46,221 bases of DNA, from assembly GCA_022785265.1 (NCBI GenBank), contig JALFQD010000409.1, forward strand, positions 1 through 46,221. Direction: 5' to 3'. This stretch comes from Clostridium sp. GTDB lineage: Bacteria > Bacillota > Clostridia > Clostridiales > Clostridiaceae. This document shows, piece after piece, positions 1 to 46,221 of the stretch. A program made the translations under genes and the position numbers. The notes beneath the pieces were generated by a model. It worked only from the letters and a program-made list of their open reading frames with translations. It searched no databases and was not told the DNA's origin. Each line of letters starts with the position of its first letter. Position 1 is the first letter of the stretch.

Positions 1-1024
1 CTCCAAGAGTCAAGCCTTGAATACGAGAGAACAATGTGCGCAATGCAGTACCAGCCACATCAGCACTTTCACGAGTAGTAGCTGTAATAGTTGCTAAAGC
101 ACTAGATGCATATTCATAGCTTAATCCAATAGTCTAAGCAACCGATGAAAATTTCTCTAAACCTGCAGTTATTTCATCAGTACTGGAAGCGGTGTATGCA
201 CCCAACTTAACTAATACATCTGCAAAATATTCAAGATTATTTGATCCTTGTGCAAAGTTATTCCATACTGCAGTCATCTAACTGGAAATTTTTTCAGAAG
301 TTTCACCAGTAACATTAGCCATTTTTACAGTAACGTCAGTACGCCTTTTAACCTCTTCATCACTTAAGCCCTATTGATAATAAATCAAAGAAGCATTGGT
401 ATAATTAGTTGTAGTTGTACTTAAAGCTTTCGCAGCCTTATTAGCTTCAAGCGCAAAAGCCTTCATCTAATCAGTATTATAATTAGTAACAATGCGAATA
501 TTGTTTAATGAACGGTTTAAATCTTGTGCATAATAATAAGCTTTCTAAACGCCGCCTATTAAACCATGAACAATTCCTGAAGATAATTGCCATCTTGCAG
601 TATTAGCTAAAGATGTGCCTAACGCCTTAATTCTATCATTGACACGCACTAATGGAGCTTCAGCATGAACAATTGCCGTTGTCATCTAGGTAAATGCCTA
701 AACGCCAGCTGGTCCTAATTTTTGCAACGATGCAGCATAACTATTTAGAGTTTTACCGCTTGCTTTTAAAGAATTATTAAATTTATTTAAATCAAGTTTA
801 CCAGTATTAACATTAACTGCACTTTCTAATTGCGCCTATAGTTCAGCTGCAGCCTACATACCTTCACGTAAATCCGCATTTAGATTAGCAACAACCGACT
901 AGCCTGCATTCATTGAGCCAGTTTTAGCCAATGAATTTAACGCAGTTTGCAATGATTGAATTTCCCGCTTTGCCGCGTTAGTATCTGCAGTAAAAGATAA
1001 AGATACATTTAATTGTTTTGCCAT
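1..1024 (-). CDS. Tail tape-measure protein, N-terminal part (runs off left edge)
   Basis: Sets tail length and is threaded through the tail tube. From ATG at 1024 the minus strand reads about 341 residues interrupted only by TAG (about ten), never TAA or TGA. With TAG as Gln the text holds YYQQGLSDEEVKRRTDV; the second Q is TAG (371-373). I recognise this motif from tape-measure proteins of Firmicutes siphophages. The rest is Ala/Ser/Thr-rich and helical, as expected. An AAAGGAG site lies about 13 nt before the ATG. Last gene of the late operon inside the window, behind a terminator-like hairpin. In the standard code it would look like a shattered pseudogene. Identity strong; full length unknown. 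Confidence 0.9.
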
Positions 1025-1056
1025 ATAATAAATATGCTCCTTTCTCTCTATATACG

Positions 1057-1095
1057 AAAAAAGCCTTATAGTATATTAAATACCATAAGGCTTTT
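1057..1095 (-). terminator. Intrinsic terminator before the tape-measure gene
   Basis: Inverted arms AAAAGCCTTAT and ATAAGGCTTTTTT enclose an AT-rich loop and end in a T run on the minus strand. It lies between the tail chaperone-like gene and the tape measure, so it probably lowers tape-measure transcription relative to upstream tail genes. The plus strand also ends in CTTTT, so weak two-way action is possible. Confidence 0.7.
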
Positions 1096-1135
1096 AATAT
1101 CCTAATTTTATTAAAAATTAGAACGGATTAATAAA

Positions 1136-1669
1136 TTACTTTAGACCAAGTAAAGGCGCTATCTGTTTCAAAAGTTCTAGATTGTTTGGATCTGCAAGTT
1201 TCTTTTGAATTTCGTTAGCATCAAGATTTAACTGACTGTAATCTTGAGAAATTGTATCCATAATACCAACTGTAGAGTTCTGATAAGCATAAATTGAATC
1301 AACCATTTTGTTAATTTCCGCAAGGAGTATAGAATACTCGTTAATTGGCAGATAATCCATAAGCTTACTCATAAAACCAGAACTAATAACTAAATCATAA
1401 AGTTTAGAAGGATTTTCTAATTGTTTATCAGTAAAGGTTATATTAGTATACTTACGAATTATTTCAAGCGTAAGATATACTTCTATTTTTACAGCATTAG
1501 AAAATTCCTTTTGCGCATCATGAGAATTATTAATTACGGTAGCAATAAGATCAAGCTTATCATCTATTGGAAGATATTGCTTTACTTCAATAGTCTCATT
1601 ATTATAATCAAAAGTTTTTATATCTTGATTTTTGCTTAAACCAAGTTTTGTAAAAGATACCTTTGCCAT
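1136..1669 (-). CDS. Tail assembly chaperone-like protein (177 aa)
   Basis: A 177-residue soluble acidic protein immediately upstream of the tape-measure gene, where siphophages encode the G-type tail assembly chaperone. It starts MAKVSFTKLGL and is rich in Asp, Glu, Asn and Ile. It has a GGAGAAATATATA-ATG ribosome site. It contains no TAG codon, unlike both neighbours, which suggests high or early-in-late expression. I see no obvious slippery sequence and frameshifted extension before the tape measure, so the usual G/GT arrangement is not evident. The role is inferred from position, size and composition only. Confidence 0.55.
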   Translation of the reverse strand: MAKVSFTKLGLSKNQDIKTFDYNNETIEVKQYLPIDDKLDLIATVINNSHDAQKEFSNAVKIEVYLTLEIIRKYTNITFTDKQLENPSKLYDLVISSGFMSKLMDYLPINEYSILLAEINKMVDSIYAYQNSTVGIMDTISQDYSQLNLDANEIQKKLADPNNLELLKQIAPLLGLK

Positions 1670-1715
1670 TATATATTTCTCCTTTTACTCTATATATAAA
1701 TATTATAACATAAAA

Positions 1716-2942
1716 TTAATTATCTGTCAATTTTATATTTTTTAAATCGGTTTGAGATAAATTAATAGGCCCAAACAATGCATCTTTATAATTTTTAGGT
1801 AAAGCTTCATTAGCAGCATTTGCAATTAAATCTTGTATAATTGCCTAAGTTGGAATAACTCGAATTTCATCTTTATTTATTGGATTATTCCATACCAAAA
1901 AATCTGCTCCTCTTCCCTTAAAAATATCATTTAATTTAGCATTTACATAGCGAGTACCATATCCGGTTAATTCATATATAGCTCGAATTCTATAAAATAA
2001 AACTGGACTTTCATTATCAGGGATTCGATTTTGATGATTTTCAAAACAAGTTATCATTCTACAAAAATGCCCTATAATATCTTCTTGCTATGCCGCAACT
2101 ATTGTATAAACACGAAATGGATTAGTCTAACCAAAATGTAATTGTGAAGTAGAAATATAATTCTTTGCCGTAAAAGTTGCACCAGATAAAGCTTTAAGAA
2201 CTTCTTCAGCTTGAGGTTTAAGCTTTAAATCGCTTCGTATTTCTGTTATTGACTAAAAACTATTAATATCAATTTTACCCTAAACCGATGGCATGTATTC
2301 AGCTATTTTATCAATATTCTATTGATTATATTCTTTTAAACTTTTCTACATAATTTGATACATTTCATTATATTCATTTTGCATTATTTTATTTGTCTCA
2401 TCTACTAGCTACTTTGTACCTACAATATGTGATCCACCAACATTAATTATGCCTTTATTTGATTTTTTTACTTCTGAATATTTTCTTCCAGACATTGCCG
2501 CCTCATAAGTATTTAAAATTTCAGTTAAGCCCTATTCCAAATAAGAACCCAATTTATAAGACAATACTTCCTAATCAGTGCTTTCTTTAATTTTATTTAA
2601 TAAATTAAATTCAAGTATATGAGGATTTGCTTCATATAAAACCTAAATTAATGCTGCATATTCATCCTCAGCCCAAAATTTTTTCATTATATCTTTAGGA
2701 TTTTTCTTTGGATTTTCCTATAATTGTTTCTAAAAAAGCTACTAATATTGTTTAATTGCTTTTAAAAAATTTTCTATTGTTTTTGCTTTATCATTTAAAG
2801 AATTATTTTGATAATGCTGTCGCTATTTGTCTTTAATCTAATTTATTAAATTAGTATAAATATTATTTAAATTGTCCGCAGTATTTATTTCATCTTTTTT
2901 TCTTGTTTTATAAATATCTTTCATTTGACCTAAAAGGCTCAC
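1716..2942 (-). CDS. Hypothetical protein, probable tail/virion-associated, 408 aa, 17 amber codons
   Basis: Unrecognised protein. It starts at GTG 2942 (MSLLGQMKDIYKTRKKDE) behind a strong AAAGGAGGG site and ends with TAA at 1716-1718. I count 17 in-frame TAG codons in 408 residues, the densest amber use here, with two adjacent TAGs near 2740. With Gln the product is a continuous, mostly helical, Lys/Gln/Asn-rich protein; parts look coiled-coil. It lies between the tail tube and chaperone-like genes, so a tail role is likely. Only its 70-residue central piece would be found by a standard-code gene caller. It could also be a non-structural late protein. Confidence 0.75.
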
Positions 2943-2964
2943 TTATTTTCCCTCCTTTCTTATA

Positions 2965-2999
2965 ATAAAAAAATAATGGGGGAAGATTTCTCTTCCCCC
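2965..2999 (-). terminator. Intrinsic terminator after the tail-tube pair
   Basis: On the minus strand GGGGGAAGA-GAAA-TCTTCCCCC, a perfect stem with a GAAA tetraloop, is followed by ATTATTTTTTT. It closes the tail tube/55-aa transcript before the 408-aa gene. Confidence 0.85.
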
Positions 3000-3003
3000 T
3001 TTT

Positions 3004-3171
3004 TTATTCTTGAGAACCAAGCTCAAAATCTAATTCTTCAAAAACCTTCTTAGGCTTTTTCTTTGTTATCTTAGCCGGCTTTTCTTCCTCAATGCTAATC
3101 TTTTCTACTTCTGGTTCTACCACCTTAGTAGCATTTCCCACACTTGCTTTTTTGCGAGAGTGTATAATCAT
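3004..3171 (-). CDS. Small charged protein coupled to the tail tube gene (55 aa)
   Basis: A 55-residue protein, MIIHSRKKASV at the N-terminus, with a Lys/Glu-rich middle (EEEKPAKITKKKPKKVFEE) and an acidic end. Its ATG overlaps the tail tube TAA as TAATG, so translation is probably coupled. It ends in TAA directly before the terminator. No TAG codons. Its role is not recognisable; the tight coupling suggests a tail-tube-associated or chaperone-like partner made in step with the tube. It is below usual gene-caller length cut-offs. Confidence 0.6.
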   Translation of the reverse strand: MIIHSRKKASVGNATKVVEPEVEKISIEEEKPAKITKKKPKKVFEELDFELGSQE

Positions 3172-4169
3172 TAATCTATGAAATACTCCTCATGAGCTTT
3201 GATATGATCGGTCTTAAGACGTTCGATATCAGAAGCGCCTGCAGTTTCAATAATCTGAATTGCGGCGAGGACTTTCTTAGTCTTGTCGAAACGAGTATAA
3301 TCAGGGAATGCATCCATAGTAAAGGTAAAGGTAGAAGGATCGCCAGAAGATGCCATTGTGAAAGTAAAGTTGGACTGAATCTTGCAGTTAGGAATAATAA
3401 ATTCCGCAGGCATATCAACACCATTGCGATCACGGAACAGAGTAGAAGCTTCAAGGTAGTAGTTACCACCAAACTTATCGGCAGTAATTTCAATCTGCTG
3501 TGCGCCACTTTCCTTAGCTACGTAATAGTCTACTAATACAACGCAACCAGCCTTGAAAGGAGTGAGATCATCAGCCTCAGCACCTTCAGCATTACGAGTA
3601 ATAGGCAGAGTAATCTTATAACCAGAATAGGTTATACCTTCAACTTCTTCAGTAACTTTCACATAAGTATTCTCAGCTTCCTTATTGCTGTAACCTTCAG
3701 GCTTAGCAGGAATATAAGGCTCAGTGGCAACTTCGTCGCCATCCATAAGCATAACATAAACCATATCCTCATTATTATCAGCAAAATAGGGCTTTTCTTT
3801 CAAATAGATAGTAACCTTATCAGTACCTACTATAACCTGGTCAGTTTGCTCGGTTGTATGAACGTAGATGGGAGCGCCCTTACCAGCTTCAATAAGACCG
3901 GCACCAGAAAGAATCATGAATCCCGCAGGGGAAATCAGAGCATCTTCCATGGTGAAGGTTACAGTGCGTTCGCCTTCCCACGCTACGAGACGAGTATTGC
4001 CTCGTCCACCTTGCGCATAAACTGTAGTTGCAGCGCCTTCCATACTAGAAGTCTTTAATGTATCAAAATAAATAACAGGTTCATTTTTATAGAATATTTT
4101 ATTACCCACTTTTTGAGGTGCTTTCGCCTTTAACACGACGTCACAAATCTCGCGGACACCAAACTTCAT
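3171..4169 (-). CDS. Major tail tube protein (332 aa)
   Basis: Polymerises into the tail tube. Starts MKFGVREICDVVLKA at ATG 4169 behind AAGGAGGAACAAAACACT. The upstream in-frame Met at 4214 is rejected because the ribosome site lies between them. The protein is beta-rich with repeated TFTM segments (ERTVTFTMEDALISP near residue 70; STFTFTMDAFPDYTRFD near the C-terminus), the style of tail tube proteins. Its codons are GC-richer than the neighbours and it has no TAG, like the major capsid gene, consistent with very high expression. Followed by a coupled 55-aa gene and a strong terminator. Confidence 0.75.
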   Translation of the reverse strand: MKFGVREICDVVLKAKAPQKVGNKIFYKNEPVIYFDTLKTSSMEGAATTVYAQGGRGNTRLVAWEGERTVTFTMEDALISPAGFMILSGAGLIEAGKGAPIYVHTTEQTDQVIVGTDKVTIYLKEKPYFADNNEDMVYVMLMDGDEVATEPYIPAKPEGYSNKEAENTYVKVTEEVEGITYSGYKITLPITRNAEGAEADDLTPFKAGCVVLVDYYVAKESGAQQIEITADKFGGNYYLEASTLFRDRNGVDMPAEFIIPNCKIQSNFTFTMASSGDPSTFTFTMDAFPDYTRFDKTKKVLAAIQIIETAGASDIERLKTDHIKAHEEYFID

Positions 4170-4192
4170 AGTGTTTTGTTCCTCCTTAATAT

Positions 4193-4918
4193 TTAATGAA
4201 TATTTTTCATCCAATTATCGGGTTGTTGATCCGGCTTACCTCCCGCCAGTCTAGTTCGGACATCAAGGTCCCAATTAGTATACAGAGAGAGTCTTTCAAT
4301 TAAATCATACATCTAAAACATAGTTAAATCTAAAACATCATGTAAAGACATTGAGTTAAGCCCTACTGTTAGGATGGATGCGTATTGGGCAAAGATGCTG
4401 CCCGCACCCTCTCCCTTCTCCGCTGCAACTCGTTGCCGCCCTCGCATGAGCTTTTCTGCAATTTCTCTTGCTTTAGCATCTGCGGGATTGAAAGCAGTTT
4501 CACCCATCGCCCCGGAATTAACACAAAAAATTTGACGTAAAATTTCTTGAAAGGAATCAAAATTACCCTCATCTAATATGATATTTGTATCTTCTTTATT
4601 AAAAAAAATTGACCGAGGAGTAAAGCTAATTTTATAACTCGGACATATCATATTTAATAATTGTTTCACATGTGTTTTTTTATCTTGTCCTTCTGGACTG
4701 TTTAAAAGTGTCATGACAATCTAAAAATTATTAACCGTAGCTAATTCTTCTTGATTTTCAGCAAACATGCGCTTATCTAAACAAAGAGTTTGAACACCAG
4801 TAAAAAAAGGCGTTTCACCTAAATAAGCTATCTCCTTAATTTTCGGCTAGTGAATAATTAAAGGACATTCAGGCACCGCAATATCTATACCAGACATTAA
4901 GGCTAGCCGTAAATCCAT
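4193..4918 (-). CDS. Tail assembly/accessory protein with IIHQPKIKEIAYLG motif (241 aa)
   Basis: Runs from ATG 4918 to TAA 4193 with three TAG codons read as Gln: in IIHQPKIKEI (4847-4849), NNFQIVMTL, and TMFQMYDLIERL near the C-terminus. I recall the (I)HQPxIKEI pattern from a recurrent small virion-assembly family of Firmicutes phages, where Gln is normal at this place. The protein is acidic and helical. It sits directly before the tail tube gene; the tube's ribosome site is inside the last codons here. It may act as a tail tube chaperone, but this is inference from position. Confidence 0.7.
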
Positions 4919-4920
4919 AA

Positions 4921-5529
4921 TTAATCTCCATCTTCATCATCAGGTCCAACAGTATCCATACTAAAAAAATCGTTTAAGAATACTTTCTCATCTTGCGGCG
5001 TTAACATATTCTTTTTATCTTCTTCGCCGTGTACAACACGATACATTAAACACAATCCTGCATATTCATCATTAAGTACTATTTGATTGCAACCCAAAAA
5101 TTCAGTTAATCCAATTCCAGTCAACCTTTGATTATTTAACATAGAATCAATTTCCGCTGCAATTTTATAGGGCCGCAATTTAAAATCTGTTAATTGCCAT
5201 TGATCAAAATGACAAATAACATCTACCTCTAATACATTATCTCTAAATTGCGGATTCGTCACATTTGTTAAAAAGTTATCAAAAGAAATAATTAAATAAG
5301 CAAAAACCTCAGAATCAACATAAAGCTTTGGCACTATTTTTATTTGCTTGCCAAATAGCGCAATACTCTAATCTTCAGTTAAAGCCGGTTTAATTAAAGC
5401 GTCTTTTGAAGGATAATATAACAACTTTTTTAATCGAGTATCAGCCAAAATTTTATCTACAATAATAGCCAAATCTTTTTCTAATGATAAAAAAGAAGAC
5501 TTTGGCTCAATATAGCTTACGACTTTCAT
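4921..5529 (-). CDS. Head-tail/tail completion-type protein, unknown (202 aa)
   Basis: Starts MKVVSYIEPKSSFLSLE at ATG 5529 and ends with TAA at 4921, 2 nt from the next gene's ATG. One TAG, in LTEDQSIALFGKQIKI. The protein has a segment KIVPKLYVDSEVFAYLI and an acidic tail (GPDDEDGD). Position between the neck-type 342-aa protein and the tail genes suggests a tail terminator or connector role. The family is not firmly identified. The gene is intact only with amber readthrough. Confidence 0.6.
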
Positions 5530-5553
5530 AACACTTTTTTCTCCTTTATCTCA

Positions 5554-6582
5554 TTAAAATAGGGACTCAACCACTATTACTTTTTCAAAATCACCATAAC
5601 TTAATGTAAACTATCCACTAACAGGTTTTAGCCACATTAATTCAATACAATGCTCATCAATTTCCCAGCATTGTAATGGCAAATCAGTTTTTATTTTCCA
5701 ATCAGAAATCATAGAGCCAGTAAACTGATATCTATATCTCTTCTTAGGTTTAATAAATGTTTCACCAGTAATAGCATCCTCTACTTCTTCAGTATTGGGA
5801 TTCTTTTCTTCAACTACTAGCCCACCCACAATACCATTTTCTATATCATCTTCAACTTTGTTACTATAATATTCTACTGCATTTATTTCTAAAACACCTG
5901 GCATACTAATCCAGTCTACAGCTTCAACTCGCCAACAAATTTTATTTTCTTGCACTGGATCATTCTATAAATAAAATTTAGAATATCTGGTAAAATACTT
6001 CAAAGTTTCTTCATTTTTAGGCATCAATATATTCAAAGAGTAATTAGGCTCATCAACACTAATTCCATGTTTTTGAATAAAATTAATTTTTGTTTCTACT
6101 GGGCCACGAATTGCCGCATGAGTTTTATGCTCACCATCATCATCTTTCCAAGCAATTTCATAAGAACATTTACGAATATCGCCACGAAAGTATGCCAGTT
6201 CAGTTAAATCTTGTAAATAAACTAGCCAATAAGTATGCGTACCAACCCATTCAAAAACAGTGCCTGGCTAAAATCTGGCTTCAAATCCAATAGAAACAAT
6301 CTTATCATCATAATCTTGCTTTAATTTATTAGGATTAATTAATGCACGATATGTATTTAATATTTTTGCATTAATATCCCGCACATCAGCAGCCTAGTAA
6401 GAATAAAGAGTGGCTTTATCCAAACTGCGGCGCTTATCTTTAATCATTCTTTCTTGCTGATGATATCCTCCGCGCTGTGTAAACTATTGGTCACGAGTTT
6501 CAACACCAGCATCTTGCCCGGGCTATTGAGAATATAAGCCAAGACGTCCGCGCATCAATGAATTTACATGTGCATTATGCAT
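5554..6582 (-). CDS. Virion structural protein, neck or tail connector (342 aa)
   Basis: Starts MHNAHVNSLMRGRLGLYSQQ at ATG 6582 behind AGGAGTTAAAAC. Several TAG codons (second Q of YSQQPGQ, RDQQFTQR, ARFQPGTVFEW, YLQNDP and others). The middle is rich in aromatic beta-type text (PGTVFEWVGTHTYWLVYLQD; CWRVEAVDWISMPGVLEI), typical of a virion component. It ends with TAA at 5554. Between head-tail adaptor-like genes upstream and tail genes downstream, it is probably a neck, stopper or minor tail protein. Specific role unproven. Confidence 0.6.
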
Positions 6583-6592
6583 GTTTTAACTC

Positions 6593-6877
6593 CTATAATA
6601 AATTTATAGCTTCAAAAACAGTTTTTCGATAAGTGTAAAAATCTAAATGTTCATCAATTTTTAAGCCTTCTAATTTACTTAATAAAATAGTAAAAGAAAG
6701 CTCTGGCGCAAATATTTCATTTAAGCCAGAGATTTCTACAATTATCGTATTTAATTGTTTTAACCAATCTTCCTCATGTTCGCGCATAGGAATTAATTTC
6801 CAAATCTAATTAGTTAAACGTAATAAATCTTTATTAATAACATCTTCGACAACAGTAAAACCATATTTAGTCATCAT
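6593..6877 (-). CDS. Small helical protein, head-tail region (94 aa)
   Basis: Starts MMTKYGFTVVEDVINKD; the first ATG at 6877 overlaps the previous gene's TAA as TAATG, so translation is coupled and this start is preferred although no clear ribosome site is present. One TAG gives LTNQIWKLIPMREHEED. Helical and acidic, ending YRKTVFEAINLL. Likely a small adaptor or accessory protein of the neck; no family recognised. Confidence 0.6.
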
Positions 6878-7464
6878 TATCTATCTAATGCGCTCTTTTC
6901 TCGCAATATAGACCAATTAGATTCATAAGCACCTCGCGCATTTTTCTTGCGGCGACCATAAAGTCTTTGCATATGAATTGATTGGCGCTACGTTTCTGAT
7001 AATAGCGCTAACATCTTTGATAAATGATTAGCTTGGGAAGTAAATTTAAAATCCGTACCTGAATATTTCATTCTAGTATTTTCAATAGATGCTACCTATC
7101 TATTTACCCAAGCGCACATCATTAAAATGGCTATAATATTAATTTCTTCTTCTGTTAAAGATTCTAAAAAATAAGATTTATCAATAATTACATCAGGAAC
7201 ATCATTTGGCCCAGAAGGTATCTTACCCCATAAAACGCCTACAACAAAATCATCAGAAGTTACCATATTTTCTGGAATTGTTTCAGTCTTTATGACATAG
7301 GAAGAAATATCATGCCTAGGAAACTCAAATCCTGGCAATGATTCAATTAAAAGATTCTGCAAATCTTTTAATGTATCTTCTGGAGTCAATTCAATATACA
7401 TATCATCAGTAATTTTACCAAGAAAGCGATTATATACTTTGGAAAATTCAGTTATTCCATCCAC
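6877..7464 (-). CDS. Head-tail adaptor-like protein (195 aa)
   Basis: Starts at GTG 7464 (MDGITEFSKVYNRFLGKI), 12 nt after AGGAGG, and ends with TAA at 6877. The N-terminal half is acidic (DMYIELTPEDTLKDLQNLL); a helical half follows (CAWVNRQVASIENTRMKYS, the Q being TAG). This layout and position after the capsid genes fit a head completion or adaptor protein. In the standard code only the first 122 residues would be predicted. Function inferred from context. Confidence 0.6.
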
Positions 7465-7491
7465 AGTGTAAACTCGCCTCCTATTTATTTA

Positions 7492-8088
7492 TTACTTTAC
7501 TACTTTATAAACTGGAGTAGTGGGAGCTTCTTCGTTGCTCTTCTTGTAATCAACAGTAGTACGACGTCCAGCAGGTGCTGTATGAGCAGTTTCGGTATTT
7601 TCCTTCTTTTCAGTCTTTGTAAATACTTCGTCAGGCTCCTTAGATTCTTTATCATGTTGAATAGCAGCAGTAACATTAAAGCCAGTCTTCTTCTGCAAAG
7701 CCTCAATCTTACGAGTGTCGGTCAAAGGCAAAGACACAGAATACTTCTTAATCAAATCCATTGCGCCAACAGGAGCATAATCGAGGGCATCGAGCCACTG
7801 ATCAAGAGGGCCAGATTTAATCAAATCTATAATGTTCTTTTCTGACATCCAATATTCAGGAGTTGCATAAATATTTAAGCTATTAATTGCTTCATCGCTA
7901 TCAATCTGCAAAAAATTCGCCATTAATTCACGACCACCAGGTTGATAAGTAAGTTTTTCTAATTCTGCATAAGAAATCTTCTTACTCTCACCGGGCGCAA
8001 ATTCTCTACGAATATTCTCTTCTGGAATTTTATAAACTACTATACTAGCACTACGATTTTTTACATTAAAAATTTTATTACCAACCAT
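7492..8088 (-). CDS. Head protein downstream of major capsid (198 aa)
   Basis: MVGNKIFNVKNRSASIVVYKIP at the N-terminus, then a conserved-looking core (EYWMSEKNIIDLIKSGPLDQWLDALDYAPVGAMDLIKKY), and a disordered Lys/Glu/Thr-rich tail from about residue 145. No TAG codons. Separated from the major capsid gene by a terminator, so its level is probably lower. I recognise the core from proteins next to the capsid gene in related gut phages, but it has no name I can defend. Probably capsid decoration or connector. Confidence 0.6.
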   Translation of the reverse strand: MVGNKIFNVKNRSASIVVYKIPEENIRREFAPGESKKISYAELEKLTYQPGGRELMANFLQIDSDEAINSLNIYATPEYWMSEKNIIDLIKSGPLDQWLDALDYAPVGAMDLIKKYSVSLPLTDTRKIEALQKKTGFNVTAAIQHDKESKEPDEVFTKTEKKENTETAHTAPAGRRTTVDYKKSNEEAPTTPVYKVVK

Positions 8089-8113
8089 TTTATTATCTCC
8101 TTTTTCTCATAGC

Positions 8114-8157
8114 AAAAAATGGGAGAAAAGGGATACAAAAGTATCCTTTTTTCTCCC
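8114..8157 (-). terminator. Strong intrinsic terminator after the major capsid gene
   Basis: A 16-17 bp stem (GGGAGAAAAAAGGATAC / GTATCCCTTTTCTCCC with one bulge) with loop TTTT, followed on the minus strand by ATTTTTTG. It limits transcription past the capsid gene. Confidence 0.9.
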
Positions 8158-8170
8158 CTTATATTAAAAA

Positions 8171-9280
8171 TTACGGATTATCGTTGCCAACAACAACATT
8201 AGACTGCCAAGCGACACTGGAAGCACCATCAAGATGCCATGTATCCATTTGACCCATAAGAGCGGTATCAACATAAGCGCAAATGTTATTAGCCATCATG
8301 CACACTACGCCAACCTTCTTATAAACCTGAATTTCACGAGAGCGGTCATAGTTATTATATTCATCAACAATAGTATTGCCTTCAAAGGCCACCTTCACGG
8401 GCTTGCCATCGGCGCCAGTAGGAATAATCCAGGCATAACCAGGATCAATAACCTTCTTTTCATTAGTACCATCCTCAAAACCCTGTTCAAGAATAATGAC
8501 CTTCTTGCCCTTATAGCTAGCCAGACGACCGGTGCGCCAAAGCTCATCTTTCATAGCCTCAGTATAGCGCCAAGCTTCCTGAGGAATCATATTGACAGCA
8601 AATTCATAAGTACAATAGATAGTAGGTTCGCCATAAGCAGAAGCAATGGTTAAAAGGCGATCAAAGGAAGCCTCATCAAAACCAGCTGCCGCAACACGGT
8701 TTGCAGGAGGAAGCTGATTGATAGAAGCCTTCAGAGCAGCACCAATCTCCTTATAAATGAGTTCATCCATACCTTCCATAATAATAGCGGTAACTTCAGC
8801 GAAATCAACACGACCATCGAGGAACTCTTCAAAGCCAATCTGAGCGGCGCCACCAATCGCGCTAGTGCGCACTTCAAAAGCCTCTTCAGCTACACCAAGC
8901 TTAAAGACCTCATACATACCAGCAAGGCCAACACGAGTTACAAACTGTTTAGCGCGCTGACGAGTATTGAGCTTCCTGCGGAAAATGGGTTTATCACCCT
9001 GCTTGAAAGTCTTAACCTCAGCGAACTGATTATACTGCTCTTCTACCTTCTTGGGGAGAACATCATCAAGAGTCTCTTCAATAATGGAGAAAATCAGATT
9101 TTTATTTTCACGATAAAGAGAATAAGAACCCGCAAGTTCATTCATCTCCATACGGAGTGTTTCATTAAGTGTATCATAGTCTAAATTCTTGCCATCCCAG
9201 CTATAAGCAACAGGAGAAGCAGGCTTAGCCTTAGCTACAGTCTTCATTAATGCAACAAGATTCTTACGATCTAAAGCCAT
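8171..9280 (-). CDS. Major capsid protein (369 aa), HK97-fold type
   Basis: Forms the capsid shell. Starts MALDRKNLVALMKTVAKAK behind GGAGAAAAATATA. Length, position after the protease-scaffold gene, and the layout (helical N-arm, then RTSAIGGAAQIGFEEFLDGR, then a domain ending IVDEYNNYDRSREIQVYKK and ICAYVDTALMG) fit an HK97-fold capsid protein. The gene is visibly GC-richer than its surroundings and has no TAG codon in 370 codons, although genes on either side use TAG. This suggests selection against amber decoding in the most abundant virion protein. Followed by a long terminator. Confidence 0.88.
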   Translation of the reverse strand: MALDRKNLVALMKTVAKAKPASPVAYSWDGKNLDYDTLNETLRMEMNELAGSYSLYRENKNLIFSIIEETLDDVLPKKVEEQYNQFAEVKTFKQGDKPIFRRKLNTRQRAKQFVTRVGLAGMYEVFKLGVAEEAFEVRTSAIGGAAQIGFEEFLDGRVDFAEVTAIIMEGMDELIYKEIGAALKASINQLPPANRVAAAGFDEASFDRLLTIASAYGEPTIYCTYEFAVNMIPQEAWRYTEAMKDELWRTGRLASYKGKKVIILEQGFEDGTNEKKVIDPGYAWIIPTGADGKPVKVAFEGNTIVDEYNNYDRSREIQVYKKVGVVCMMANNICAYVDTALMGQMDTWHLDGASSVAWQSNVVVGNDNP

Positions 9281-9297
9281 TATATTTTTCTCCTTTC

Positions 9298-10062
9298 TTA
9301 CGCTATGCGCATTAATTTAACGCCTTTTTGACCATCAGGCATAGTATATAGACGTACTACCTGCCACTTCATAGAGCCATCACCAGACTTGCTGAGAATA
9401 CCATCAGCCGCACGGGGAGAGAGCTCATCACCAAGAGCAAGAGTAGATTCTGCAATCATGTTAGTAGTAAAGATATCACCCACATTAGTCTTAAATACGC
9501 GGGGAACCATCTTAGTGCCTTCAGGCATCTTGCGCCCATAATGCTTCCCAAGAATATGGAAGGGATCTTCATTATAATGAATTTCATAATAATCAGGACC
9601 AGCAGTTACATCATCATAATTGTAAGTCTTGCCACCAAGCTCGATGCTAGAATCGCCATTATTATCTACGCCATTGTAGTAACGAGTCTGCTTATCCTCT
9701 TCAGGCTTTTCCCAATCATAAGGACTATAAACACGAGCTTCATAATTATCTTTCAGCATAGCGAACTCAGCATCAACCTGATGTTCACGATAAAGCTTAA
9801 TCTCATTATAAACAAGCATCCATTCACCCTTACCAGTGAAATTTACCTCACCGCCATTAGCGGCAGCATAATCATATTTTACAAACTGACCATTTTCTAA
9901 AATCTTAATATTTTTATTAGCAGGCAGCTAACCATAAATCTGTCCAGTTCTCTGAGCTGAAAGATGGTTAGGTTCTACTTGGCCATAACCATAATCAACA
10001 TAGCCGCCATTAGCGGAATCTGCCTGGCTAGTAATGTGTTTCTTTAAAAACTCACCCAGCAT
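9298..10062 (-). CDS. Capsid-associated protein upstream of major capsid (254 aa)
   Basis: Starts MLGEFLKKHITSQADSANGG at ATG 10062 behind AAGGAGG. One TAG only (TGQIYGQLPANKNIKILENG). The segments KNIKILENGQFVKYDYA and FTGKGEWMLVYNEIKLYRE are familiar to me from the gene just before the capsid gene in related Firmicutes phages; a head decoration or minor head protein is likely. The C-terminal half has many Tyr/Asp residues and ends QKGVKLMRIA. Intact only if the TAG is sense. Confidence 0.65.
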
Positions 10063-10083
10063 TGTTTATCCTCCTTAAAACTA

Positions 10084-11622
10084 TTATTCTTCTCTAGATT
10101 TTGCAACAGCAAATGCAGCCTTTAACCAAGCAGGAGTATTATCAACTTCATCATGGTCTAAATTATAAGTAATAGGCCCATTCTCATCTGTTTTCTTTTC
10201 CTCATTAAGGTCAAAACTTACCTTATTGCGGAAACATATTATAGAAAGTTTTGCTTCAATATCATCCAAAGAATAAGAATCAATATGATCAACAACATCT
10301 TTCTTATCATCATCGGACAGCATATAAAAGCTATTTATCATAGCCTGCTTATCCTTGCGCTCGGCCGCAACCTTAAACTAAGTCAAAGACTCAACTTGCG
10401 CAGTTAACTCATTATTAGTTTCCTGCAAGGCATTATACTGAGCTTGTAAAGTATTTAACTGTTCAACAACAGTATTATACTCTTCTATAGAATAAGAAGT
10501 TTTCTTCTTCTTCTTATCTTCCTCATCATCAGATTGAGATTCATTATCAGAATTATCTTCTTCTTCTGACTTTTTCTCATCCTCAGTGGGCTTCTCTTCA
10601 TCCTCAGAAGGCTCTTTAGTATTCTTTTTCTTATATTCTTCCATATAAGCTGCAACATCGGCTTCTGCGAACTGATTAATAGGAGTATAAGTTTTAGTTA
10701 CTTCAATTAAAGTGTCAGAAGCTTGGAAGCCCTCTGTTTCAGAAAGAGAGAAATTTAAACGATAGTATTTTGCATCAGCGCTTCTTAGAACTGCAAATTT
10801 TTGGCCATTTTCTTCGCAAATACTATCAATAGTATACAAAGCAGCCCATTCATCAGCAGGATCTTTATAAGTCTTATGAACATAATCCCATACGGCTGAC
10901 CAAAGACTATCGCCAATATCAACGGCATAAGTATTCAATACTTTCGCTCCTCCTTCATTTAAAATATTCTTTAACTCATTCATCATTGAGAAGAGCTACT
11001 CTTTAAACCCATCCTCGAATGAGAATTGAATAGGAGCTGTAATACTAGCCCCTTCAAAGCAAGGTTCTACATCTTCGCCTAAAATACAAAGATTCTCAAT
11101 TATTGCTTCATTGATAATGAAAAACTGTGGTTTTCCTTTATCATCTTTTGTCCAGTATGCGTCCAAATAATTATCATTAAGTTTCATTGATTGGTTATTT
11201 CCCTAATCAATAATACGTTGACATTCAGGATACTGGCCAGTCCATAAATATCCTTCTGTTACTAAATATTCACGCTCTATTGCATCATCATCAAGAAAAA
11301 TCTAAAACCAAACTTTAGCATTTAAATCAACAAAACCATAGGGCCTTGTATTTTCTTTAAAATTTAATTGGCCATTAGAAATTTCTATAATTTTATTATG
11401 TTCTTCAAAATCGCCATTATCTTCATTATAATAACCAACAATGGGACTTCCTGGCAACGAATTAGCGAGCTTTCGCGCAACTTCTTTAGTGATAATACTT
11501 CTGTTGCGATTAGGCTCATCTGAAACATAACAAACCTTTATTTGACATTTAGAAATTAAAGGATTGAGCGGAGTCACGTTAATGAATTCGATGGACTGTT
11601 CAATGCCTATACTCTTATGCAT
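10084..11622 (-). CDS. Prohead protease-scaffold fusion (512 aa)
   Basis: Capsid maturation protease joined to its scaffold. ATG 11622 (MHKSIGIEQSIEFIN) behind AAGGAGG; TAA at 10084. Four TAGs (11302, 11203, 10996, 10378) split it into standard-code pieces that all lie in one frame. The N-terminal domain (about 1-210) has GSPIVGYYNEDNGDFEEHN, the pattern of phage capsid proteases. The middle (about 320-380) is a low-complexity acidic/Lys region, then a coiled coil with YNALQETNNELTAQVESL, then a helical C-terminus ending FAVAKSREE. Protease-scaffold fusions are common just before the capsid gene. Catalytic residues not assigned. Confidence 0.8.
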
Positions 11623-11634
11623 TAATATTCCTCC

Positions 11635-13242
11635 TTAACTCATAGATTCTTTATTCTAGATAGTCTTTTCACTCTTTTGGTCGTCAGATTTTTCAGGACG
11701 TCCAACTTCTTTACTATCCTAATTTGTTTGATTTTTTATCTAATTACTTTGCTCTTTGTTACCCAAAATTAAATCACTGCTCATAGTTGAACTCATAAGA
11801 GGAGGAATCATAATTTCATATAACTTTAATATATCATTCTCAAAGTGGGCAGAATTCAAAATGAAACTCTAAGAATGTCCAAGAGCAATCTAAGGTAACA
11901 TCTTTGAGAAACCAATCTAAGATTGTTCTTTATATAATTTTGCTAATTCTTTATAATTATATTGGGTCGTTTCTAACATACAAAAATTAAAAACGCATTT
12001 ACTGTTTTTGTATTTTTGACTTATAATACGATCAAAAAATTGCTCAAATTGGAGTAATAATTTTCTTATAGAAGATTCATCATTAAGAATTGATTTTTCC
12101 AAAGATAAATTACCATCAGTGTTAAATAAATTGCGTGAAATGCCTAATGCATTATAGACTGTGCGCTCAACCTTCTCTAAATCGTCTTTAGTGGTTGAGG
12201 TGTTTTTGTCAGACATATCAATAGAATCAACATCAGTAAATGTTGTTAATACATCAACACCGACTGCACGACGCAACATTTCTACTGCATTATTATGTAT
12301 ATCCCTTGCTTCTTCAATATCAAATATTAAATCGCCATTTTTATCTCGTGGCAATTTTTGTACAACAATTTTTAACAATTGCTGCATTTGTTTCTTGCGA
12401 TCCAGATCTTGGGCGGCATCCAAGTCAAGAATCGCAGGAATCGCATTTACAAACATTGGTAAGTCATGATGCAATAAATTAAATTTTACAGTATTTTCTG
12501 GTTCAAGTAAATACCAACTTCCCTAATTGTCTCCAGCAAAGTCAGGCTGTAATTTACCCTATTTATAAAGTAAATATCCTTTTGAAAATTCATCAGGAAA
12601 TAATTTTAAGATACGCATACGATAATTAGTATCTCTAAACGTATCAAAATATCTCATGTCAAATTCTATTGCAGGAGTTGAACCAACATTATAACGGGAG
12701 CGGCAATAGTCAGTTGGTAACTATTGTAATACTAAATTTTTGTTTATATTAACAATATACCCATAATAGGCGCCACTTTTGACTACTTCTAAAGCTATAT
12801 CGCCACACACTTTTTTAATATAAGATTTATCAAGAAAATCTAATACACTAGCAAAATTTTTCAGAACTTTCTCGACATTGGCATCTTCATAAACTTTTGG
12901 ATCTACATACCAATCATAACGATAAAGATAAGCAAAGTAATTACATACTTTTTGATAAATACCATTTATTTCATAAAAAAGATTAGAAATTCTTCGCTGT
13001 TCTTTAACATCATGTTCCATTAAAGCTTTAATAACCATGCCTTTATTAATTGCTGGACCATGGTTACCCCTATCTTTTGGATTAGGACAATAGGAACCTA
13101 ATTGAAGAACAGCGTCTTCAACAGATTTTACTCCAATGCGAACTTTCTTATATTCATTAGGTGCGTCTGTGCGATAATATGCATATCCATCAACCATAGC
13201 AAAACCTTTATCATGAATTTGCTATGTGCGGGATTTATTCAA
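11635..13242 (-). CDS. Portal protein (535 aa)
   Basis: Dodecameric DNA-entry ring of the head. Starts at TTG 13242 with GGAGG 8 nt upstream (MNKSRTQQIHDKGFAMVDG); ends with TAA at 11635. About ten TAGs read as Gln, several clustered in the Gln/Asn/Ser-rich C-terminal tail. Portal-like features: the wing/stem segment EQRRISNLFYEINGIYQKVCNYFAYLYRYDW, then ALGISRNLFNTDGNLSLEKS typical of the portal core, then FEQFFDRIISQKY. It sits between terminase/endonuclease and protease genes, the usual order. The TTG start overlaps the tail of the endonuclease frame closely. Confidence 0.82.
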
Positions 13243-13256
13243 ATTACGCACCTCCT

Positions 13257-13616
13257 TCACCAGCCATAGGCCTTATTCATAATATAATCATAAGAAATGA
13301 GATTTTCTTCATTATACGGAATTTCTATTAAATTAAAATCATGCAAAGCGCAAAACCGACGCTTTTGATTATCATTATATTGTTGTTGATAAAAACCTCG
13401 TTTACCACCAAATTTACTACTTGGTTGGTAATGTTGTTTACCCTAATATTCAATAATAAAATCAATACGCCCATCATCATCAAAAACAACAAAATCAAAA
13501 CGTAAAGGACGCCCATTAGGACTTTTTAAATCAGGAAAAATATACTCCATTTTAAAATTTAAACCTGCTTCACGCAGGATTTCTTCGATCTTGATTTCCG
13601 CTCGTGAAGCTCGCAT
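13257..13616 (-). CDS. PD-(D/E)XK-type homing-like endonuclease, amber codon in active site (119 aa)
   Basis: From ATG 13616 (MRASRAEIKIEEILREAG) to TGA 13257. Motifs: LRFDFVVFDDDGRIDF and then IIEYQGKQHYQPSSKFGG, followed by DNQKRRFCALHDFNLIEIPY. This is the layout of small Vsr/HNH-like phage endonucleases with a D...E-x-(Q/K) active site, usually free-standing homing enzymes; the position between terL and portal fits. The Gln of E-Y-Q-G is a TAG at 13443-13445, so a standard-code reading would end at the active site. The ribosome site is weak; translation may be coupled to the overlapping 43-aa frame. Confidence 0.75.
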
Positions 13617-13701
13617 TGTTGATAATACCTCGCAACGATATCAGTACAGTCGTATTAAAACTTTTAATAGCTTTATTAGCCATTACTGCAAAATTTTTCA
13701 T
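13570..13701 (-). CDS. Possible 43-aa leader ORF overlapping the endonuclease
   Basis: ATG 13701 has a good ribosome site (GGAGAGGTAAAAT) and reads MKNFAVMANKAIKSFNTTVL, then ends at TGA 13570 after passing into the endonuclease in another frame. The endonuclease itself lacks a clear site, so this frame may carry ribosomes to it, or the true endonuclease may begin here with a frameshift near 13616. No family recognised. Confidence 0.4.
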   Translation of the reverse strand: MKNFAVMANKAIKSFNTTVLISLRGIINNASFTSGNQDRRNPA

Positions 13702-13715
13702 ATTTTACCTCTCCT

Positions 13716-15446
13716 TTAATTAAAAAAAGCCCAATCTTTTGCATTAAACCTTTTACGTTTTTTCTTGTCATCTTCTTCATGTTTAATATAATATAATCCA
13801 TATTCAAACGCAGAAAATTTATCCTTTCGTATTCCGCGATTTACTTGTTTTAAAATAATATTAATGCCTTCATTTTCTTCACGAAGATTCAACATTTCTT
13901 CCTTTAATATGGAAGTGTAATTAAATGGTTTTAAATAATCTGTCCTTTGCTCAGGACTCATATTTTGGCCAACTTTTGTATTAAGTAATTTTGCCTTTGC
14001 CGTCTATACATCAATCAAAAACTTTACTTTTCCAGAAGATAACTAAGTTTGCGCATTTGCATGAGCATCAGTATTTAATGGCGCATTAGCTTTAATTAAA
14101 TACATTGCATCTTGCTCTGTAAAATTAGTTCTATATTTTTTATAATAATTATCCTCATCATTATAAACACCAAAATCATAATAAGTTTCATTTGTTTCAG
14201 GATTAACTTGAGTTTTTATCATATAATCTACAAGCCCAATACCTAATCCATTCGCATCAATTACAATACGACGCGCTTTAAATTTATAATATAATTGTTT
14301 TAATCTTATTGCTTGATCTTCAAAGTGCTCATCAGTTAATACAAATATGTTAACCAATTTCTTTATTGATGTGCCTTGCTGTTGCGGAATAACATTAAAA
14401 ACGCAAACAACAGTGTCACATTGTTTGCGACCAACATCCACAGAAAGTATGTAATAAGATTGTTTTGATGCACGTCCAGAAGGCTCATATTCCGGCTAAT
14501 TCAGGATGCGGTTTCGCTCAAAGATCTCTGGATTGAAGAATGCATCCTCCACTGTACCAGACCACTTACTCTCATATTCTCGCTAAAAGGCACTTTCATT
14601 GAAGGTGCCGTCCATACGCAAGTCTTGGACAAAGCTTTTATCCAAAAGCTTCATAAGAACTGGGATGCGGTAAGTACCTCCAAGAATAATTGAACGTTCT
14701 GGCTTTACAATCTACCAAACTAACAACTAAATAAGTTTATCGTAGGCATATGTGTTTTTGTATCCAGCTGTAGTCACGTAGATCTAGGACTTGTTAAGCG
14801 TTTCCTCAGGCTATGTTGTTCCATCCATACACATGCGTGAAATGTTCATTGTGGGAATGATAACCTAAGACAGTATATCACCATCGACACCTACACATTC
14901 TTCTATGACTCCACCATGACGACGTTTACCACGAGAGGTTTCACGCGCTGCAATATTATCAAAATAAGAGCCATTTTTAAATACAATTGTTGTTTGGTCT
15001 TTACTAAATCTAGTTTGACCAGGCCGGTAATCTATTTCTTTATCCATTGCTGGAATAAGATTACATATTTCTTGTACTTTTTCCTTTATGATACCAGCAG
15101 CCTATTCTTTACCACCTGAAGTAACAAAAAGTTTACACTTAGGATAGAGAATGCAACGTATCATTAAAATCATAATTGCAAGAAACGATTTTGAATAGGC
15201 GCGCGGATAAACTGCATATACATATTTATGCCGCATTGCCGCCCGTAAAAATACTCGTTGATAAAAATAAAGATGAAAATTCTAAGGGTTCCCCGCTTCC
15301 AAAAGGAAATCAATAAACATATCTGGATACTCACGCCAGAATGCTACATATTCGCGCACTACTGGAAGAACCGCAGTTACGCGCTCTTCAGAAAGCCCTA
15401 ATTTATTGTATCGAGACTATAAATTTAAAAGTTCTTGTAATGCCAT
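13716..15446 (-). CDS. terL: Large terminase subunit, TerL (576 aa)
   Basis: DNA-packaging ATPase and nuclease. ATG 15446 overlaps the upstream TAA (TAATG). Twelve TAGs are read as Gln. N-terminal ATPase: Walker A-like VYPRAYSKSF (about residue 80), then SGGKEQAAGI, whose Gln is TAG 15102-15104 and is conserved in this terminase group, and a probable Walker B GGVIEECVGVDGD. C-terminal nuclease: LSVDVGRKQCDTVVCVF and RIVIDANGLGIGLVDYM supply the usual aspartates. It ends KRFNAKDWAFFN. In the standard code it breaks into many fragments. Identification is secure. Confidence 0.95.
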
Positions 15447-16624
15447 TAATTATTTTTGCCCAAGGCTAATTCTTCAGTCAATTGCGCATCTTTCTCTTGC
15501 TCAGACTCAAGAAATTCCTCTTGCTCCATAAAATCTTCATCAGTAATTTCAGGAACTACATCTTCCATTATTTCGTCTTCGATATCTTCATCTTCTTCTT
15601 TATTTTCTTCATAATTCATCGTGCGTATTGAAGATTCAATTAAATTACCCAAATTCATTTCTTCGGTAACTAAAGTCCGCACATAATTTTTAGTATCCTA
15701 CAAAGTTTCATCAACTTTATCTTGCGGCGTAGATACATAATAACGAGGAATAAAACCTTGCTGTTCACATAAAGTAACAAGTTCAGAAACTGAGTTTACG
15801 TATTCCCCGGATTCTGCCTTGTTCTAAGCGGCGGTAAACTTACCACTCTTCATTAGATTATCATACACACGGCTCATTTTTTGGAAACCCTCTACATCTC
15901 CAATATCAATTAACTAATTGGCTTTAAGAGAGGTTTTGCATATCAATTTAAGAGTATCAATATGTCCTGCACTTTGAATGTCATAAGACTAAAGGAATTC
16001 ATTATATAATTGTTCAAGTTTAATCCATTCTTCTGGCTTATAAGTTTTTCCCCATTTAAGACGTAGCATTAGTTTTTCTTCATCAGTCAAATCAAATGTC
16101 TCTTCAGGAATAGAAACATCATTCTATTGATCGAAGTAATCTTCAGACTCATTCGAAGTTGGGATTGGGGGCTGTTCATAGTGCTCATCAAAAGTAAAAG
16201 TAGCCTTATTAATAGCTTCGGCAATTTGCTAAGCATCATAACCGGAGCGTTTCATTGTTTGTTCAATTTTATTTTGCGTCAATTCTTGCAAGAAAGCAGT
16301 GTCTTTCCATCGATAATCTCTAAATTGTTTAAGTTTCATTTTAGAGAGATAACGCCCCAAAATAGTCATACCAGTCATTTTTTCTGGATTATTGGCATAT
16401 TTTGCCATCAATTTATTCCATTCATCAGGGACGTAAGGCACGTCAGCTTCTTCTAGGATCCAAAGATAAGTATTTGGATCCCAGTTATCTACATGCATAG
16501 TCATACATTTCTTGCAAATGTCAAATTTACCATTATCGGGGTATTTTTCTAAATTATTAGAAGAATAGAACTATTCCCCATCCATGGTTCTATTACATTT
16601 TTTACAATAATGTAATTCGCTCAT
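15446..16624 (-). CDS. Probable small terminase / packaging DNA-binding protein with N-terminal zinc finger (392 aa)
   Basis: Starts MSELHYCKKCNRTMDGEQFY at ATG 16624 behind AAAAAAGGAGAAATAATTT. Two CxxC pairs (CKKC near residue 7, CKKC near residue 37) form a zinc knuckle. A helical region follows (PYVPDEWNKLMAKYANNPEK; ILGRYLSKMKLKQF) and a strongly acidic tail (EDEDIEDEIMEDVVPEITDED). Several TAGs, e.g. YDAQQIAEAINK, YDNLMK...AAQNKAES. Position directly upstream of and coupled to terL suggests the small terminase, but it is longer than classical TerS, so this is inference. Confidence 0.6.
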
Positions 16625-16627
16625 AAA

Positions 16628-17701
16628 TTATTTCTCCTTTTTTCTTTTTTTACTTTTAGCATTGCGGCACTTTTTACAAATGCTATAGTAACCATCTTTA
16701 CTAGTTTTATTTTTAGAAAAATACTTATTATGAGCTAATTTAATTTGTCCACAGCAGCTACATCTTTTATATTTACCTTTTTCAACATTAAGGTAATGCC
16801 ATTCAAGATATTGATCTTCTGCGGCACTGGCTATTAGTTTAGGAATTTTATTACGCCAAAGACTTGAAAGATATTCAAGGCTATGAGTAATACCAAATTC
16901 TGCTTGTAATAAATTTTGTATTTCGGCATTTTGTCGACCATCTATTTTATATAATACTAATTTTTGATAAATAGGATAAGGCGCAAGCGCAATAGTAGAA
17001 ATTTTATCAAAATCTTCCATAAGATAGTATAAATCGCCAATGAATTCGCTATAACCATCTTGTTTTAATTTAGAATATAAGCATAAGATTGTCGAACAAG
17101 TGTTTGGATCCAAAAGAGAGAGTCCGGAAGGAATTGGGTATCCTTCTTCATCAAAATCACAAGTTTTATCATCATAAGTAAGTTTATAGATGCCGCGTGA
17201 ATGCGCGGTTGAACTTGCTTGAATAGGCTATCGAAAAGAGTCTTTCACAAGGTATTGATCTTTGCGTAACTCAATAATTGTTTTTCGTATAATAAACGCT
17301 TCGCGGCCCTGTGCGGTCTTTGCCTTTTCTTCCCAAAATTCAATGGAATCTCTTATTTGTTGGAGTTCAGGTATTTCTTCAATATCTTTTTTCGTTATTT
17401 TTACTTTTGGTTTAAATATTTGATTTTTATTTTCATGGATAAGATTATAGATTCCATCTTCGCCACTTTCTAGTTGTGATACAAGACCTTCAAAAGAAGT
17501 TTCACGTTTATTAACTGTTGCTAAACGGTTTTCAGTTAATATCTTGCGCTCACGGCGCTCTTGACGCTCCATGCACATAACTAGATAATCAGTTAAAATT
17601 TCTATATATTTTTGAGGAGGGTTAGGCTATTCAGCCAAAATTTGCTCCACTAATCGTACTCTTTCTTCTGGAGTTTCTAAAGAATAATCTAATTTTATCA
17701 A
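16628..17701 (-). CDS. First gene of the late operon: C-terminal zinc-finger DNA-binding-like protein (357 aa)
   Basis: Starts at TTG 17701 (MIKLDYSLETPEERVRLVEQ) 13 nt after AGGAGG and ends with TAA 16628. Two TAGs (ILAEQPNPPQ; DSFRQPIQASS). Middle segment KIDGRQNAEIQNLLQAEFGI resembles a helix-turn-helix; the C-terminus has CSCCGQIKLAHNKYFSKNKT...CKKCRNAKSKKRKK, a treble-clef zinc finger with a basic tail. I recall this C-terminal pattern from proteins next to terminase in related phages. It may bind the packaging site or regulate late genes; not proven. Confidence 0.65.
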
Positions 17702-17719
17702 AAGCTTTTTAGAACCTCC

Positions 17720-17755
17720 TTTTGTTTTCGAAGCTACGCTTCAAAAAACACAAAA
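17720..17755 (-). promoter_or_regulatory. Leader hairpin abutting the late-operon ribosome site
   Basis: In the minus-strand leader, TTTTGTGTTTTTTGAAGC-GTA-GCTTCGAAAACAAAA folds into a long hairpin whose 3' arm touches AGGAGG at 17714-17719. A second GAAGCTACC just upstream could compete for the GTAGCTTC arm. It may control access to the first late ribosome site or protect the mRNA 5' end. Confidence 0.5.
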
Positions 17756-17776
17756 GGTAGCTTCAATTCTTATTTT

Positions 17777-17805
17777 ATTATAGCATGAAAAAAGCACAAT
17801 GTCAA
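17777..17805 (-). promoter_or_regulatory. Late operon promoter, consensus sigma70 type
   Basis: On the minus strand TTGACA (17805-17800), 17 nt, TATAAT (17782-17777). It points into the late operon about 80 nt ahead of the first start codon. A full consensus -35/-10 is unexpected for late genes, so a repressor or downstream control is likely. Confidence 0.85.
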
Positions 17806-17821
17806 GTTTTTTGAGAAAAAA

Positions 17822-17850
17822 TTGATAAAATTTTAAAAATAGTATATAAT
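17822..17850 (+). promoter_or_regulatory. Divergent promoter for the AT-hook gene
   Basis: TTGATA, 17 nt, TATAAT, about 35 nt before the 17887 ATG, preceded by A/T tracts. It is back to back with the late promoter, so one regulator could control both. Confidence 0.7.
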
Positions 17851-17886
17851 TTATATATAAAAAATAAGAAAAGAAAGGCATTAAAA

Positions 17887-18030
17887 ATGAGAAAACCTCG
17901 TGGAATTTTGGGCAGCTATGCTGCAAATATGAAAAGAAAAGCTACTATGGCGGCGACCAGTGGAGTGTATGAATTTATGTGGGGAGAAAAACCGAAGAGA
18001 GGCCGGCCTAAGAAGAAAAAGGAAAATTAA
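17887..18030 (+). CDS. 47-aa AT-hook protein
   Basis: ATG 17887 behind AAGAAAGG, ending TAA at 18028-18030. The product starts MRKPRGILGSYAANMKRK and ends EKPKRGRPKKKKEN. KRGRPKKK is an AT-hook core (basic-R-G-R-P), which binds the minor groove of AT-rich DNA. It is the first plus-strand gene at the divergence point with the late operon and has its own promoter, so it may be a small DNA-binding regulator or architectural protein. The function is inference; the coding call rests on promoter, ribosome site and motif. Confidence 0.7.
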   Translation: MRKPRGILGSYAANMKRKATMAATSGVYEFMWGEKPKRGRPKKKKEN

Positions 18031-18500
18031 AAAGAGAAAATGCAAGACAAAAAGAAAAGATAAATGGTGTATTGTTTTATTAAGAGTTCCTTATTACAAT
18101 TTTGATAAAATTGATAAAAATTATCTTTTTTCCGATAACTGAAAATGAAAATACTTGGGGATAGAAGATTGACCAGGCAAAACGTTTTTATTAAATTAAA
18201 AAAAAATTTTTCCCGAAATACTACCCCACCTTTTATTCTTTCAGTTTTCATCAGATAAACACTTGTGAACCTTACGGACTTTTTATCTGAGGAACGCGCA
18301 ACCCTCCAACCCCAGCCCCCACTTAGAATAATCCTGGTCATCGTTGACGGCCTTAATTTCAATCAAAACAGACCAACAGAGAAAAGTCTTTCCCTCCGCC
18401 GCGGCTTATTTAACTCAGAATACATCCTGAAACTCTTGCATTCGCGGCGCTGGCCAGCAAACTCACCAACAGCAAATAAGAATAAAAGAAATATAAAAAA
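18031..18500. other. Non-coding 470 nt, GC-richer stretch, no gene seen
   Basis: No convincing ORF with a ribosome site on either strand. It contains a hairpin CAGATAA...TTATCTG (about 18253-18290) and a clearly less AT-rich segment at 18290-18480. Its place between the divergent late operon and the large ncRNA suits a packaging, origin or regulatory site, but no iterons are visible. Confidence 0.4.
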
Positions 18501-18502
18501 AT

Positions 18503-18531
18503 TTGACAAAATTAAAAAAATACTGTATAAT
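18503..18531 (+). promoter_or_regulatory. Promoter of the large noncoding region
   Basis: TTGACA (18503-18508), 17 nt, TATAAT (18526-18531). No ribosome site or ORF follows for over 1.3 kb on this strand, so the transcript should be noncoding. Confidence 0.8.
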
Positions 18532-18539
18532 ATAATTAA

Positions 18540-19486
18540 TCTATTAAGGAAATATTATTTAATGTACTCTTTTTTTATAAACTAAATTCTTTTCTTAAAT
18601 TAATATTTGATTTTCTTTTAGTAATTTATTTTTATTTAACATGGCTAAATTAAATATAATAAAAATAAATTAAATATTAATGCTGGTTTTGTAATACTTC
18701 ATTTTACTATAAGAAAAAACATTGTTTTGTTTTCTTTTCTTAACCTCCTTTCTGATGTGGCGCAGCGTAACAAGTGCCACAATACATACAAAGCTTGTCT
18801 ATAGACTTGCACACAATTAAATAACTTAGCTTTATTTAATTAACATTCAATCATAATAAATAATATAAACGTTGATGCAGGAGGAGTGCGACTCCGGATG
18901 CAGCAACAATCTAAGGGGAAGACTTTTGTTAAAACAAGTAGGGGGAAAGAGAGCATAGTGGTTATAGTTATAAGTATTGCGTTTACCGCAATAATAAAGC
19001 TATTCTCTCTTCTGCGGTTCTAACATTAACTAATGCAGCTACATACTGCTTAATATAGTCTGCTCTGTCTAATATAAATTAAGAGAACTTACTTTCAATA
19101 TCTTTCTCTCTTGGTTTTACTCCAACAGACAAAATGAAAAATGAAAATTATTTTTTAATGATTATTCATTTTCTGCTTCCTTTCTTTGAGCGAACAAAGT
19201 TGCGCGAGCAGCCTTTTAGCTAGACATACTGGACATTAATAATATAACGTTGTGTTGTAGGCGCGGCAGTACATGCTCAATGCCGCCACGGCAACACTCT
19301 CCTTAGTAGATACTGCATTATTACTGTAGCACAGCTTAGAAACTTATTAAGCTGTGCTATTATTATATAAAGAGGTTGATACAATTGTACTGTTCAGCGG
19401 TGCGTGTGCGGTTGACACGCACCGAGCTTATGTCAAGGACTTATTGTGGCAATTTTTTAACAAACTTTGAATGACTTTGTTAAAAT
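18540..19486 (+). ncRNA. Candidate large structured noncoding RNA (~0.9 kb)
   Basis: Transcript from the 18503 promoter, with no coding ORF but many strong nested stems: GTTG/CAAC with inner GGAGT-GCG-ACTCC (18871-18907); GAGAG..ATAG/CTAT..CTCTC (18949-19009) enclosing ATTGCG/CGCAAT; GTGTTG/CAACAC (19252-19297) enclosing GCGGCA/TGCCGC; an 11-bp stem at 19328-19358; and a 10-bp stem at 19398-19424. The first 200 nt are AT-rich and look less structured. Size, lack of coding and phage setting resemble the ornate large RNAs (ROOL, GOLLD), but I cannot match a named family by eye. The 3' end is the first copy of the repeated three-hairpin element. Confidence 0.65.
19328..19486 (+). repeat. Structured intergenic element, copy 1
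   Basis: Hairpin A: AGCACAGCTTA/TAAGCTGTGCT (19328-19358). Hairpin B: CGGTGCGTGT-gcggttg-ACACGCACCG (19398-19424) followed by GTCAA. Hairpin C: TTTTAACAAA/TTTGTTAAAA (about 19455-19486). Same A-B-C order as the other copies; the stem sequences differ but the pairing is kept. Confidence 0.7.
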
Positions 19487-19710
19487 ATTATCAATCCCAA
19501 AACTGGACAAACATTGTTAATTTTTTCACAAGTCCAAAATGCAACAAAAGGTTTATACTTTGTTAAAAAATTAACTTATTTTTTCTATTTCCTATTGGAA
19601 AACTGGTTTCCGCCGCGGAAACTAAAATTGTTAATAAACTGCCAATTTTGCTAAAGCAGCACCCCATTTAAGTATACCACAACAGCGCAAACTTGTCAAT
19701 ACCTTTGTGT

Positions 19711-19861
19711 AAAAAAAAGTTGCTAAAATTAGCAACTTTTTTGTTCTTTGGAGGCGACTTACTGATTCCTTGTGACACGGTTCGCTTGGCTTTACTGCCC
19801 TTTTGGGGACTTACTACCTGAACCCCTGCACGGTGTCTGCTGACCGCGCTCCCCTTGGAAC
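19711..19861 (-). ncRNA. ~150-nt small RNA with own promoter and terminator
   Basis: From the minus promoter at 19868-19896 transcription runs about 150 nt to a perfect intrinsic terminator. No credible ORF. Stems: GCGCGGT/ACCGTGC, GGGG(...)CCCC, GGC(AGTAAA)GCC, then the terminator. The unpaired motif AGTAAGTC occurs twice (before CCCC and before GCC). I do not recognise it as 6S, tmRNA, SRP RNA or a tracrRNA. Likely a phage regulatory sRNA made early, since its promoter matches the early-gene promoters. Confidence 0.7.
19712..19736 (-). terminator. Terminator of the small RNA
   Basis: Minus-strand GTTGCTAA-TTT-TAGCAAC followed by eight T. The plus strand also shows AGCAACTTTTTT, so it can stop the opposite direction as well. 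Confidence 0.9.
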
Positions 19862-19867
19862 AATTAT

Positions 19868-19896
19868 AGTATAACACAAGGGGCGGAAAATGTCAA
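19868..19896 (-). promoter_or_regulatory. Small RNA promoter (early type)
   Basis: TTGACA (19896-19891), 17 nt, TATACT (19873-19868), then ATAATTGTTCCAAG. The -10 to +15 block is the same as that of the plus-strand promoters at 19942, 20903, 21747 and 25882. Confidence 0.85.
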
Positions 19897-19941
19897 CACT
19901 TTTTTTTGAAAAAGTTTTTTTTATTTTTTTTGAAAAAAGTA

Positions 19942-19970
19942 TTGACAAGAATACAGTCTTGGTGTATACT
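19942..19970 (+). promoter_or_regulatory. Early promoter facing right, mirror of the sRNA promoter
   Basis: TTGACA, 17 nt, TATACT, then ATAATTGTTCC-AAG-GGAACA, a small 5' hairpin. With the minus promoter at 19868 it forms a large inverted repeat (arms about 27 nt at 19857-19885 and 19957-19982). Confidence 0.85.
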
Positions 19971-20014
19971 ATAATTGTTCCAAGGGAACAGAAAAGAAAA
20001 GAGAGGTTAGAACA

Positions 20015-20275
20015 ATGAAAAAGGAAATGAACAAGGCTTACATGGTAATGGTACAGAATGAGGTCGTTATGGTGACAATGGACAAGATAAAGGCCGAAAA
20101 CTTTTATTTCGCCCTCAAAAGACAATTTGAACTTCGAAGTGCTTATGAACTTGTCAACGAAACTACAACGTTTAATGATTACTTTGGAAGTACGCTCTAT
20201 GATAAAACTGCAGTACTTAAAGCCATAAATGATGAAATTGTCAAGATACGAATTAGGGTAATGATAATGGATTAA
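20015..20275 (+). CDS. Unknown small early protein (86 aa)
   Basis: First protein gene of the rightward early region. ATG 20015 after AGAGAGGTTAGAACA; TAA lies at the base of the following terminator. Sequence starts MKKEMNKAYMVMVQNEVVMV and contains KAENFYFALKRQFELRSAYE; alpha/beta, moderately basic. No domain recognised. Early host-takeover function is possible given the strong promoter. Confidence 0.65.
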   Translation: MKKEMNKAYMVMVQNEVVMVTMDKIKAENFYFALKRQFELRSAYELVNETTTFNDYFGSTLYDKTAVLKAINDEIVKIRIRVMIMD

Positions 20276-20295
20276 AGGGCGCAAGCCCTTTTCTT
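20274..20295 (+). terminator. Terminator overlapping the stop codon
   Basis: AAAGGGC-GCAA-GCCCTTTTCTTTTT; the TAA of the upstream gene is in the foot of the stem and the loop is a GNRA tetraloop. Two more small hairpins with TTAAAG arms follow at 20308-20346. Confidence 0.8.
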
Positions 20296-20394
20296 TTTAG
20301 AACGGCACTTTAACGCATTAAAGTGATAATGCTTTAATGTGTTAAAGCAGCAAACCTTGTTAAAAACTCGACAATCTTTTTATAAAATTCCCTA

Positions 20395-20423
20395 TTGACA
20401 AATTTGCAAATAAGCATTATAAT
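20395..20423 (+). promoter_or_regulatory. Early promoter
   Basis: TTGACA, 17 nt, TATAAT; start codon 30 nt downstream. Confidence 0.85.
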
Positions 20424-20453
20424 ATATACATAAAGAAAAGGGAGGAAAAAACA

Positions 20454-20603
20454 ATGTTTGATGATGATTATATCGTAACCAAAAAATTCAAGGTTCGCCC
20501 ACGTTCAATCGCATGGTTCGCAATACGCGCAATGCAGGCTGTATGCGGCGCAAGTTGTTTATATCTCTTATATATTCTATTGGCGGCAGTTTGTGGGGGA
20601 TAA
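20454..20603 (+). CDS. Small membrane protein (49 aa)
   Basis: ATG 20454 with GGGAGGAAAAAACA upstream; TAA 20601. The N-terminus is charged (MFDDDYIVTKKFKVRPRSI) and the C-terminal half is one hydrophobic helix with Cys residues (VCGASCLYLLYILLAAVCGG). Probably an inner-membrane peptide. The stop codon lies in the loop of hairpin GGGGGAT/ATCCCCC. Too short for standard gene finding, but promoter, ribosome site and terminator-like hairpin frame it cleanly. Confidence 0.7.
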   Translation: MFDDDYIVTKKFKVRPRSIAWFAIRAMQAVCGASCLYLLYILLAAVCGG

Positions 20604-20638
20604 AAAATCCCCCTTGACAAATAAAAGGAAGGCAAACA

Positions 20639-20842
20639 ATGATGAAGTTTAATCGCAAATTACGCAATAAAATAAAGCTTATATTTAGGCATTGTATATT
20701 GCTAAATGGAAAACTAGACTATACAACAAATTGGAATAGAATAGCAGTAAATAGTCTTATTAAAGTCTATGAACGAATCGATAAAAAAACCGCTAAAATT
20801 CTCCGCAAAGAAGTAAAGCGAATAACAAAGACAGTTTCCTAA
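20639..20842 (+). CDS. Small basic protein (67 aa)
   Basis: Starts MMKFNRKLRNKIKLIFRH; ribosome site GGAAGG. Very basic and helical (RIDKKTAKILRKEVKRITK), so nucleic-acid binding is plausible. The region before it has TTGACA but no -10, so it probably shares the 20395 transcript past a leaky hairpin. No family recognised. Confidence 0.6.
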   Translation: MMKFNRKLRNKIKLIFRHCILLNGKLDYTTNWNRIAVNSLIKVYERIDKKTAKILRKEVKRITKTVS

Positions 20843-20854
20843 TCCTCTCTTTTT

Positions 20855-20892
20855 GGGGGAATACTTAAAAAAAGTATTCCTCCATTTTTTAT
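20855..20892 (+). terminator. Intrinsic terminator
   Basis: GGGGGAATACTT / AAGTATTCCTCC with an A-rich loop, then ATTTTTT. Confidence 0.85.
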
Positions 20893-20902
20893 AATTTTCC
20901 TA

Positions 20903-20931
20903 TTGACAAATAATGTGGGTTATGCTATACT
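20903..20931 (+). promoter_or_regulatory. Early promoter with TGTTCC leader
   Basis: TTGACA, 17 nt, TATACT, followed by ATAATTGTTCCAAGAG. Member of the shared promoter-leader group. Confidence 0.85.
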
Positions 20932-20971
20932 ATAATTGTTCCAAGAGAGAACAGAAAGAGAGGAAAAAAAG

Positions 20972-21169
20972 ATGAAATATTATGAATTGCAGGTAAGTTA
21001 TGAAATGTTTGGTGAAGATGAAGTCAAAAAAGATACTCTCTTTGTTCCGCAATCGGACTCAGCAAAGAAAATTGCGCAACAAATGATAGATAAGTTCACC
21101 AATGTTATACAGGTAGAAGTCATCAATGGCGCAACTGGAGAGCTTGTCTATTACAACGCTAAAGATTAA
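20972..21169 (+). CDS. Unknown small early protein (65 aa)
   Basis: ATG 20972 with AGAGAGGAAAAAAAG upstream; MKYYELQVSYEMFGEDEVKK. An in-frame upstream TTG at 20936 is rejected because it lies in the promoter leader. Beta-alpha composition with FTNVIQVEVINGATGELVYY. It resembles small phage proteins of the MKYYE type in general form, but no function is known to me. The TAA is inside the following terminator stem. Confidence 0.65.
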   Translation: MKYYELQVSYEMFGEDEVKKDTLFVPQSDSAKKIAQQMIDKFTNVIQVEVINGATGELVYYNAKD

Positions 21170-21198
21170 TAAGCGGGGGAAAATTCCCCGCTTATTAA
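21166..21198 (+). terminator. Terminator containing the stop codon
   Basis: TTAATAAGCGGGG / CCCCGCTTATTAA, a 13-bp perfect stem that includes the TAA of the upstream gene. Confidence 0.8.
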
Positions 21199-21205
21199 AA
21201 AGCTT

Positions 21206-21234
21206 TTGACAATTTTTATAAAAAAAGGTATAAT
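21206..21234 (+). promoter_or_regulatory. Early promoter
   Basis: TTGACA, 17 nt, TATAAT, A-rich spacer. Confidence 0.85.
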
Positions 21235-21267
21235 AAAAATATAAAAAAAAAAGAAAAGGTGATTTTA

Positions 21268-21738
21268 ATGATATTGTTTTCTATTTGTACAATAATCAAT
21301 GTAATTCTTTCAACAGTAAAAAGTCTTATTACCATTAAAGGCTCTAAGCTTGCGGCGGCTTTGATAAATGCTTTAACCTATGGTTTTTATACTTATGTTA
21401 TTCTTTTAACAAGCGATGCCGCGCTCAGCATTGAGGGAAAAATGGCTGTCACCGCGGCGGCAAACTTTATAGGTGTCTATCTTGTTAAGCTATTGGAGGA
21501 AAAGGCGCGTAAAGATATGCTTTGGAAAATTGAAAGCACCATAAAACATGATGAAAAAATATTGTATGCTTTGCGTGACCAATTGGAATTAGCGGATATT
21601 CCTTTTAATTGGATAGATATAAATAAGTATTTTATCGTCAACTGTTTTTGCGCAACTCAAGAACAGAGCGCAAAAGCCAAAACAATACTTGATGCAGTTG
21701 GCGCAAAGTATTTTGTTTCAGAAACAAAAACTCTTTGA
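21268..21738 (+). CDS. Membrane protein, DUF5698/UPF0316-like N-terminus (156 aa)
   Basis: Starts MILFSICTIINVILSTVKSL at ATG 21268 (AAAGGTGAT upstream; the GTG at 21259 is inside the ribosome site). Three hydrophobic segments: about 2-22, 30-50, 58-75, then a soluble C-terminal domain (HDEKILYALRDQLELADIPF...QEQSAKAKTILDAVGAKYFV) that looks like a ferredoxin-like regulatory fold. The TM part recalls UPF0316/DUF5698 proteins by eye only. It is an early gene with its own promoter, so possibly a membrane-acting host-takeover or exclusion factor. Confidence 0.6.
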   Translation: MILFSICTIINVILSTVKSLITIKGSKLAAALINALTYGFYTYVILLTSDAALSIEGKMAVTAAANFIGVYLVKLLEEKARKDMLWKIESTIKHDEKILYALRDQLELADIPFNWIDINKYFIVNCFCATQEQSAKAKTILDAVGAKYFVSETKTL

Positions 21739-21746
21739 AAAAGGTA

Positions 21747-21775
21747 TTGACATTTTAGCCTAAGTATAGTATACT
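21747..21775 (+). promoter_or_regulatory. Early promoter with TGTTCC leader
   Basis: TTGACA, 17 nt, TATACT, then ATAATTGTTCCAAGAGGGAAC forming a small hairpin. Confidence 0.85.
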
Positions 21776-21815
21776 ATAATTGTTCCAAGAGGGAACAGAA
21801 AGAGAGGAAAAAAAG

Positions 21816-22022
21816 ATGAAGAAATACTTTGAAACACCTACACAAGTTATGTTTTGGCAGGACGCGGAAATAATGCGCGAAAATAATGTAGACTATTTTG
21901 TGGGCATAGCTTATCACGATGAAATAATTTGCGCGTGTTGCGGCGGCATAGTAGAAATTAGCGAAGTTGAAAACATTGAAACTTTTCCTTGGGTTGATAT
22001 TACCGATGCAATTCTTAGTTAA
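21816..22022 (+). CDS. Unknown small early protein with CxCC motif (68 aa)
   Basis: ATG 21816 behind AGAGAGGAAAAAAAG, the same leader as the 20972 gene. Starts MKKYFETPTQVMFWQDAEIM; contains EIICACCGGIVEI, a Cys cluster that may hold metal. No family recognised. Confidence 0.65.
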   Translation: MKKYFETPTQVMFWQDAEIMRENNVDYFVGIAYHDEIICACCGGIVEISEVENIETFPWVDITDAILS

Positions 22023-22029
22023 TAAGAGC

Positions 22030-22055
22030 AAAAGGGCTTAGAAATAAGCCCTTTT
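22030..22055 (+). terminator. Terminator overlapping the next promoter
   Basis: AAAAGGGCTTA-GAAA-TAAGCCCTTTT; its last two T are the first bases of the TTGACA of the next promoter. Confidence 0.8.
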
Positions 22056-22082
22056 GACAATTTTTATAAAAAAAAGTATAAT
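22054..22082 (+). promoter_or_regulatory. Promoter of structured element copy 2
   Basis: TTGACA, 17 nt, TATAAT. The transcript has no ORF of note before 22489 (only an 8-codon MMKKTKA frame), so it mainly expresses hairpin RNA. Confidence 0.8.
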
Positions 22083-22142
22083 AAAAATATAAGAAAAAAA
22101 TGATGAAGAAAACTAAAGCTTGAAAAATAAAAACAAAAATTG

Positions 22143-22391
22143 AATTAAAAAACTGTAAATAATACAGTTTTTTAATTATGTAAAAACCCCTTGACTTTTT
22201 CGGCGGCCTGTGCGCGGTTGGCACAGGCCGAGCTTTGTGTCAAGCATTTTTTGGTGAAATTTCTGATAATTTTTTATCATTTGTGATAAAAAATTATCAA
22301 TCCTGAAACCCCAATTGTTAAAAAATTATCGTAGTATTTTTAACAATTGTATAATTATACATAGTGTATTATCGCGGCATAAATAATACAC
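22143..22391 (+). repeat. Structured intergenic element, copy 2 (candidate ncRNA)
   Basis: Hairpin A AATTAAAAAACTGTA/TACAGTTTTTTAATT (22143-22177); TTGAC 22191; hairpin B CGGCCTGTGC-gcggttg-GCACAGGCCG (22204-22230); GTCAA 22239; hairpin C GATAATTTTTTATCA/TGATAAAAAATTATC (22265-22299). Two further perfect hairpins follow: CAATTGTTAAAAA/TTTTTAACAATTG (22312-22349) and GTGTATTAT/AATAATACAC (22363-22391). TTGAC and GTCAA can close hairpin B from outside. Confidence 0.75.
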
Positions 22392-22432
22392 TTTTTGAAT
22401 TGTGACAAAATTGTGAACACTACAAAAAGCTA

Positions 22433-22461
22433 TTGCAATCATTTTCCAAAAGTAGTAAAAT
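22433..22461 (+). promoter_or_regulatory. Promoter of the HAD gene (weaker)
   Basis: TTGCAA, 17 nt, TAAAAT; start codon 28 nt downstream. Confidence 0.6.
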
Positions 22462-22488
22462 ATAGGCATAGTTAAGAAAGGAAAACTA

Positions 22489-22950
22489 ATGCTTATGACT
22501 TTTTACTTTGACATGGATGGCACATTAGCGAATTTTTATGGTGTGCAAAATTGGCTTGAATATCTCAAAAATTTTGATACTACACCATACCGCATAGCTG
22601 AACCGCTTATAAATTTTTCTCTGTTGGCGCGGCGTATTCACCAACTACAACGCAAGGGATATAAAGTCGGAATAATTAGCTGGTTATCTAAAAGCGGGAC
22701 AGAAGATTATAACGCGGCTGTAACTACCATTAAAAAAACATGGCTGAAAAAACACTTGCCCTCTGTAGAATGGGATGAAATAACAATTATTCCCTATGGT
22801 ACACCAAAGCATAACCATGCTAATGATAAGTATGCTATACTTTTTGACGATGAAAAGCGCAATCGGGACGCATGGCAAAGCAAAACGCGCATGGCATTCG
22901 ATGAGTCCTGCATAATGGAAATTCTTGCCCATTTTGCAAAAAGTTGTTGA
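22489..22950 (+). CDS. HAD-superfamily 5'(3')-nucleotidase-like phosphatase (153 aa)
   Basis: Hydrolyses a phosphate ester, probably of a nucleotide. Motif I YFDMDGTLANF gives the nucleophile D8 and acid/base D10; motif II is probably IISW (62-65); motif IV is LFDDE with D120/D121 for Mg2+; a Lys (K114 in NDKYAILFDD) may serve as motif III. Size and the DMDGTLANF start match the small phage deoxyribonucleotidases that balance dNTP pools. ATG 22489 follows AAAGGAAAACTA; Met at 22495 is an alternative. Confidence 0.8.
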   Translation: MLMTFYFDMDGTLANFYGVQNWLEYLKNFDTTPYRIAEPLINFSLLARRIHQLQRKGYKVGIISWLSKSGTEDYNAAVTTIKKTWLKKHLPSVEWDEITIIPYGTPKHNHANDKYAILFDDEKRNRDAWQSKTRMAFDESCIMEILAHFAKSC

Positions 22951-22975
22951 CAAATAAAACGGCCTGTGGTAATAT
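22947..22975 (+). promoter_or_regulatory. Early promoter
   Basis: TTGACA overlapping the HAD gene stop (TGTTGA), 17 nt, TAATAT. The leader then forms a hairpin CGGGGAC/GTTCCCG before the ribosome site. Confidence 0.7.
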
Positions 22976-23020
22976 AATACTTGCGGGGACGCAATGTTCC
23001 CGTAGGAAGGAAGAAAAAAA

Positions 23021-23722
23021 ATGGGAAAGAAAATTGACCAACGCCGCCGTTATTATCTTGTATTGGATACCGAAACGGCTAACACCTATCGCGATGAAAA
23101 CAATAGGCTTGTAAGCAAAGACGCGCTTTTTTATGACTTAGGCGCGCAAGTTGTAGACAAAGCTGGCAATGTGTATGAGCGTTTTAGCTTTATCAATCGT
23201 GATATTTACTATGCTGAGCGCAGTCTTATGCAAAGTGCCTACTACGCTGATAAAATGAGCATGTATGACGCGCAAATTCTGGAAGGTAAGCGCACGGTCG
23301 CAAGCTTATATGAAATTCGCAAAGCTATTGCCGATGTCATTGCAGAGTATGGTATAACCGTAGTAATGGCGCACAATGCCAAATTTGATTATGACGCGCT
23401 TAATGCTACGCAAAGATATATAACGAAAAGCAAATATCGTTATTTCCTGCCTAAAGGTATAGAATGGTATGATACGGTTCGCATGGCGCGGTCAACTATT
23501 GCAAAGCAAAAAACCTATAAGCGTTTTTGTCAAGAAAATGGATACTTGACTAAAAATAATCAACCGCAATGTTCCGCGGAAGTGCTTTATAAGTACATTA
23601 GCGGCAATAATGACTTTGTGGAAAGTCATACTGGACTTGAAGATGTAGAGATAGAAACGCGCATTTTTGTCCATTGTATGCGCCAACACAAAAAAATGCG
23701 AAAAAAGTTGTTCAAGGATTAA
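23021..23722 (+). CDS. DnaQ-like 3'-5' exonuclease (233 aa)
   Basis: DEDDh-family exonuclease. Exo I YYLVLDTETAN supplies D16/E18; Exo II AHNAKFDYDAL supplies D123; Exo III ESHTGLEDVEIE supplies H203 and D208. Complete single-domain enzyme, like the epsilon proofreading subunit and many phage-encoded homologues; may proofread host polymerase or degrade host DNA or RNA. Ribosome site GGAAGGAAGAAAAAAA. Followed by a new promoter for the wHTH module. Confidence 0.9.
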   Translation: MGKKIDQRRRYYLVLDTETANTYRDENNRLVSKDALFYDLGAQVVDKAGNVYERFSFINRDIYYAERSLMQSAYYADKMSMYDAQILEGKRTVASLYEIRKAIADVIAEYGITVVMAHNAKFDYDALNATQRYITKSKYRYFLPKGIEWYDTVRMARSTIAKQKTYKRFCQENGYLTKNNQPQCSAEVLYKYISGNNDFVESHTGLEDVEIETRIFVHCMRQHKKMRKKLFKD

Positions 23723-23730
23723 AAAACCTA

Positions 23731-23760
23731 TTGACAAAACCGCGCACCGCATGTTATAAT
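23731..23760 (+). promoter_or_regulatory. Early promoter of wHTH module 1
   Basis: TTGACA, 18 nt, TATAAT. The leader forms CTGAAGGAC/GTTCTTCAG and then the stretch AAAACCAGAAAGAGAGTTGA, nearly the same as upstream of module 2. Confidence 0.75.
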
Positions 23761-23844
23761 AAATCATAAGCTGAAGGACAGGAAATGTTCTTCAGATAAA
23801 AATTGACAAGGACAGTCACAAAAACCAGAAAGAGAGTTGATACT

Positions 23845-24210
23845 ATGACTAAGAAGGAACTTTTCACCGCCCTGCTGAACCTGCCTACTGTACAGGCACG
23901 TCCCGACTTTGTAGCAGGACTGGAACATGAGATTGACCTGCTGAACCGCAAGAACACCACGCGCAAGCCCACGGCAAAGCAGGAAGAAGGCAATGAGATA
24001 ATTGCCCGCGTTCTTGAGATTTTGAGCGATGGCGAAGGCCGCACGGTAACAGAAATTCTCAAGAAGTTGGACATAGCAGATTTGAGCCATTCCCGTTTGA
24101 ACCAGCTTATTAAGAAGGCCAAAGACGCCGGAACGATTGAGCGCGAAGAAGTCAAGCGCAAGGCATACTTTTTCGCCGCAGGTGTTGAGCGCAAGCCGAT
24201 TGAACAGTAA
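23845..24210 (+). CDS. Winged-helix DNA-binding-like protein, module copy 1 (121 aa)
   Basis: Starts MTKKELFTALLNLPTVQARP. The N-terminal helical part contains EHEIDLLNRKN; a linker KPTAKQEE leads to a C-terminal winged helix (VTEILKKLDIADLSHSRLNQLIKKAKDAGTIEREEVKRKAYFF), with a recognition helix SHSRLNQLIKKA and wing VKRKAYF. Close paralogue of the 25997 gene and distant paralogue of the 41400 gene. Starts at 23845, since the upstream Met lies in the leader. Probably a transcription regulator or nucleoid-like protein. Codons are GC-rich, suggesting high expression. Confidence 0.75.
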   Translation: MTKKELFTALLNLPTVQARPDFVAGLEHEIDLLNRKNTTRKPTAKQEEGNEIIARVLEILSDGEGRTVTEILKKLDIADLSHSRLNQLIKKAKDAGTIEREEVKRKAYFFAAGVERKPIEQ

Positions 24211-24212
24211 GC

Positions 24213-24596
24213 ATGAACCAGCGCAAAGACATGGGGAGCGCAAGCTCCCCACAAATCCAGCAGATAATGAAAACGTTGCAAATATCAGAAGCAGAAGCAA
24301 AAGAGGTGTTAGACTATGATAGACGCATAGACGCAGGCGAAAAGTTGGGCGAATTGAGCGCGGAACAGAAAAAAGTTGCCAAGGAAATGACAATCACGCG
24401 CACAAAAACCAATTATAAATTCCAACAGCGCGAAAGAAAAGCTAACGCGGCAAAGCAAGAAATAATTGCGGCATTGGCGCAAACGCTGGAGAACAAAGGC
24501 GCGGAAAAGCTGGAAATCGCAAACGCGGAAAGAGAATTTTCTTTTCTATTGGATAACGTAAAATATAAAATAACTTTGAGTTGTCCGCGAAAATAA
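24213..24596 (+). CDS. Partner protein of the wHTH regulator, copy 1 (127 aa)
   Basis: Starts 2 nt after the wHTH stop (TAAGCATG), so translation is probably coupled. Segments: QQIMKTLQISEAEAKEVLDYD, TNYKFQQRERKANAAKQEI and a C-terminal beta part FSFLLDNVKYKITLSCPRK. Paralogue of the 26414 gene; the C-terminal part also resembles the 43850 gene. A hairpin GGGAGC-GCAA-GCTCCC lies in the first codons. Phage core protein of unknown function, always found here with the wHTH gene. Confidence 0.65.
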   Translation: MNQRKDMGSASSPQIQQIMKTLQISEAEAKEVLDYDRRIDAGEKLGELSAEQKKVAKEMTITRTKTNYKFQQRERKANAAKQEIIAALAQTLENKGAEKLEIANAEREFSFLLDNVKYKITLSCPRK

Positions 24597-24600
24597 TAAA

Positions 24601-24625
24601 AAACCTCCCAAAATGGGAGGTTTTT
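24601..24625 (+). terminator. Intrinsic terminator of module 1
   Basis: AAACCTCCCA-AAA-TGGGAGGTTTTTATT. Confidence 0.9.
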
Positions 24626-24868
24626 ATTACAAAAATTTAATTGTTACATGAATTGTTACGAATTCGTAATAATTTAAGTCGAAAACCTTGATAATAGTTC
24701 TTATTTTATTAAAAAAATTATGATTTTTTATAAAAATAGGGCGATTTTTAATAAAAAACTGATAATTTATACTGATTTTTTATAAAAAATCATGATTTTT
24801 TTAATAAAACTTTAAGAATTTATCGCAAAGTTTTATAATTGTTACAAAATTGTTACAAAAATTACCCC
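24626..24868. other. Very AT-rich non-coding stretch with repeated TTATAAAAA blocks
   Basis: About 240 nt with no ORF. Repeats of GATTTTTTATAAAAA and GATTTTTTTAATAAA (24720-24815), and paired TTGTTACA words at both ends (24643-24660 and 24838-24858). This is the most AT-rich gap in the early region; an origin or protein-binding array is possible. Confidence 0.4.
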
Positions 24869-24960
24869 TTGACATTCGACTCGCCGCTCTCAGATGAGAC
24901 CGGCGAGAATTTTGTCAATATAGAATCTCTGGTAATTTTTTAACGAAAAACTGTTAAAAT
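24869..24960 (+). repeat. Structured intergenic element, copy 3
   Basis: TTGAC (24869); hairpin B CTCGCCG...CGGCGAG (24880-24907) with an inner TCTC/GAGA; GTCAA (24914); hairpin C TTTTAAC-gaaaaact-GTTAAAA (24937-24959). No clear hairpin A or dedicated promoter. Confidence 0.65.
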
Positions 24961-24988
24961 TTAGACAAACATTTTTTTCCTAAAAGTA

Positions 24989-25017
24989 TTGACTTTATAG
25001 GGGCTATGATATATAAT
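24989..25017 (+). promoter_or_regulatory. Early promoter
   Basis: TTGACT, 17 nt, TATAAT. The leader contains GGAGG(AACTGAGAACC)CTCC, a hairpin that hides a decoy ribosome site ahead of the real one at 25066. Confidence 0.75.
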
Positions 25018-25079
25018 ACATAATGCAAGGAGGAACTGAGAACCCTCCAACAGATAAAAGGAAAAAGGAGATTAAAAAA

Positions 25080-25340
25080 ATGAAGGTTACGTTGCAGGTT
25101 TGTAAGATTGAGAATGTAGACATTGAAGTTCCCTATGCAATTATTGCGCCGCTGATGCTGGACAACTGTAAAGAAAATTGGGACAAGAGCGGAATCGCAA
25201 CCGAAGAAGATTATGAGCGCGTAAAGGATTACATCAAAAGAAATTACGGCTATGGCCTTAGCTGTGATATAGATAATGGCAATTATCAGTACGCGGAAAT
25301 TACCAGCGGCAATGAAACTATAACAATACTGGAGGGTTAA
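25080..25340 (+). CDS. Unknown protein upstream of AbrB-like gene (86 aa)
   Basis: MKVTLQVCKIENVDIEVPYA, with site AAAAAGGAGATTAAAAAA. Contains YERVKDYIKRNYGYGLSCDI; alpha/beta, acidic C-terminus. Its stop is 3 nt before the next ATG and its last codons (GGAGGG) form the ribosome site of the AbrB-like gene, so the two are co-translated. It could be an antagonist or partner of that regulator; no family recognised. Confidence 0.65.
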   Translation: MKVTLQVCKIENVDIEVPYAIIAPLMLDNCKENWDKSGIATEEDYERVKDYIKRNYGYGLSCDIDNGNYQYAEITSGNETITILEG

Positions 25341-25343
25341 AAA

Positions 25344-25655
25344 ATGTTTGAGCTAAGGCAAATTGATGAGCTGGGGCGCGTAGCAATACCCAAAGAAATA
25401 CGAGAACAAATAAACATTAAGACAGGCGCGCTCATGATAATAATAGATGAGGGAAAAAACTTTGTGACTTTTGCAAAGTATGACTCCAATGTTATTCCTC
25501 CACATGATACGACTCCAAGTGACATTCTTAGAGAAGCAATTTCAGAAATGGCAGTTTATGCCGCTGAATCTGAATACGAAACTGAATTTTATGAAATAAT
25601 GGATGAAGTTGCAAAGCTGATGAATGAGTGTGAGGAAATAGAAAACAGGGGTTGA
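25344..25655 (+). CDS. AbrB/SpoVT-type transition-state regulator (103 aa)
   Basis: The N-terminal SpoVT/AbrB swapped-hairpin DNA-binding domain is clear: RQIDELGRVAIPKEIREQIN followed by GALMIIIDEGKNFVTFAKY (residues 4-50). The acidic helical C-terminus (EISEMAVYAAESEYETEFYE) probably mediates dimers. Typical AbrB-like regulators are 80-100 aa, so complete. Located in the early region, it may control the early-to-late switch or host genes. Confidence 0.85.
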   Translation: MFELRQIDELGRVAIPKEIREQINIKTGALMIIIDEGKNFVTFAKYDSNVIPPHDTTPSDILREAISEMAVYAAESEYETEFYEIMDEVAKLMNECEEIENRG

Positions 25656-25680
25656 CAAGCTCAGCCCCTTATGATAAAAT
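25652..25680 (+). promoter_or_regulatory. Promoter of structured element copy 4
   Basis: TTGACA overlapping the AbrB gene stop (GGTTGA), 17 nt, TAAAAT. No ORF follows for 300 nt; the product is the hairpin RNA. Confidence 0.75.
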
Positions 25681-25694
25681 AATTAACATAGTTT

Positions 25695-25828
25695 TCAAGG
25701 GAAAGTTTGTAAAAAACTTTCCCTTGATCTTTTCAGCTCGCCGCTGTGGGTTGACAGCGGCGAGAATTTGTCAAGAGGAAATGTTTGTGAATTTTTTATC
25801 ATAAAAGCATGATAAAAAATTCACAAAC
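25695..25828 (+). repeat. Structured intergenic element, copy 4 (candidate ncRNA)
   Basis: Clearest copy. Hairpin A TCAAGGGAAAGTTT/AAACTTTCCCTTGA (25695-25727); hairpin B CTCGCCGCTG-tgggttga-CAGCGGCGAG (25737-25764); GTCAA (25770); hairpin C GTTTGTGAATTTTTTATCAT/ATGATAAAAAATTCACAAAC (25783-25828), a perfect 20-bp stem. A short GTTA/TAAC hairpin with T run follows at about 25848-25865. With its own promoter this looks like a ~170-nt RNA. Confidence 0.75.
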
Positions 25829-25881
25829 CAATTTTCCCGATTTGTTAAAAAAATAACTTTTTCATTTTTTGCAAAAAACTG

Positions 25882-25910
25882 TTGACACCAGCGGCGTTAT
25901 GGTGTATACT
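25882..25910 (+). promoter_or_regulatory. Early promoter of wHTH module 2
   Basis: TTGACA, 17 nt, TATACT, then ATAATTGTTCCAAG; the leader resembles that of module 1. Confidence 0.85.
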
Positions 25911-25996
25911 ATAATTGTTCCAAGGGGGACAGGAACCCCAAGGACATCACTACTAAGTGAAGGACACACTTAAAAACCAGAAAGTGAGTTGATACT

Positions 25997-26371
25997 ATGA
26001 CTAAGAAGGAAATGTTTACCGAACTGCTGACTCTGAGCGAAGTTGCCGCGCGTCCTGAACTCGTTGCAGGTATTGAACACGAAATCGAACTGCTGAGCCG
26101 TAAGAACTCAAGCACTCGCAAGCCTACCGCCCATCAGGAAGAAAACGAAATCCTTACTGAGCGCATTAAGGCTATCCTGTTCCACGCCTCCAATGACGGC
26201 ATGACCATCACCGAAGTTGTTAAGGCTCTCGATGATGATAACATCACCCATTCCCGTATAAACCAGCTTGTGAAAAAGCTGAAGGATGAGGGCATTGCGG
26301 TTCGTACTGAGGTTAAGCGTAAGGCATATTTTAAGCTGAGCGATGAAGCCAAGGAAGGTTTGGAAGGCTAA
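25997..26371 (+). CDS. Winged-helix DNA-binding-like protein, module copy 2 (124 aa)
   Basis: MTKKEMFTELLTLSEVAARPE at the start, same plan as the 23845 product: EHEIELLSRKNSS, linker, then TEVVKALDDDNITHSRINQLVKKLKDEGI and VRTEVKRKAYFKLS as wing. The upstream 25 nt around AAAACCAGAAAG.GAGTTGATACT are almost the same as in copy 1, so the duplication includes the leader. GC-rich codons. Stop codon TAA sits in the following hairpin. Confidence 0.75.
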   Translation: MTKKEMFTELLTLSEVAARPELVAGIEHEIELLSRKNSSTRKPTAHQEENEILTERIKAILFHASNDGMTITEVVKALDDDNITHSRINQLVKKLKDEGIAVRTEVKRKAYFKLSDEAKEGLEG

Positions 26372-26392
26372 GGGGCTTTGCCCCTTACCTTC
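26364..26392 (+). terminator. Hairpin containing the stop codon (partial terminator)
   Basis: GGCTAAGGGGC-TTT-GCCCCTTACC; the TAA of the wHTH gene is paired in the stem. No long T run, so it may attenuate rather than end transcription before the partner gene. Confidence 0.6.
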
Positions 26393-26413
26393 TAAAAGGA
26401 GGATTGAATAAAC

Positions 26414-26806
26414 TTGACCAAAGAGCAAGAAAAAGCGAAACTTGAAAACTTAATGAAAACGTTGGACATAAGCGAAGCCGAAGCCCGCGAGGTCATGGCC
26501 TATGATGAAGCAGTCGAACATGGCAAGCCCACGGAATATGACTTGACGCCAGACCAAAAGAAGGTTGCTAAAAAGATGACTAATTGCGACCATAAGAAAC
26601 AAACCGGAACAAATTACAAATTCCAAAAGCGCGAAAGAAAGAAGAATGGCGCAAAGGCTGATTTGATTGCGCTAATTGCGGAAATGTTGAACGCAAAGGT
26701 TGAAAATCTTCAAGTCACGAATGAAGAACGCCAAGTTATCTTTGACTATGAGGGCAATTCTTATGAAGTAAATCTAATCCAAAAGAGGAAGAAAAAAGAT
26801 GAATAA
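26414..26806 (+). CDS. Partner protein of the wHTH regulator, copy 2 (130 aa)
   Basis: Starts at TTG 26414 behind AAAGGAGGATTGAATAAAC. Aligns by eye with the 24213 product: LMKTLDISEAEAREVMAYDE, QKKVAKKMT, TNYKFQKRERKKNGAKADLI, and VIFDYEGNSYEVNL at the end. Its stop overlaps the ATG of the next gene by 8 nt. Unknown function; duplication of the whole two-gene module suggests the pair acts together. Confidence 0.65.
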   Translation: MTKEQEKAKLENLMKTLDISEAEAREVMAYDEAVEHGKPTEYDLTPDQKKVAKKMTNCDHKKQTGTNYKFQKRERKKNGAKADLIALIAEMLNAKVENLQVTNEERQVIFDYEGNSYEVNLIQKRKKKDE

Positions 26807-27152
26807 TGGAAAAGAATTTCTCTATGTGGGCTGTTACCTTGATGAAAATGACGACTTTATTCTCAAAGTTGGCACAACTAATAATCTTGAGCGGCGTAAA
26901 GCTGAACACACGCGCAACTATCGCAAGGCCGATAAACATAAGCTAATAGGCAAGCGTGAATTTGTTTATCTATGGCATTTGCCGCTAAGTAAATATAACA
27001 CATTGCGGTTTGAGGATAAAACGCGCCAGCGTTGGCAAGATGAAAAAATTGGGGAATATGTGCGGAATGATAGATTTGTATGCAAACAAATTCCCGAACG
27101 TGTAGAGGTTACAATCAGAAAAACCTATACAATTGAAATACCAGAATTTTAA
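26799..27152 (+). CDS. GIY-YIG / T5orf172-like nuclease domain protein (117 aa)
   Basis: FLYVGCYLDENDDFILKVGTT followed by NNLERRKAEHTRNYRK fits the GIY-YIG/MUG113-type fold: Y-V-G, then K-x-G-T-x-N-L-x-R-R-x-x-x-H. Single small domain, ending TYTIEIPEF. Such proteins are found as phage-encoded nucleases or homing-type enzymes. The canonical catalytic Glu is not clearly placed, so activity is uncertain. Start overlaps the preceding gene. Confidence 0.65.
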   Translation: MNNGKEFLYVGCYLDENDDFILKVGTTNNLERRKAEHTRNYRKADKHKLIGKREFVYLWHLPLSKYNTLRFEDKTRQRWQDEKIGEYVRNDRFVCKQIPERVEVTIRKTYTIEIPEF

Positions 27153-27160
27153 GAAAGGAA

Positions 27161-27190
27161 AACGCGCGGGGATAAAATTCCCCCGCGCGC
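27161..27190 (+). terminator. GC-rich hairpin between nuclease and zinc-ribbon genes
   Basis: GCGCGGGG-ATAAAATTC-CCCCGCGC, perfect 8-bp GC stem with no T run; probably an RNA-stability or attenuation element. Confidence 0.55.
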
Positions 27191-27202
27191 AAGGTTAAAA
27201 CT

Positions 27203-27385
27203 ATGGATTATATTTGTTGCCCCATTTGCGGCACTACAAATGAATATGAAGAAATTTCTGATTTGGATATAAGCTATTATAATAAAACAATAAGAAGGTA
27301 TTTTCTTTGCGGCGGCTGTGGCAGTCAATTTATGGCGGAATACACTTTAGAAAATGTTATTGCTTTGGAAGAACCAGAAAAGTAA
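27203..27385 (+). CDS. Small zinc-ribbon protein (60 aa)
   Basis: MDYICCPICGTTNEYEEISD with CPIC and later CGGCGSQF give a two-CxxC zinc ribbon, then an acidic tail. Likely a small nucleic-acid or RNA-polymerase-binding protein; no specific family. Ends before a strong terminator. Confidence 0.65.
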   Translation: MDYICCPICGTTNEYEEISDLDISYYNKTIRRYFLCGGCGSQFMAEYTLENVIALEEPEK

Positions 27386-27410
27386 ATAAGTTACAATGTA
27401 AAAATTTTTT

Positions 27411-27440
27411 GGCTGAAATAAAATTTCAGCCATTTTTTTT
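27411..27440 (+). terminator. Strong intrinsic terminator
   Basis: GGCTGAAAT-AAA-ATTTCAGCC followed by ATTTTTTTT. Confidence 0.92.
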
Positions 27441-27450
27441 CAAAAAAGAC

Positions 27451-27545
27451 TTGACATTTGAACTGGCCGCCACCGGATGCGGCGGCCAGAATTTTAAATC
27501 AATCAAAGTTTGTGAATTTTTTGTAACAAATGTTAAACAATTTTT
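27451..27545 (+). repeat. Structured intergenic element, copy 5
   Basis: Outer TTGA..ATTT (27451) can pair with AAAT..TCAA (27495-27506); hairpin B CTGGCCGCC/GGCGGCCAG (27463-27489); then GTTTGTGAATTTTTTG and a weaker hairpin C to 27545. It directly follows the terminator and has no clear promoter of its own. Confidence 0.65.
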
Positions 27546-27570
27546 GTCAAGATAAATTTTCCTGAAAGGC

Positions 27571-27599
27571 TTGACAGCTACGCTAAAAGGTGTTATAAT
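27571..27599 (+). promoter_or_regulatory. Early promoter
   Basis: TTGACA, 17 nt, TATAAT. Confidence 0.85.
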
Positions 27600-27634
27600 A
27601 ATGCCAGAAGTTAAGGAGAGAGGTAATTAAAACT

Positions 27635-27835
27635 ATGGAAAAGAGTATCACTCAGAGAATTGAAGAACTTGCAGACCAGATAAAGCAACTTTCTATTGAC
27701 ATGGCTCGCATGAAAGAGACTGCTGACCCAGATGACGTCAACGACATTCAAGAATTAAGTGATAACTTGTTTCATATCCAGTCTAAAATGCACTGTGAGT
27801 ATTATTCTTTAGCGCAAGATATTTGGGGAGATTAA
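27635..27835 (+). CDS. Small coiled-coil protein (66 aa)
   Basis: MEKSITQRIEELADQIKQLS with heptad-like hydrophobics through DVNDIQELSDNLFHIQSKM; acidic, helical, likely an oligomerising regulator or anti-factor. Own promoter and ribosome site (AAGGAGAGG). No family recognised. Confidence 0.65.
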   Translation: MEKSITQRIEELADQIKQLSIDMARMKETADPDDVNDIQELSDNLFHIQSKMHCEYYSLAQDIWGD

Positions 27836-27840
27836 AAAAA

Positions 27841-27874
27841 GGGGTTGACACAACAACCCCCTTCGTATTATAAT
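27841..27874 (+). promoter_or_regulatory. Fused terminator and promoter
   Basis: GGGGTTG-ACACA-ACAACCCC is a terminator-like hairpin whose loop and left arm contain the -35 TTGACA (27845); TATAAT follows at 27869 after 18 nt. Terminator and next promoter share bases. Confidence 0.7.
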
Positions 27875-27906
27875 AATACCAGAAGTTAAGGAAAGGGGTA
27901 ATTAAA

Positions 27907-27972
27907 ATGTTTACAAATATTATGTTCTATGTCATTTGGGCGGTTTTTGCTTTATACAGAAGAATTTTCTGA
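27907..27972 (+). CDS. 21-aa memb peptide ORF
   Basis: ATG 27907 with AAGGAAAGGGGTAATTAAA upstream encodes MFTNIMFYVIWAVFALYRRI plus F, one hydrophobic helix with a short basic end, then TGA. The gene has its own promoter at 27845 and the next promoter begins 18 nt later, so something is expressed here and this is the only frame. Single-helix phage peptides often modulate membrane proteins; function unknown. Confidence 0.55.
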   Translation: MFTNIMFYVIWAVFALYRRIF

Positions 27973-27989
27973 TTTAATGAAATAAGTGC

Positions 27990-28018
27990 TTGACAAATAA
28001 ACCCATTGGTGTTATAAT
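27990..28018 (+). promoter_or_regulatory. Early promoter of the PcfJ-like gene
   Basis: TTGACA, 17 nt, TATAAT. Confidence 0.87.
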
Positions 28019-28054
28019 AAACATATAAAGAAAAGGGATTGAGAGGTACTTAAA

Positions 28055-29119
28055 ATGAGCATGATAGAAAAGAACAAGAACCTGTTTGTGGTTACTTTGG
28101 AGAGCGGTAAGCAGACTTATTTTAACTTTACTGATGGCAATATCTATGGCGTAAGCGGCAAAGTTGTGCAAAACTTCAATGCTGAAGCTATGAGAATTTT
28201 GAAATCTAATCAGAACAGCAATTTTATTGCCATGTATTTCTATGAAAAAACGCTGTCCTATTCCCCTTATATTGATATTAAAGAATGGCCTGCTTCTTTG
28301 GTAGAAACCATTTATAGTTTGTATGCAAAACGTTACTCTGTCGATGTTCTGAGCAGAATTGCTGAGTTCTGTTATAAGAATAATTTTAAGCTGGATAAAA
28401 AAGGCGTTAAGATTTTAACAGAAGCTCTTTCCAACATGGAAAATGACAATGGTGAGTTGCCTTGGATAAATAGCCATCGGTTAGAAATTGAAATCGTTAA
28501 AATTTCCTATAGTAATTTGCCTGAGAAGATTATTTCTCTTATTTCACAGTCTACGCCTGAAATGAGAAAATATATTATAGAAGATGCTCAGAAAATTGCT
28601 TTTCGGTATGAACATGAAAATTGGGAATATTTGGATAAAGTGATACATTCTGCTAACACATACATTTGTCCTTATATATCCCGTTATATTCAGCTTTGTA
28701 ATTTACTTCACCATGAACGAACCTATAAAAATCTGTTTCAATCTATTTGCATGATGGAAAAAGAAAGAGATTTAATGGCTGATAAATTCTGTCTTGAATA
28801 CCAGAAAAAAGCACCTTTGTTTTTTGAAGATGAAAACTTTACAGTTCTCATTCCTACAACTGCAGACGAGTTCAAAGAAGAAGCCGATTACCAGCAAAAT
28901 TGTGTTTTTCGTCTGTACTATCCAAGAGTGAGGAATTGCGAAACCCATGTAGTTTTTATTCGCAAGAAGTCCGACATTAACACACCTTATATTACTTGCG
29001 AAGTTAATAATGCTGGGGAGATTATCCAGTACCTTACAAGGTTTAATGATAATGTGACAGATGATAATGCAAAAGCATTTGGGATTGCTTACCAAGAATA
29101 TTTGCATGAGCATTTTTAG
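28055..29119 (+). CDS. PcfJ-like protein ending in TAG (354 aa)
   Basis: MSMIEKNKNLFVVTLESGKQ. The long helical middle is followed at about residues 255-345 by the PcfJ-type block: FTVLIPTTADEFKEEADYQQ, then C, HVVFIRKKSD, TPYITCEVNNAGEIIQYLTR and N..V. PcfJ-like proteins occur on conjugative plasmids and phages; function unsettled. It ends with TAG at 29117-29119, the only plus-strand gene here that does. Readthrough would add about 22 residues across the terminator stem, so TAG is presumably a real stop when this gene is expressed. Confidence 0.75.
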   Translation: MSMIEKNKNLFVVTLESGKQTYFNFTDGNIYGVSGKVVQNFNAEAMRILKSNQNSNFIAMYFYEKTLSYSPYIDIKEWPASLVETIYSLYAKRYSVDVLSRIAEFCYKNNFKLDKKGVKILTEALSNMENDNGELPWINSHRLEIEIVKISYSNLPEKIISLISQSTPEMRKYIIEDAQKIAFRYEHENWEYLDKVIHSANTYICPYISRYIQLCNLLHHERTYKNLFQSICMMEKERDLMADKFCLEYQKKAPLFFEDENFTVLIPTTADEFKEEADYQQNCVFRLYYPRVRNCETHVVFIRKKSDINTPYITCEVNNAGEIIQYLTRFNDNVTDDNAKAFGIAYQEYLHEHF

Positions 29120-29128
29120 AAGCCAAAA

Positions 29129-29156
29129 AGAAGGGAAAAAGAATCCCTTCTTTTTA
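29129..29156 (+). terminator. Terminator after the PcfJ-like gene
   Basis: AAGAAGGGA-aaaaga-ATCCCTTCTTTTTAT. Confidence 0.85.
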
Positions 29157-29177
29157 TATATTTTTGCGCGAAAGGGC

Positions 29178-29206
29178 TTGACAAATAAATCTATTGGTGC
29201 TATAAT
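29178..29206 (+). promoter_or_regulatory. Early promoter
   Basis: TTGACA, 17 nt, TATAAT. Confidence 0.85.
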
Positions 29207-29247
29207 TAAGACAATCCAAGAGAAGAACAGTAAAGGAGATGATAACA

Positions 29248-29394
29248 ATGAATGAATTTTTTGGCTACTGCGGTTGGGACTTCGGCGGCGCATTGAACAA
29301 TAAATTTCAGAGGGGCGAACACGTACGCATTGGGCGTACCATATATCGTGTGATTTTTCGCATTGGCTCTTGGCATTGGTTAAAAAGAATTTGA
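29248..29394 (+). CDS. Small protein (48 aa), unknown
   Basis: ATG 29248 after AAAGGAGATGATAACA; TGA at 29392-29394. Starts MNEFFGYCGWDFGGALNNKF and ends in a basic aromatic segment (RIGRTIYRVIFRIGSWHWLK). Complete promoter, ribosome site and the next promoter right after it support a real gene. Possibly membrane-surface associated. No family recognised. Confidence 0.6.
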   Translation: MNEFFGYCGWDFGGALNNKFQRGEHVRIGRTIYRVIFRIGSWHWLKRI

Positions 29395-29403
29395 AAAAAG
29401 GAA

Positions 29404-29432
29404 TTGACATAACAGTCTCTTTGTGCTATAAT
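29404..29432 (+). promoter_or_regulatory. Early promoter
   Basis: TTGACA, 17 nt, TATAAT. Confidence 0.85.
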
Positions 29433-29459
29433 AATATCATCAAAAGGAGGTTTGATAAC

Positions 29460-29624
29460 ATGAAGGTAAATGAAAACAAACTTGATACTGTTTTGCAAAG
29501 CTTTGTAGAATCATTCAATGATTGCGCTTGTTGTCCTTTGATTTTTGATTGCGAAAGAGATAATGAAGGGATTGACTGTTACGAATGTGCAGAAGTGTTG
29601 AAAAAATGGCTCATGGGGGAGTAA
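29460..29624 (+). CDS. Small cysteine-rich protein (54 aa)
   Basis: ATG 29460 after AAAGGAGGTTTGATAAC. MKVNENKLDTVLQSFVESFN then CACC, C, and CYEC: six Cys in 24 residues, likely a metal knot. Ends KKWLMGE. Its stop TAA lies in the loop of GGGG-AGTAAT-CCCC followed by TATTTTTTTT. Unknown function. Confidence 0.65.
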   Translation: MKVNENKLDTVLQSFVESFNDCACCPLIFDCERDNEGIDCYECAEVLKKWLMGE

Positions 29625-29731
29625 TCCCCTATTTTTTTTAAGCTGGTCGCCCTTGGCCATGGCGACCAGAATTTCGGTTTAATTAGGGTTTGTAAATTTT
29701 TTTCTGCGCAAGTGCGGTTCAAGTACCCTAA
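29616..29731 (+). repeat. Terminator plus structured intergenic element, copy 6
   Basis: GGGG(AGTAAT)CCCC with T8 (29616-29639) serves as hairpin A/terminator; hairpin B CTGGTCGCC-cttggccat-GGCGACCAG (29643-29669), then GAATTT; hairpin C closed by TTAGGGT/ACCCTAA (29683-29731). The closing pair TTGAC/GTCAA of other copies is replaced by CCCTA/TAGGG. Confidence 0.65.
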
Positions 29732-29734
29732 CTA

Positions 29735-30120
29735 AAAAATCCTGTAATTAAGTCTCAGCGCCCCGGAGCCGGTTGTTAGGCTCCGGTATTTCCCCCGCAA
29801 CCCTCATATGGCGATTTTTTGCTCAATCCAGCGGCTCGCCCCATATGCACTTATTTTCCCAAAAAAGTTAAGGTTGTGCTTACGCACTCTCAACTTTTTT
29901 TCTTTTACCTTTGTTCCGCCCCGGCGCTACTCAATCACTTTATGCCCTTTTGATTTTTTATAAAAAATATGTTATAATATTAAAAAAAAGCAAAAATTCC
30001 AAAAGAAAAGAAAAAAATTTTCTTGTCAAATTGCGCGCTTCCAGATTAAGTCCGCCGCGGCACCAGTTTATTTTTATAAAAATATATTGTATAATAATAT
30101 CATAATCAAAAAGGGAAAAG
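29735..30120 (+). other. Non-coding stretch with stacked hairpins and two promoters
   Basis: Contains CCGGAGCC/GGCTCCGG (29761-29784), a hairpin with loop TTAC between GTGC and GCAC (29867-29890) followed by T8, and two A/T-type promoters (TATAAT at about 29970 and at 30090). No ORF with a ribosome site before 30125. Boundary between the early region and the next cassette. Confidence 0.5.
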
Positions 30121-30124
30121 GAAA

Positions 30125-30187
30125 ATGCGGCAGGTTTTGATTCTATCCAATTTTGCCTTTTTGGGCTTACGCCCAAAAATTTTTTAA
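30125..30187 (+). CDS. 20-aa leader-type ORF ending in a terminator
   Basis: Promoter with TATAAT at 30090, site AAGGGAAAAGGAAA, ATG 30125, product MRQVLILSNFAFLGLRPKIF. The last codons form the hairpin TTTTTGGGC-TTAC-GCCCAAAAATTTTTT, so the transcript should stop at the ORF end. Either a free-standing small peptide gene or an attenuator leader. Confidence 0.45.
   Translation: MRQVLILSNFAFLGLRPKIF
30164..30187 (+). terminator. Terminator inside the 20-aa ORF
   Basis: TTTTTGGGC-TTAC-GCCCAAAAA then TTTTTT; the loop TTAC recurs in several hairpins here. Confidence 0.75.
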
Positions 30188-30313
30188 TGCCTAAGTACAA
30201 GCTGCCGCCTCGGCAACTTTGTTAATGGAAATGGTTGATTTTTATTAACATTGTGCAGAATGTTGTAGAAGGCATTGCGCCTTCTACAGCTTGTTCCACC
30301 TCGGCATTAACAA
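30188..30313. other. Structured gap with duplicated motif
   Basis: Hairpin TGTAGAAGGC-ATTG-CGCCTTCTACA (30266-30292) flanked by two related words, GCCGCCTCGGCAAC (30203) and TTCCACCTCGGCATTAAC (30295). No gene. Confidence 0.4.
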
Positions 30314-31060
30314 TTAATACCCAGGATCATTTTCAACCTTTAAAAGTTCAGGATGTAAATCAAGATATGACTTAAATATTTCATACTAAGTACAGCGTAC
30401 AACCATGTATCCTGTCTCATCACGAAACTTGAAAATACAATCTCTAAATGTATCTAAGCCTAAACGGTCTAATTGTTCAAAATATTCATCGCTTGTAATT
30501 TCTTTATCGCGCAAGGCATCTCTCAATAACATCTCTTGCCTTATTTTTTCTGGTGAATCCATATAACAAGATGCAATGATTTTATTAAAACGTTTATTTT
30601 CTTCTTCGGTTAATAAACGATAATGATTAAAATCATCAAGCTTAATTGCCCAAATATAATTACGACGACCAATTTCACCCTAAGAAAAGCACTCTGACGT
30701 AATGCCAAACAATGGTATTAAGGTTTCAGTTAAACGACGATTGGCAGTACGCTCAGAAAGAAAATAACCCTCTTGGACAAAGCGTCGGCTCATACCGCAT
30801 ATAGTACTTAAACCATTTTGATATTTATGGCAACGTGCAACCTCTTTTTTTGCAATATCTTCATTTCTTTCTCGCATTTTTTTATCATAAGTGCTAAAAA
30901 ATATTTCTTTTATTATAACACCGCCATGTACTTTTTCATAATCACAAAAATCAGAAAGTTTATTATAAAATTTTGTTGATGTGTTTTTAAAATGACCAAA
31001 CGAGACTCCAAACCAAGCGGCTAAATCACGTGTAGTCATTTTACCTAAATGTAATTCCAT
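30314..31060 (-). CDS. DNA-binding/replication-type regulator, TAG-recoded, paralogue A (248 aa)
   Basis: ATG 31060 (MELHLGKMTTRDLAAWFGVS) behind GTGAGG; TAA 30314. Two TAGs as Gln (CFSQGEIGRRN; RCTQYEIFKSY). The N-terminal RDLAAWFGVSFGHFKNTSTK looks like a helix-turn-helix; the middle has FVQEGYFLSERTANRRLTET, a second HTH-like helix pair. Same size and N-terminal plan as the 31986-32720 gene. Perhaps a replication or transcription regulator expressed once amber decoding is active. It is preceded by a long structured leader with a terminator. Confidence 0.65.
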
Positions 31061-31088
31061 TTAATAAAAACCTCACTTTTTAAAAATA

Positions 31089-31140
31089 TGAGAAAAAAGT
31101 CATACTTTTGGCATGACTATATTTTTTTTTCTACTCATGC
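31089..31140 (-). promoter_or_regulatory. Leader terminator with competing hairpin upstream of paralogue A
   Basis: Minus-strand RNA: GTCAT-gccaaaagt-ATGAC then TTTTTT is a short terminator. The upstream GGCATGA can pair with TCATGCC and would break the terminator stem, a terminator/antiterminator arrangement 40-80 nt before the ATG. The stop codon of a 26-aa ORF lies in the terminator stem, so translation could choose between them. Confidence 0.5.
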
Positions 31141-31180
31141 CAAAACCATTACCTTTATTACCGGTTAGATTAAAGGTCAT
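31100..31180 (-). CDS. Possible 26-aa leader peptide
   Basis: ATG 31180 reads MTFNLTGNKGNGFGMSRKKN and ends IVMPKV with TGA at 31100, inside the terminator stem. The ribosome site is weak (AGAGAAAAATT). Either an attenuation leader for paralogue A or a small gene with stop-in-terminator layout, as in many other places here. Confidence 0.4.
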   Translation of the reverse strand: MTFNLTGNKGNGFGMSRKKNIVMPKV

Positions 31181-31985
31181 AATTTTTCTCTAACTTAAAT
31201 AAAAAATTGTTTAAATCTCTTCACCGCTCTTGCCCAAAGGGACATAAAAAAATATGGGCCAAGCCCACGGAAGGTTATAACGTTTTTTGGCACATCTATA
31301 TGTCTTATAGAGGGGCCATTTTTCGTTATAAGTGTGATAAAGTAATTAAAGTTTTCACTTTTTAATTTTAAAATGGAATTTTCATTTCATTTTTTAAATT
31401 GATTTTTGATTTTGAATTGAGATTTTGAAAATAAAATTTAAATATGCCGTCTTTGGCGCAAAAATTGTCTCTCTTTCATTATATATATAATATCATATTT
31501 TTGTAAAATTGTAAACTTGGCGCGTAAACCCAAAGAAAGATAATATAATAAGGATTGCGGCAACGGGTTCGGATAAAAGAGAATGGTGTTGGGATGGGGG
31601 ATCGGCCACCACACCTCCCCAATTTTCTATTTTTTTCATTCTCACTCCACGCTCGTCAATTTTGTAGAAAAGTTTGTGATACCTAAAAATTTTAATTCCA
31701 ATCTACAAAATTCAAGCTCTATAACCCCAGCTCCACAATCTATTGTCAAAAAGATTGTCCTACCGGCTATTTTGTCAAAACTCAAGCGCACGTAAGACGC
31801 CTCACTTTTAAATAAAAACTCTACACTTTCAAAGTCAAATTTTTTGCAAAGTTTTATTTAAAAAAACGTTTACCTATTATCTTCCCAACTCTATTTTAAA
31901 TAAAACACCTGCATTTCAAAAGTGTGTGAAAATTGCAGGTGTTTATATAAAAAGTGGAGCCTTGCTTCGCAAAACTCCACTTTTT
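31181..31985. other. 800-nt non-coding region with long leader structures
   Basis: No credible gene. On the minus strand an A/T-type promoter (AAAAATATGATATTATATATA, about 31475-31505) would give a 400-nt leader to paralogue A. That leader contains TTATAACG...TGGC/GCCA...CGTTATAA (31274-31331) and GTGGGC-TTG-GCCCAT followed by ATTTTTTT (31249-31268). To the right, AATTTTGTAGA/TCTACAAAATT pair over 55 nt (31656-31711). Confidence 0.45.
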
Positions 31986-31986
31986 T
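31903..31986 (-). terminator. Double terminator after paralogue B
   Basis: AAAGTGGAG...CTCCACTTT with T run (31951-31986), then AAACACCTGCA...TGCAGGTGTTT (31903-31944). The first also faces right (CTCCACTTTTTTT). The ACACCT word recurs in the 32751 inverted repeat. Confidence 0.75.
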
Positions 31987-32720
31987 TAATCTTCAAAAAC
32001 CAATTCATCCACTAATTGCGTCCGTTTTTCTGGAAAAAATCCTAACCGTTCAACCACCAACGCTACAAACATTAAATAGCTGTTTCTAGTATTCAGCTCT
32101 CCTTTAGCTTCCTTATACTCAGCCGTACTAATTTCACCTTTATAATAAGCATCATCAATCATTGCCATCTAATCATTACATTCTTGATAAGACTCATGAG
32201 CACAATCTAAAACAATTCTGTACTCAGCTTCACTTAATACATCAGTACCTTCTTTATTCATCCAAACATAATGGCTACTGCCTAATGCGCCCTTATCGTT
32301 TTTAATATAATTACGTCCATAATTTTTTCGCTTCCATAAACCTACATATTGCTAAGTAGTATCAACAGAAATCTAAGAATTAATTTCTGGAACTTTTGCA
32401 TAAATTGTCTTTCCTACTCGCGCGCTAGTATCAATTTTCTTCTATCCTGCTGGCGTAATTTTGTAATTCTTATCTTTAACCTTACCCCACTCTTTAGGCG
32501 CTTCTTTTTCAACAATCTCATAAGCCTTAGAATAAACTGGTATTTTTACTCTGTCAATAATAATTTTTTTGCCTTCATAATGCCAATCTGCAAAAGCACT
32601 AAGAATTTTCATCTTCTTTTCTTTTGCCTATGGCCGACTTTTTGCTAAAGTTTCAGGTCTTAATCCAAACCATACTGATAAATCTTTTAACATTATAGGA
32701 CCTTCTTGTAGCTCTATCAT
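31986..32720 (-). CDS. DNA-binding/replication-type regulator, TAG-recoded, paralogue B (244 aa)
   Basis: ATG 32720 (MIELQEGPIMLKDLSVWFGL) behind AAAGGGGGAACTCT; TAA 31986. Six TAGs as Gln (SRPQAKEKK, TPAGQKKID, NSQISVDTTQQYVG, ECNDQMAMID). The N-terminal LKDLSVWFGLRPETLAKSR parallels paralogue A (RDLAAWFGVSFGHFKNTS), an HTH-like start. The C-terminus has EISTAEYKEAKGELNTRNSY. Regulator or replication-initiation role is a guess from the paired HTH-like starts. Confidence 0.65.
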
Positions 32721-32750
32721 AGAGTTCCCCCTTTATAAAAATCTACTTTT

Positions 32751-32819
32751 TATATAAAACACCTCATTTTTAAAGCTATATATAATATATATAGTCTTAT
32801 TTTTGAGGTGTTTTATATA
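32751..32819. repeat. 16-bp inverted repeat flanking a promoter core
   Basis: Arms TATATAAAACACCTCA (32751-32766) and its exact complement (32804-32819) enclose TATATATAATATATATAG. On the minus strand this centre is an A/T-type promoter for paralogue B. Likely an operator or a long hairpin that closes the promoter. Confidence 0.65.
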
Positions 32820-32904
32820 CTTTATAGAACTTGTATTTACTTTAGTTCTACATTTATATATAAAAAATCATAAAATTCTCCTTTCCCGCTTTGTCCAAAA
32901 ATTT

Positions 32905-32976
32905 GTGCGGTAAAGCCGCACAATTTTACTTTTGCGAGCTACCACTCGCAAACTTTTGCGGACTAACGTCCGCAAC
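32905..32976. repeat. Three tandem hairpins
   Basis: TTGTGCGG-TAAA-CCGCACAA, TTTGCGAG-CTACCA-CTCGCAAA and TTGCGGAC-TAAC-GTCCGCAA follow each other directly, each starting TTTTGCG or similar. They sit just upstream of an A/T-type promoter (TATAAT 33000-33005). Confidence 0.7.
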
Positions 32977-32999
32977 TTTACTTTTTTATAATTTTATTA

Positions 33000-33005
33000 T
33001 ATAAT
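33000..33005 (+). promoter_or_regulatory. A/T-type promoter (-10) of the 33061 gene
   Basis: CTTTTTTATAATTTTATTATATAATATATACAG is summarised as T-rich tract, then TATAATATATA; no TTGACA. First of the second promoter class. Confidence 0.65.
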
Positions 33006-33033
33006 ATATACAGAAAAAATAAGAAAAAGGAGG

Positions 33034-33054
33034 TTTGCGCACTGTGTGCGCAAA
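33034..33054 (+). promoter_or_regulatory. Hairpin between ribosome site and start codon
   Basis: TTTGCGCA-CTGTG-TGCGCAAA lies directly after AGGAGG (33028-33033) and ends 6 nt before ATG 33061. Folded, it reduces the 27-nt spacer to normal length; unfolded, only GTG 33046 is in range. Confidence 0.6.
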
Positions 33055-33060
33055 ACTACT

Positions 33061-33456
33061 ATGAATATTAATGATTATCTTTTGACCTCACTGCGCGACG
33101 GCCAATCTGCCGAAGACCTCGCCAAAGACCTTTCGTCCGCCCTTCAAGCAGCCGAAAAGCAACTTGCAGAAGAAAAAGCCGCAAAAGAGCAAAGCTCGCA
33201 ACTTAAAACTGATTTGTGTAATTGCTTGCGCAATTACGCAAGTGCCATGCACCCAAAGACTTATAACAGATTGATTGAAATACATGGTCATGACTTCACT
33301 GATGATGAACTTATCAAGATCATTGATAACACAATAAAGAATACCGCAGTTGCAATAAAGCTTTGCGACGTTTTTGACGAAGCTACCACAACTCAAAACA
33401 CCGTTACAAACTGGGAAAAGCTTTTTAATGATTTCTTCGACAAATACGACTTGTAA
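33061..33456 (+). CDS. Unknown helical protein (131 aa; 136 aa if GTG 33046 is used)
   Basis: MNINDYLLTSLRDGQSAEDL then a coiled coil LSSALQAAEKQLAEEKAAKE and a helical C-terminus (VFDEATTTQNTVTNWEKLFN). An internal hairpin GAGC-AAA-GCTC encodes EQSS. The stop TAA lies in TTGTAAAAGC-TGC-GCTTTTACAA. No family recognised; the coiled coil suggests an oligomer. Start choice depends on the hairpin in the spacer. Confidence 0.65.
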   Translation: MNINDYLLTSLRDGQSAEDLAKDLSSALQAAEKQLAEEKAAKEQSSQLKTDLCNCLRNYASAMHPKTYNRLIEIHGHDFTDDELIKIIDNTIKNTAVAIKLCDVFDEATTTQNTVTNWEKLFNDFFDKYDL

Positions 33457-33528
33457 AAGCTGCGCTTTTACAAATTAAAGCTTTAATTAAAAAGAGAAGT
33501 TATAATTTTACTATAACTTCTCTTTTTT
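33451..33528 (+). terminator. Stop-codon hairpin followed by intrinsic terminator
   Basis: TTGTAAAAGC-TGC-GCTTTTACAA (33451-33473) contains the TAA; AAGAGAAGTTATA/TATAACTTCTCTTTTTT (about 33491-33528) is a proper terminator. Confidence 0.8.
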
Positions 33529-33536
33529 AATAGTCT

Positions 33537-33602
33537 TTTTGGGGCGGCAGCCCCAAAAACTGAGTGACGTTTTCATTAGTTATTCAAACGCAGTTTGAAT
33601 AA
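33537..33602. terminator. Two hairpins at the end of endonuclease 2
   Basis: TTTTGGGGC-GGCA-GCCCCAAAA (33537-33558) and AGTTATTCAAAC-GCA-GTTTGAATAACT (33579-33604). The second holds the TGA of the minus-strand endonuclease. Confidence 0.65.
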
Positions 33603-34186
33603 CTTGAAAACTCACGAAGCCCACACACATATTTACTGGTTTTTGGTACTAAATCGCGCAAATGCACATCTTTTAAAGTATAAGGTATTCTAATTAATGG
33701 AATATTATGTTCTTTCGCCCACTAATTTTTTCTATTATCTTTCTCTTTTCTTTGTATTAATCCTTCTTCCCCACCCCAACAATCTACAGATTTAAAATGT
33801 TGTTCACCATCATATTCAATTAAATAACTTAATCCACTTTCATCAAAAACCGCAAAATCAAATCTTCCTAAATGCGCAACCGCATATTCCTATTTAAAGC
33901 TTATATTATTATTAAATAAAATATCTCTAATCTTATTCTATCCTTTTGATATTGAAATAGGGCATATTCTTTCATTATCTGTTTGCTTTTGGATCAATAA
34001 TAATAAAGCTTCAATTGCAATATTATCACTGCTTATTTGCCCAGTTAAAGCTTTTTCAATTGCCGCAATCGCCAATTCTCTTGCTAACTCTTGATCTTTC
34101 TCATGAATTAACTTAATCTATTCAAATGTTTCCACATAAATCTTTCCTTGTTTATTTACTTTTACTGGATTAAACTCTTTTATCAT
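33584..34186 (-). CDS. Second PD-(D/E)XK-type homing-like endonuclease, TAG-recoded (200 aa)
   Basis: ATG 34186 (MIKEFNPVKVNKQGKIYVET) behind GGAGAAAGTCAAA; TGA 33584. Four TAGs as Gln (TFEQIKL, SKGQNKIRD, FKQEYAV, NRKNQWAKE). The C-terminal half matches endonuclease 1 in plan: GRFDFAVFDESGLSYLIEYD then GEQHF, WGGEEG, KDNRKNQWAKEHNIPLIRIPY. The active-site triplet is E-Y-D-G instead of E-Y-Q-G. The N-terminal 80 residues (helical, KDQELARELAIAAIEKAL) are extra and may bind DNA. Likely selfish homing enzyme or repair nuclease. Confidence 0.75.
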
Positions 34187-34256
34187 TTTGACTTTCTCCA
34201 AAAAATATTTTATAATTATATTATACAAAAAAAATAAAGGACTTACAAATTGTACA

Positions 34257-34547
34257 ATGACTGAACTTTATAATTTTAGTTTTGAATTTATGGAGCAAAG
34301 CTCCACAACAGGCGCAGAACAAAAAACGCCCCTCCTTTGCAATGGCATTGTTGCGGGAGCTGACTACGCGGACGCAGTAGCTAACATTGTCGGAACGTTC
34401 CGCTCCGACAAAAATAAAATCTCTAAACTTCTCGTTGAAGAAGTAGGTTCCTCGGCTGTTTTGATTGGCAACCCGAAACCCCTTTCGGAAGAGCAAAGCT
34501 CTTCCGAAAAACAGAATTCCCCAGAAGAAGAAACAATTAAAGAATAA
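34257..34547 (+). CDS. Small acidic protein, paralogue of the 35324 gene (96 aa)
   Basis: ATG 34257 (MTELYNFSFEFMEQSSTTGA); AAAGGA lies 16 nt upstream, so the start is less sure. The segment NGIVAGADYADAVANIVGTF parallels HGIVASTSYAEAMSQLEELY in the 35324 product. Acidic Ser/Glu tail. Three perfect hairpins lie inside the frame: GGAGC-AAA-GCTCC, TTGTCGGA..TCCGACAA and TTTCGGAAGAGC-AAA-GCTCTTCCGAAA. Unknown function. Confidence 0.6.
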   Translation: MTELYNFSFEFMEQSSTTGAEQKTPLLCNGIVAGADYADAVANIVGTFRSDKNKISKLLVEEVGSSAVLIGNPKPLSEEQSSSEKQNSPEEETIKE

Positions 34548-34555
34548 AAAAAAAT

Positions 34556-34580
34556 AAAGGGAAACATATGGTTTCCCTTT
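34556..34580 (+). terminator. Intrinsic terminator
   Basis: AAAGGGAAAC-ATATG-GTTTCCCTTT then TATTTTTA. Confidence 0.85.
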
Positions 34581-34601
34581 TATTTTTATTAAATTTTATA
34601 T

Positions 34602-34607
34602 TATAAT
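34602..34607 (+). promoter_or_regulatory. A/T-type promoter (-10) of the 34671 operon
   Basis: TATTTTTATTAAATTTTATAT then TATAATATATATA; no TTGACA. Confidence 0.7.
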
Positions 34608-34670
34608 ATATATATAAAGAAAAGAAAAAAGAAAGGTTTGCGGAATTATATTCCGCAAAGGAATATTTAA

Positions 34671-35090
34671 ATGATTACCTTTGTTACCAAAAACCCTCCT
34701 TTACAAGTTGAGTTCTCAGAACTTGACCCAACCGTAATTTTCATAGAGCCTAACTCCGCAAGAAACTTTTATTTTATGAAATTGTCAGAACACACTTTTG
34801 TCAATCTCTCAAATGGTTATTGCGGCTCTTGGAACCCCGATGATCTTGTAATTCCAGTAGATATAGATTGTCCCACTGACATCTTTGTTAATAAAACCGC
34901 CGACCGCACTTGTTTTTCTGACATAGGTTATGGAGAAACCTTTACCATTGATAATGCTTCTTTCCAAAGCTATTATATGAAAGTTAGCATCAAAAATGCA
35001 AATGCGGTCAACCTTATTAATGGCCAACTTTGTAATTTTGACTCTTGGCAGCCTATTCAAATTGCAGCAATCTTTTATGAGGTGTTGTGA
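34671..35090 (+). CDS. Unknown beta-rich protein (139 aa)
   Basis: MITFVTKNPPLQVEFSELDP; ends IQIAAIFYEVL. Alternating hydrophobic pattern, several Asn/Asp turns, no charge clusters. A hairpin TTTGCGGAAT-TAT-ATTCCGCAAA (34636-34659) precedes the site AAAGGAATATTTAA. Stop TGA lies in the hairpin TTGTGAGC-TGC-GCTCACAA (35086-35104). No family recognised. Confidence 0.65.
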   Translation: MITFVTKNPPLQVEFSELDPTVIFIEPNSARNFYFMKLSEHTFVNLSNGYCGSWNPDDLVIPVDIDCPTDIFVNKTADRTCFSDIGYGETFTIDNASFQSYYMKVSIKNANAVNLINGQLCNFDSWQPIQIAAIFYEVL

Positions 35091-35115
35091 GCTGCGCTCA
35101 CAATAATATAAAAAA

Positions 35116-35319
35116 ATGGAATTTTCAAAAATAATTGATTTCTTTGAATATCATGGTATAACATACCTTAAAATAAAACCCACCCATATCTACGAACGTG
35201 AAACCAGCGCAATATTTATGGCTAATACCATAAATCTTAAAACTCGTAAACCTGAATTTTTTGCTGATCACGAAATTGTAAACCCTGTAAACATCACATT
35301 CACACAAGGAGCTTTATAA
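35116..35319 (+). CDS. Unknown small protein (67 aa)
   Basis: MEFSKIIDFFEYHGITYLKI. The only ribosome site in reach is GAGGTG before the stop-codon hairpin of the previous gene; as at 33034 the hairpin separates it from the ATG. Beta-rich, no family recognised. Overlap-like spacing with the next gene (AGGAGC in its last codons). Confidence 0.6.
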   Translation: MEFSKIIDFFEYHGITYLKIKPTHIYERETSAIFMANTINLKTRKPEFFADHEIVNPVNITFTQGAL

Positions 35320-35323
35320 AACT

Positions 35324-35575
35324 ATGAAAACTTTTTTCTATACTGCTAAATACACTCTCAAAGACATAGAAGGTGACTATAAAGAATACACTGACCATGG
35401 TATAGTTGCGAGTACCAGCTATGCCGAAGCAATGTCTCAGCTCGAAGAACTTTATGACCCAGAAGATCTTTATGAACTTAAATTGTCGTCTCTCCGAGAT
35501 GGTGGCATAGTTTTTCTTCCAGAACTCCCTAATGTAAATCTTGAAGATGTAATAGTCGAAGCAAATATTTGTTGA
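35324..35575 (+). CDS. Small acidic protein, paralogue of the 34257 gene (83 aa)
   Basis: MKTFFYTAKYTLKDIEGDYK, then HGIVASTSYAEAMSQLEELY and DLYELKLSSLRDGGIVFLPE. Ribosome site AAGGAGC. Its TGA is paired in the hairpin that also holds the stop of the opposing membrane gene. Function unknown. Confidence 0.65.
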   Translation: MKTFFYTAKYTLKDIEGDYKEYTDHGIVASTSYAEAMSQLEELYDPEDLYELKLSSLRDGGIVFLPELPNVNLEDVIVEANIC

Positions 35576-35602
35576 ACTTTGGAGCTTTGCTCCAAAGCTC
35601 AA
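35572..35602. terminator. Shared hairpin holding both convergent stop codons
   Basis: TTGAACTTTGGAGC-TTT-GCTCCAAAGCTCAA. TGA of the plus gene (35573-35575) is in the left arm and TGA of the minus gene (35601-35599) in the right arm. Confidence 0.7.
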
Positions 35603-36207
35603 CTTCCAAGAGAAGAAAGTAAATTAACTCCTCGTATTGTCGTAGGTATCAAAAAACAACCTAATACATTACCAACTGCGGCAATTAGTAGCGCAAACAA
35701 CATTTCCGCACTAAAATGCGAAACTAATATTGCCGTCCAAAAGTAAAAAGAGTAAGCAATTGAATGCGTGAACCCGCAAACCAAAAATGCAAAAACATAC
35801 ATTATTGTTTCAAGCGCGGTTTCAGCTTTAACGCCCGCATAAACCAACACGCCGCAAAACATGCTGCGCACAAACACACTTAGCAATGAATCAACTTGCG
35901 CGCGCTCAACCGCAAGCGCAACCTCGGGCGAATCTATTTGCCACATTAATAAGGCTAGTAACGCCGCCATAAAAGTGCCAACAATGTTAAGCGCAAATAT
36001 TTTCCCCAATTCCATTGCTGCTTTTGGAGCCTTAACACCTTCTTCAATCATAAGTCCCGCTTTACCCGTTAGAAGGCGCAATCCGAACCTTTTAACCATA
36101 AGCAATCCAATAGCAAAAAGAATGAGACCGACATAATTGGGCGCGCACAGACTGGCCACGCACCCCAAAGCTATTACTACGCCAGCTAAAACTTCAAGCA
36201 AATACAT
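35599..36207 (-). CDS. Small FNT (formate/nitrite transporter)-like membrane channel (202 aa)
   Basis: Six hydrophobic helices in 202 residues (about 5-25, 27-46, 67-90, 108-128, 134-158, 170-190). FNT-like signatures: LGKIFALNIVGTFMAALLAL (N in helix 3), SMFCGVLVYAGVKAE, FLVCGFTHSIAYSFYF (compare GF-x-HSIANMF) and AAVGNVLGCFLIP (compare GN-x-x-GG). FNT channels pass small monovalent anions as pentamers and are usually about 270 aa, so this is a short form. No TAG codons. Own consensus promoter and antisense to its neighbours, like a moron gene. The His of HSIA is kept; the second Gly of GG is Cys. Confidence 0.65.
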   Translation of the reverse strand: MYLLEVLAGVVIALGCVASLCAPNYVGLILFAIGLLMVKRFGLRLLTGKAGLMIEEGVKAPKAAMELGKIFALNIVGTFMAALLALLMWQIDSPEVALAVERAQVDSLLSVFVRSMFCGVLVYAGVKAETALETIMYVFAFLVCGFTHSIAYSFYFWTAILVSHFSAEMLFALLIAAVGNVLGCFLIPTTIRGVNLLSSLGS

Positions 36208-36245
36208 TAACTACTTTTACCCCCACGACAAGATTTTATATATTT

Positions 36246-36274
36246 ATTATAGCAAAAAATTTTGTTTCCGTCAA
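36246..36274 (-). promoter_or_regulatory. Promoter of the FNT-like gene
   Basis: Minus-strand TTGACG (36274-36269), 17 nt, TATAAT (36251-36246). Early-type promoter within a region otherwise served by A/T-type promoters. Confidence 0.85.
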
Positions 36275-36295
36275 GAAAAAGAAAGGAGTGCCGAA

Positions 36296-36622
36296 ATGAT
36301 TAAACTAATACCTGCGGCAATGTCCGCAAAGCTCACCCTGCGCAAGCGCAATAAAAAATTTAATCAAACAAGAAAAGACGCAATAAAAGCTATTAAAAAC
36401 GCAATAAATAATGGAAAATACTCTACTATTATATGGATTCCCGATGATTGGACTAACGAAGATTTTCTTCTCTTTTGGACTTACTTTACCGATCAAGGCT
36501 ATATTCTCGAAAAAGACTGTTGGACAGATCCCGCAATAGTCGTCAAAAAATACCAAAAATATTCTTTTTCCTCTCTCATTATATCATGGAACATAGATAA
36601 AAAGGAGAATCAAAATGCCTGA
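36296..36622 (+). CDS. Unknown protein, tandem paralogue 1 (108 aa)
   Basis: MIKLIPAAMSAKLTLRKRNK; basic N-terminus, then AIKAIKNAINNGKYSTIIWI, PDDWTNEDFLLFWTYFTDQG and IISWNIDKK. Shares the frame I..AI.NG.Y and P..W..E.L..FW.YF.D.GY with the next gene. Ribosome site AAAGGAGTGCCGAA. Function unknown. Confidence 0.65.
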   Translation: MIKLIPAAMSAKLTLRKRNKKFNQTRKDAIKAIKNAINNGKYSTIIWIPDDWTNEDFLLFWTYFTDQGYILEKDCWTDPAIVVKKYQKYSFSSLIISWNIDKKENQNA

Positions 36623-36923
36623 ACTGATAGATGCTAAAACTGCCGCTAAAAACACTGCGGCTGTGCGTAATCGCGCCTGTAACGTACTTAAAACTCGCAT
36701 AATTAATAAGATCAATGCCGCAATTGCTAATGGAGAATACTATACATACGAAAATTTACCGAACTATTGGACCGTAGAAGAGCTTGAATCTTTCTGGCAC
36801 TATTTTTCAGATAAAGGTTATAAACTTTCCATTGCCGGAATCCGCGATCTTACCAAAGCTTCAGAATTTTTCATTACTCACGATTACCTTGATATTACCA
36901 TTTCTTGGGGTGATGCTTCTTGA
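36615..36923 (+). CDS. Unknown protein, tandem paralogue 2 (102 aa)
   Basis: MPELIDAKTAAKNTAAVRNR, then NKINAAIANGEYYTYENLPN, YWTVEELESFWHYFSDKGY and ITISWGDAS. Overlaps the upstream gene by 8 nt. Clear paralogue of the preceding product; probably tandem duplication. Confidence 0.65.
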   Translation: MPELIDAKTAAKNTAAVRNRACNVLKTRIINKINAAIANGEYYTYENLPNYWTVEELESFWHYFSDKGYKLSIAGIRDLTKASEFFITHDYLDITISWGDAS

Positions 36924-37156
36924 CATTCCAAGAGGCAACAAAAAGTGTGGAAAACGCTTTGACCTGCGCTCGTGAGATGGATCAAGCAGAATACCCTTTA
37001 ATGCCAATGGCACTTGGCCCTCAATTTGCCGAAGGGTCAGAAGCACTTACACAACTGTTACTATGGCTGCGGCAACGTGGCTGTACCTATCGACGCGAGG
37101 AGTTCTTCTCACCGTTTGCAAATGAGAATAGAATAATATATAATATTAGACAATAA
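36920..37156 (+). CDS. Unknown protein, coupled third gene (78 aa)
   Basis: Starts at TTG 36920, overlapping the upstream TGA (TTGA), with GGGGTGAT 6 nt upstream. MTFQEATKSVENALTCARE; LTQLLLWLRQRGCTYRREEF is similar in plan to the FW.YF.D.GY region of the two genes before it, so it may be a degenerate third copy. Confidence 0.55.
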   Translation: MTFQEATKSVENALTCAREMDQAEYPLMPMALGPQFAEGSEALTQLLLWLRQRGCTYRREEFFSPFANENRIIYNIRQ

Positions 37157-37209
37157 TAAAAAAATTATATATAATATTATATATATTATGTAACAATAAG
37201 TTGGTAAAT

Positions 37210-37464
37210 ATGAATAAACGTAAAAAACTTTATCAAAAATGGATACTCTTGAAAATGGCGTTTTGGGGGTGCACGGTCGGTATGTCTGCCGCAGTATTCG
37301 TCATCCCCACCATTGCCGTACTTTTTAGCATTGCGGCCGCTTGGTTTCTCCTTATTATACCACTTTGCGCAATTATTGCAATAAGTTTCTATTGTTTGCG
37401 CGAAAACCATGTAGTAGAAAAACTTAAAGAAGTAGAATTTGATTTGAATTACTTGCGGCGATAA
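37210..37464 (+). CDS. Small two-helix membrane protein (84 aa)
   Basis: MNKRKKLYQKWILLKMAFWG; helices about 14-38 and 40-62 (FLLIIPLCAIIAISFYCL), then a charged tail (ENHVVEKLKEVEFDLNYLRR). Basic N-terminus suggests N-in. Weak ribosome site. The TAA lies in the loop of TTACTTGCGG/CCGCAAGTAA (37451-37480). Could be a holin by size and two helices, but no lysin is nearby, so not called. Confidence 0.55.
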   Translation: MNKRKKLYQKWILLKMAFWGCTVGMSAAVFVIPTIAVLFSIAAAWFLLIIPLCAIIAISFYCLRENHVVEKLKEVEFDLNYLRR

Positions 37465-37504
37465 GCTCCCGCAAGTAATTCTTCTTTTATTTTTTATAAA
37501 AAAT

Positions 37505-37525
37505 ATAGTATTATATATACATAAA
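37505..37525 (+). promoter_or_regulatory. A/T-type promoter
   Basis: TTTTTTATAAAAAATAT, then TATTATATATACA; same pattern as the other promoters of this region. Confidence 0.65.
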
Positions 37526-37546
37526 GAAAAAAGGAGAAAAGATGTA

Positions 37547-37852
37547 ATGATTTACAAGACTATGGACACCCCCGTTATAGACTTCAATGATCTCGCTTGC
37601 GCTTATCAGGAAGAGTTTGACGAAGAGCTTCGTGTTGAAGATCTCTTTGTTAACTTGAACGGCGAACCCCTTGATTACATCGATACTTTTGGAGCTTACC
37701 GCTTTTTCCTTGACACCAATCGTGATAAGCCTTGGGTAACTCCGACCGTAGAAAAGGCCAGTATAGTAATATATGAATACTTTAATGTACCCAAGACTTG
37801 TACTAACGTTCTGATAGATTTTTCTTGCGTTAGCGTTAAGTATTTTGATTAA
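37547..37852 (+). CDS. Unknown acidic protein (101 aa)
   Basis: MIYKTMDTPVIDFNDLACAY; acidic N-half (QEEFDEELRVEDLFVNLNG), then a compact C-half with SIVIYEYFNVPKTCTNVL. Ribosome site AAAGGAGAAAAGATGTA. First gene of the operon that includes the 37868 and 38602 genes. No family recognised. Confidence 0.65.
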   Translation: MIYKTMDTPVIDFNDLACAYQEEFDEELRVEDLFVNLNGEPLDYIDTFGAYRFFLDTNRDKPWVTPTVEKASIVIYEYFNVPKTCTNVLIDFSCVSVKYFD

Positions 37853-37867
37853 GGAGTTGATAAAATT

Positions 37868-38605
37868 ATGAGTGCATTAGTAGCAAAATCTTACCAAGAC
37901 TTAGAGCAGATTTGTGAACCTTACACTGTCAATGGCCGTATGTATGTAAAGGTTCGTACCAAGAGTGGAACAGAAAAACAGGTGCGGGCTTATTCTGAAA
38001 AAGAGTTTATGCGCTTGTGGGGTGACACCGCACCCCAGGTACAAAGCTCCACGACAACAAAGCCTCTTAAAGAAGTTCTTGGTTTTACCAAGGGTTACAT
38101 CACCATTTTTGCCGGAGACACCTATGCCGCGCTTGAATGGTTCCGCATGAGTATTGCGCGATTCCATAAACTCTTTGGTTGGTACATCGCATCAACCGAT
38201 GAATTGCCGCAAGATTTACCTCCTTGCGTTGAACCTAAACAACTCCTCTGGGCAAAAGTGGCTAAAGATGATAATACGCTTTTGCCGGATTCAGCAGTGC
38301 TTGCCGCGGTCAATGAGTTGATTTATCCGCCCTCTACTTCGCAGTTTGTTGGTAAAGAGGGCGAGCGTATTGAGCGCACTCTTGTTGTAAAGCGTGTAAT
38401 ACCTCTTGAAAGCAATTACTCTCCTAGCACTATGCATATTATGGTTGATGAGGAGGGTAATGAGTTCGTTTGGGTTACAAGTGTGCGAACCCTGGAACAG
38501 GGCATGATATATAATGTGCGCGGCACTATTAAGGCGCATAAGGTTTACCAAAATACGCGACAAAACTACCTTATTCGATGCTATGTAACGGAGGTTCCCG
38601 CATGA
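37868..38605 (+). CDS. Conserved phage protein of unknown function (245 aa)
   Basis: MSALVAKSYQDLEQICEPYT, NGRMYVKVRTKSGTEKQVRAYSE, then GFTKGYITIFAGDTYAALEW, GWYIASTDELPQDLP and, in the C-half, HIMVDEEGNEFVWVTSVRTL plus GTIKAHKVY. I recall close relatives in other Firmicutes gut phages, always uncharacterised. Two-part layout, with a beta-rich C-terminal part that could be an OB-type fold binding nucleic acid. Site AAGGAGTTGATAAAATT. Confidence 0.65.
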   Translation: MSALVAKSYQDLEQICEPYTVNGRMYVKVRTKSGTEKQVRAYSEKEFMRLWGDTAPQVQSSTTTKPLKEVLGFTKGYITIFAGDTYAALEWFRMSIARFHKLFGWYIASTDELPQDLPPCVEPKQLLWAKVAKDDNTLLPDSAVLAAVNELIYPPSTSQFVGKEGERIERTLVVKRVIPLESNYSPSTMHIMVDEEGNEFVWVTSVRTLEQGMIYNVRGTIKAHKVYQNTRQNYLIRCYVTEVPA

Positions 38606-38994
38606 TAATAATAACAATCCTTTATTCAATAATTCTCGTATTTTGCATAGCGCAACACATTCAAGGTTTTCCTTGCTCTTGGAACATAACATTTCCCATG
38701 CTTACCGCTTGCTGCATTGCAATATATGGCAGCGCTGAAGATATGTATTATGAAGATTTGTGCAAACTTTGTGTTGGTAAAACAGATCAGATGCCGCAAA
38801 TGCGCTATTATCTTACTGAACCTAGCTTGTTTTATGGTTGGCTTCTGTTTAGTTGGATAGTTTACGTTGTAACGCCATGGGCATCGCAACATTGGTGGTC
38901 CATATATATTTCGGCTTTTATAGTAATACTATATTCAATATATAGTCGATTACTTGAACAGAAGATAGCACTTGAAAATCTTTACAATAAATGA
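38602..38994 (+). CDS. Four-helix membrane protein (130 aa)
   Basis: ATG 38602 overlaps the upstream stop (ATGA), site GGAGG. MIIITILYSIILVFCIAQHI and three more hydrophobic segments (about 27-45, 75-92, 95-120), ending LEQKIALENLYNK inside the cell. The upstream ATG at 38578 lacks a ribosome site. Co-translated with the 245-aa protein. Function unknown. Confidence 0.6.
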   Translation: MIIITILYSIILVFCIAQHIQGFPCSWNITFPMLTACCIAIYGSAEDMYYEDLCKLCVGKTDQMPQMRYYLTEPSLFYGWLLFSWIVYVVTPWASQHWWSIYISAFIVILYSIYSRLLEQKIALENLYNK

Positions 38995-39033
38995 TATAAT
39001 AAATATATAAAATTAATAGAAAGGTGCAAGGTC

Positions 39034-39279
39034 ATGAAATTTCATGTTGATGCCCCGTGGACTCGGGACTGCCCCATTGAAACCGTTGCTTGGAATTTAA
39101 ATATAATGAGAGAGCAGCTTATCGAAGATTTGATAGATGCCCTCGCGGCTGAACCCAATTGGGAAGATTTTGATGTGCAGTGCCAGTGTTATGATAAAGT
39201 TGGTATAGACAGTGATACTCTTACTCCCGCCGAGGAAGAGTATATTGTACATGAAGTTATGAGTCGCTGCAACTATTAA
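39034..39279 (+). CDS. Unknown small acidic protein (81 aa)
   Basis: MKFHVDAPWTRDCPIETVAW with EQLIEDLIDALAAEPNWEDF and TLTPAEEEYIVHEVMSRCNY. Own A/T-type promoter (GATATAATAAATATA near 38994) and site AGAAAGGTGC. Highly acidic helical protein, 'W' spaced near both ends; no family recognised. Confidence 0.65.
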   Translation: MKFHVDAPWTRDCPIETVAWNLNIMREQLIEDLIDALAAEPNWEDFDVQCQCYDKVGIDSDTLTPAEEEYIVHEVMSRCNY

Positions 39280-39477
39280 TTTTATTTTATATAGATTATT
39301 GTTGGGTCGTGTGATTATTTCTTCTAGGTCAATGCGCTCCAACACATCCGTTTAATAATTTATATATAGAAGAAGAAGAAAGGGCAGGGTCTTAGCGCCA
39401 TTGCTCTTTTTTTATTTTTATTAAAAAATATTGTATAATATATATATAAAGTAAGTAAGAAAAGGAAGTAATAAAAA
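39280..39477 (+). other. Short non-coding stretch, terminator and promoter
   Basis: Terminator-like AGGGCA...TGCTCT followed by T7 (about 39379-39411), then the A/T-type promoter TTTTTATTAAAAAATATTG with TATAATATATATA (39434-39446) for the 616-aa gene. Confidence 0.6.
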
Positions 39478-41328
39478 ATGCTGTTCAATAAGCTTTCCGA
39501 CTATCAAAAAGATATGATTTCTAATTATATTAACATGTATGCTGATTGTCCCAATGGACAGCATGAAGCCTCCCTTGAACATATTTTGCGCTTTTGGGAT
39601 GAAGCGAAGTCTGATTATCTTTGGGATTTGATGGGGCATAATTTCATTCTTGAAAAGAAGATAAACTATACCAAGAATGCTACTCTTATGACCGAGAACA
39701 TTTCCGATGTTCTTAAAACGGAAGGTCTTCAGTTTGAATTAGAATATCTTAATAGGATTCTTCGTCCTTTACGTTCAAACATAAATTGGTTTGGTGGAGC
39801 TCGTAATGACCACGAACAGTATATGATAACTCTTTATTATGCGCTTGAGAAGTTGATGGATCCTGTAACTCTGGCCGCAAACTTCTATGATGGTGTATCC
39901 CTCAAGATACCTAATCCAAAAGATGAAAAGCATCCCATTCCTTTGAATCAGGGTTGTAAGATTGCGCGAGTTCTTGGTAAAATTGCTGATGCCTATGACC
40001 TTGATGGCTATGAGGATTTTCGTCTTGCGCATTCCCGCGTACTTAATGATAAAAAAGTCTCTGGTACTTTGTGTCTTTCCATACATCCTATGGATTATAT
40101 GACCATGAGTGATAATGAGAGCGGCTGGGAAAGTTGCATGAATTGGAAAAATAATGGCTGTTATCGCCAGGGAACCGTAGAAATGATGAATAGCCCCATG
40201 GTTGTAGTTGGCTATCTTAAGGCCAAGAACGATATGGATGTTGACAGTCAGCATCAGTGGAATAATAAGCGTTGGCGTTGTCTTTTTCTGGTAACTGCGG
40301 ATTTTATTACCAGCATTATGGCTTACCCTTATTCGCATGAAGAGCTGACTGTGGCTTGCGTTGATTGGCTGCGCGATCTGGCTATGGAAAACCTTGGTTG
40401 GAGATATGATGATGAAAAACCTCTCACCTATAAGTCTCAGCACATAGATGTCGTACGTTCTGATGGTAAAATAACTGTTATCACTAAGGGTGATTGGTAT
40501 GACCATGTTGGACTTACCCTTGGCGGCGAAGATGTTACTGAAGATGAAGTATATCGTTATATTGAGAGGAATCCCGACACTTGTGACGCAAAGATAGCAC
40601 GGTTCTGCTTTGAAACTTATTTGATGTATAATGATTTTGGCCGCACCGATCATTATGCTTATCTTAACACTGCGGGCATTCTTACCGATTATGATGCAAT
40701 TATTAAATGCGTCGGTGGACTAAATAAATATGGTCCTATTCAGAATCATGTTTATTATTCTGGCAAGTCTGAATGCATGAATTGTGGAGAAACTGGAGTA
40801 GATTTTGACGATGAGGGTCTGCTTTGCTGTACTAATTGTGACAGCTCTGTAACTTGTGATAGCTGTGGTGAACGTATACCTCAAGGCGAGGCCTATAATG
40901 TTGATGACGTATTTTATTGTGAAACTTGTTACTATGAGAACGTTAGTGAGTGTGAGGTTTGTGGTGCAGAACATCATAATAATGATTTGAAAAATATTAA
41001 CTTCATTCCAAAATGCATATATGACGTTCTTAGAGAAGAAAATCGTGGAGGACATGGATATTACGGTCGGTGTTGGTTGAATAATCACATTGCTAATGAA
41101 ATGACTTTTTGTGAAGATTGTGCCGACGAACTTAAAGAGATTATAGGGTATGAAGAAATTGAAAGTGACTATAAACTTTTCATGCCTTATAATGATGAAA
41201 TTCTTGAAAGAATGGCCCACAATCGCACTACCTCTTATCTTTCCGATTGTATCAAAAGATATAGAGATAGTATTCAGGAAGATCTTTCTGAAGAAGCAAT
41301 ACGCGAAAATCTTGCCCCCACTTTTTAA
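39478..41328 (+). CDS. Large zinc-ribbon protein of unknown function (616 aa)
   Basis: Largest plus-strand gene. MLFNKLSDYQKDMISNYINM. The N-terminal 420 residues are alpha/beta with ESGWESCMNWKNNGCYRQGT (around 220-240) and WRCLFLVTADFITSIMAYPY. Residues about 430-545 hold several zinc ribbons: CMNCGETGVDFDDEGLLCC, CDSCGERIPQGEAYNVDDV, CETCYYENVSECEVCG, CEDCADEL. This pattern recalls phage proteins related to the PcfJ-like group by layout, not by proof. Own promoter, no TAG. Possibly a nucleic-acid-binding scaffold. Confidence 0.7.
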   Translation: MLFNKLSDYQKDMISNYINMYADCPNGQHEASLEHILRFWDEAKSDYLWDLMGHNFILEKKINYTKNATLMTENISDVLKTEGLQFELEYLNRILRPLRSNINWFGGARNDHEQYMITLYYALEKLMDPVTLAANFYDGVSLKIPNPKDEKHPIPLNQGCKIARVLGKIADAYDLDGYEDFRLAHSRVLNDKKVSGTLCLSIHPMDYMTMSDNESGWESCMNWKNNGCYRQGTVEMMNSPMVVVGYLKAKNDMDVDSQHQWNNKRWRCLFLVTADFITSIMAYPYSHEELTVACVDWLRDLAMENLGWRYDDEKPLTYKSQHIDVVRSDGKITVITKGDWYDHVGLTLGGEDVTEDEVYRYIERNPDTCDAKIARFCFETYLMYNDFGRTDHYAYLNTAGILTDYDAIIKCVGGLNKYGPIQNHVYYSGKSECMNCGETGVDFDDEGLLCCTNCDSSVTCDSCGERIPQGEAYNVDDVFYCETCYYENVSECEVCGAEHHNNDLKNINFIPKCIYDVLREENRGGHGYYGRCWLNNHIANEMTFCEDCADELKEIIGYEEIESDYKLFMPYNDEILERMAHNRTTSYLSDCIKRYRDSIQEDLSEEAIRENLAPTF

Positions 41329-41334
41329 AGATTT

Positions 41335-41375
41335 TTTGATTTTAAATAAAAAAAATAGTATTATATATATACAAA
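41335..41375 (+). promoter_or_regulatory. A/T-type promoter of wHTH copy 3
   Basis: TTTTGATTTTAAATAAAAAAA then TAGTATTATATATATACA, directly after the 616-aa gene. Confidence 0.6.
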
Positions 41376-41399
41376 ATAAAGGAAACAAGAAAGGAAAAA

Positions 41400-41819
41400 A
41401 TGACTATGAAGAACACTGTTGCTAAGGAAACCAAGAAGGAAGTTTACACCCAGATGATAGACCTCTTTAATCATATAGAGGGCGCCGATGTCCAGAAGTT
41501 TATAGATTTCTGTGAGGGTGAGATAGAGCTGCTTGACCGCAAGGCTCAGAAGGCCAGGGAAACTGCCGAAAGGAAGAAGGCTGAGGGTGATGATCTGCGT
41601 GATGCCGTTGAGAATATACTGATGGAGAATGATGTGTTCATGTCCATAGACGAGATAATGGCGGCGCTGGGTGAGAATGAGGATATAACTCGCTCTAAGG
41701 TTATCTATCGTCTGAGCGCACTGGTCAATCTTGGTAAGGTTGAAAAGGATGAGCGTAAGACTGAAAACACTGAGGGCGGTCGTGCTCGCAAGATGGCAAT
41801 ATACAAGATAGTGAAGTGA
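41400..41819 (+). CDS. Winged-helix DNA-binding-like protein, copy 3 (139 aa)
   Basis: MTMKNTVAKETKKEVYTQMI; FCEGEIELLDRKAQKARETA parallels the EHEIDLLNRK part of the early copies; C-terminal SIDEIMAALGENEDITRSKV, IYRLSALVNLGKVEKDER is the winged helix. GC-rich codons with many ATA and AGG-free text. More distant than copies 1 and 2. Under an A/T-type promoter, so expressed with a different class. Ends before a strong terminator. Confidence 0.72.
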   Translation: MTMKNTVAKETKKEVYTQMIDLFNHIEGADVQKFIDFCEGEIELLDRKAQKARETAERKKAEGDDLRDAVENILMENDVFMSIDEIMAALGENEDITRSKVIYRLSALVNLGKVEKDERKTENTEGGRARKMAIYKIVK

Positions 41820-41848
41820 AAAGAGGGCTAACGCCCTCTTTTCTTTTT
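41820..41848 (+). terminator. Intrinsic terminator
   Basis: AAGAGGGC-TAAC-GCCCTCTT then TTCTTTTTA. Confidence 0.9.
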
Positions 41849-41985
41849 ATTTTAAAAACTGCGTTCTCAAAAGTTGCTCCGGCCGCAGACGCTAGCATAA
41901 GACCGCAAGCCCCAAATCAAAAAGGCTTTGAGAAATTTTTGCTTGCAATTACTACTTTTTTATGTTATAATATTTATATATAGAC
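41849..41985 (+). other. Non-coding gap with long-range stem and promoter
   Basis: TTCTCAAA (41872) can pair with TTTGAGAA (41927). An A/T-type promoter follows (TTTTTTATGT then TATAATATTTATATA, 41964). Confidence 0.5.
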
Positions 41986-42004
41986 GTAAGAAAGGAAGTA
42001 ATAT

Positions 42005-42802
42005 ATGCGTTATTGTCTTAAATCTCGCCAAAAGAAGGAATTGCTTGCGGAAGCCGATGAAATACGTGTGGCCGCACGCGATTATAGGCAAGCAGTTGAT
42101 TTAATGGAAGAATATCCGGCCGCAAGAATAATTGTGGACATAGATGATTTAGATATAAAATGGAGTATACTCCAAACTCTTAATGAAAAGTACCCCGGTC
42201 GCCTCACATTATGTTTGGCTGTTGGAGACGTCTTAGAAGAGTTCAAAAATTTTGAGTATTTCTTTTCTTTTTACCTAAACACTTGGCAAGATCTCAATTC
42301 TGCCGTATCCCTTGGTGTAAACGAAGGGTTTATTGGCGCACCTCTTTTCTTCCAACAGGATAAAATAAAGGAACGCTATCCTAATTTTAAAGTGCGCGCA
42401 ATCCCTAACCGCGCAGCAACTGGCAATGTGGCGCGCGCAGACTTTGCTCACGGCACATGGATTAGACCAGAGGATACTGAGTTTTATGAACCATATGTTT
42501 CATGTTTTGAATTTGCGTCGCCCAGTGCTGAAATAGAAGAGACCGTATATAAAATATATAAGCGCAGGGAATGGCGCGGCAATATAAATGTTCTAATTCC
42601 GCAATTGGATTATAACACTAATAATCAGTTCATAGCTAAAGAGATAATGCCGACTCGCCTTAATTGTAATCAAACTTGTGAAACACGCAATTCATGCCAT
42701 CTCTGTGATACTGCACTCAAGTGGCAGGCTACAATTGAAGAATATCGTCGGCAAAAGGAAGAAAAGCGCACAATTAAGTCGCTCTCAATGACTACTGATT
42801 GA
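42005..42802 (+). CDS. TIM-barrel-like phage protein, unknown function (265 aa)
   Basis: MRYCLKSRQKKELLAEADEI. Strand-like segments (ARIIVDIDDL, RLTLCLAVG, EYFFSFYL, GFIGAPLFF, FKVRAIPN) alternate with helices, suggesting a barrel like the U32 or radical-type TIM folds. The C-terminal CNQTCETRNSCHLCDTALKW has four Cys that could hold metal. Homologues seem common in Firmicutes phages, all uncharacterised as far as I recall. Site AAGAAAGGAAG. Confidence 0.6.
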   Translation: MRYCLKSRQKKELLAEADEIRVAARDYRQAVDLMEEYPAARIIVDIDDLDIKWSILQTLNEKYPGRLTLCLAVGDVLEEFKNFEYFFSFYLNTWQDLNSAVSLGVNEGFIGAPLFFQQDKIKERYPNFKVRAIPNRAATGNVARADFAHGTWIRPEDTEFYEPYVSCFEFASPSAEIEETVYKIYKRREWRGNINVLIPQLDYNTNNQFIAKEIMPTRLNCNQTCETRNSCHLCDTALKWQATIEEYRRQKEEKRTIKSLSMTTD

Positions 42803-42824
42803 TTTTTTATATAAATTATTATAT

Positions 42825-42835
42825 AATATATATAG
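42825..42835 (+). promoter_or_regulatory. A/T-type promoter of the peptidase gene
   Basis: GATTTTTTATATAAATTATTA then TATAATATATATAG, followed by AAAGGAGG. Confidence 0.7.
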
Positions 42836-42855
42836 AAATTAAAGGAGGTTTATAA

Positions 42856-43902
42856 ATGAGAACATTTACTCCAAGTGAACAAGAGCTATTTGAACAGTTG
42901 GCTTGCCTCAAACAGCCAGTGCTTTTGAAGATCTGTAAAAATTATTTGCAAAAGCTTGGTTATAAAAATGTTATAGCTACAAAAGATTATATAGTTGCAG
43001 AAGGCGAAATACCCATAGTTCTTTCTGCGCATTTGGATACTGTATTTAAGGAACCTCCTAAACCGCAAGATATTTTTTATGACCGCAAGAAAAATGTAAT
43101 GTGGAGTCCATATGGTCTTGGCGCTGATGATAGGGCGGGTGTATTTGCGATCTTTACTCTTTTGCGTCGTGGATTGCGCCCGCATATTGTTTTCACTACA
43201 GACGAAGAGTTTGGATGTCTTGGTGCCGAAGCATTGATAACACGAGAATGTCCTTTTAAAGATATTAAGTATATTATACAAATAGATCGTCGCGGCTCCA
43301 ATGATTGTGTTTTTTATGAATTAAATTACCCTGAGTTTGAAAAGTATATAGAGAGTTTTGGCTTTGTGACCGCACATGGCTCTTTTACCGATATTGTTGT
43401 ACTTTGCCCAGCGTGGAAAGTGGCGGGTGTTAATTTGTCTACTGGATATTATAATGAACATAACTTCATTGAATATCTGCGCCCCAATCAGTTAATGGCT
43501 ACAATTGACAAAGTTGAAAAGATGCTTCGTGCGGAAGATAACGTTCATTGGAAATATATTCCTTATAAGAAAAATTCAAATTCACCTTGGAATATTGCTT
43601 GTGGAATGGGGCCGCTTGAAGATGATACTGAAATAGTAACTTGCGCGGGTTGTGGTAAAGAATTTTTTGAAATTGAAACTTATCCAGTAAATAATTTTGA
43701 TATTGGTGAAGAACAGCATTTTTGTATAGATTGTTTGTGTCAAAATGCGCATTGGTGTAATTGTTGTGCTGAGCCTTATATAGCTTCTAATGATTATAAC
43801 CATGTAAATATATGCCCGGCATGTTATGCCGCAGAAAGAGAGGAAGAGAATGGCAGCGAGAGGAACAGTGGCAAAGGACAAAATAACCAAAAAGATTCTT
43901 GA
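42856..43902 (+). CDS. M20/M28-like metallopeptidase with C-terminal zinc ribbon (348 aa)
   Basis: MRTFTPSEQELFEQLACLKQ. Di-zinc site: SAHLDT (H59, D61), GADDRAGV (D91), TTDEEFG (E117/E118), IQIDRRG (D144), NEHNF (H202), the ligand order of M20/M28 aminopeptidases. A second part (about 245-330) has CAGCGKEFFEIE, CIDCLCQ, CNCCAEPY and CPACYA, a double zinc ribbon not usual for the family. The fusion suggests nucleic-acid or ribosome contact. Phage relatives exist; substrate unknown. Confidence 0.8.
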   Translation: MRTFTPSEQELFEQLACLKQPVLLKICKNYLQKLGYKNVIATKDYIVAEGEIPIVLSAHLDTVFKEPPKPQDIFYDRKKNVMWSPYGLGADDRAGVFAIFTLLRRGLRPHIVFTTDEEFGCLGAEALITRECPFKDIKYIIQIDRRGSNDCVFYELNYPEFEKYIESFGFVTAHGSFTDIVVLCPAWKVAGVNLSTGYYNEHNFIEYLRPNQLMATIDKVEKMLRAEDNVHWKYIPYKKNSNSPWNIACGMGPLEDDTEIVTCAGCGKEFFEIETYPVNNFDIGEEQHFCIDCLCQNAHWCNCCAEPYIASNDYNHVNICPACYAAEREEENGSERNSGKGQNNQKDS

Positions 43903-44167
43903 CACTTTTGGAAAAGATGCCTTTGTATATGATAAGAAACTTTATATTTGGTCTGAGGAAAATGGCGAAAAGGTGCAAATTGCGCTTACATTGACTTGTC
44001 CAAAGGTGCCAGCCGGAGAAGTTGTGGCCGTAGACCGCAGCCAAGCGCCTAGTATATCTGATATGCTTGAGTTTGGTGCTCAGGAACATCGAGAGTCTGT
44101 CCAGCAGCAGATAACTACTGATGAGCGCGAGAATATTAAGAAACTTATGGAATCCTTGGGCCTTTGA
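43850..44167 (+). CDS. Partner-type protein related to the wHTH partners, copy 3 (105 aa)
   Basis: Start at ATG 43850 (MAARGTVAKDKITKKILDTF), in the end of the peptidase gene, with site AAAGAGAGGAAG; the ATG at 43826 has no site. The N-half KITKKILDTFGKDAFVYDKK and VQIALTLTCPK parallels the C-terminal half of the 24213 product. The rest (SISDMLEFGAQEH...ENIKKLMESLGL) is helical. Function unknown. Confidence 0.6.
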   Translation: MAARGTVAKDKITKKILDTFGKDAFVYDKKLYIWSEENGEKVQIALTLTCPKVPAGEVVAVDRSQAPSISDMLEFGAQEHRESVQQQITTDERENIKKLMESLGL

Positions 44168-44196
44168 GAAATTTGCCCTTTGGGCAATTTCTCAAA
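44163..44196 (+). terminator. Hairpin containing the stop codon
   Basis: TTTGAGAAATTTGCCC-TTTG-GGCAATTTCTCAAA; the TGA of the upstream gene is paired in the stem. No T run. Confidence 0.65.
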
Positions 44197-44204
44197 ATTG
44201 ATAT

Positions 44205-44335
44205 TTTATAAAAAATATAATATAATATATATAGAAAATGAGAGATGATATGACTCATTTTAGCAAAATAAATTAATCGCTTTAAAAAAATATTATATTT
44301 TATTTTTAATAAAAAATATGATATAATATATATAC
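44205..44335 (+). promoter_or_regulatory. Two tandem A/T-type promoters
   Basis: TTTTATAAAAAATATAA-TATAATATATATA (to 44234) and TTTTTAATAAAAAATATGA-TATAATATATATA (to 44334). Between them AAAATGAG/CTCATTTT (44237-44262) may form a small RNA. The second promoter feeds the next structured RNA. Confidence 0.6.
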
Positions 44336-44344
44336 AAAATGAAA

Positions 44345-44635
44345 GAAGGAAAGAAACAAGGGGTAGCTGCCTTAAAGTAAGTCCTTTGGACATTTACTCT
44401 TTGATGGCCAAGAGTATAATTAGGTGACATCGTTTTATACAGAAAAGTTATTCGCAGATTCCACGGCACTGTGTCCTTTGAACGTTATCAATTACAACAA
44501 AGCCAATGAACTGTGGTAGGTGGGAATGGCATATCCTTGGGACTACCTAAACACTTTCCCTAAAGAGGAGTCATGACCTCATCTCCAGAGCTGGGTATCT
44601 CTGGAGTAAACCTCAAAACTGCCTTTTCTTTTTAG
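44345..44635 (+). ncRNA. Structured noncoding RNA A (~290 nt)
   Basis: No ORF with a ribosome site until 44652. Stems: CTCTT/AAGAG (44398-44415), GGTAG/CTACC around 44516-44552, GAGG/CCTC (44564-44580) and a perfect CTCCAGAG-ctgggtat-CTCTGGAG (44582-44605). It shares the 14-nt block GCAGATTCCACGGC (44454-44467) and CCTTTGGA with the RNA between the tRNA genes. Not matched to a named family. Confidence 0.6.
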
Positions 44636-44651
44636 AAAGGATTAAGAACTT

Positions 44652-44840
44652 ATGTATTTTTGTCCAACCTGTCAGAAACCTTTTGAAGATGAGGAGTCTG
44701 TGAGAAAACATTTTCTTAATTGTTGGAAAGAGCAGCATCCTTATCATGTGTCAAAACCAGCGCCGCAAGGTGAAAATGTTGAGACTCGACAAATAAGTGA
44801 TGATATAATGAATTTTTTTAATTCTTTTAAGGAGCATTAA
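44652..44840 (+). CDS. Small C2H2-like zinc-finger protein (62 aa)
   Basis: MYFCPTCQKPFEDEESVRKH, then F..C: C-x2-C-x12-H-x4-C spacing resembles a C2HC finger. Helical tail ISDDIMNFFNSFKEH. Site AGAAAGGATTAAG. Probably DNA- or RNA-binding. Confidence 0.68.
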   Translation: MYFCPTCQKPFEDEESVRKHFLNCWKEQHPYHVSKPAPQGENVETRQISDDIMNFFNSFKEH

Positions 44841-44842
44841 TT

Positions 44843-45196
44843 GTGCGGGAAGTAGCGATTAAGACACATTTAATTGTTCAATCTGTCCATGATGAATATC
44901 ATATGTCGTGGCAAGGTAAGATTATCAACACCAAGCCTAAGTTTAAAGATGATAAACTTATGTTTGCTATTGTTGGCGGCAAAGGGCGCATGGAAATTAA
45001 TACTCTTGATATGCAGGAAGTAGAGCGATGCGCGAAATTGATGACATTGCCGCGAGGACGTGAAGCTGTAACAAGTGATGTGGCAAGAGTATATCTTATT
45101 GAGGAAGATGATAAGGAAACTCTTATGGGCATAATGACGCATAATCATGTAAAGAAGTATGCACCTATGTACGATAAAGTGGGGTATAGCGATTAA
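44843..45196 (+). CDS. Unknown protein (117 aa)
   Basis: Starts at GTG 44843 (MREVAIKTHLIVQSVHDEYH) behind AAGGAGCATTAATT, 2 nt after the zinc-finger gene, so co-translated. Segments WQGKIINTKPKFKDDKLMFA and IVGGKGRMEINTLDMQEVER; beta-rich first half, helical second half. Ends 8 nt before tRNA-Lys. Function unknown. Confidence 0.6.
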   Translation: MREVAIKTHLIVQSVHDEYHMSWQGKIINTKPKFKDDKLMFAIVGGKGRMEINTLDMQEVERCAKLMTLPRGREAVTSDVARVYLIEEDDKETLMGIMTHNHVKKYAPMYDKVGYSD

Positions 45197-45204
45197 CACA
45201 ACCT

Positions 45205-45282
45205 GACCCGTTAGCTCAGTTTTGGTAGAGCACTTGACTTTTAATCAAGGTGTCCGGAGTTCGAATCTCCGACGGGTCACCA
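45205..45282 (+). tRNA. tRNA-Lys (UUU), CCA encoded
   Basis: Perfect acceptor GACCCGT/ACGGGTC, D arm TAGCTCAGTTTTGGTAGAGC, anticodon stem CTTGA/TCAAG with loop CTTTTAA (anticodon TTT, 45240-45242), T arm GGAGTTCGAATCTCC, discriminator A and CCA. Helps translate AAA-rich phage genes. It is not an amber suppressor. Confidence 0.97.
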
Positions 45283-45284
45283 TG

Positions 45285-45600
45285 TTCAGATCTGCTTTTC
45301 GGTTTACCCTAGAAACGTAGGTCGGGACTCCTTTGGATATTGTAATGTGTTGCATTGTATAAATTAATATTTATACTCTTATTAACAGAATTGTTTTTTT
45401 TGGGGACTTACGTCCCCAAAAGCTATAATCTTGCCATCGTCAGTTCCAAGCCTGAGTGAGAAAAAGAGAGGATAGTTTTTCATTTTCAGCAGTTCAAAAT
45501 TAATCCACAGGAAGTGCAAGTCTTCACATGGGTTCATAGAGGATTAATGGGCGTGGTTGCAGATTCCACGGCCGGAAGGCGCCTTCCGGCAACTTAAACA
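45285..45600 (+). ncRNA. Structured noncoding RNA B between two tRNAs (~315 nt)
   Basis: No ORF. Stems: TTTTGGGGAC-TTAC-GTCCCCAAAA (45396-45420), ATTAATCC/GGATTAAT (45498-45548), CGTGG/CCACG (45552-45570) and a perfect palindrome GCCGGAAGGCGCCTTCCGGC (45572-45591). Shares GCAGATTCCACGGC (45559-45572) and CCTTTGGA with RNA A. Noncoding RNAs next to tRNA genes are known in phages (GOLLD/ROOL settings), but no family is assigned. Confidence 0.55.
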
Positions 45601-45605
45601 ATAAT

Positions 45606-45679
45606 GCGGGCATAGTGTAATGGTAACACATTAGCCTTCCAAGCTGAGATAGAGGGTTCAAGTCCCTTTGCTCGCTCCA
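45606..45679 (+). tRNA. tRNA-Gly (UCC), CCA encoded
   Basis: Acceptor GCGGGCA/TGCTCGC (one G-T), D arm with GTGTAATGGTAACAC, anticodon stem TTAGC/GCTGA with loop CTTCCAA (anticodon TCC, 45638-45640), T arm GAGGG-TTCAAGT-CCCTT, discriminator T, CCA. Decodes GGA/GGG. Confidence 0.96.
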
Positions 45680-45697
45680 CTTAATGAGGAAAAACTT

Positions 45698-46006
45698 ATG
45701 AATAAAACCGCAATTGCGCGAATTAATAATTTTATAAAACGCCGATTTCCAATTGATTGCAATTGGATGGATGGAAACTGTTATTGGTTTGCGCAAATAC
45801 TTGCCAACGCTTTTCCAGAATATGAACCGATTATATGTTATTGGCCAAAAGAGGGACATTTCACTTGTTGCTTTTGGAAATTAAATAAAGCCCATTTTGA
45901 TTATTCTGGAGAAGTTACTGAATTAGATAATTTCTTTAGTCTTGATGCTATTGCAGAATTAGATCCTGAATGGTATCAAAGACTTAGACGGGATTGTATT
46001 ATTTGA
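45698..46006 (+). CDS. Small Cys/His protein, possibly papain-like hydrolase (102 aa)
   Basis: MNKTAIARINNFIKRRFPID, then DGNCYWFAQILANAFPEYEP, PKEGHFTCCFW and FDYSGEVTEL. C in GNCYWFA, H in GHFTC and D/N in FDYSG are spaced as in small NlpC/P60-like folds, but this is by eye. Site TGAGGAAAAACTT, ATG 45698; close behind tRNA-Gly. Could also be a non-enzymatic phage protein. Confidence 0.55.
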   Translation: MNKTAIARINNFIKRRFPIDCNWMDGNCYWFAQILANAFPEYEPIICYWPKEGHFTCCFWKLNKAHFDYSGEVTELDNFFSLDAIAELDPEWYQRLRRDCII

Positions 46007-46007
46007 T

Positions 46008-46031
46008 ATTTTTTAAAAAATATTGTATAAT
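46008..46031 (+). promoter_or_regulatory. A/T-type promoter at the right end
   Basis: ATTTTTTAAAAAATATTG then TATAATACATATATA (46026-46040). Confidence 0.7.
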
Positions 46032-46040
46032 ACATATATA

Positions 46041-46221
46041 AGAAAGAAAGAAAAAACTTTTCATATATCTTAATCTCCTTCCTTTATTTATTTCAAACAC
46101 ATTTTTTCTTTCTTTCTTTTTTTTTGGGGGGATGTGTCCGGAGTAAGAAGGTTACGCAGATACACTAAAAGTATCCCCCAAAGGGAGTTAACTTTTATGA
46201 ACTCCATCTTATCTTTTTTCT
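46041..46221 (+). ncRNA. Structured noncoding RNA C, cut by the right edge
   Basis: Begins with AGAAAGAAAGAAAAAA (46041-46056), the exact complement of TTTTTTCTTTCTTTCT (46102-46117), a 16-bp stem right at the expected 5' end. Then TTTGGGGG/CCCCCAAA (46123-46182) and GGAGTT/AACTCC (46184-46205). No ORF. Probably continues beyond the window. Confidence 0.55.

Follow-up and report, generated by a model that had tools for sequence, protein, structure and literature searches.

A repeated palindromic element of precise geometry between the early genes of large gut and rumen phages

The window analysed here, the first 46,221 bases of a 174,861-bp contig (C329) from a 3.19-Mb assembly of 409 contigs, harbours a repeated intergenic element that keeps its base pairing and its spacing to two boxes while changing its letters, and this raises the question of what reads it, and whether it is read as DNA or as RNA. 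C329 begins and ends with the same 141 bases, which makes it a circular assembly of some 174.7 kb. Minus-strand ORFs at 1-18.9 kb of the window include virion-type families (portal, virion structural protein), and rightward small ORFs start at about 20 kb. Ten of the larger proteins from the rest of C329 were scanned: the longest open frame (1319 codons) encodes a DNA polymerase, and others are two type II topoisomerase subunits, an NAD-dependent ligase and a RecJ-like exonuclease. The protein encoded at 8171-9280 had 31 relatives in viral contigs (best-segment identity 65-83%) and relatives in 20 named phage records, including phAss-1 (50%) and Enterococcus phages (42%). Three relatives (41-42% identity) were obtained for the 25997-26371 protein, and the protein search returned none for that of 28055-29119.

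Copies of the element in the window

The original prediction had described six copies. A strict hairpin-plus-tail pattern, run over both strands of the 174,861 bp, returned exactly those six sites, and a weight matrix built on the element flanks and stem added a seventh that had been missed, so that the window contains seven copies on one strand, at 19.4-29.9 kb. Their matrix scores (34.7 for the seventh copy, 37.3-40.9 for the others) were far from the best non-element place on either strand of C329 (16.4) and from those of three block shuffles, the first of which gave nothing of at least 10 and the others 14.9 and 15.0.

All copies lie on the forward strand. Copy 1 (19392-19502, score 39.0) has its hairpin at 19398-19424, a T-tract from 19451 and TCCCAAAA at 19495-19502. 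In copy 2 (22198-22308, score 37.9) the hairpin at 22204-22230 is followed by a weak T-tract and TCCTGAAA at 22301-22308, and the surrounding 22143-22310 gave a fold z of -8.47. Copies 3 (24874-24985, score 38.3) and 4 (25731-25842, score 37.6) have 28-nt hairpins, at 24880-24907 (with one mismatch) and 25737-25764, and carry TCCTAAAA at 24978-24985 and TCCCGATT at 25835-25842, respectively. Copy 5 (27457-27567, score 40.9) combines a hairpin at 27463-27489 with TCCTGAAA at 27560-27567, and copy 6 (29637-29747, score 37.3) a hairpin at 29643-29669 with TCCTGTAA at 29740-29747. The additional copy 7 (29757-29864, score 34.7) has a shorter, 24-nt hairpin at 29763-29786, CATATGGCGATTTTTTGC, and TCCCAAAA at 29857-29864. 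A TCCYRAAA-like box begins 71 nt past each of the seven hairpins, exact in five copies and deviating in copies 4 and 6. Taken alone, the box showed no enrichment across the window (13 matches versus 11.7 expected); its striking feature is its position and not its frequency.

That the copies sit between genes was supported; the ORFs overlapping copy 5 (27307-27555, forward strand) and copy 2 (22015-22224, reverse strand) are purely mechanical. The original prediction also held in giving copies 2 and 4 promoters of their own: sigma-70-like promoters lie upstream of them on the forward strand at 22054-22082 (12/12 matches) and 25652-25680 (11/12), in both cases with no intervening forward-strand ORF of at least 60 aa. 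These two copies, where two hairpins follow the upstream promoter, could belong to a leader or a small RNA; copies 5 and 6 have terminator-like stems upstream instead. Further forward-strand promoters, belonging to the next gene, follow copy 3 (24989-25017) and copy 5 (27571-27599), both with the -35 box at +82, and copy 4 (25882-25910), with the -35 box at +118.

Geometry and distribution of the element family

Extra copies in relatives and covariation, the absence of which was to count against the proposed family, were both found. A covariance model built from four copies recovered the held-out copy 4 clearly (E=2.7e-8) and copy 3 weakly (E=0.024). Among 33 relative records (31 found by the 8171-9280 protein and two by the 25997-26371 protein), 26 gave a covariance-model match at E<=1, many of these matches being weak, with single-strand grouping in several records. 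In a matrix scan of seven genomes the rounded scores ranged from 13 to 47, none of them falling at 25-28. The 51 sites that scored higher than this (5-11 per genome) formed one cluster on one strand in each of the seven, that of G030 spanning the circular junction; a few sites scoring 20-24 are candidate members. A single element (score 32.5) was found in phAss-1, and none in the 70.0-119.9 kb scanned of Enterococcus phage H1. A degenerate pattern matched 98 viral stretches and at least 116 stretches of bacterial collections, mostly by chance. Among the 214 matches listed, 25 had 8 or 9 of the 9 positions paired, and 11 of those 25 were judged to be elements, two of them already known. Five of the nine records behind the newly found elements also encoded a relative of the 8171-9280 protein, one of them (L262) in an assembly titled Lachnospiraceae bacterium.

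In all seven genomes, promoters with 11 or 12 matches cluster in and around the element cluster, least sharply in G033; in C329, 14 of them fall in the 20-30 kb bin and at most 4 in every other bin of the same strand. From this concentration we read the region as the early region. The phages that carry the element between their early genes are large and come from gut and rumen. This clade would gain a countable control element, by which its early regions become recognisable from sequence alone. The cumulative GC-skew minimum was also located inside the element cluster or within about 7 kb of it in the seven genomes. Gene direction also turns near this place.

The resulting catalogue draws on 27 sources and lists 117 distinct copies, with 114 hairpin sequences among them; only exact repeats were removed from it, and the matrices had been trained on 66 of its copies. 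The common plan is a GC-rich palindrome, usually of 27 nt, with an A/T-tract that starts at +27 and a box resembling TCCYRAAA at +71 ± 1, amounting to an element of about 111 bp that extends from -6 to +78 around the palindrome and beyond which only weak conserved columns were seen. The linker is of fixed length with little sequence conservation. The palindrome consists of a 9-bp stem and a 9-nt loop; 80 of the 117 catalogued hairpins are 27 nt long, and among these 80 the residues C1, C6, G7, C21, G22 and G27 are conserved in 82-92%. The 27-nt length also peaked where it was not favoured: when GC-rich hairpins of 20-35 nt were listed without bias for the seven genomes (G008 without its last 2.2 kb), 33 had this length, versus 11 of 26 nt and 14 of 28 nt.

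The register of the box was examined in a curated set of 71 elements from loci of relatives, hand-picked from 93 candidates: 17 were dropped by a named list, six from the L087 locus as near-duplicates of G031, and copy 1 was added by hand. The underlying scan had demanded pairing and a T-rich tail and slightly favoured a length of 27, and neither the TCC[CT] box nor the +27 tract had served for selection. A TCC[CT] start was nevertheless present at +69 to +72 in 67 of the 71 (1 at +69, 9 at +70, 44 at +71 and 13 at +72). In the full catalogue it was found at +70 to +72 in 115 of 117 copies, in a scan that permitted only +69 to +74. The tract showed A in 84% at +27 and T in 82-84% at +30 and +31 (52 hairpins), and AATTT follows the palindrome at +1 to +5, a feature partly selected for by the scan.

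Other parts of the structure originally proposed fared less well. An AT hairpin upstream of the palindrome turned out to be heterogeneous, terminator-like in some copies and absent in others, and of the U-rich hairpin placed downstream only the A/T-tract at about +27 was conserved family-wide. The suggested helix between TTGAC upstream and GTCAA downstream is not general: among the 117 elements, TTGAC occurred 5-9 nt upstream of the hairpin 13 times, and GTCAA 24 times at +6 to +9 and 34 times at +31 to +34; GTCAA is often a -35 box. Two further interactions were tried and rejected, a pseudoknot between the hairpin loop and TCCYRAAA (covariation not above shuffling, p=0.5) and a closing helix of TT.GG with TCCYRAAA (no excess at eight shifts, lowest p 0.31).

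Comparison of the window copies with Rfam (4227 families) gave sub-threshold matches only and none at the gathering score, and open-access literature searches found no description of such an element; by word search, hairpin, palindrom, promoter and repeat are absent from the text of the phAss-1 paper. The family is real, precise in its geometry and apparently undescribed, while its mechanism we can only infer.

Pairing of the palindrome

The claim that stem letters change while pairing is kept was borne out. In 39 aligned hairpins (a subset of 50 listed), 95.2% of the cells were paired versus 64.5% after shuffling, a value reached in none of 500 shuffles, and shifting the partner by 1-3 columns lowered pairing to 28.5-46.2%. 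Both sides were altered in 109 cells (40.4 shuffled) and at 8 of the 9 pairs (6.4 shuffled; 7 of 500 shuffles as high), with no excess of further pair types (17 versus 18.4 shuffled). It should be considered that these 39 hairpins came from a scan that demanded pairing, for which reason a stem-blind test matters. When only the flanks were scanned, 84 sites were obtained, 56 of them with all seven outer pairs Watson-Crick, and the 588 outer pairs comprised 544 Watson-Crick, 17 G.T, 9 A.C and 18 other pairs; each of these stems is the best of 40 placements, near-duplicates were kept and the counts stand without a shuffled control. Since two half-sites bound by a dimer need not covary, the pairing demands a hairpin or a cruciform, putative here.

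Promoters and the possible roles of the element

Promoters recur at set distances from the palindrome. A reverse sigma-70-like promoter was found in 38 of the 117 copies, 33 of them with the -10 box at +8/9, and 19 copies had a forward promoter whose end lies near the palindrome (17 with a gap of 2-4 nt). The next forward -35 box lay within +112 in 52 copies, at +59 to +63 in 22 and at +80 to +84 in 14, and none of the tested promoter kinds was present in 37. These counts, made without shuffled sequences for comparison, accept boxes with 5 matches out of 6, and the search ranges, hence the classes, vary between counts. The 37 copies lacking such promoters indicate that promoter control is not general. 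As for the proposal of one structured RNA formed by three hairpins, promoters inside the element in many of the 117 copies speak against it: RNAs started from the 38 reverse promoters, or from the 22 forward promoters with a -35 box at +59 to +63, cannot carry all the conserved parts. Promoters in registers, often inside the element, together with the rigid spacing argue for a DNA-level site rather than a single structured RNA.

Our best guess, held tentatively, is that the element of about 111 bp is a repeated cis-acting DNA site that controls early promoters or marks borders within the phage early region. A protein complex would read the geometry of palindrome and box, the palindrome possibly forming an extruded DNA hairpin or, once transcribed, the 5' hairpin of a short RNA, and would switch the flanking early promoters on or off or insulate one early unit from the next. 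No binding protein for the element was identified.

It is possible, but rather unlikely, that the elements are instead a noncoding-RNA family, the palindrome being the functional hairpin of short transcripts, forward ones in most copies and reverse ones in those with a reverse promoter firing into it. Copies 2 and 4, with their upstream promoters and no long forward-strand ORF, fit such a reading, and a reverse -10 box at +8/9 would start an RNA near the first base of the palindrome. Wobble mismatches point the same way: GT:AC was 13:4 in copies without a reverse promoter and 0:4 in those with one (Fisher p=0.012) in a scan that treated GT and AC alike (116 copies at a lower threshold, near-repeats removed), a result of small numbers that includes some doubtful elements and is one among several tests. 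The seven copies with both promoters had no GT or AC mismatch, and a prior scan favouring GT gave 17:2 without and 0:4 with a reverse promoter. By this weak signal, the hairpin may be read at the RNA level as well. However, G.T pairs are rare (the 17 of 588 above), the box 71 nt away is absent from the reverse RNA, 37 of 117 copies are without the tested promoter kinds, and no Rfam family matched at the gathering score.

The original prediction had further considered put-type antitermination signals and processing sites, for which no specific support was obtained. The put sites of HK022 give a double-hairpin RNA that starts close behind an early promoter and by which downstream terminators are read through. 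The hairpins here resemble them in lying in an early region, but most window copies are not immediately behind a promoter.

A specific form of DNA control, which we regard as unlikely, is a supercoil-sensing switch of early transcription. The freely lettered but paired palindrome, placed where one host-type promoter or two opposed ones start transcription and in exact register with the TCCYRAAA box 71 bp away, would be extruded or bound once the type II topoisomerase of the phage alters supercoiling, so that the early units fall silent in turn.

Exchange of early modules at the palindrome, as gene cassettes are exchanged at attC sites, would make the element a recombination joint, a reading to which we give little weight. 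G004 and G027 were compared at three orthologous sites: right flanks (60 nt) were 0.83-0.95 identical, whereas palindromes were only 0.45-0.65 and left flanks 0.49-0.77 identical; the palindromes are about as unlike as unrelated ones, the mean identity of all 27-mers being 0.49. This suggests, for one genome pair, that replacement of the palindrome can outpace that of the flank to its right. One further site had a right flank 94% identical over 167 nt with the palindrome absent in one record, and two similar palindromes occurred at non-orthologous places. In closer relatives palindromes were the same or differed in the loop (0.85-1.00). Against the recombination reading, homology blocks extend across both sides of the 12155/8312 site, and the unequal divergence is known from that single pair. 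When flanks were compared by BLAST for association of the hairpin with its left or right module, many right-flank matches reflected shared promoter consensus and not orthology. In integrons, attC sites keep their structure while their sequence varies, sit between modules and have a tyrosine integrase in the same element. The computed pairing of a variable hairpin and its position between modules are shared here, but the conserved boxes are different ones, and of the two recombinase families searched, PF00589 and PF00239, neither had a match in the seven relative records or C329; the tyrosine integrase expected in the same element was sought as PF00589 and found in none of the 7 relative records. 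Four PF00589 matches exist in the assembly of C329 itself, all on other contigs.

That the element is an intrinsic terminator or a backup insulator behind each early unit appears quite improbable. A GC-rich hairpin followed by AATTT does lie on the gene-sense strand behind gene ends, but the T-run is short, and only the palindrome of copy 2 among the seven combines a stem with at least 5 T in 8 bases. Moreover, terminator-like stems already lie upstream of copies 1, 4, 5 and 6, and termination leaves the +27 tract, the +71 box and the promoters firing into the hairpin unexplained. That the copies serve replication or single-strand initiation, as suggested by the skew minimum inside the cluster or no more than about 7 kb from it in 7/7 genomes, is very improbable, given that skew also tracks gene direction, which turns nearby, that each genome has 5-11 copies and that the in-register promoters would require a separate reason.

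Two known phage systems are the nearest in working to the control or border element favoured here. In phage SPbeta, MrpR binds SPBRE, a repeated 15-bp repressor site that, like the present element, is intergenic and lies in promoter regions of the phage genome (PMC10516654). SPBRE matches a single 15-bp motif, whereas here a palindrome of variable letters is joined to distant boxes at fixed spacing; with 114 different hairpins in 117 copies and only short boxes conserved, membership in SPBRE was rejected. In the early-promoter hairpins of N4 the non-conserved stem bases are free provided that the hairpin is kept (PMC4496689), and the likeness extends to the early region and to a stem of conserved and free bases. 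The reader of the N4 hairpins is a virion RNA polymerase; among the ten larger C329 proteins scanned, none matched an RNA polymerase family; the promoters here are of host type, and the palindrome has its 9-bp stem and 9-nt loop.

Stem composition and short motifs of the elements

Among the 39 element hairpins aligned for the pairing test, the A-T pairs of the stems were strongly polarized: the 5' arm supplied the T and the 3' arm the A in 39 cases, versus 1 in the reverse orientation, and the same rule applied to both strands. In the relatives, a short and often palindromic motif was found beside the T-tract of the elements and also upstream of -35 boxes, its sequence varying with the phage (TTGTGCAA, GGTACC, CTTTAAAG, CATATG or CCCGGGC).

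Copy 7 (29757-29864 of the window) belongs to a sub-type carrying CATATG ahead of the T-tract. Similar elements occupy the downstream end of the cluster of copies in several relatives (L076, 5508; L077, 2028; G030, 6783; G002, 133608).

Surroundings of copies 2, 3 and 4

The promoter stretches at 21203-21252 and 22051-22100 are 96% identical, and no plus-strand ORF of at least 60 aa lies between the latter and copy 2 (22198-22308), as if a gene had been lost there. Upstream of copy 3 (24874-24985) lies a long AT palindrome (24704-24809), whose 33-nt arms are 97% complementary.

A two-gene module, encoding a winged-helix-like protein and a second ORF, is present twice in the window (23803-24596 and 25997-26806; repeats D11, D12 and D16-D18), and copies 3 and 4 (25731-25842) are situated between both occurrences.

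tRNA genes

The window also harbours genes for tRNA-Lys (45205-45282) and tRNA-Gly (45606-45679).
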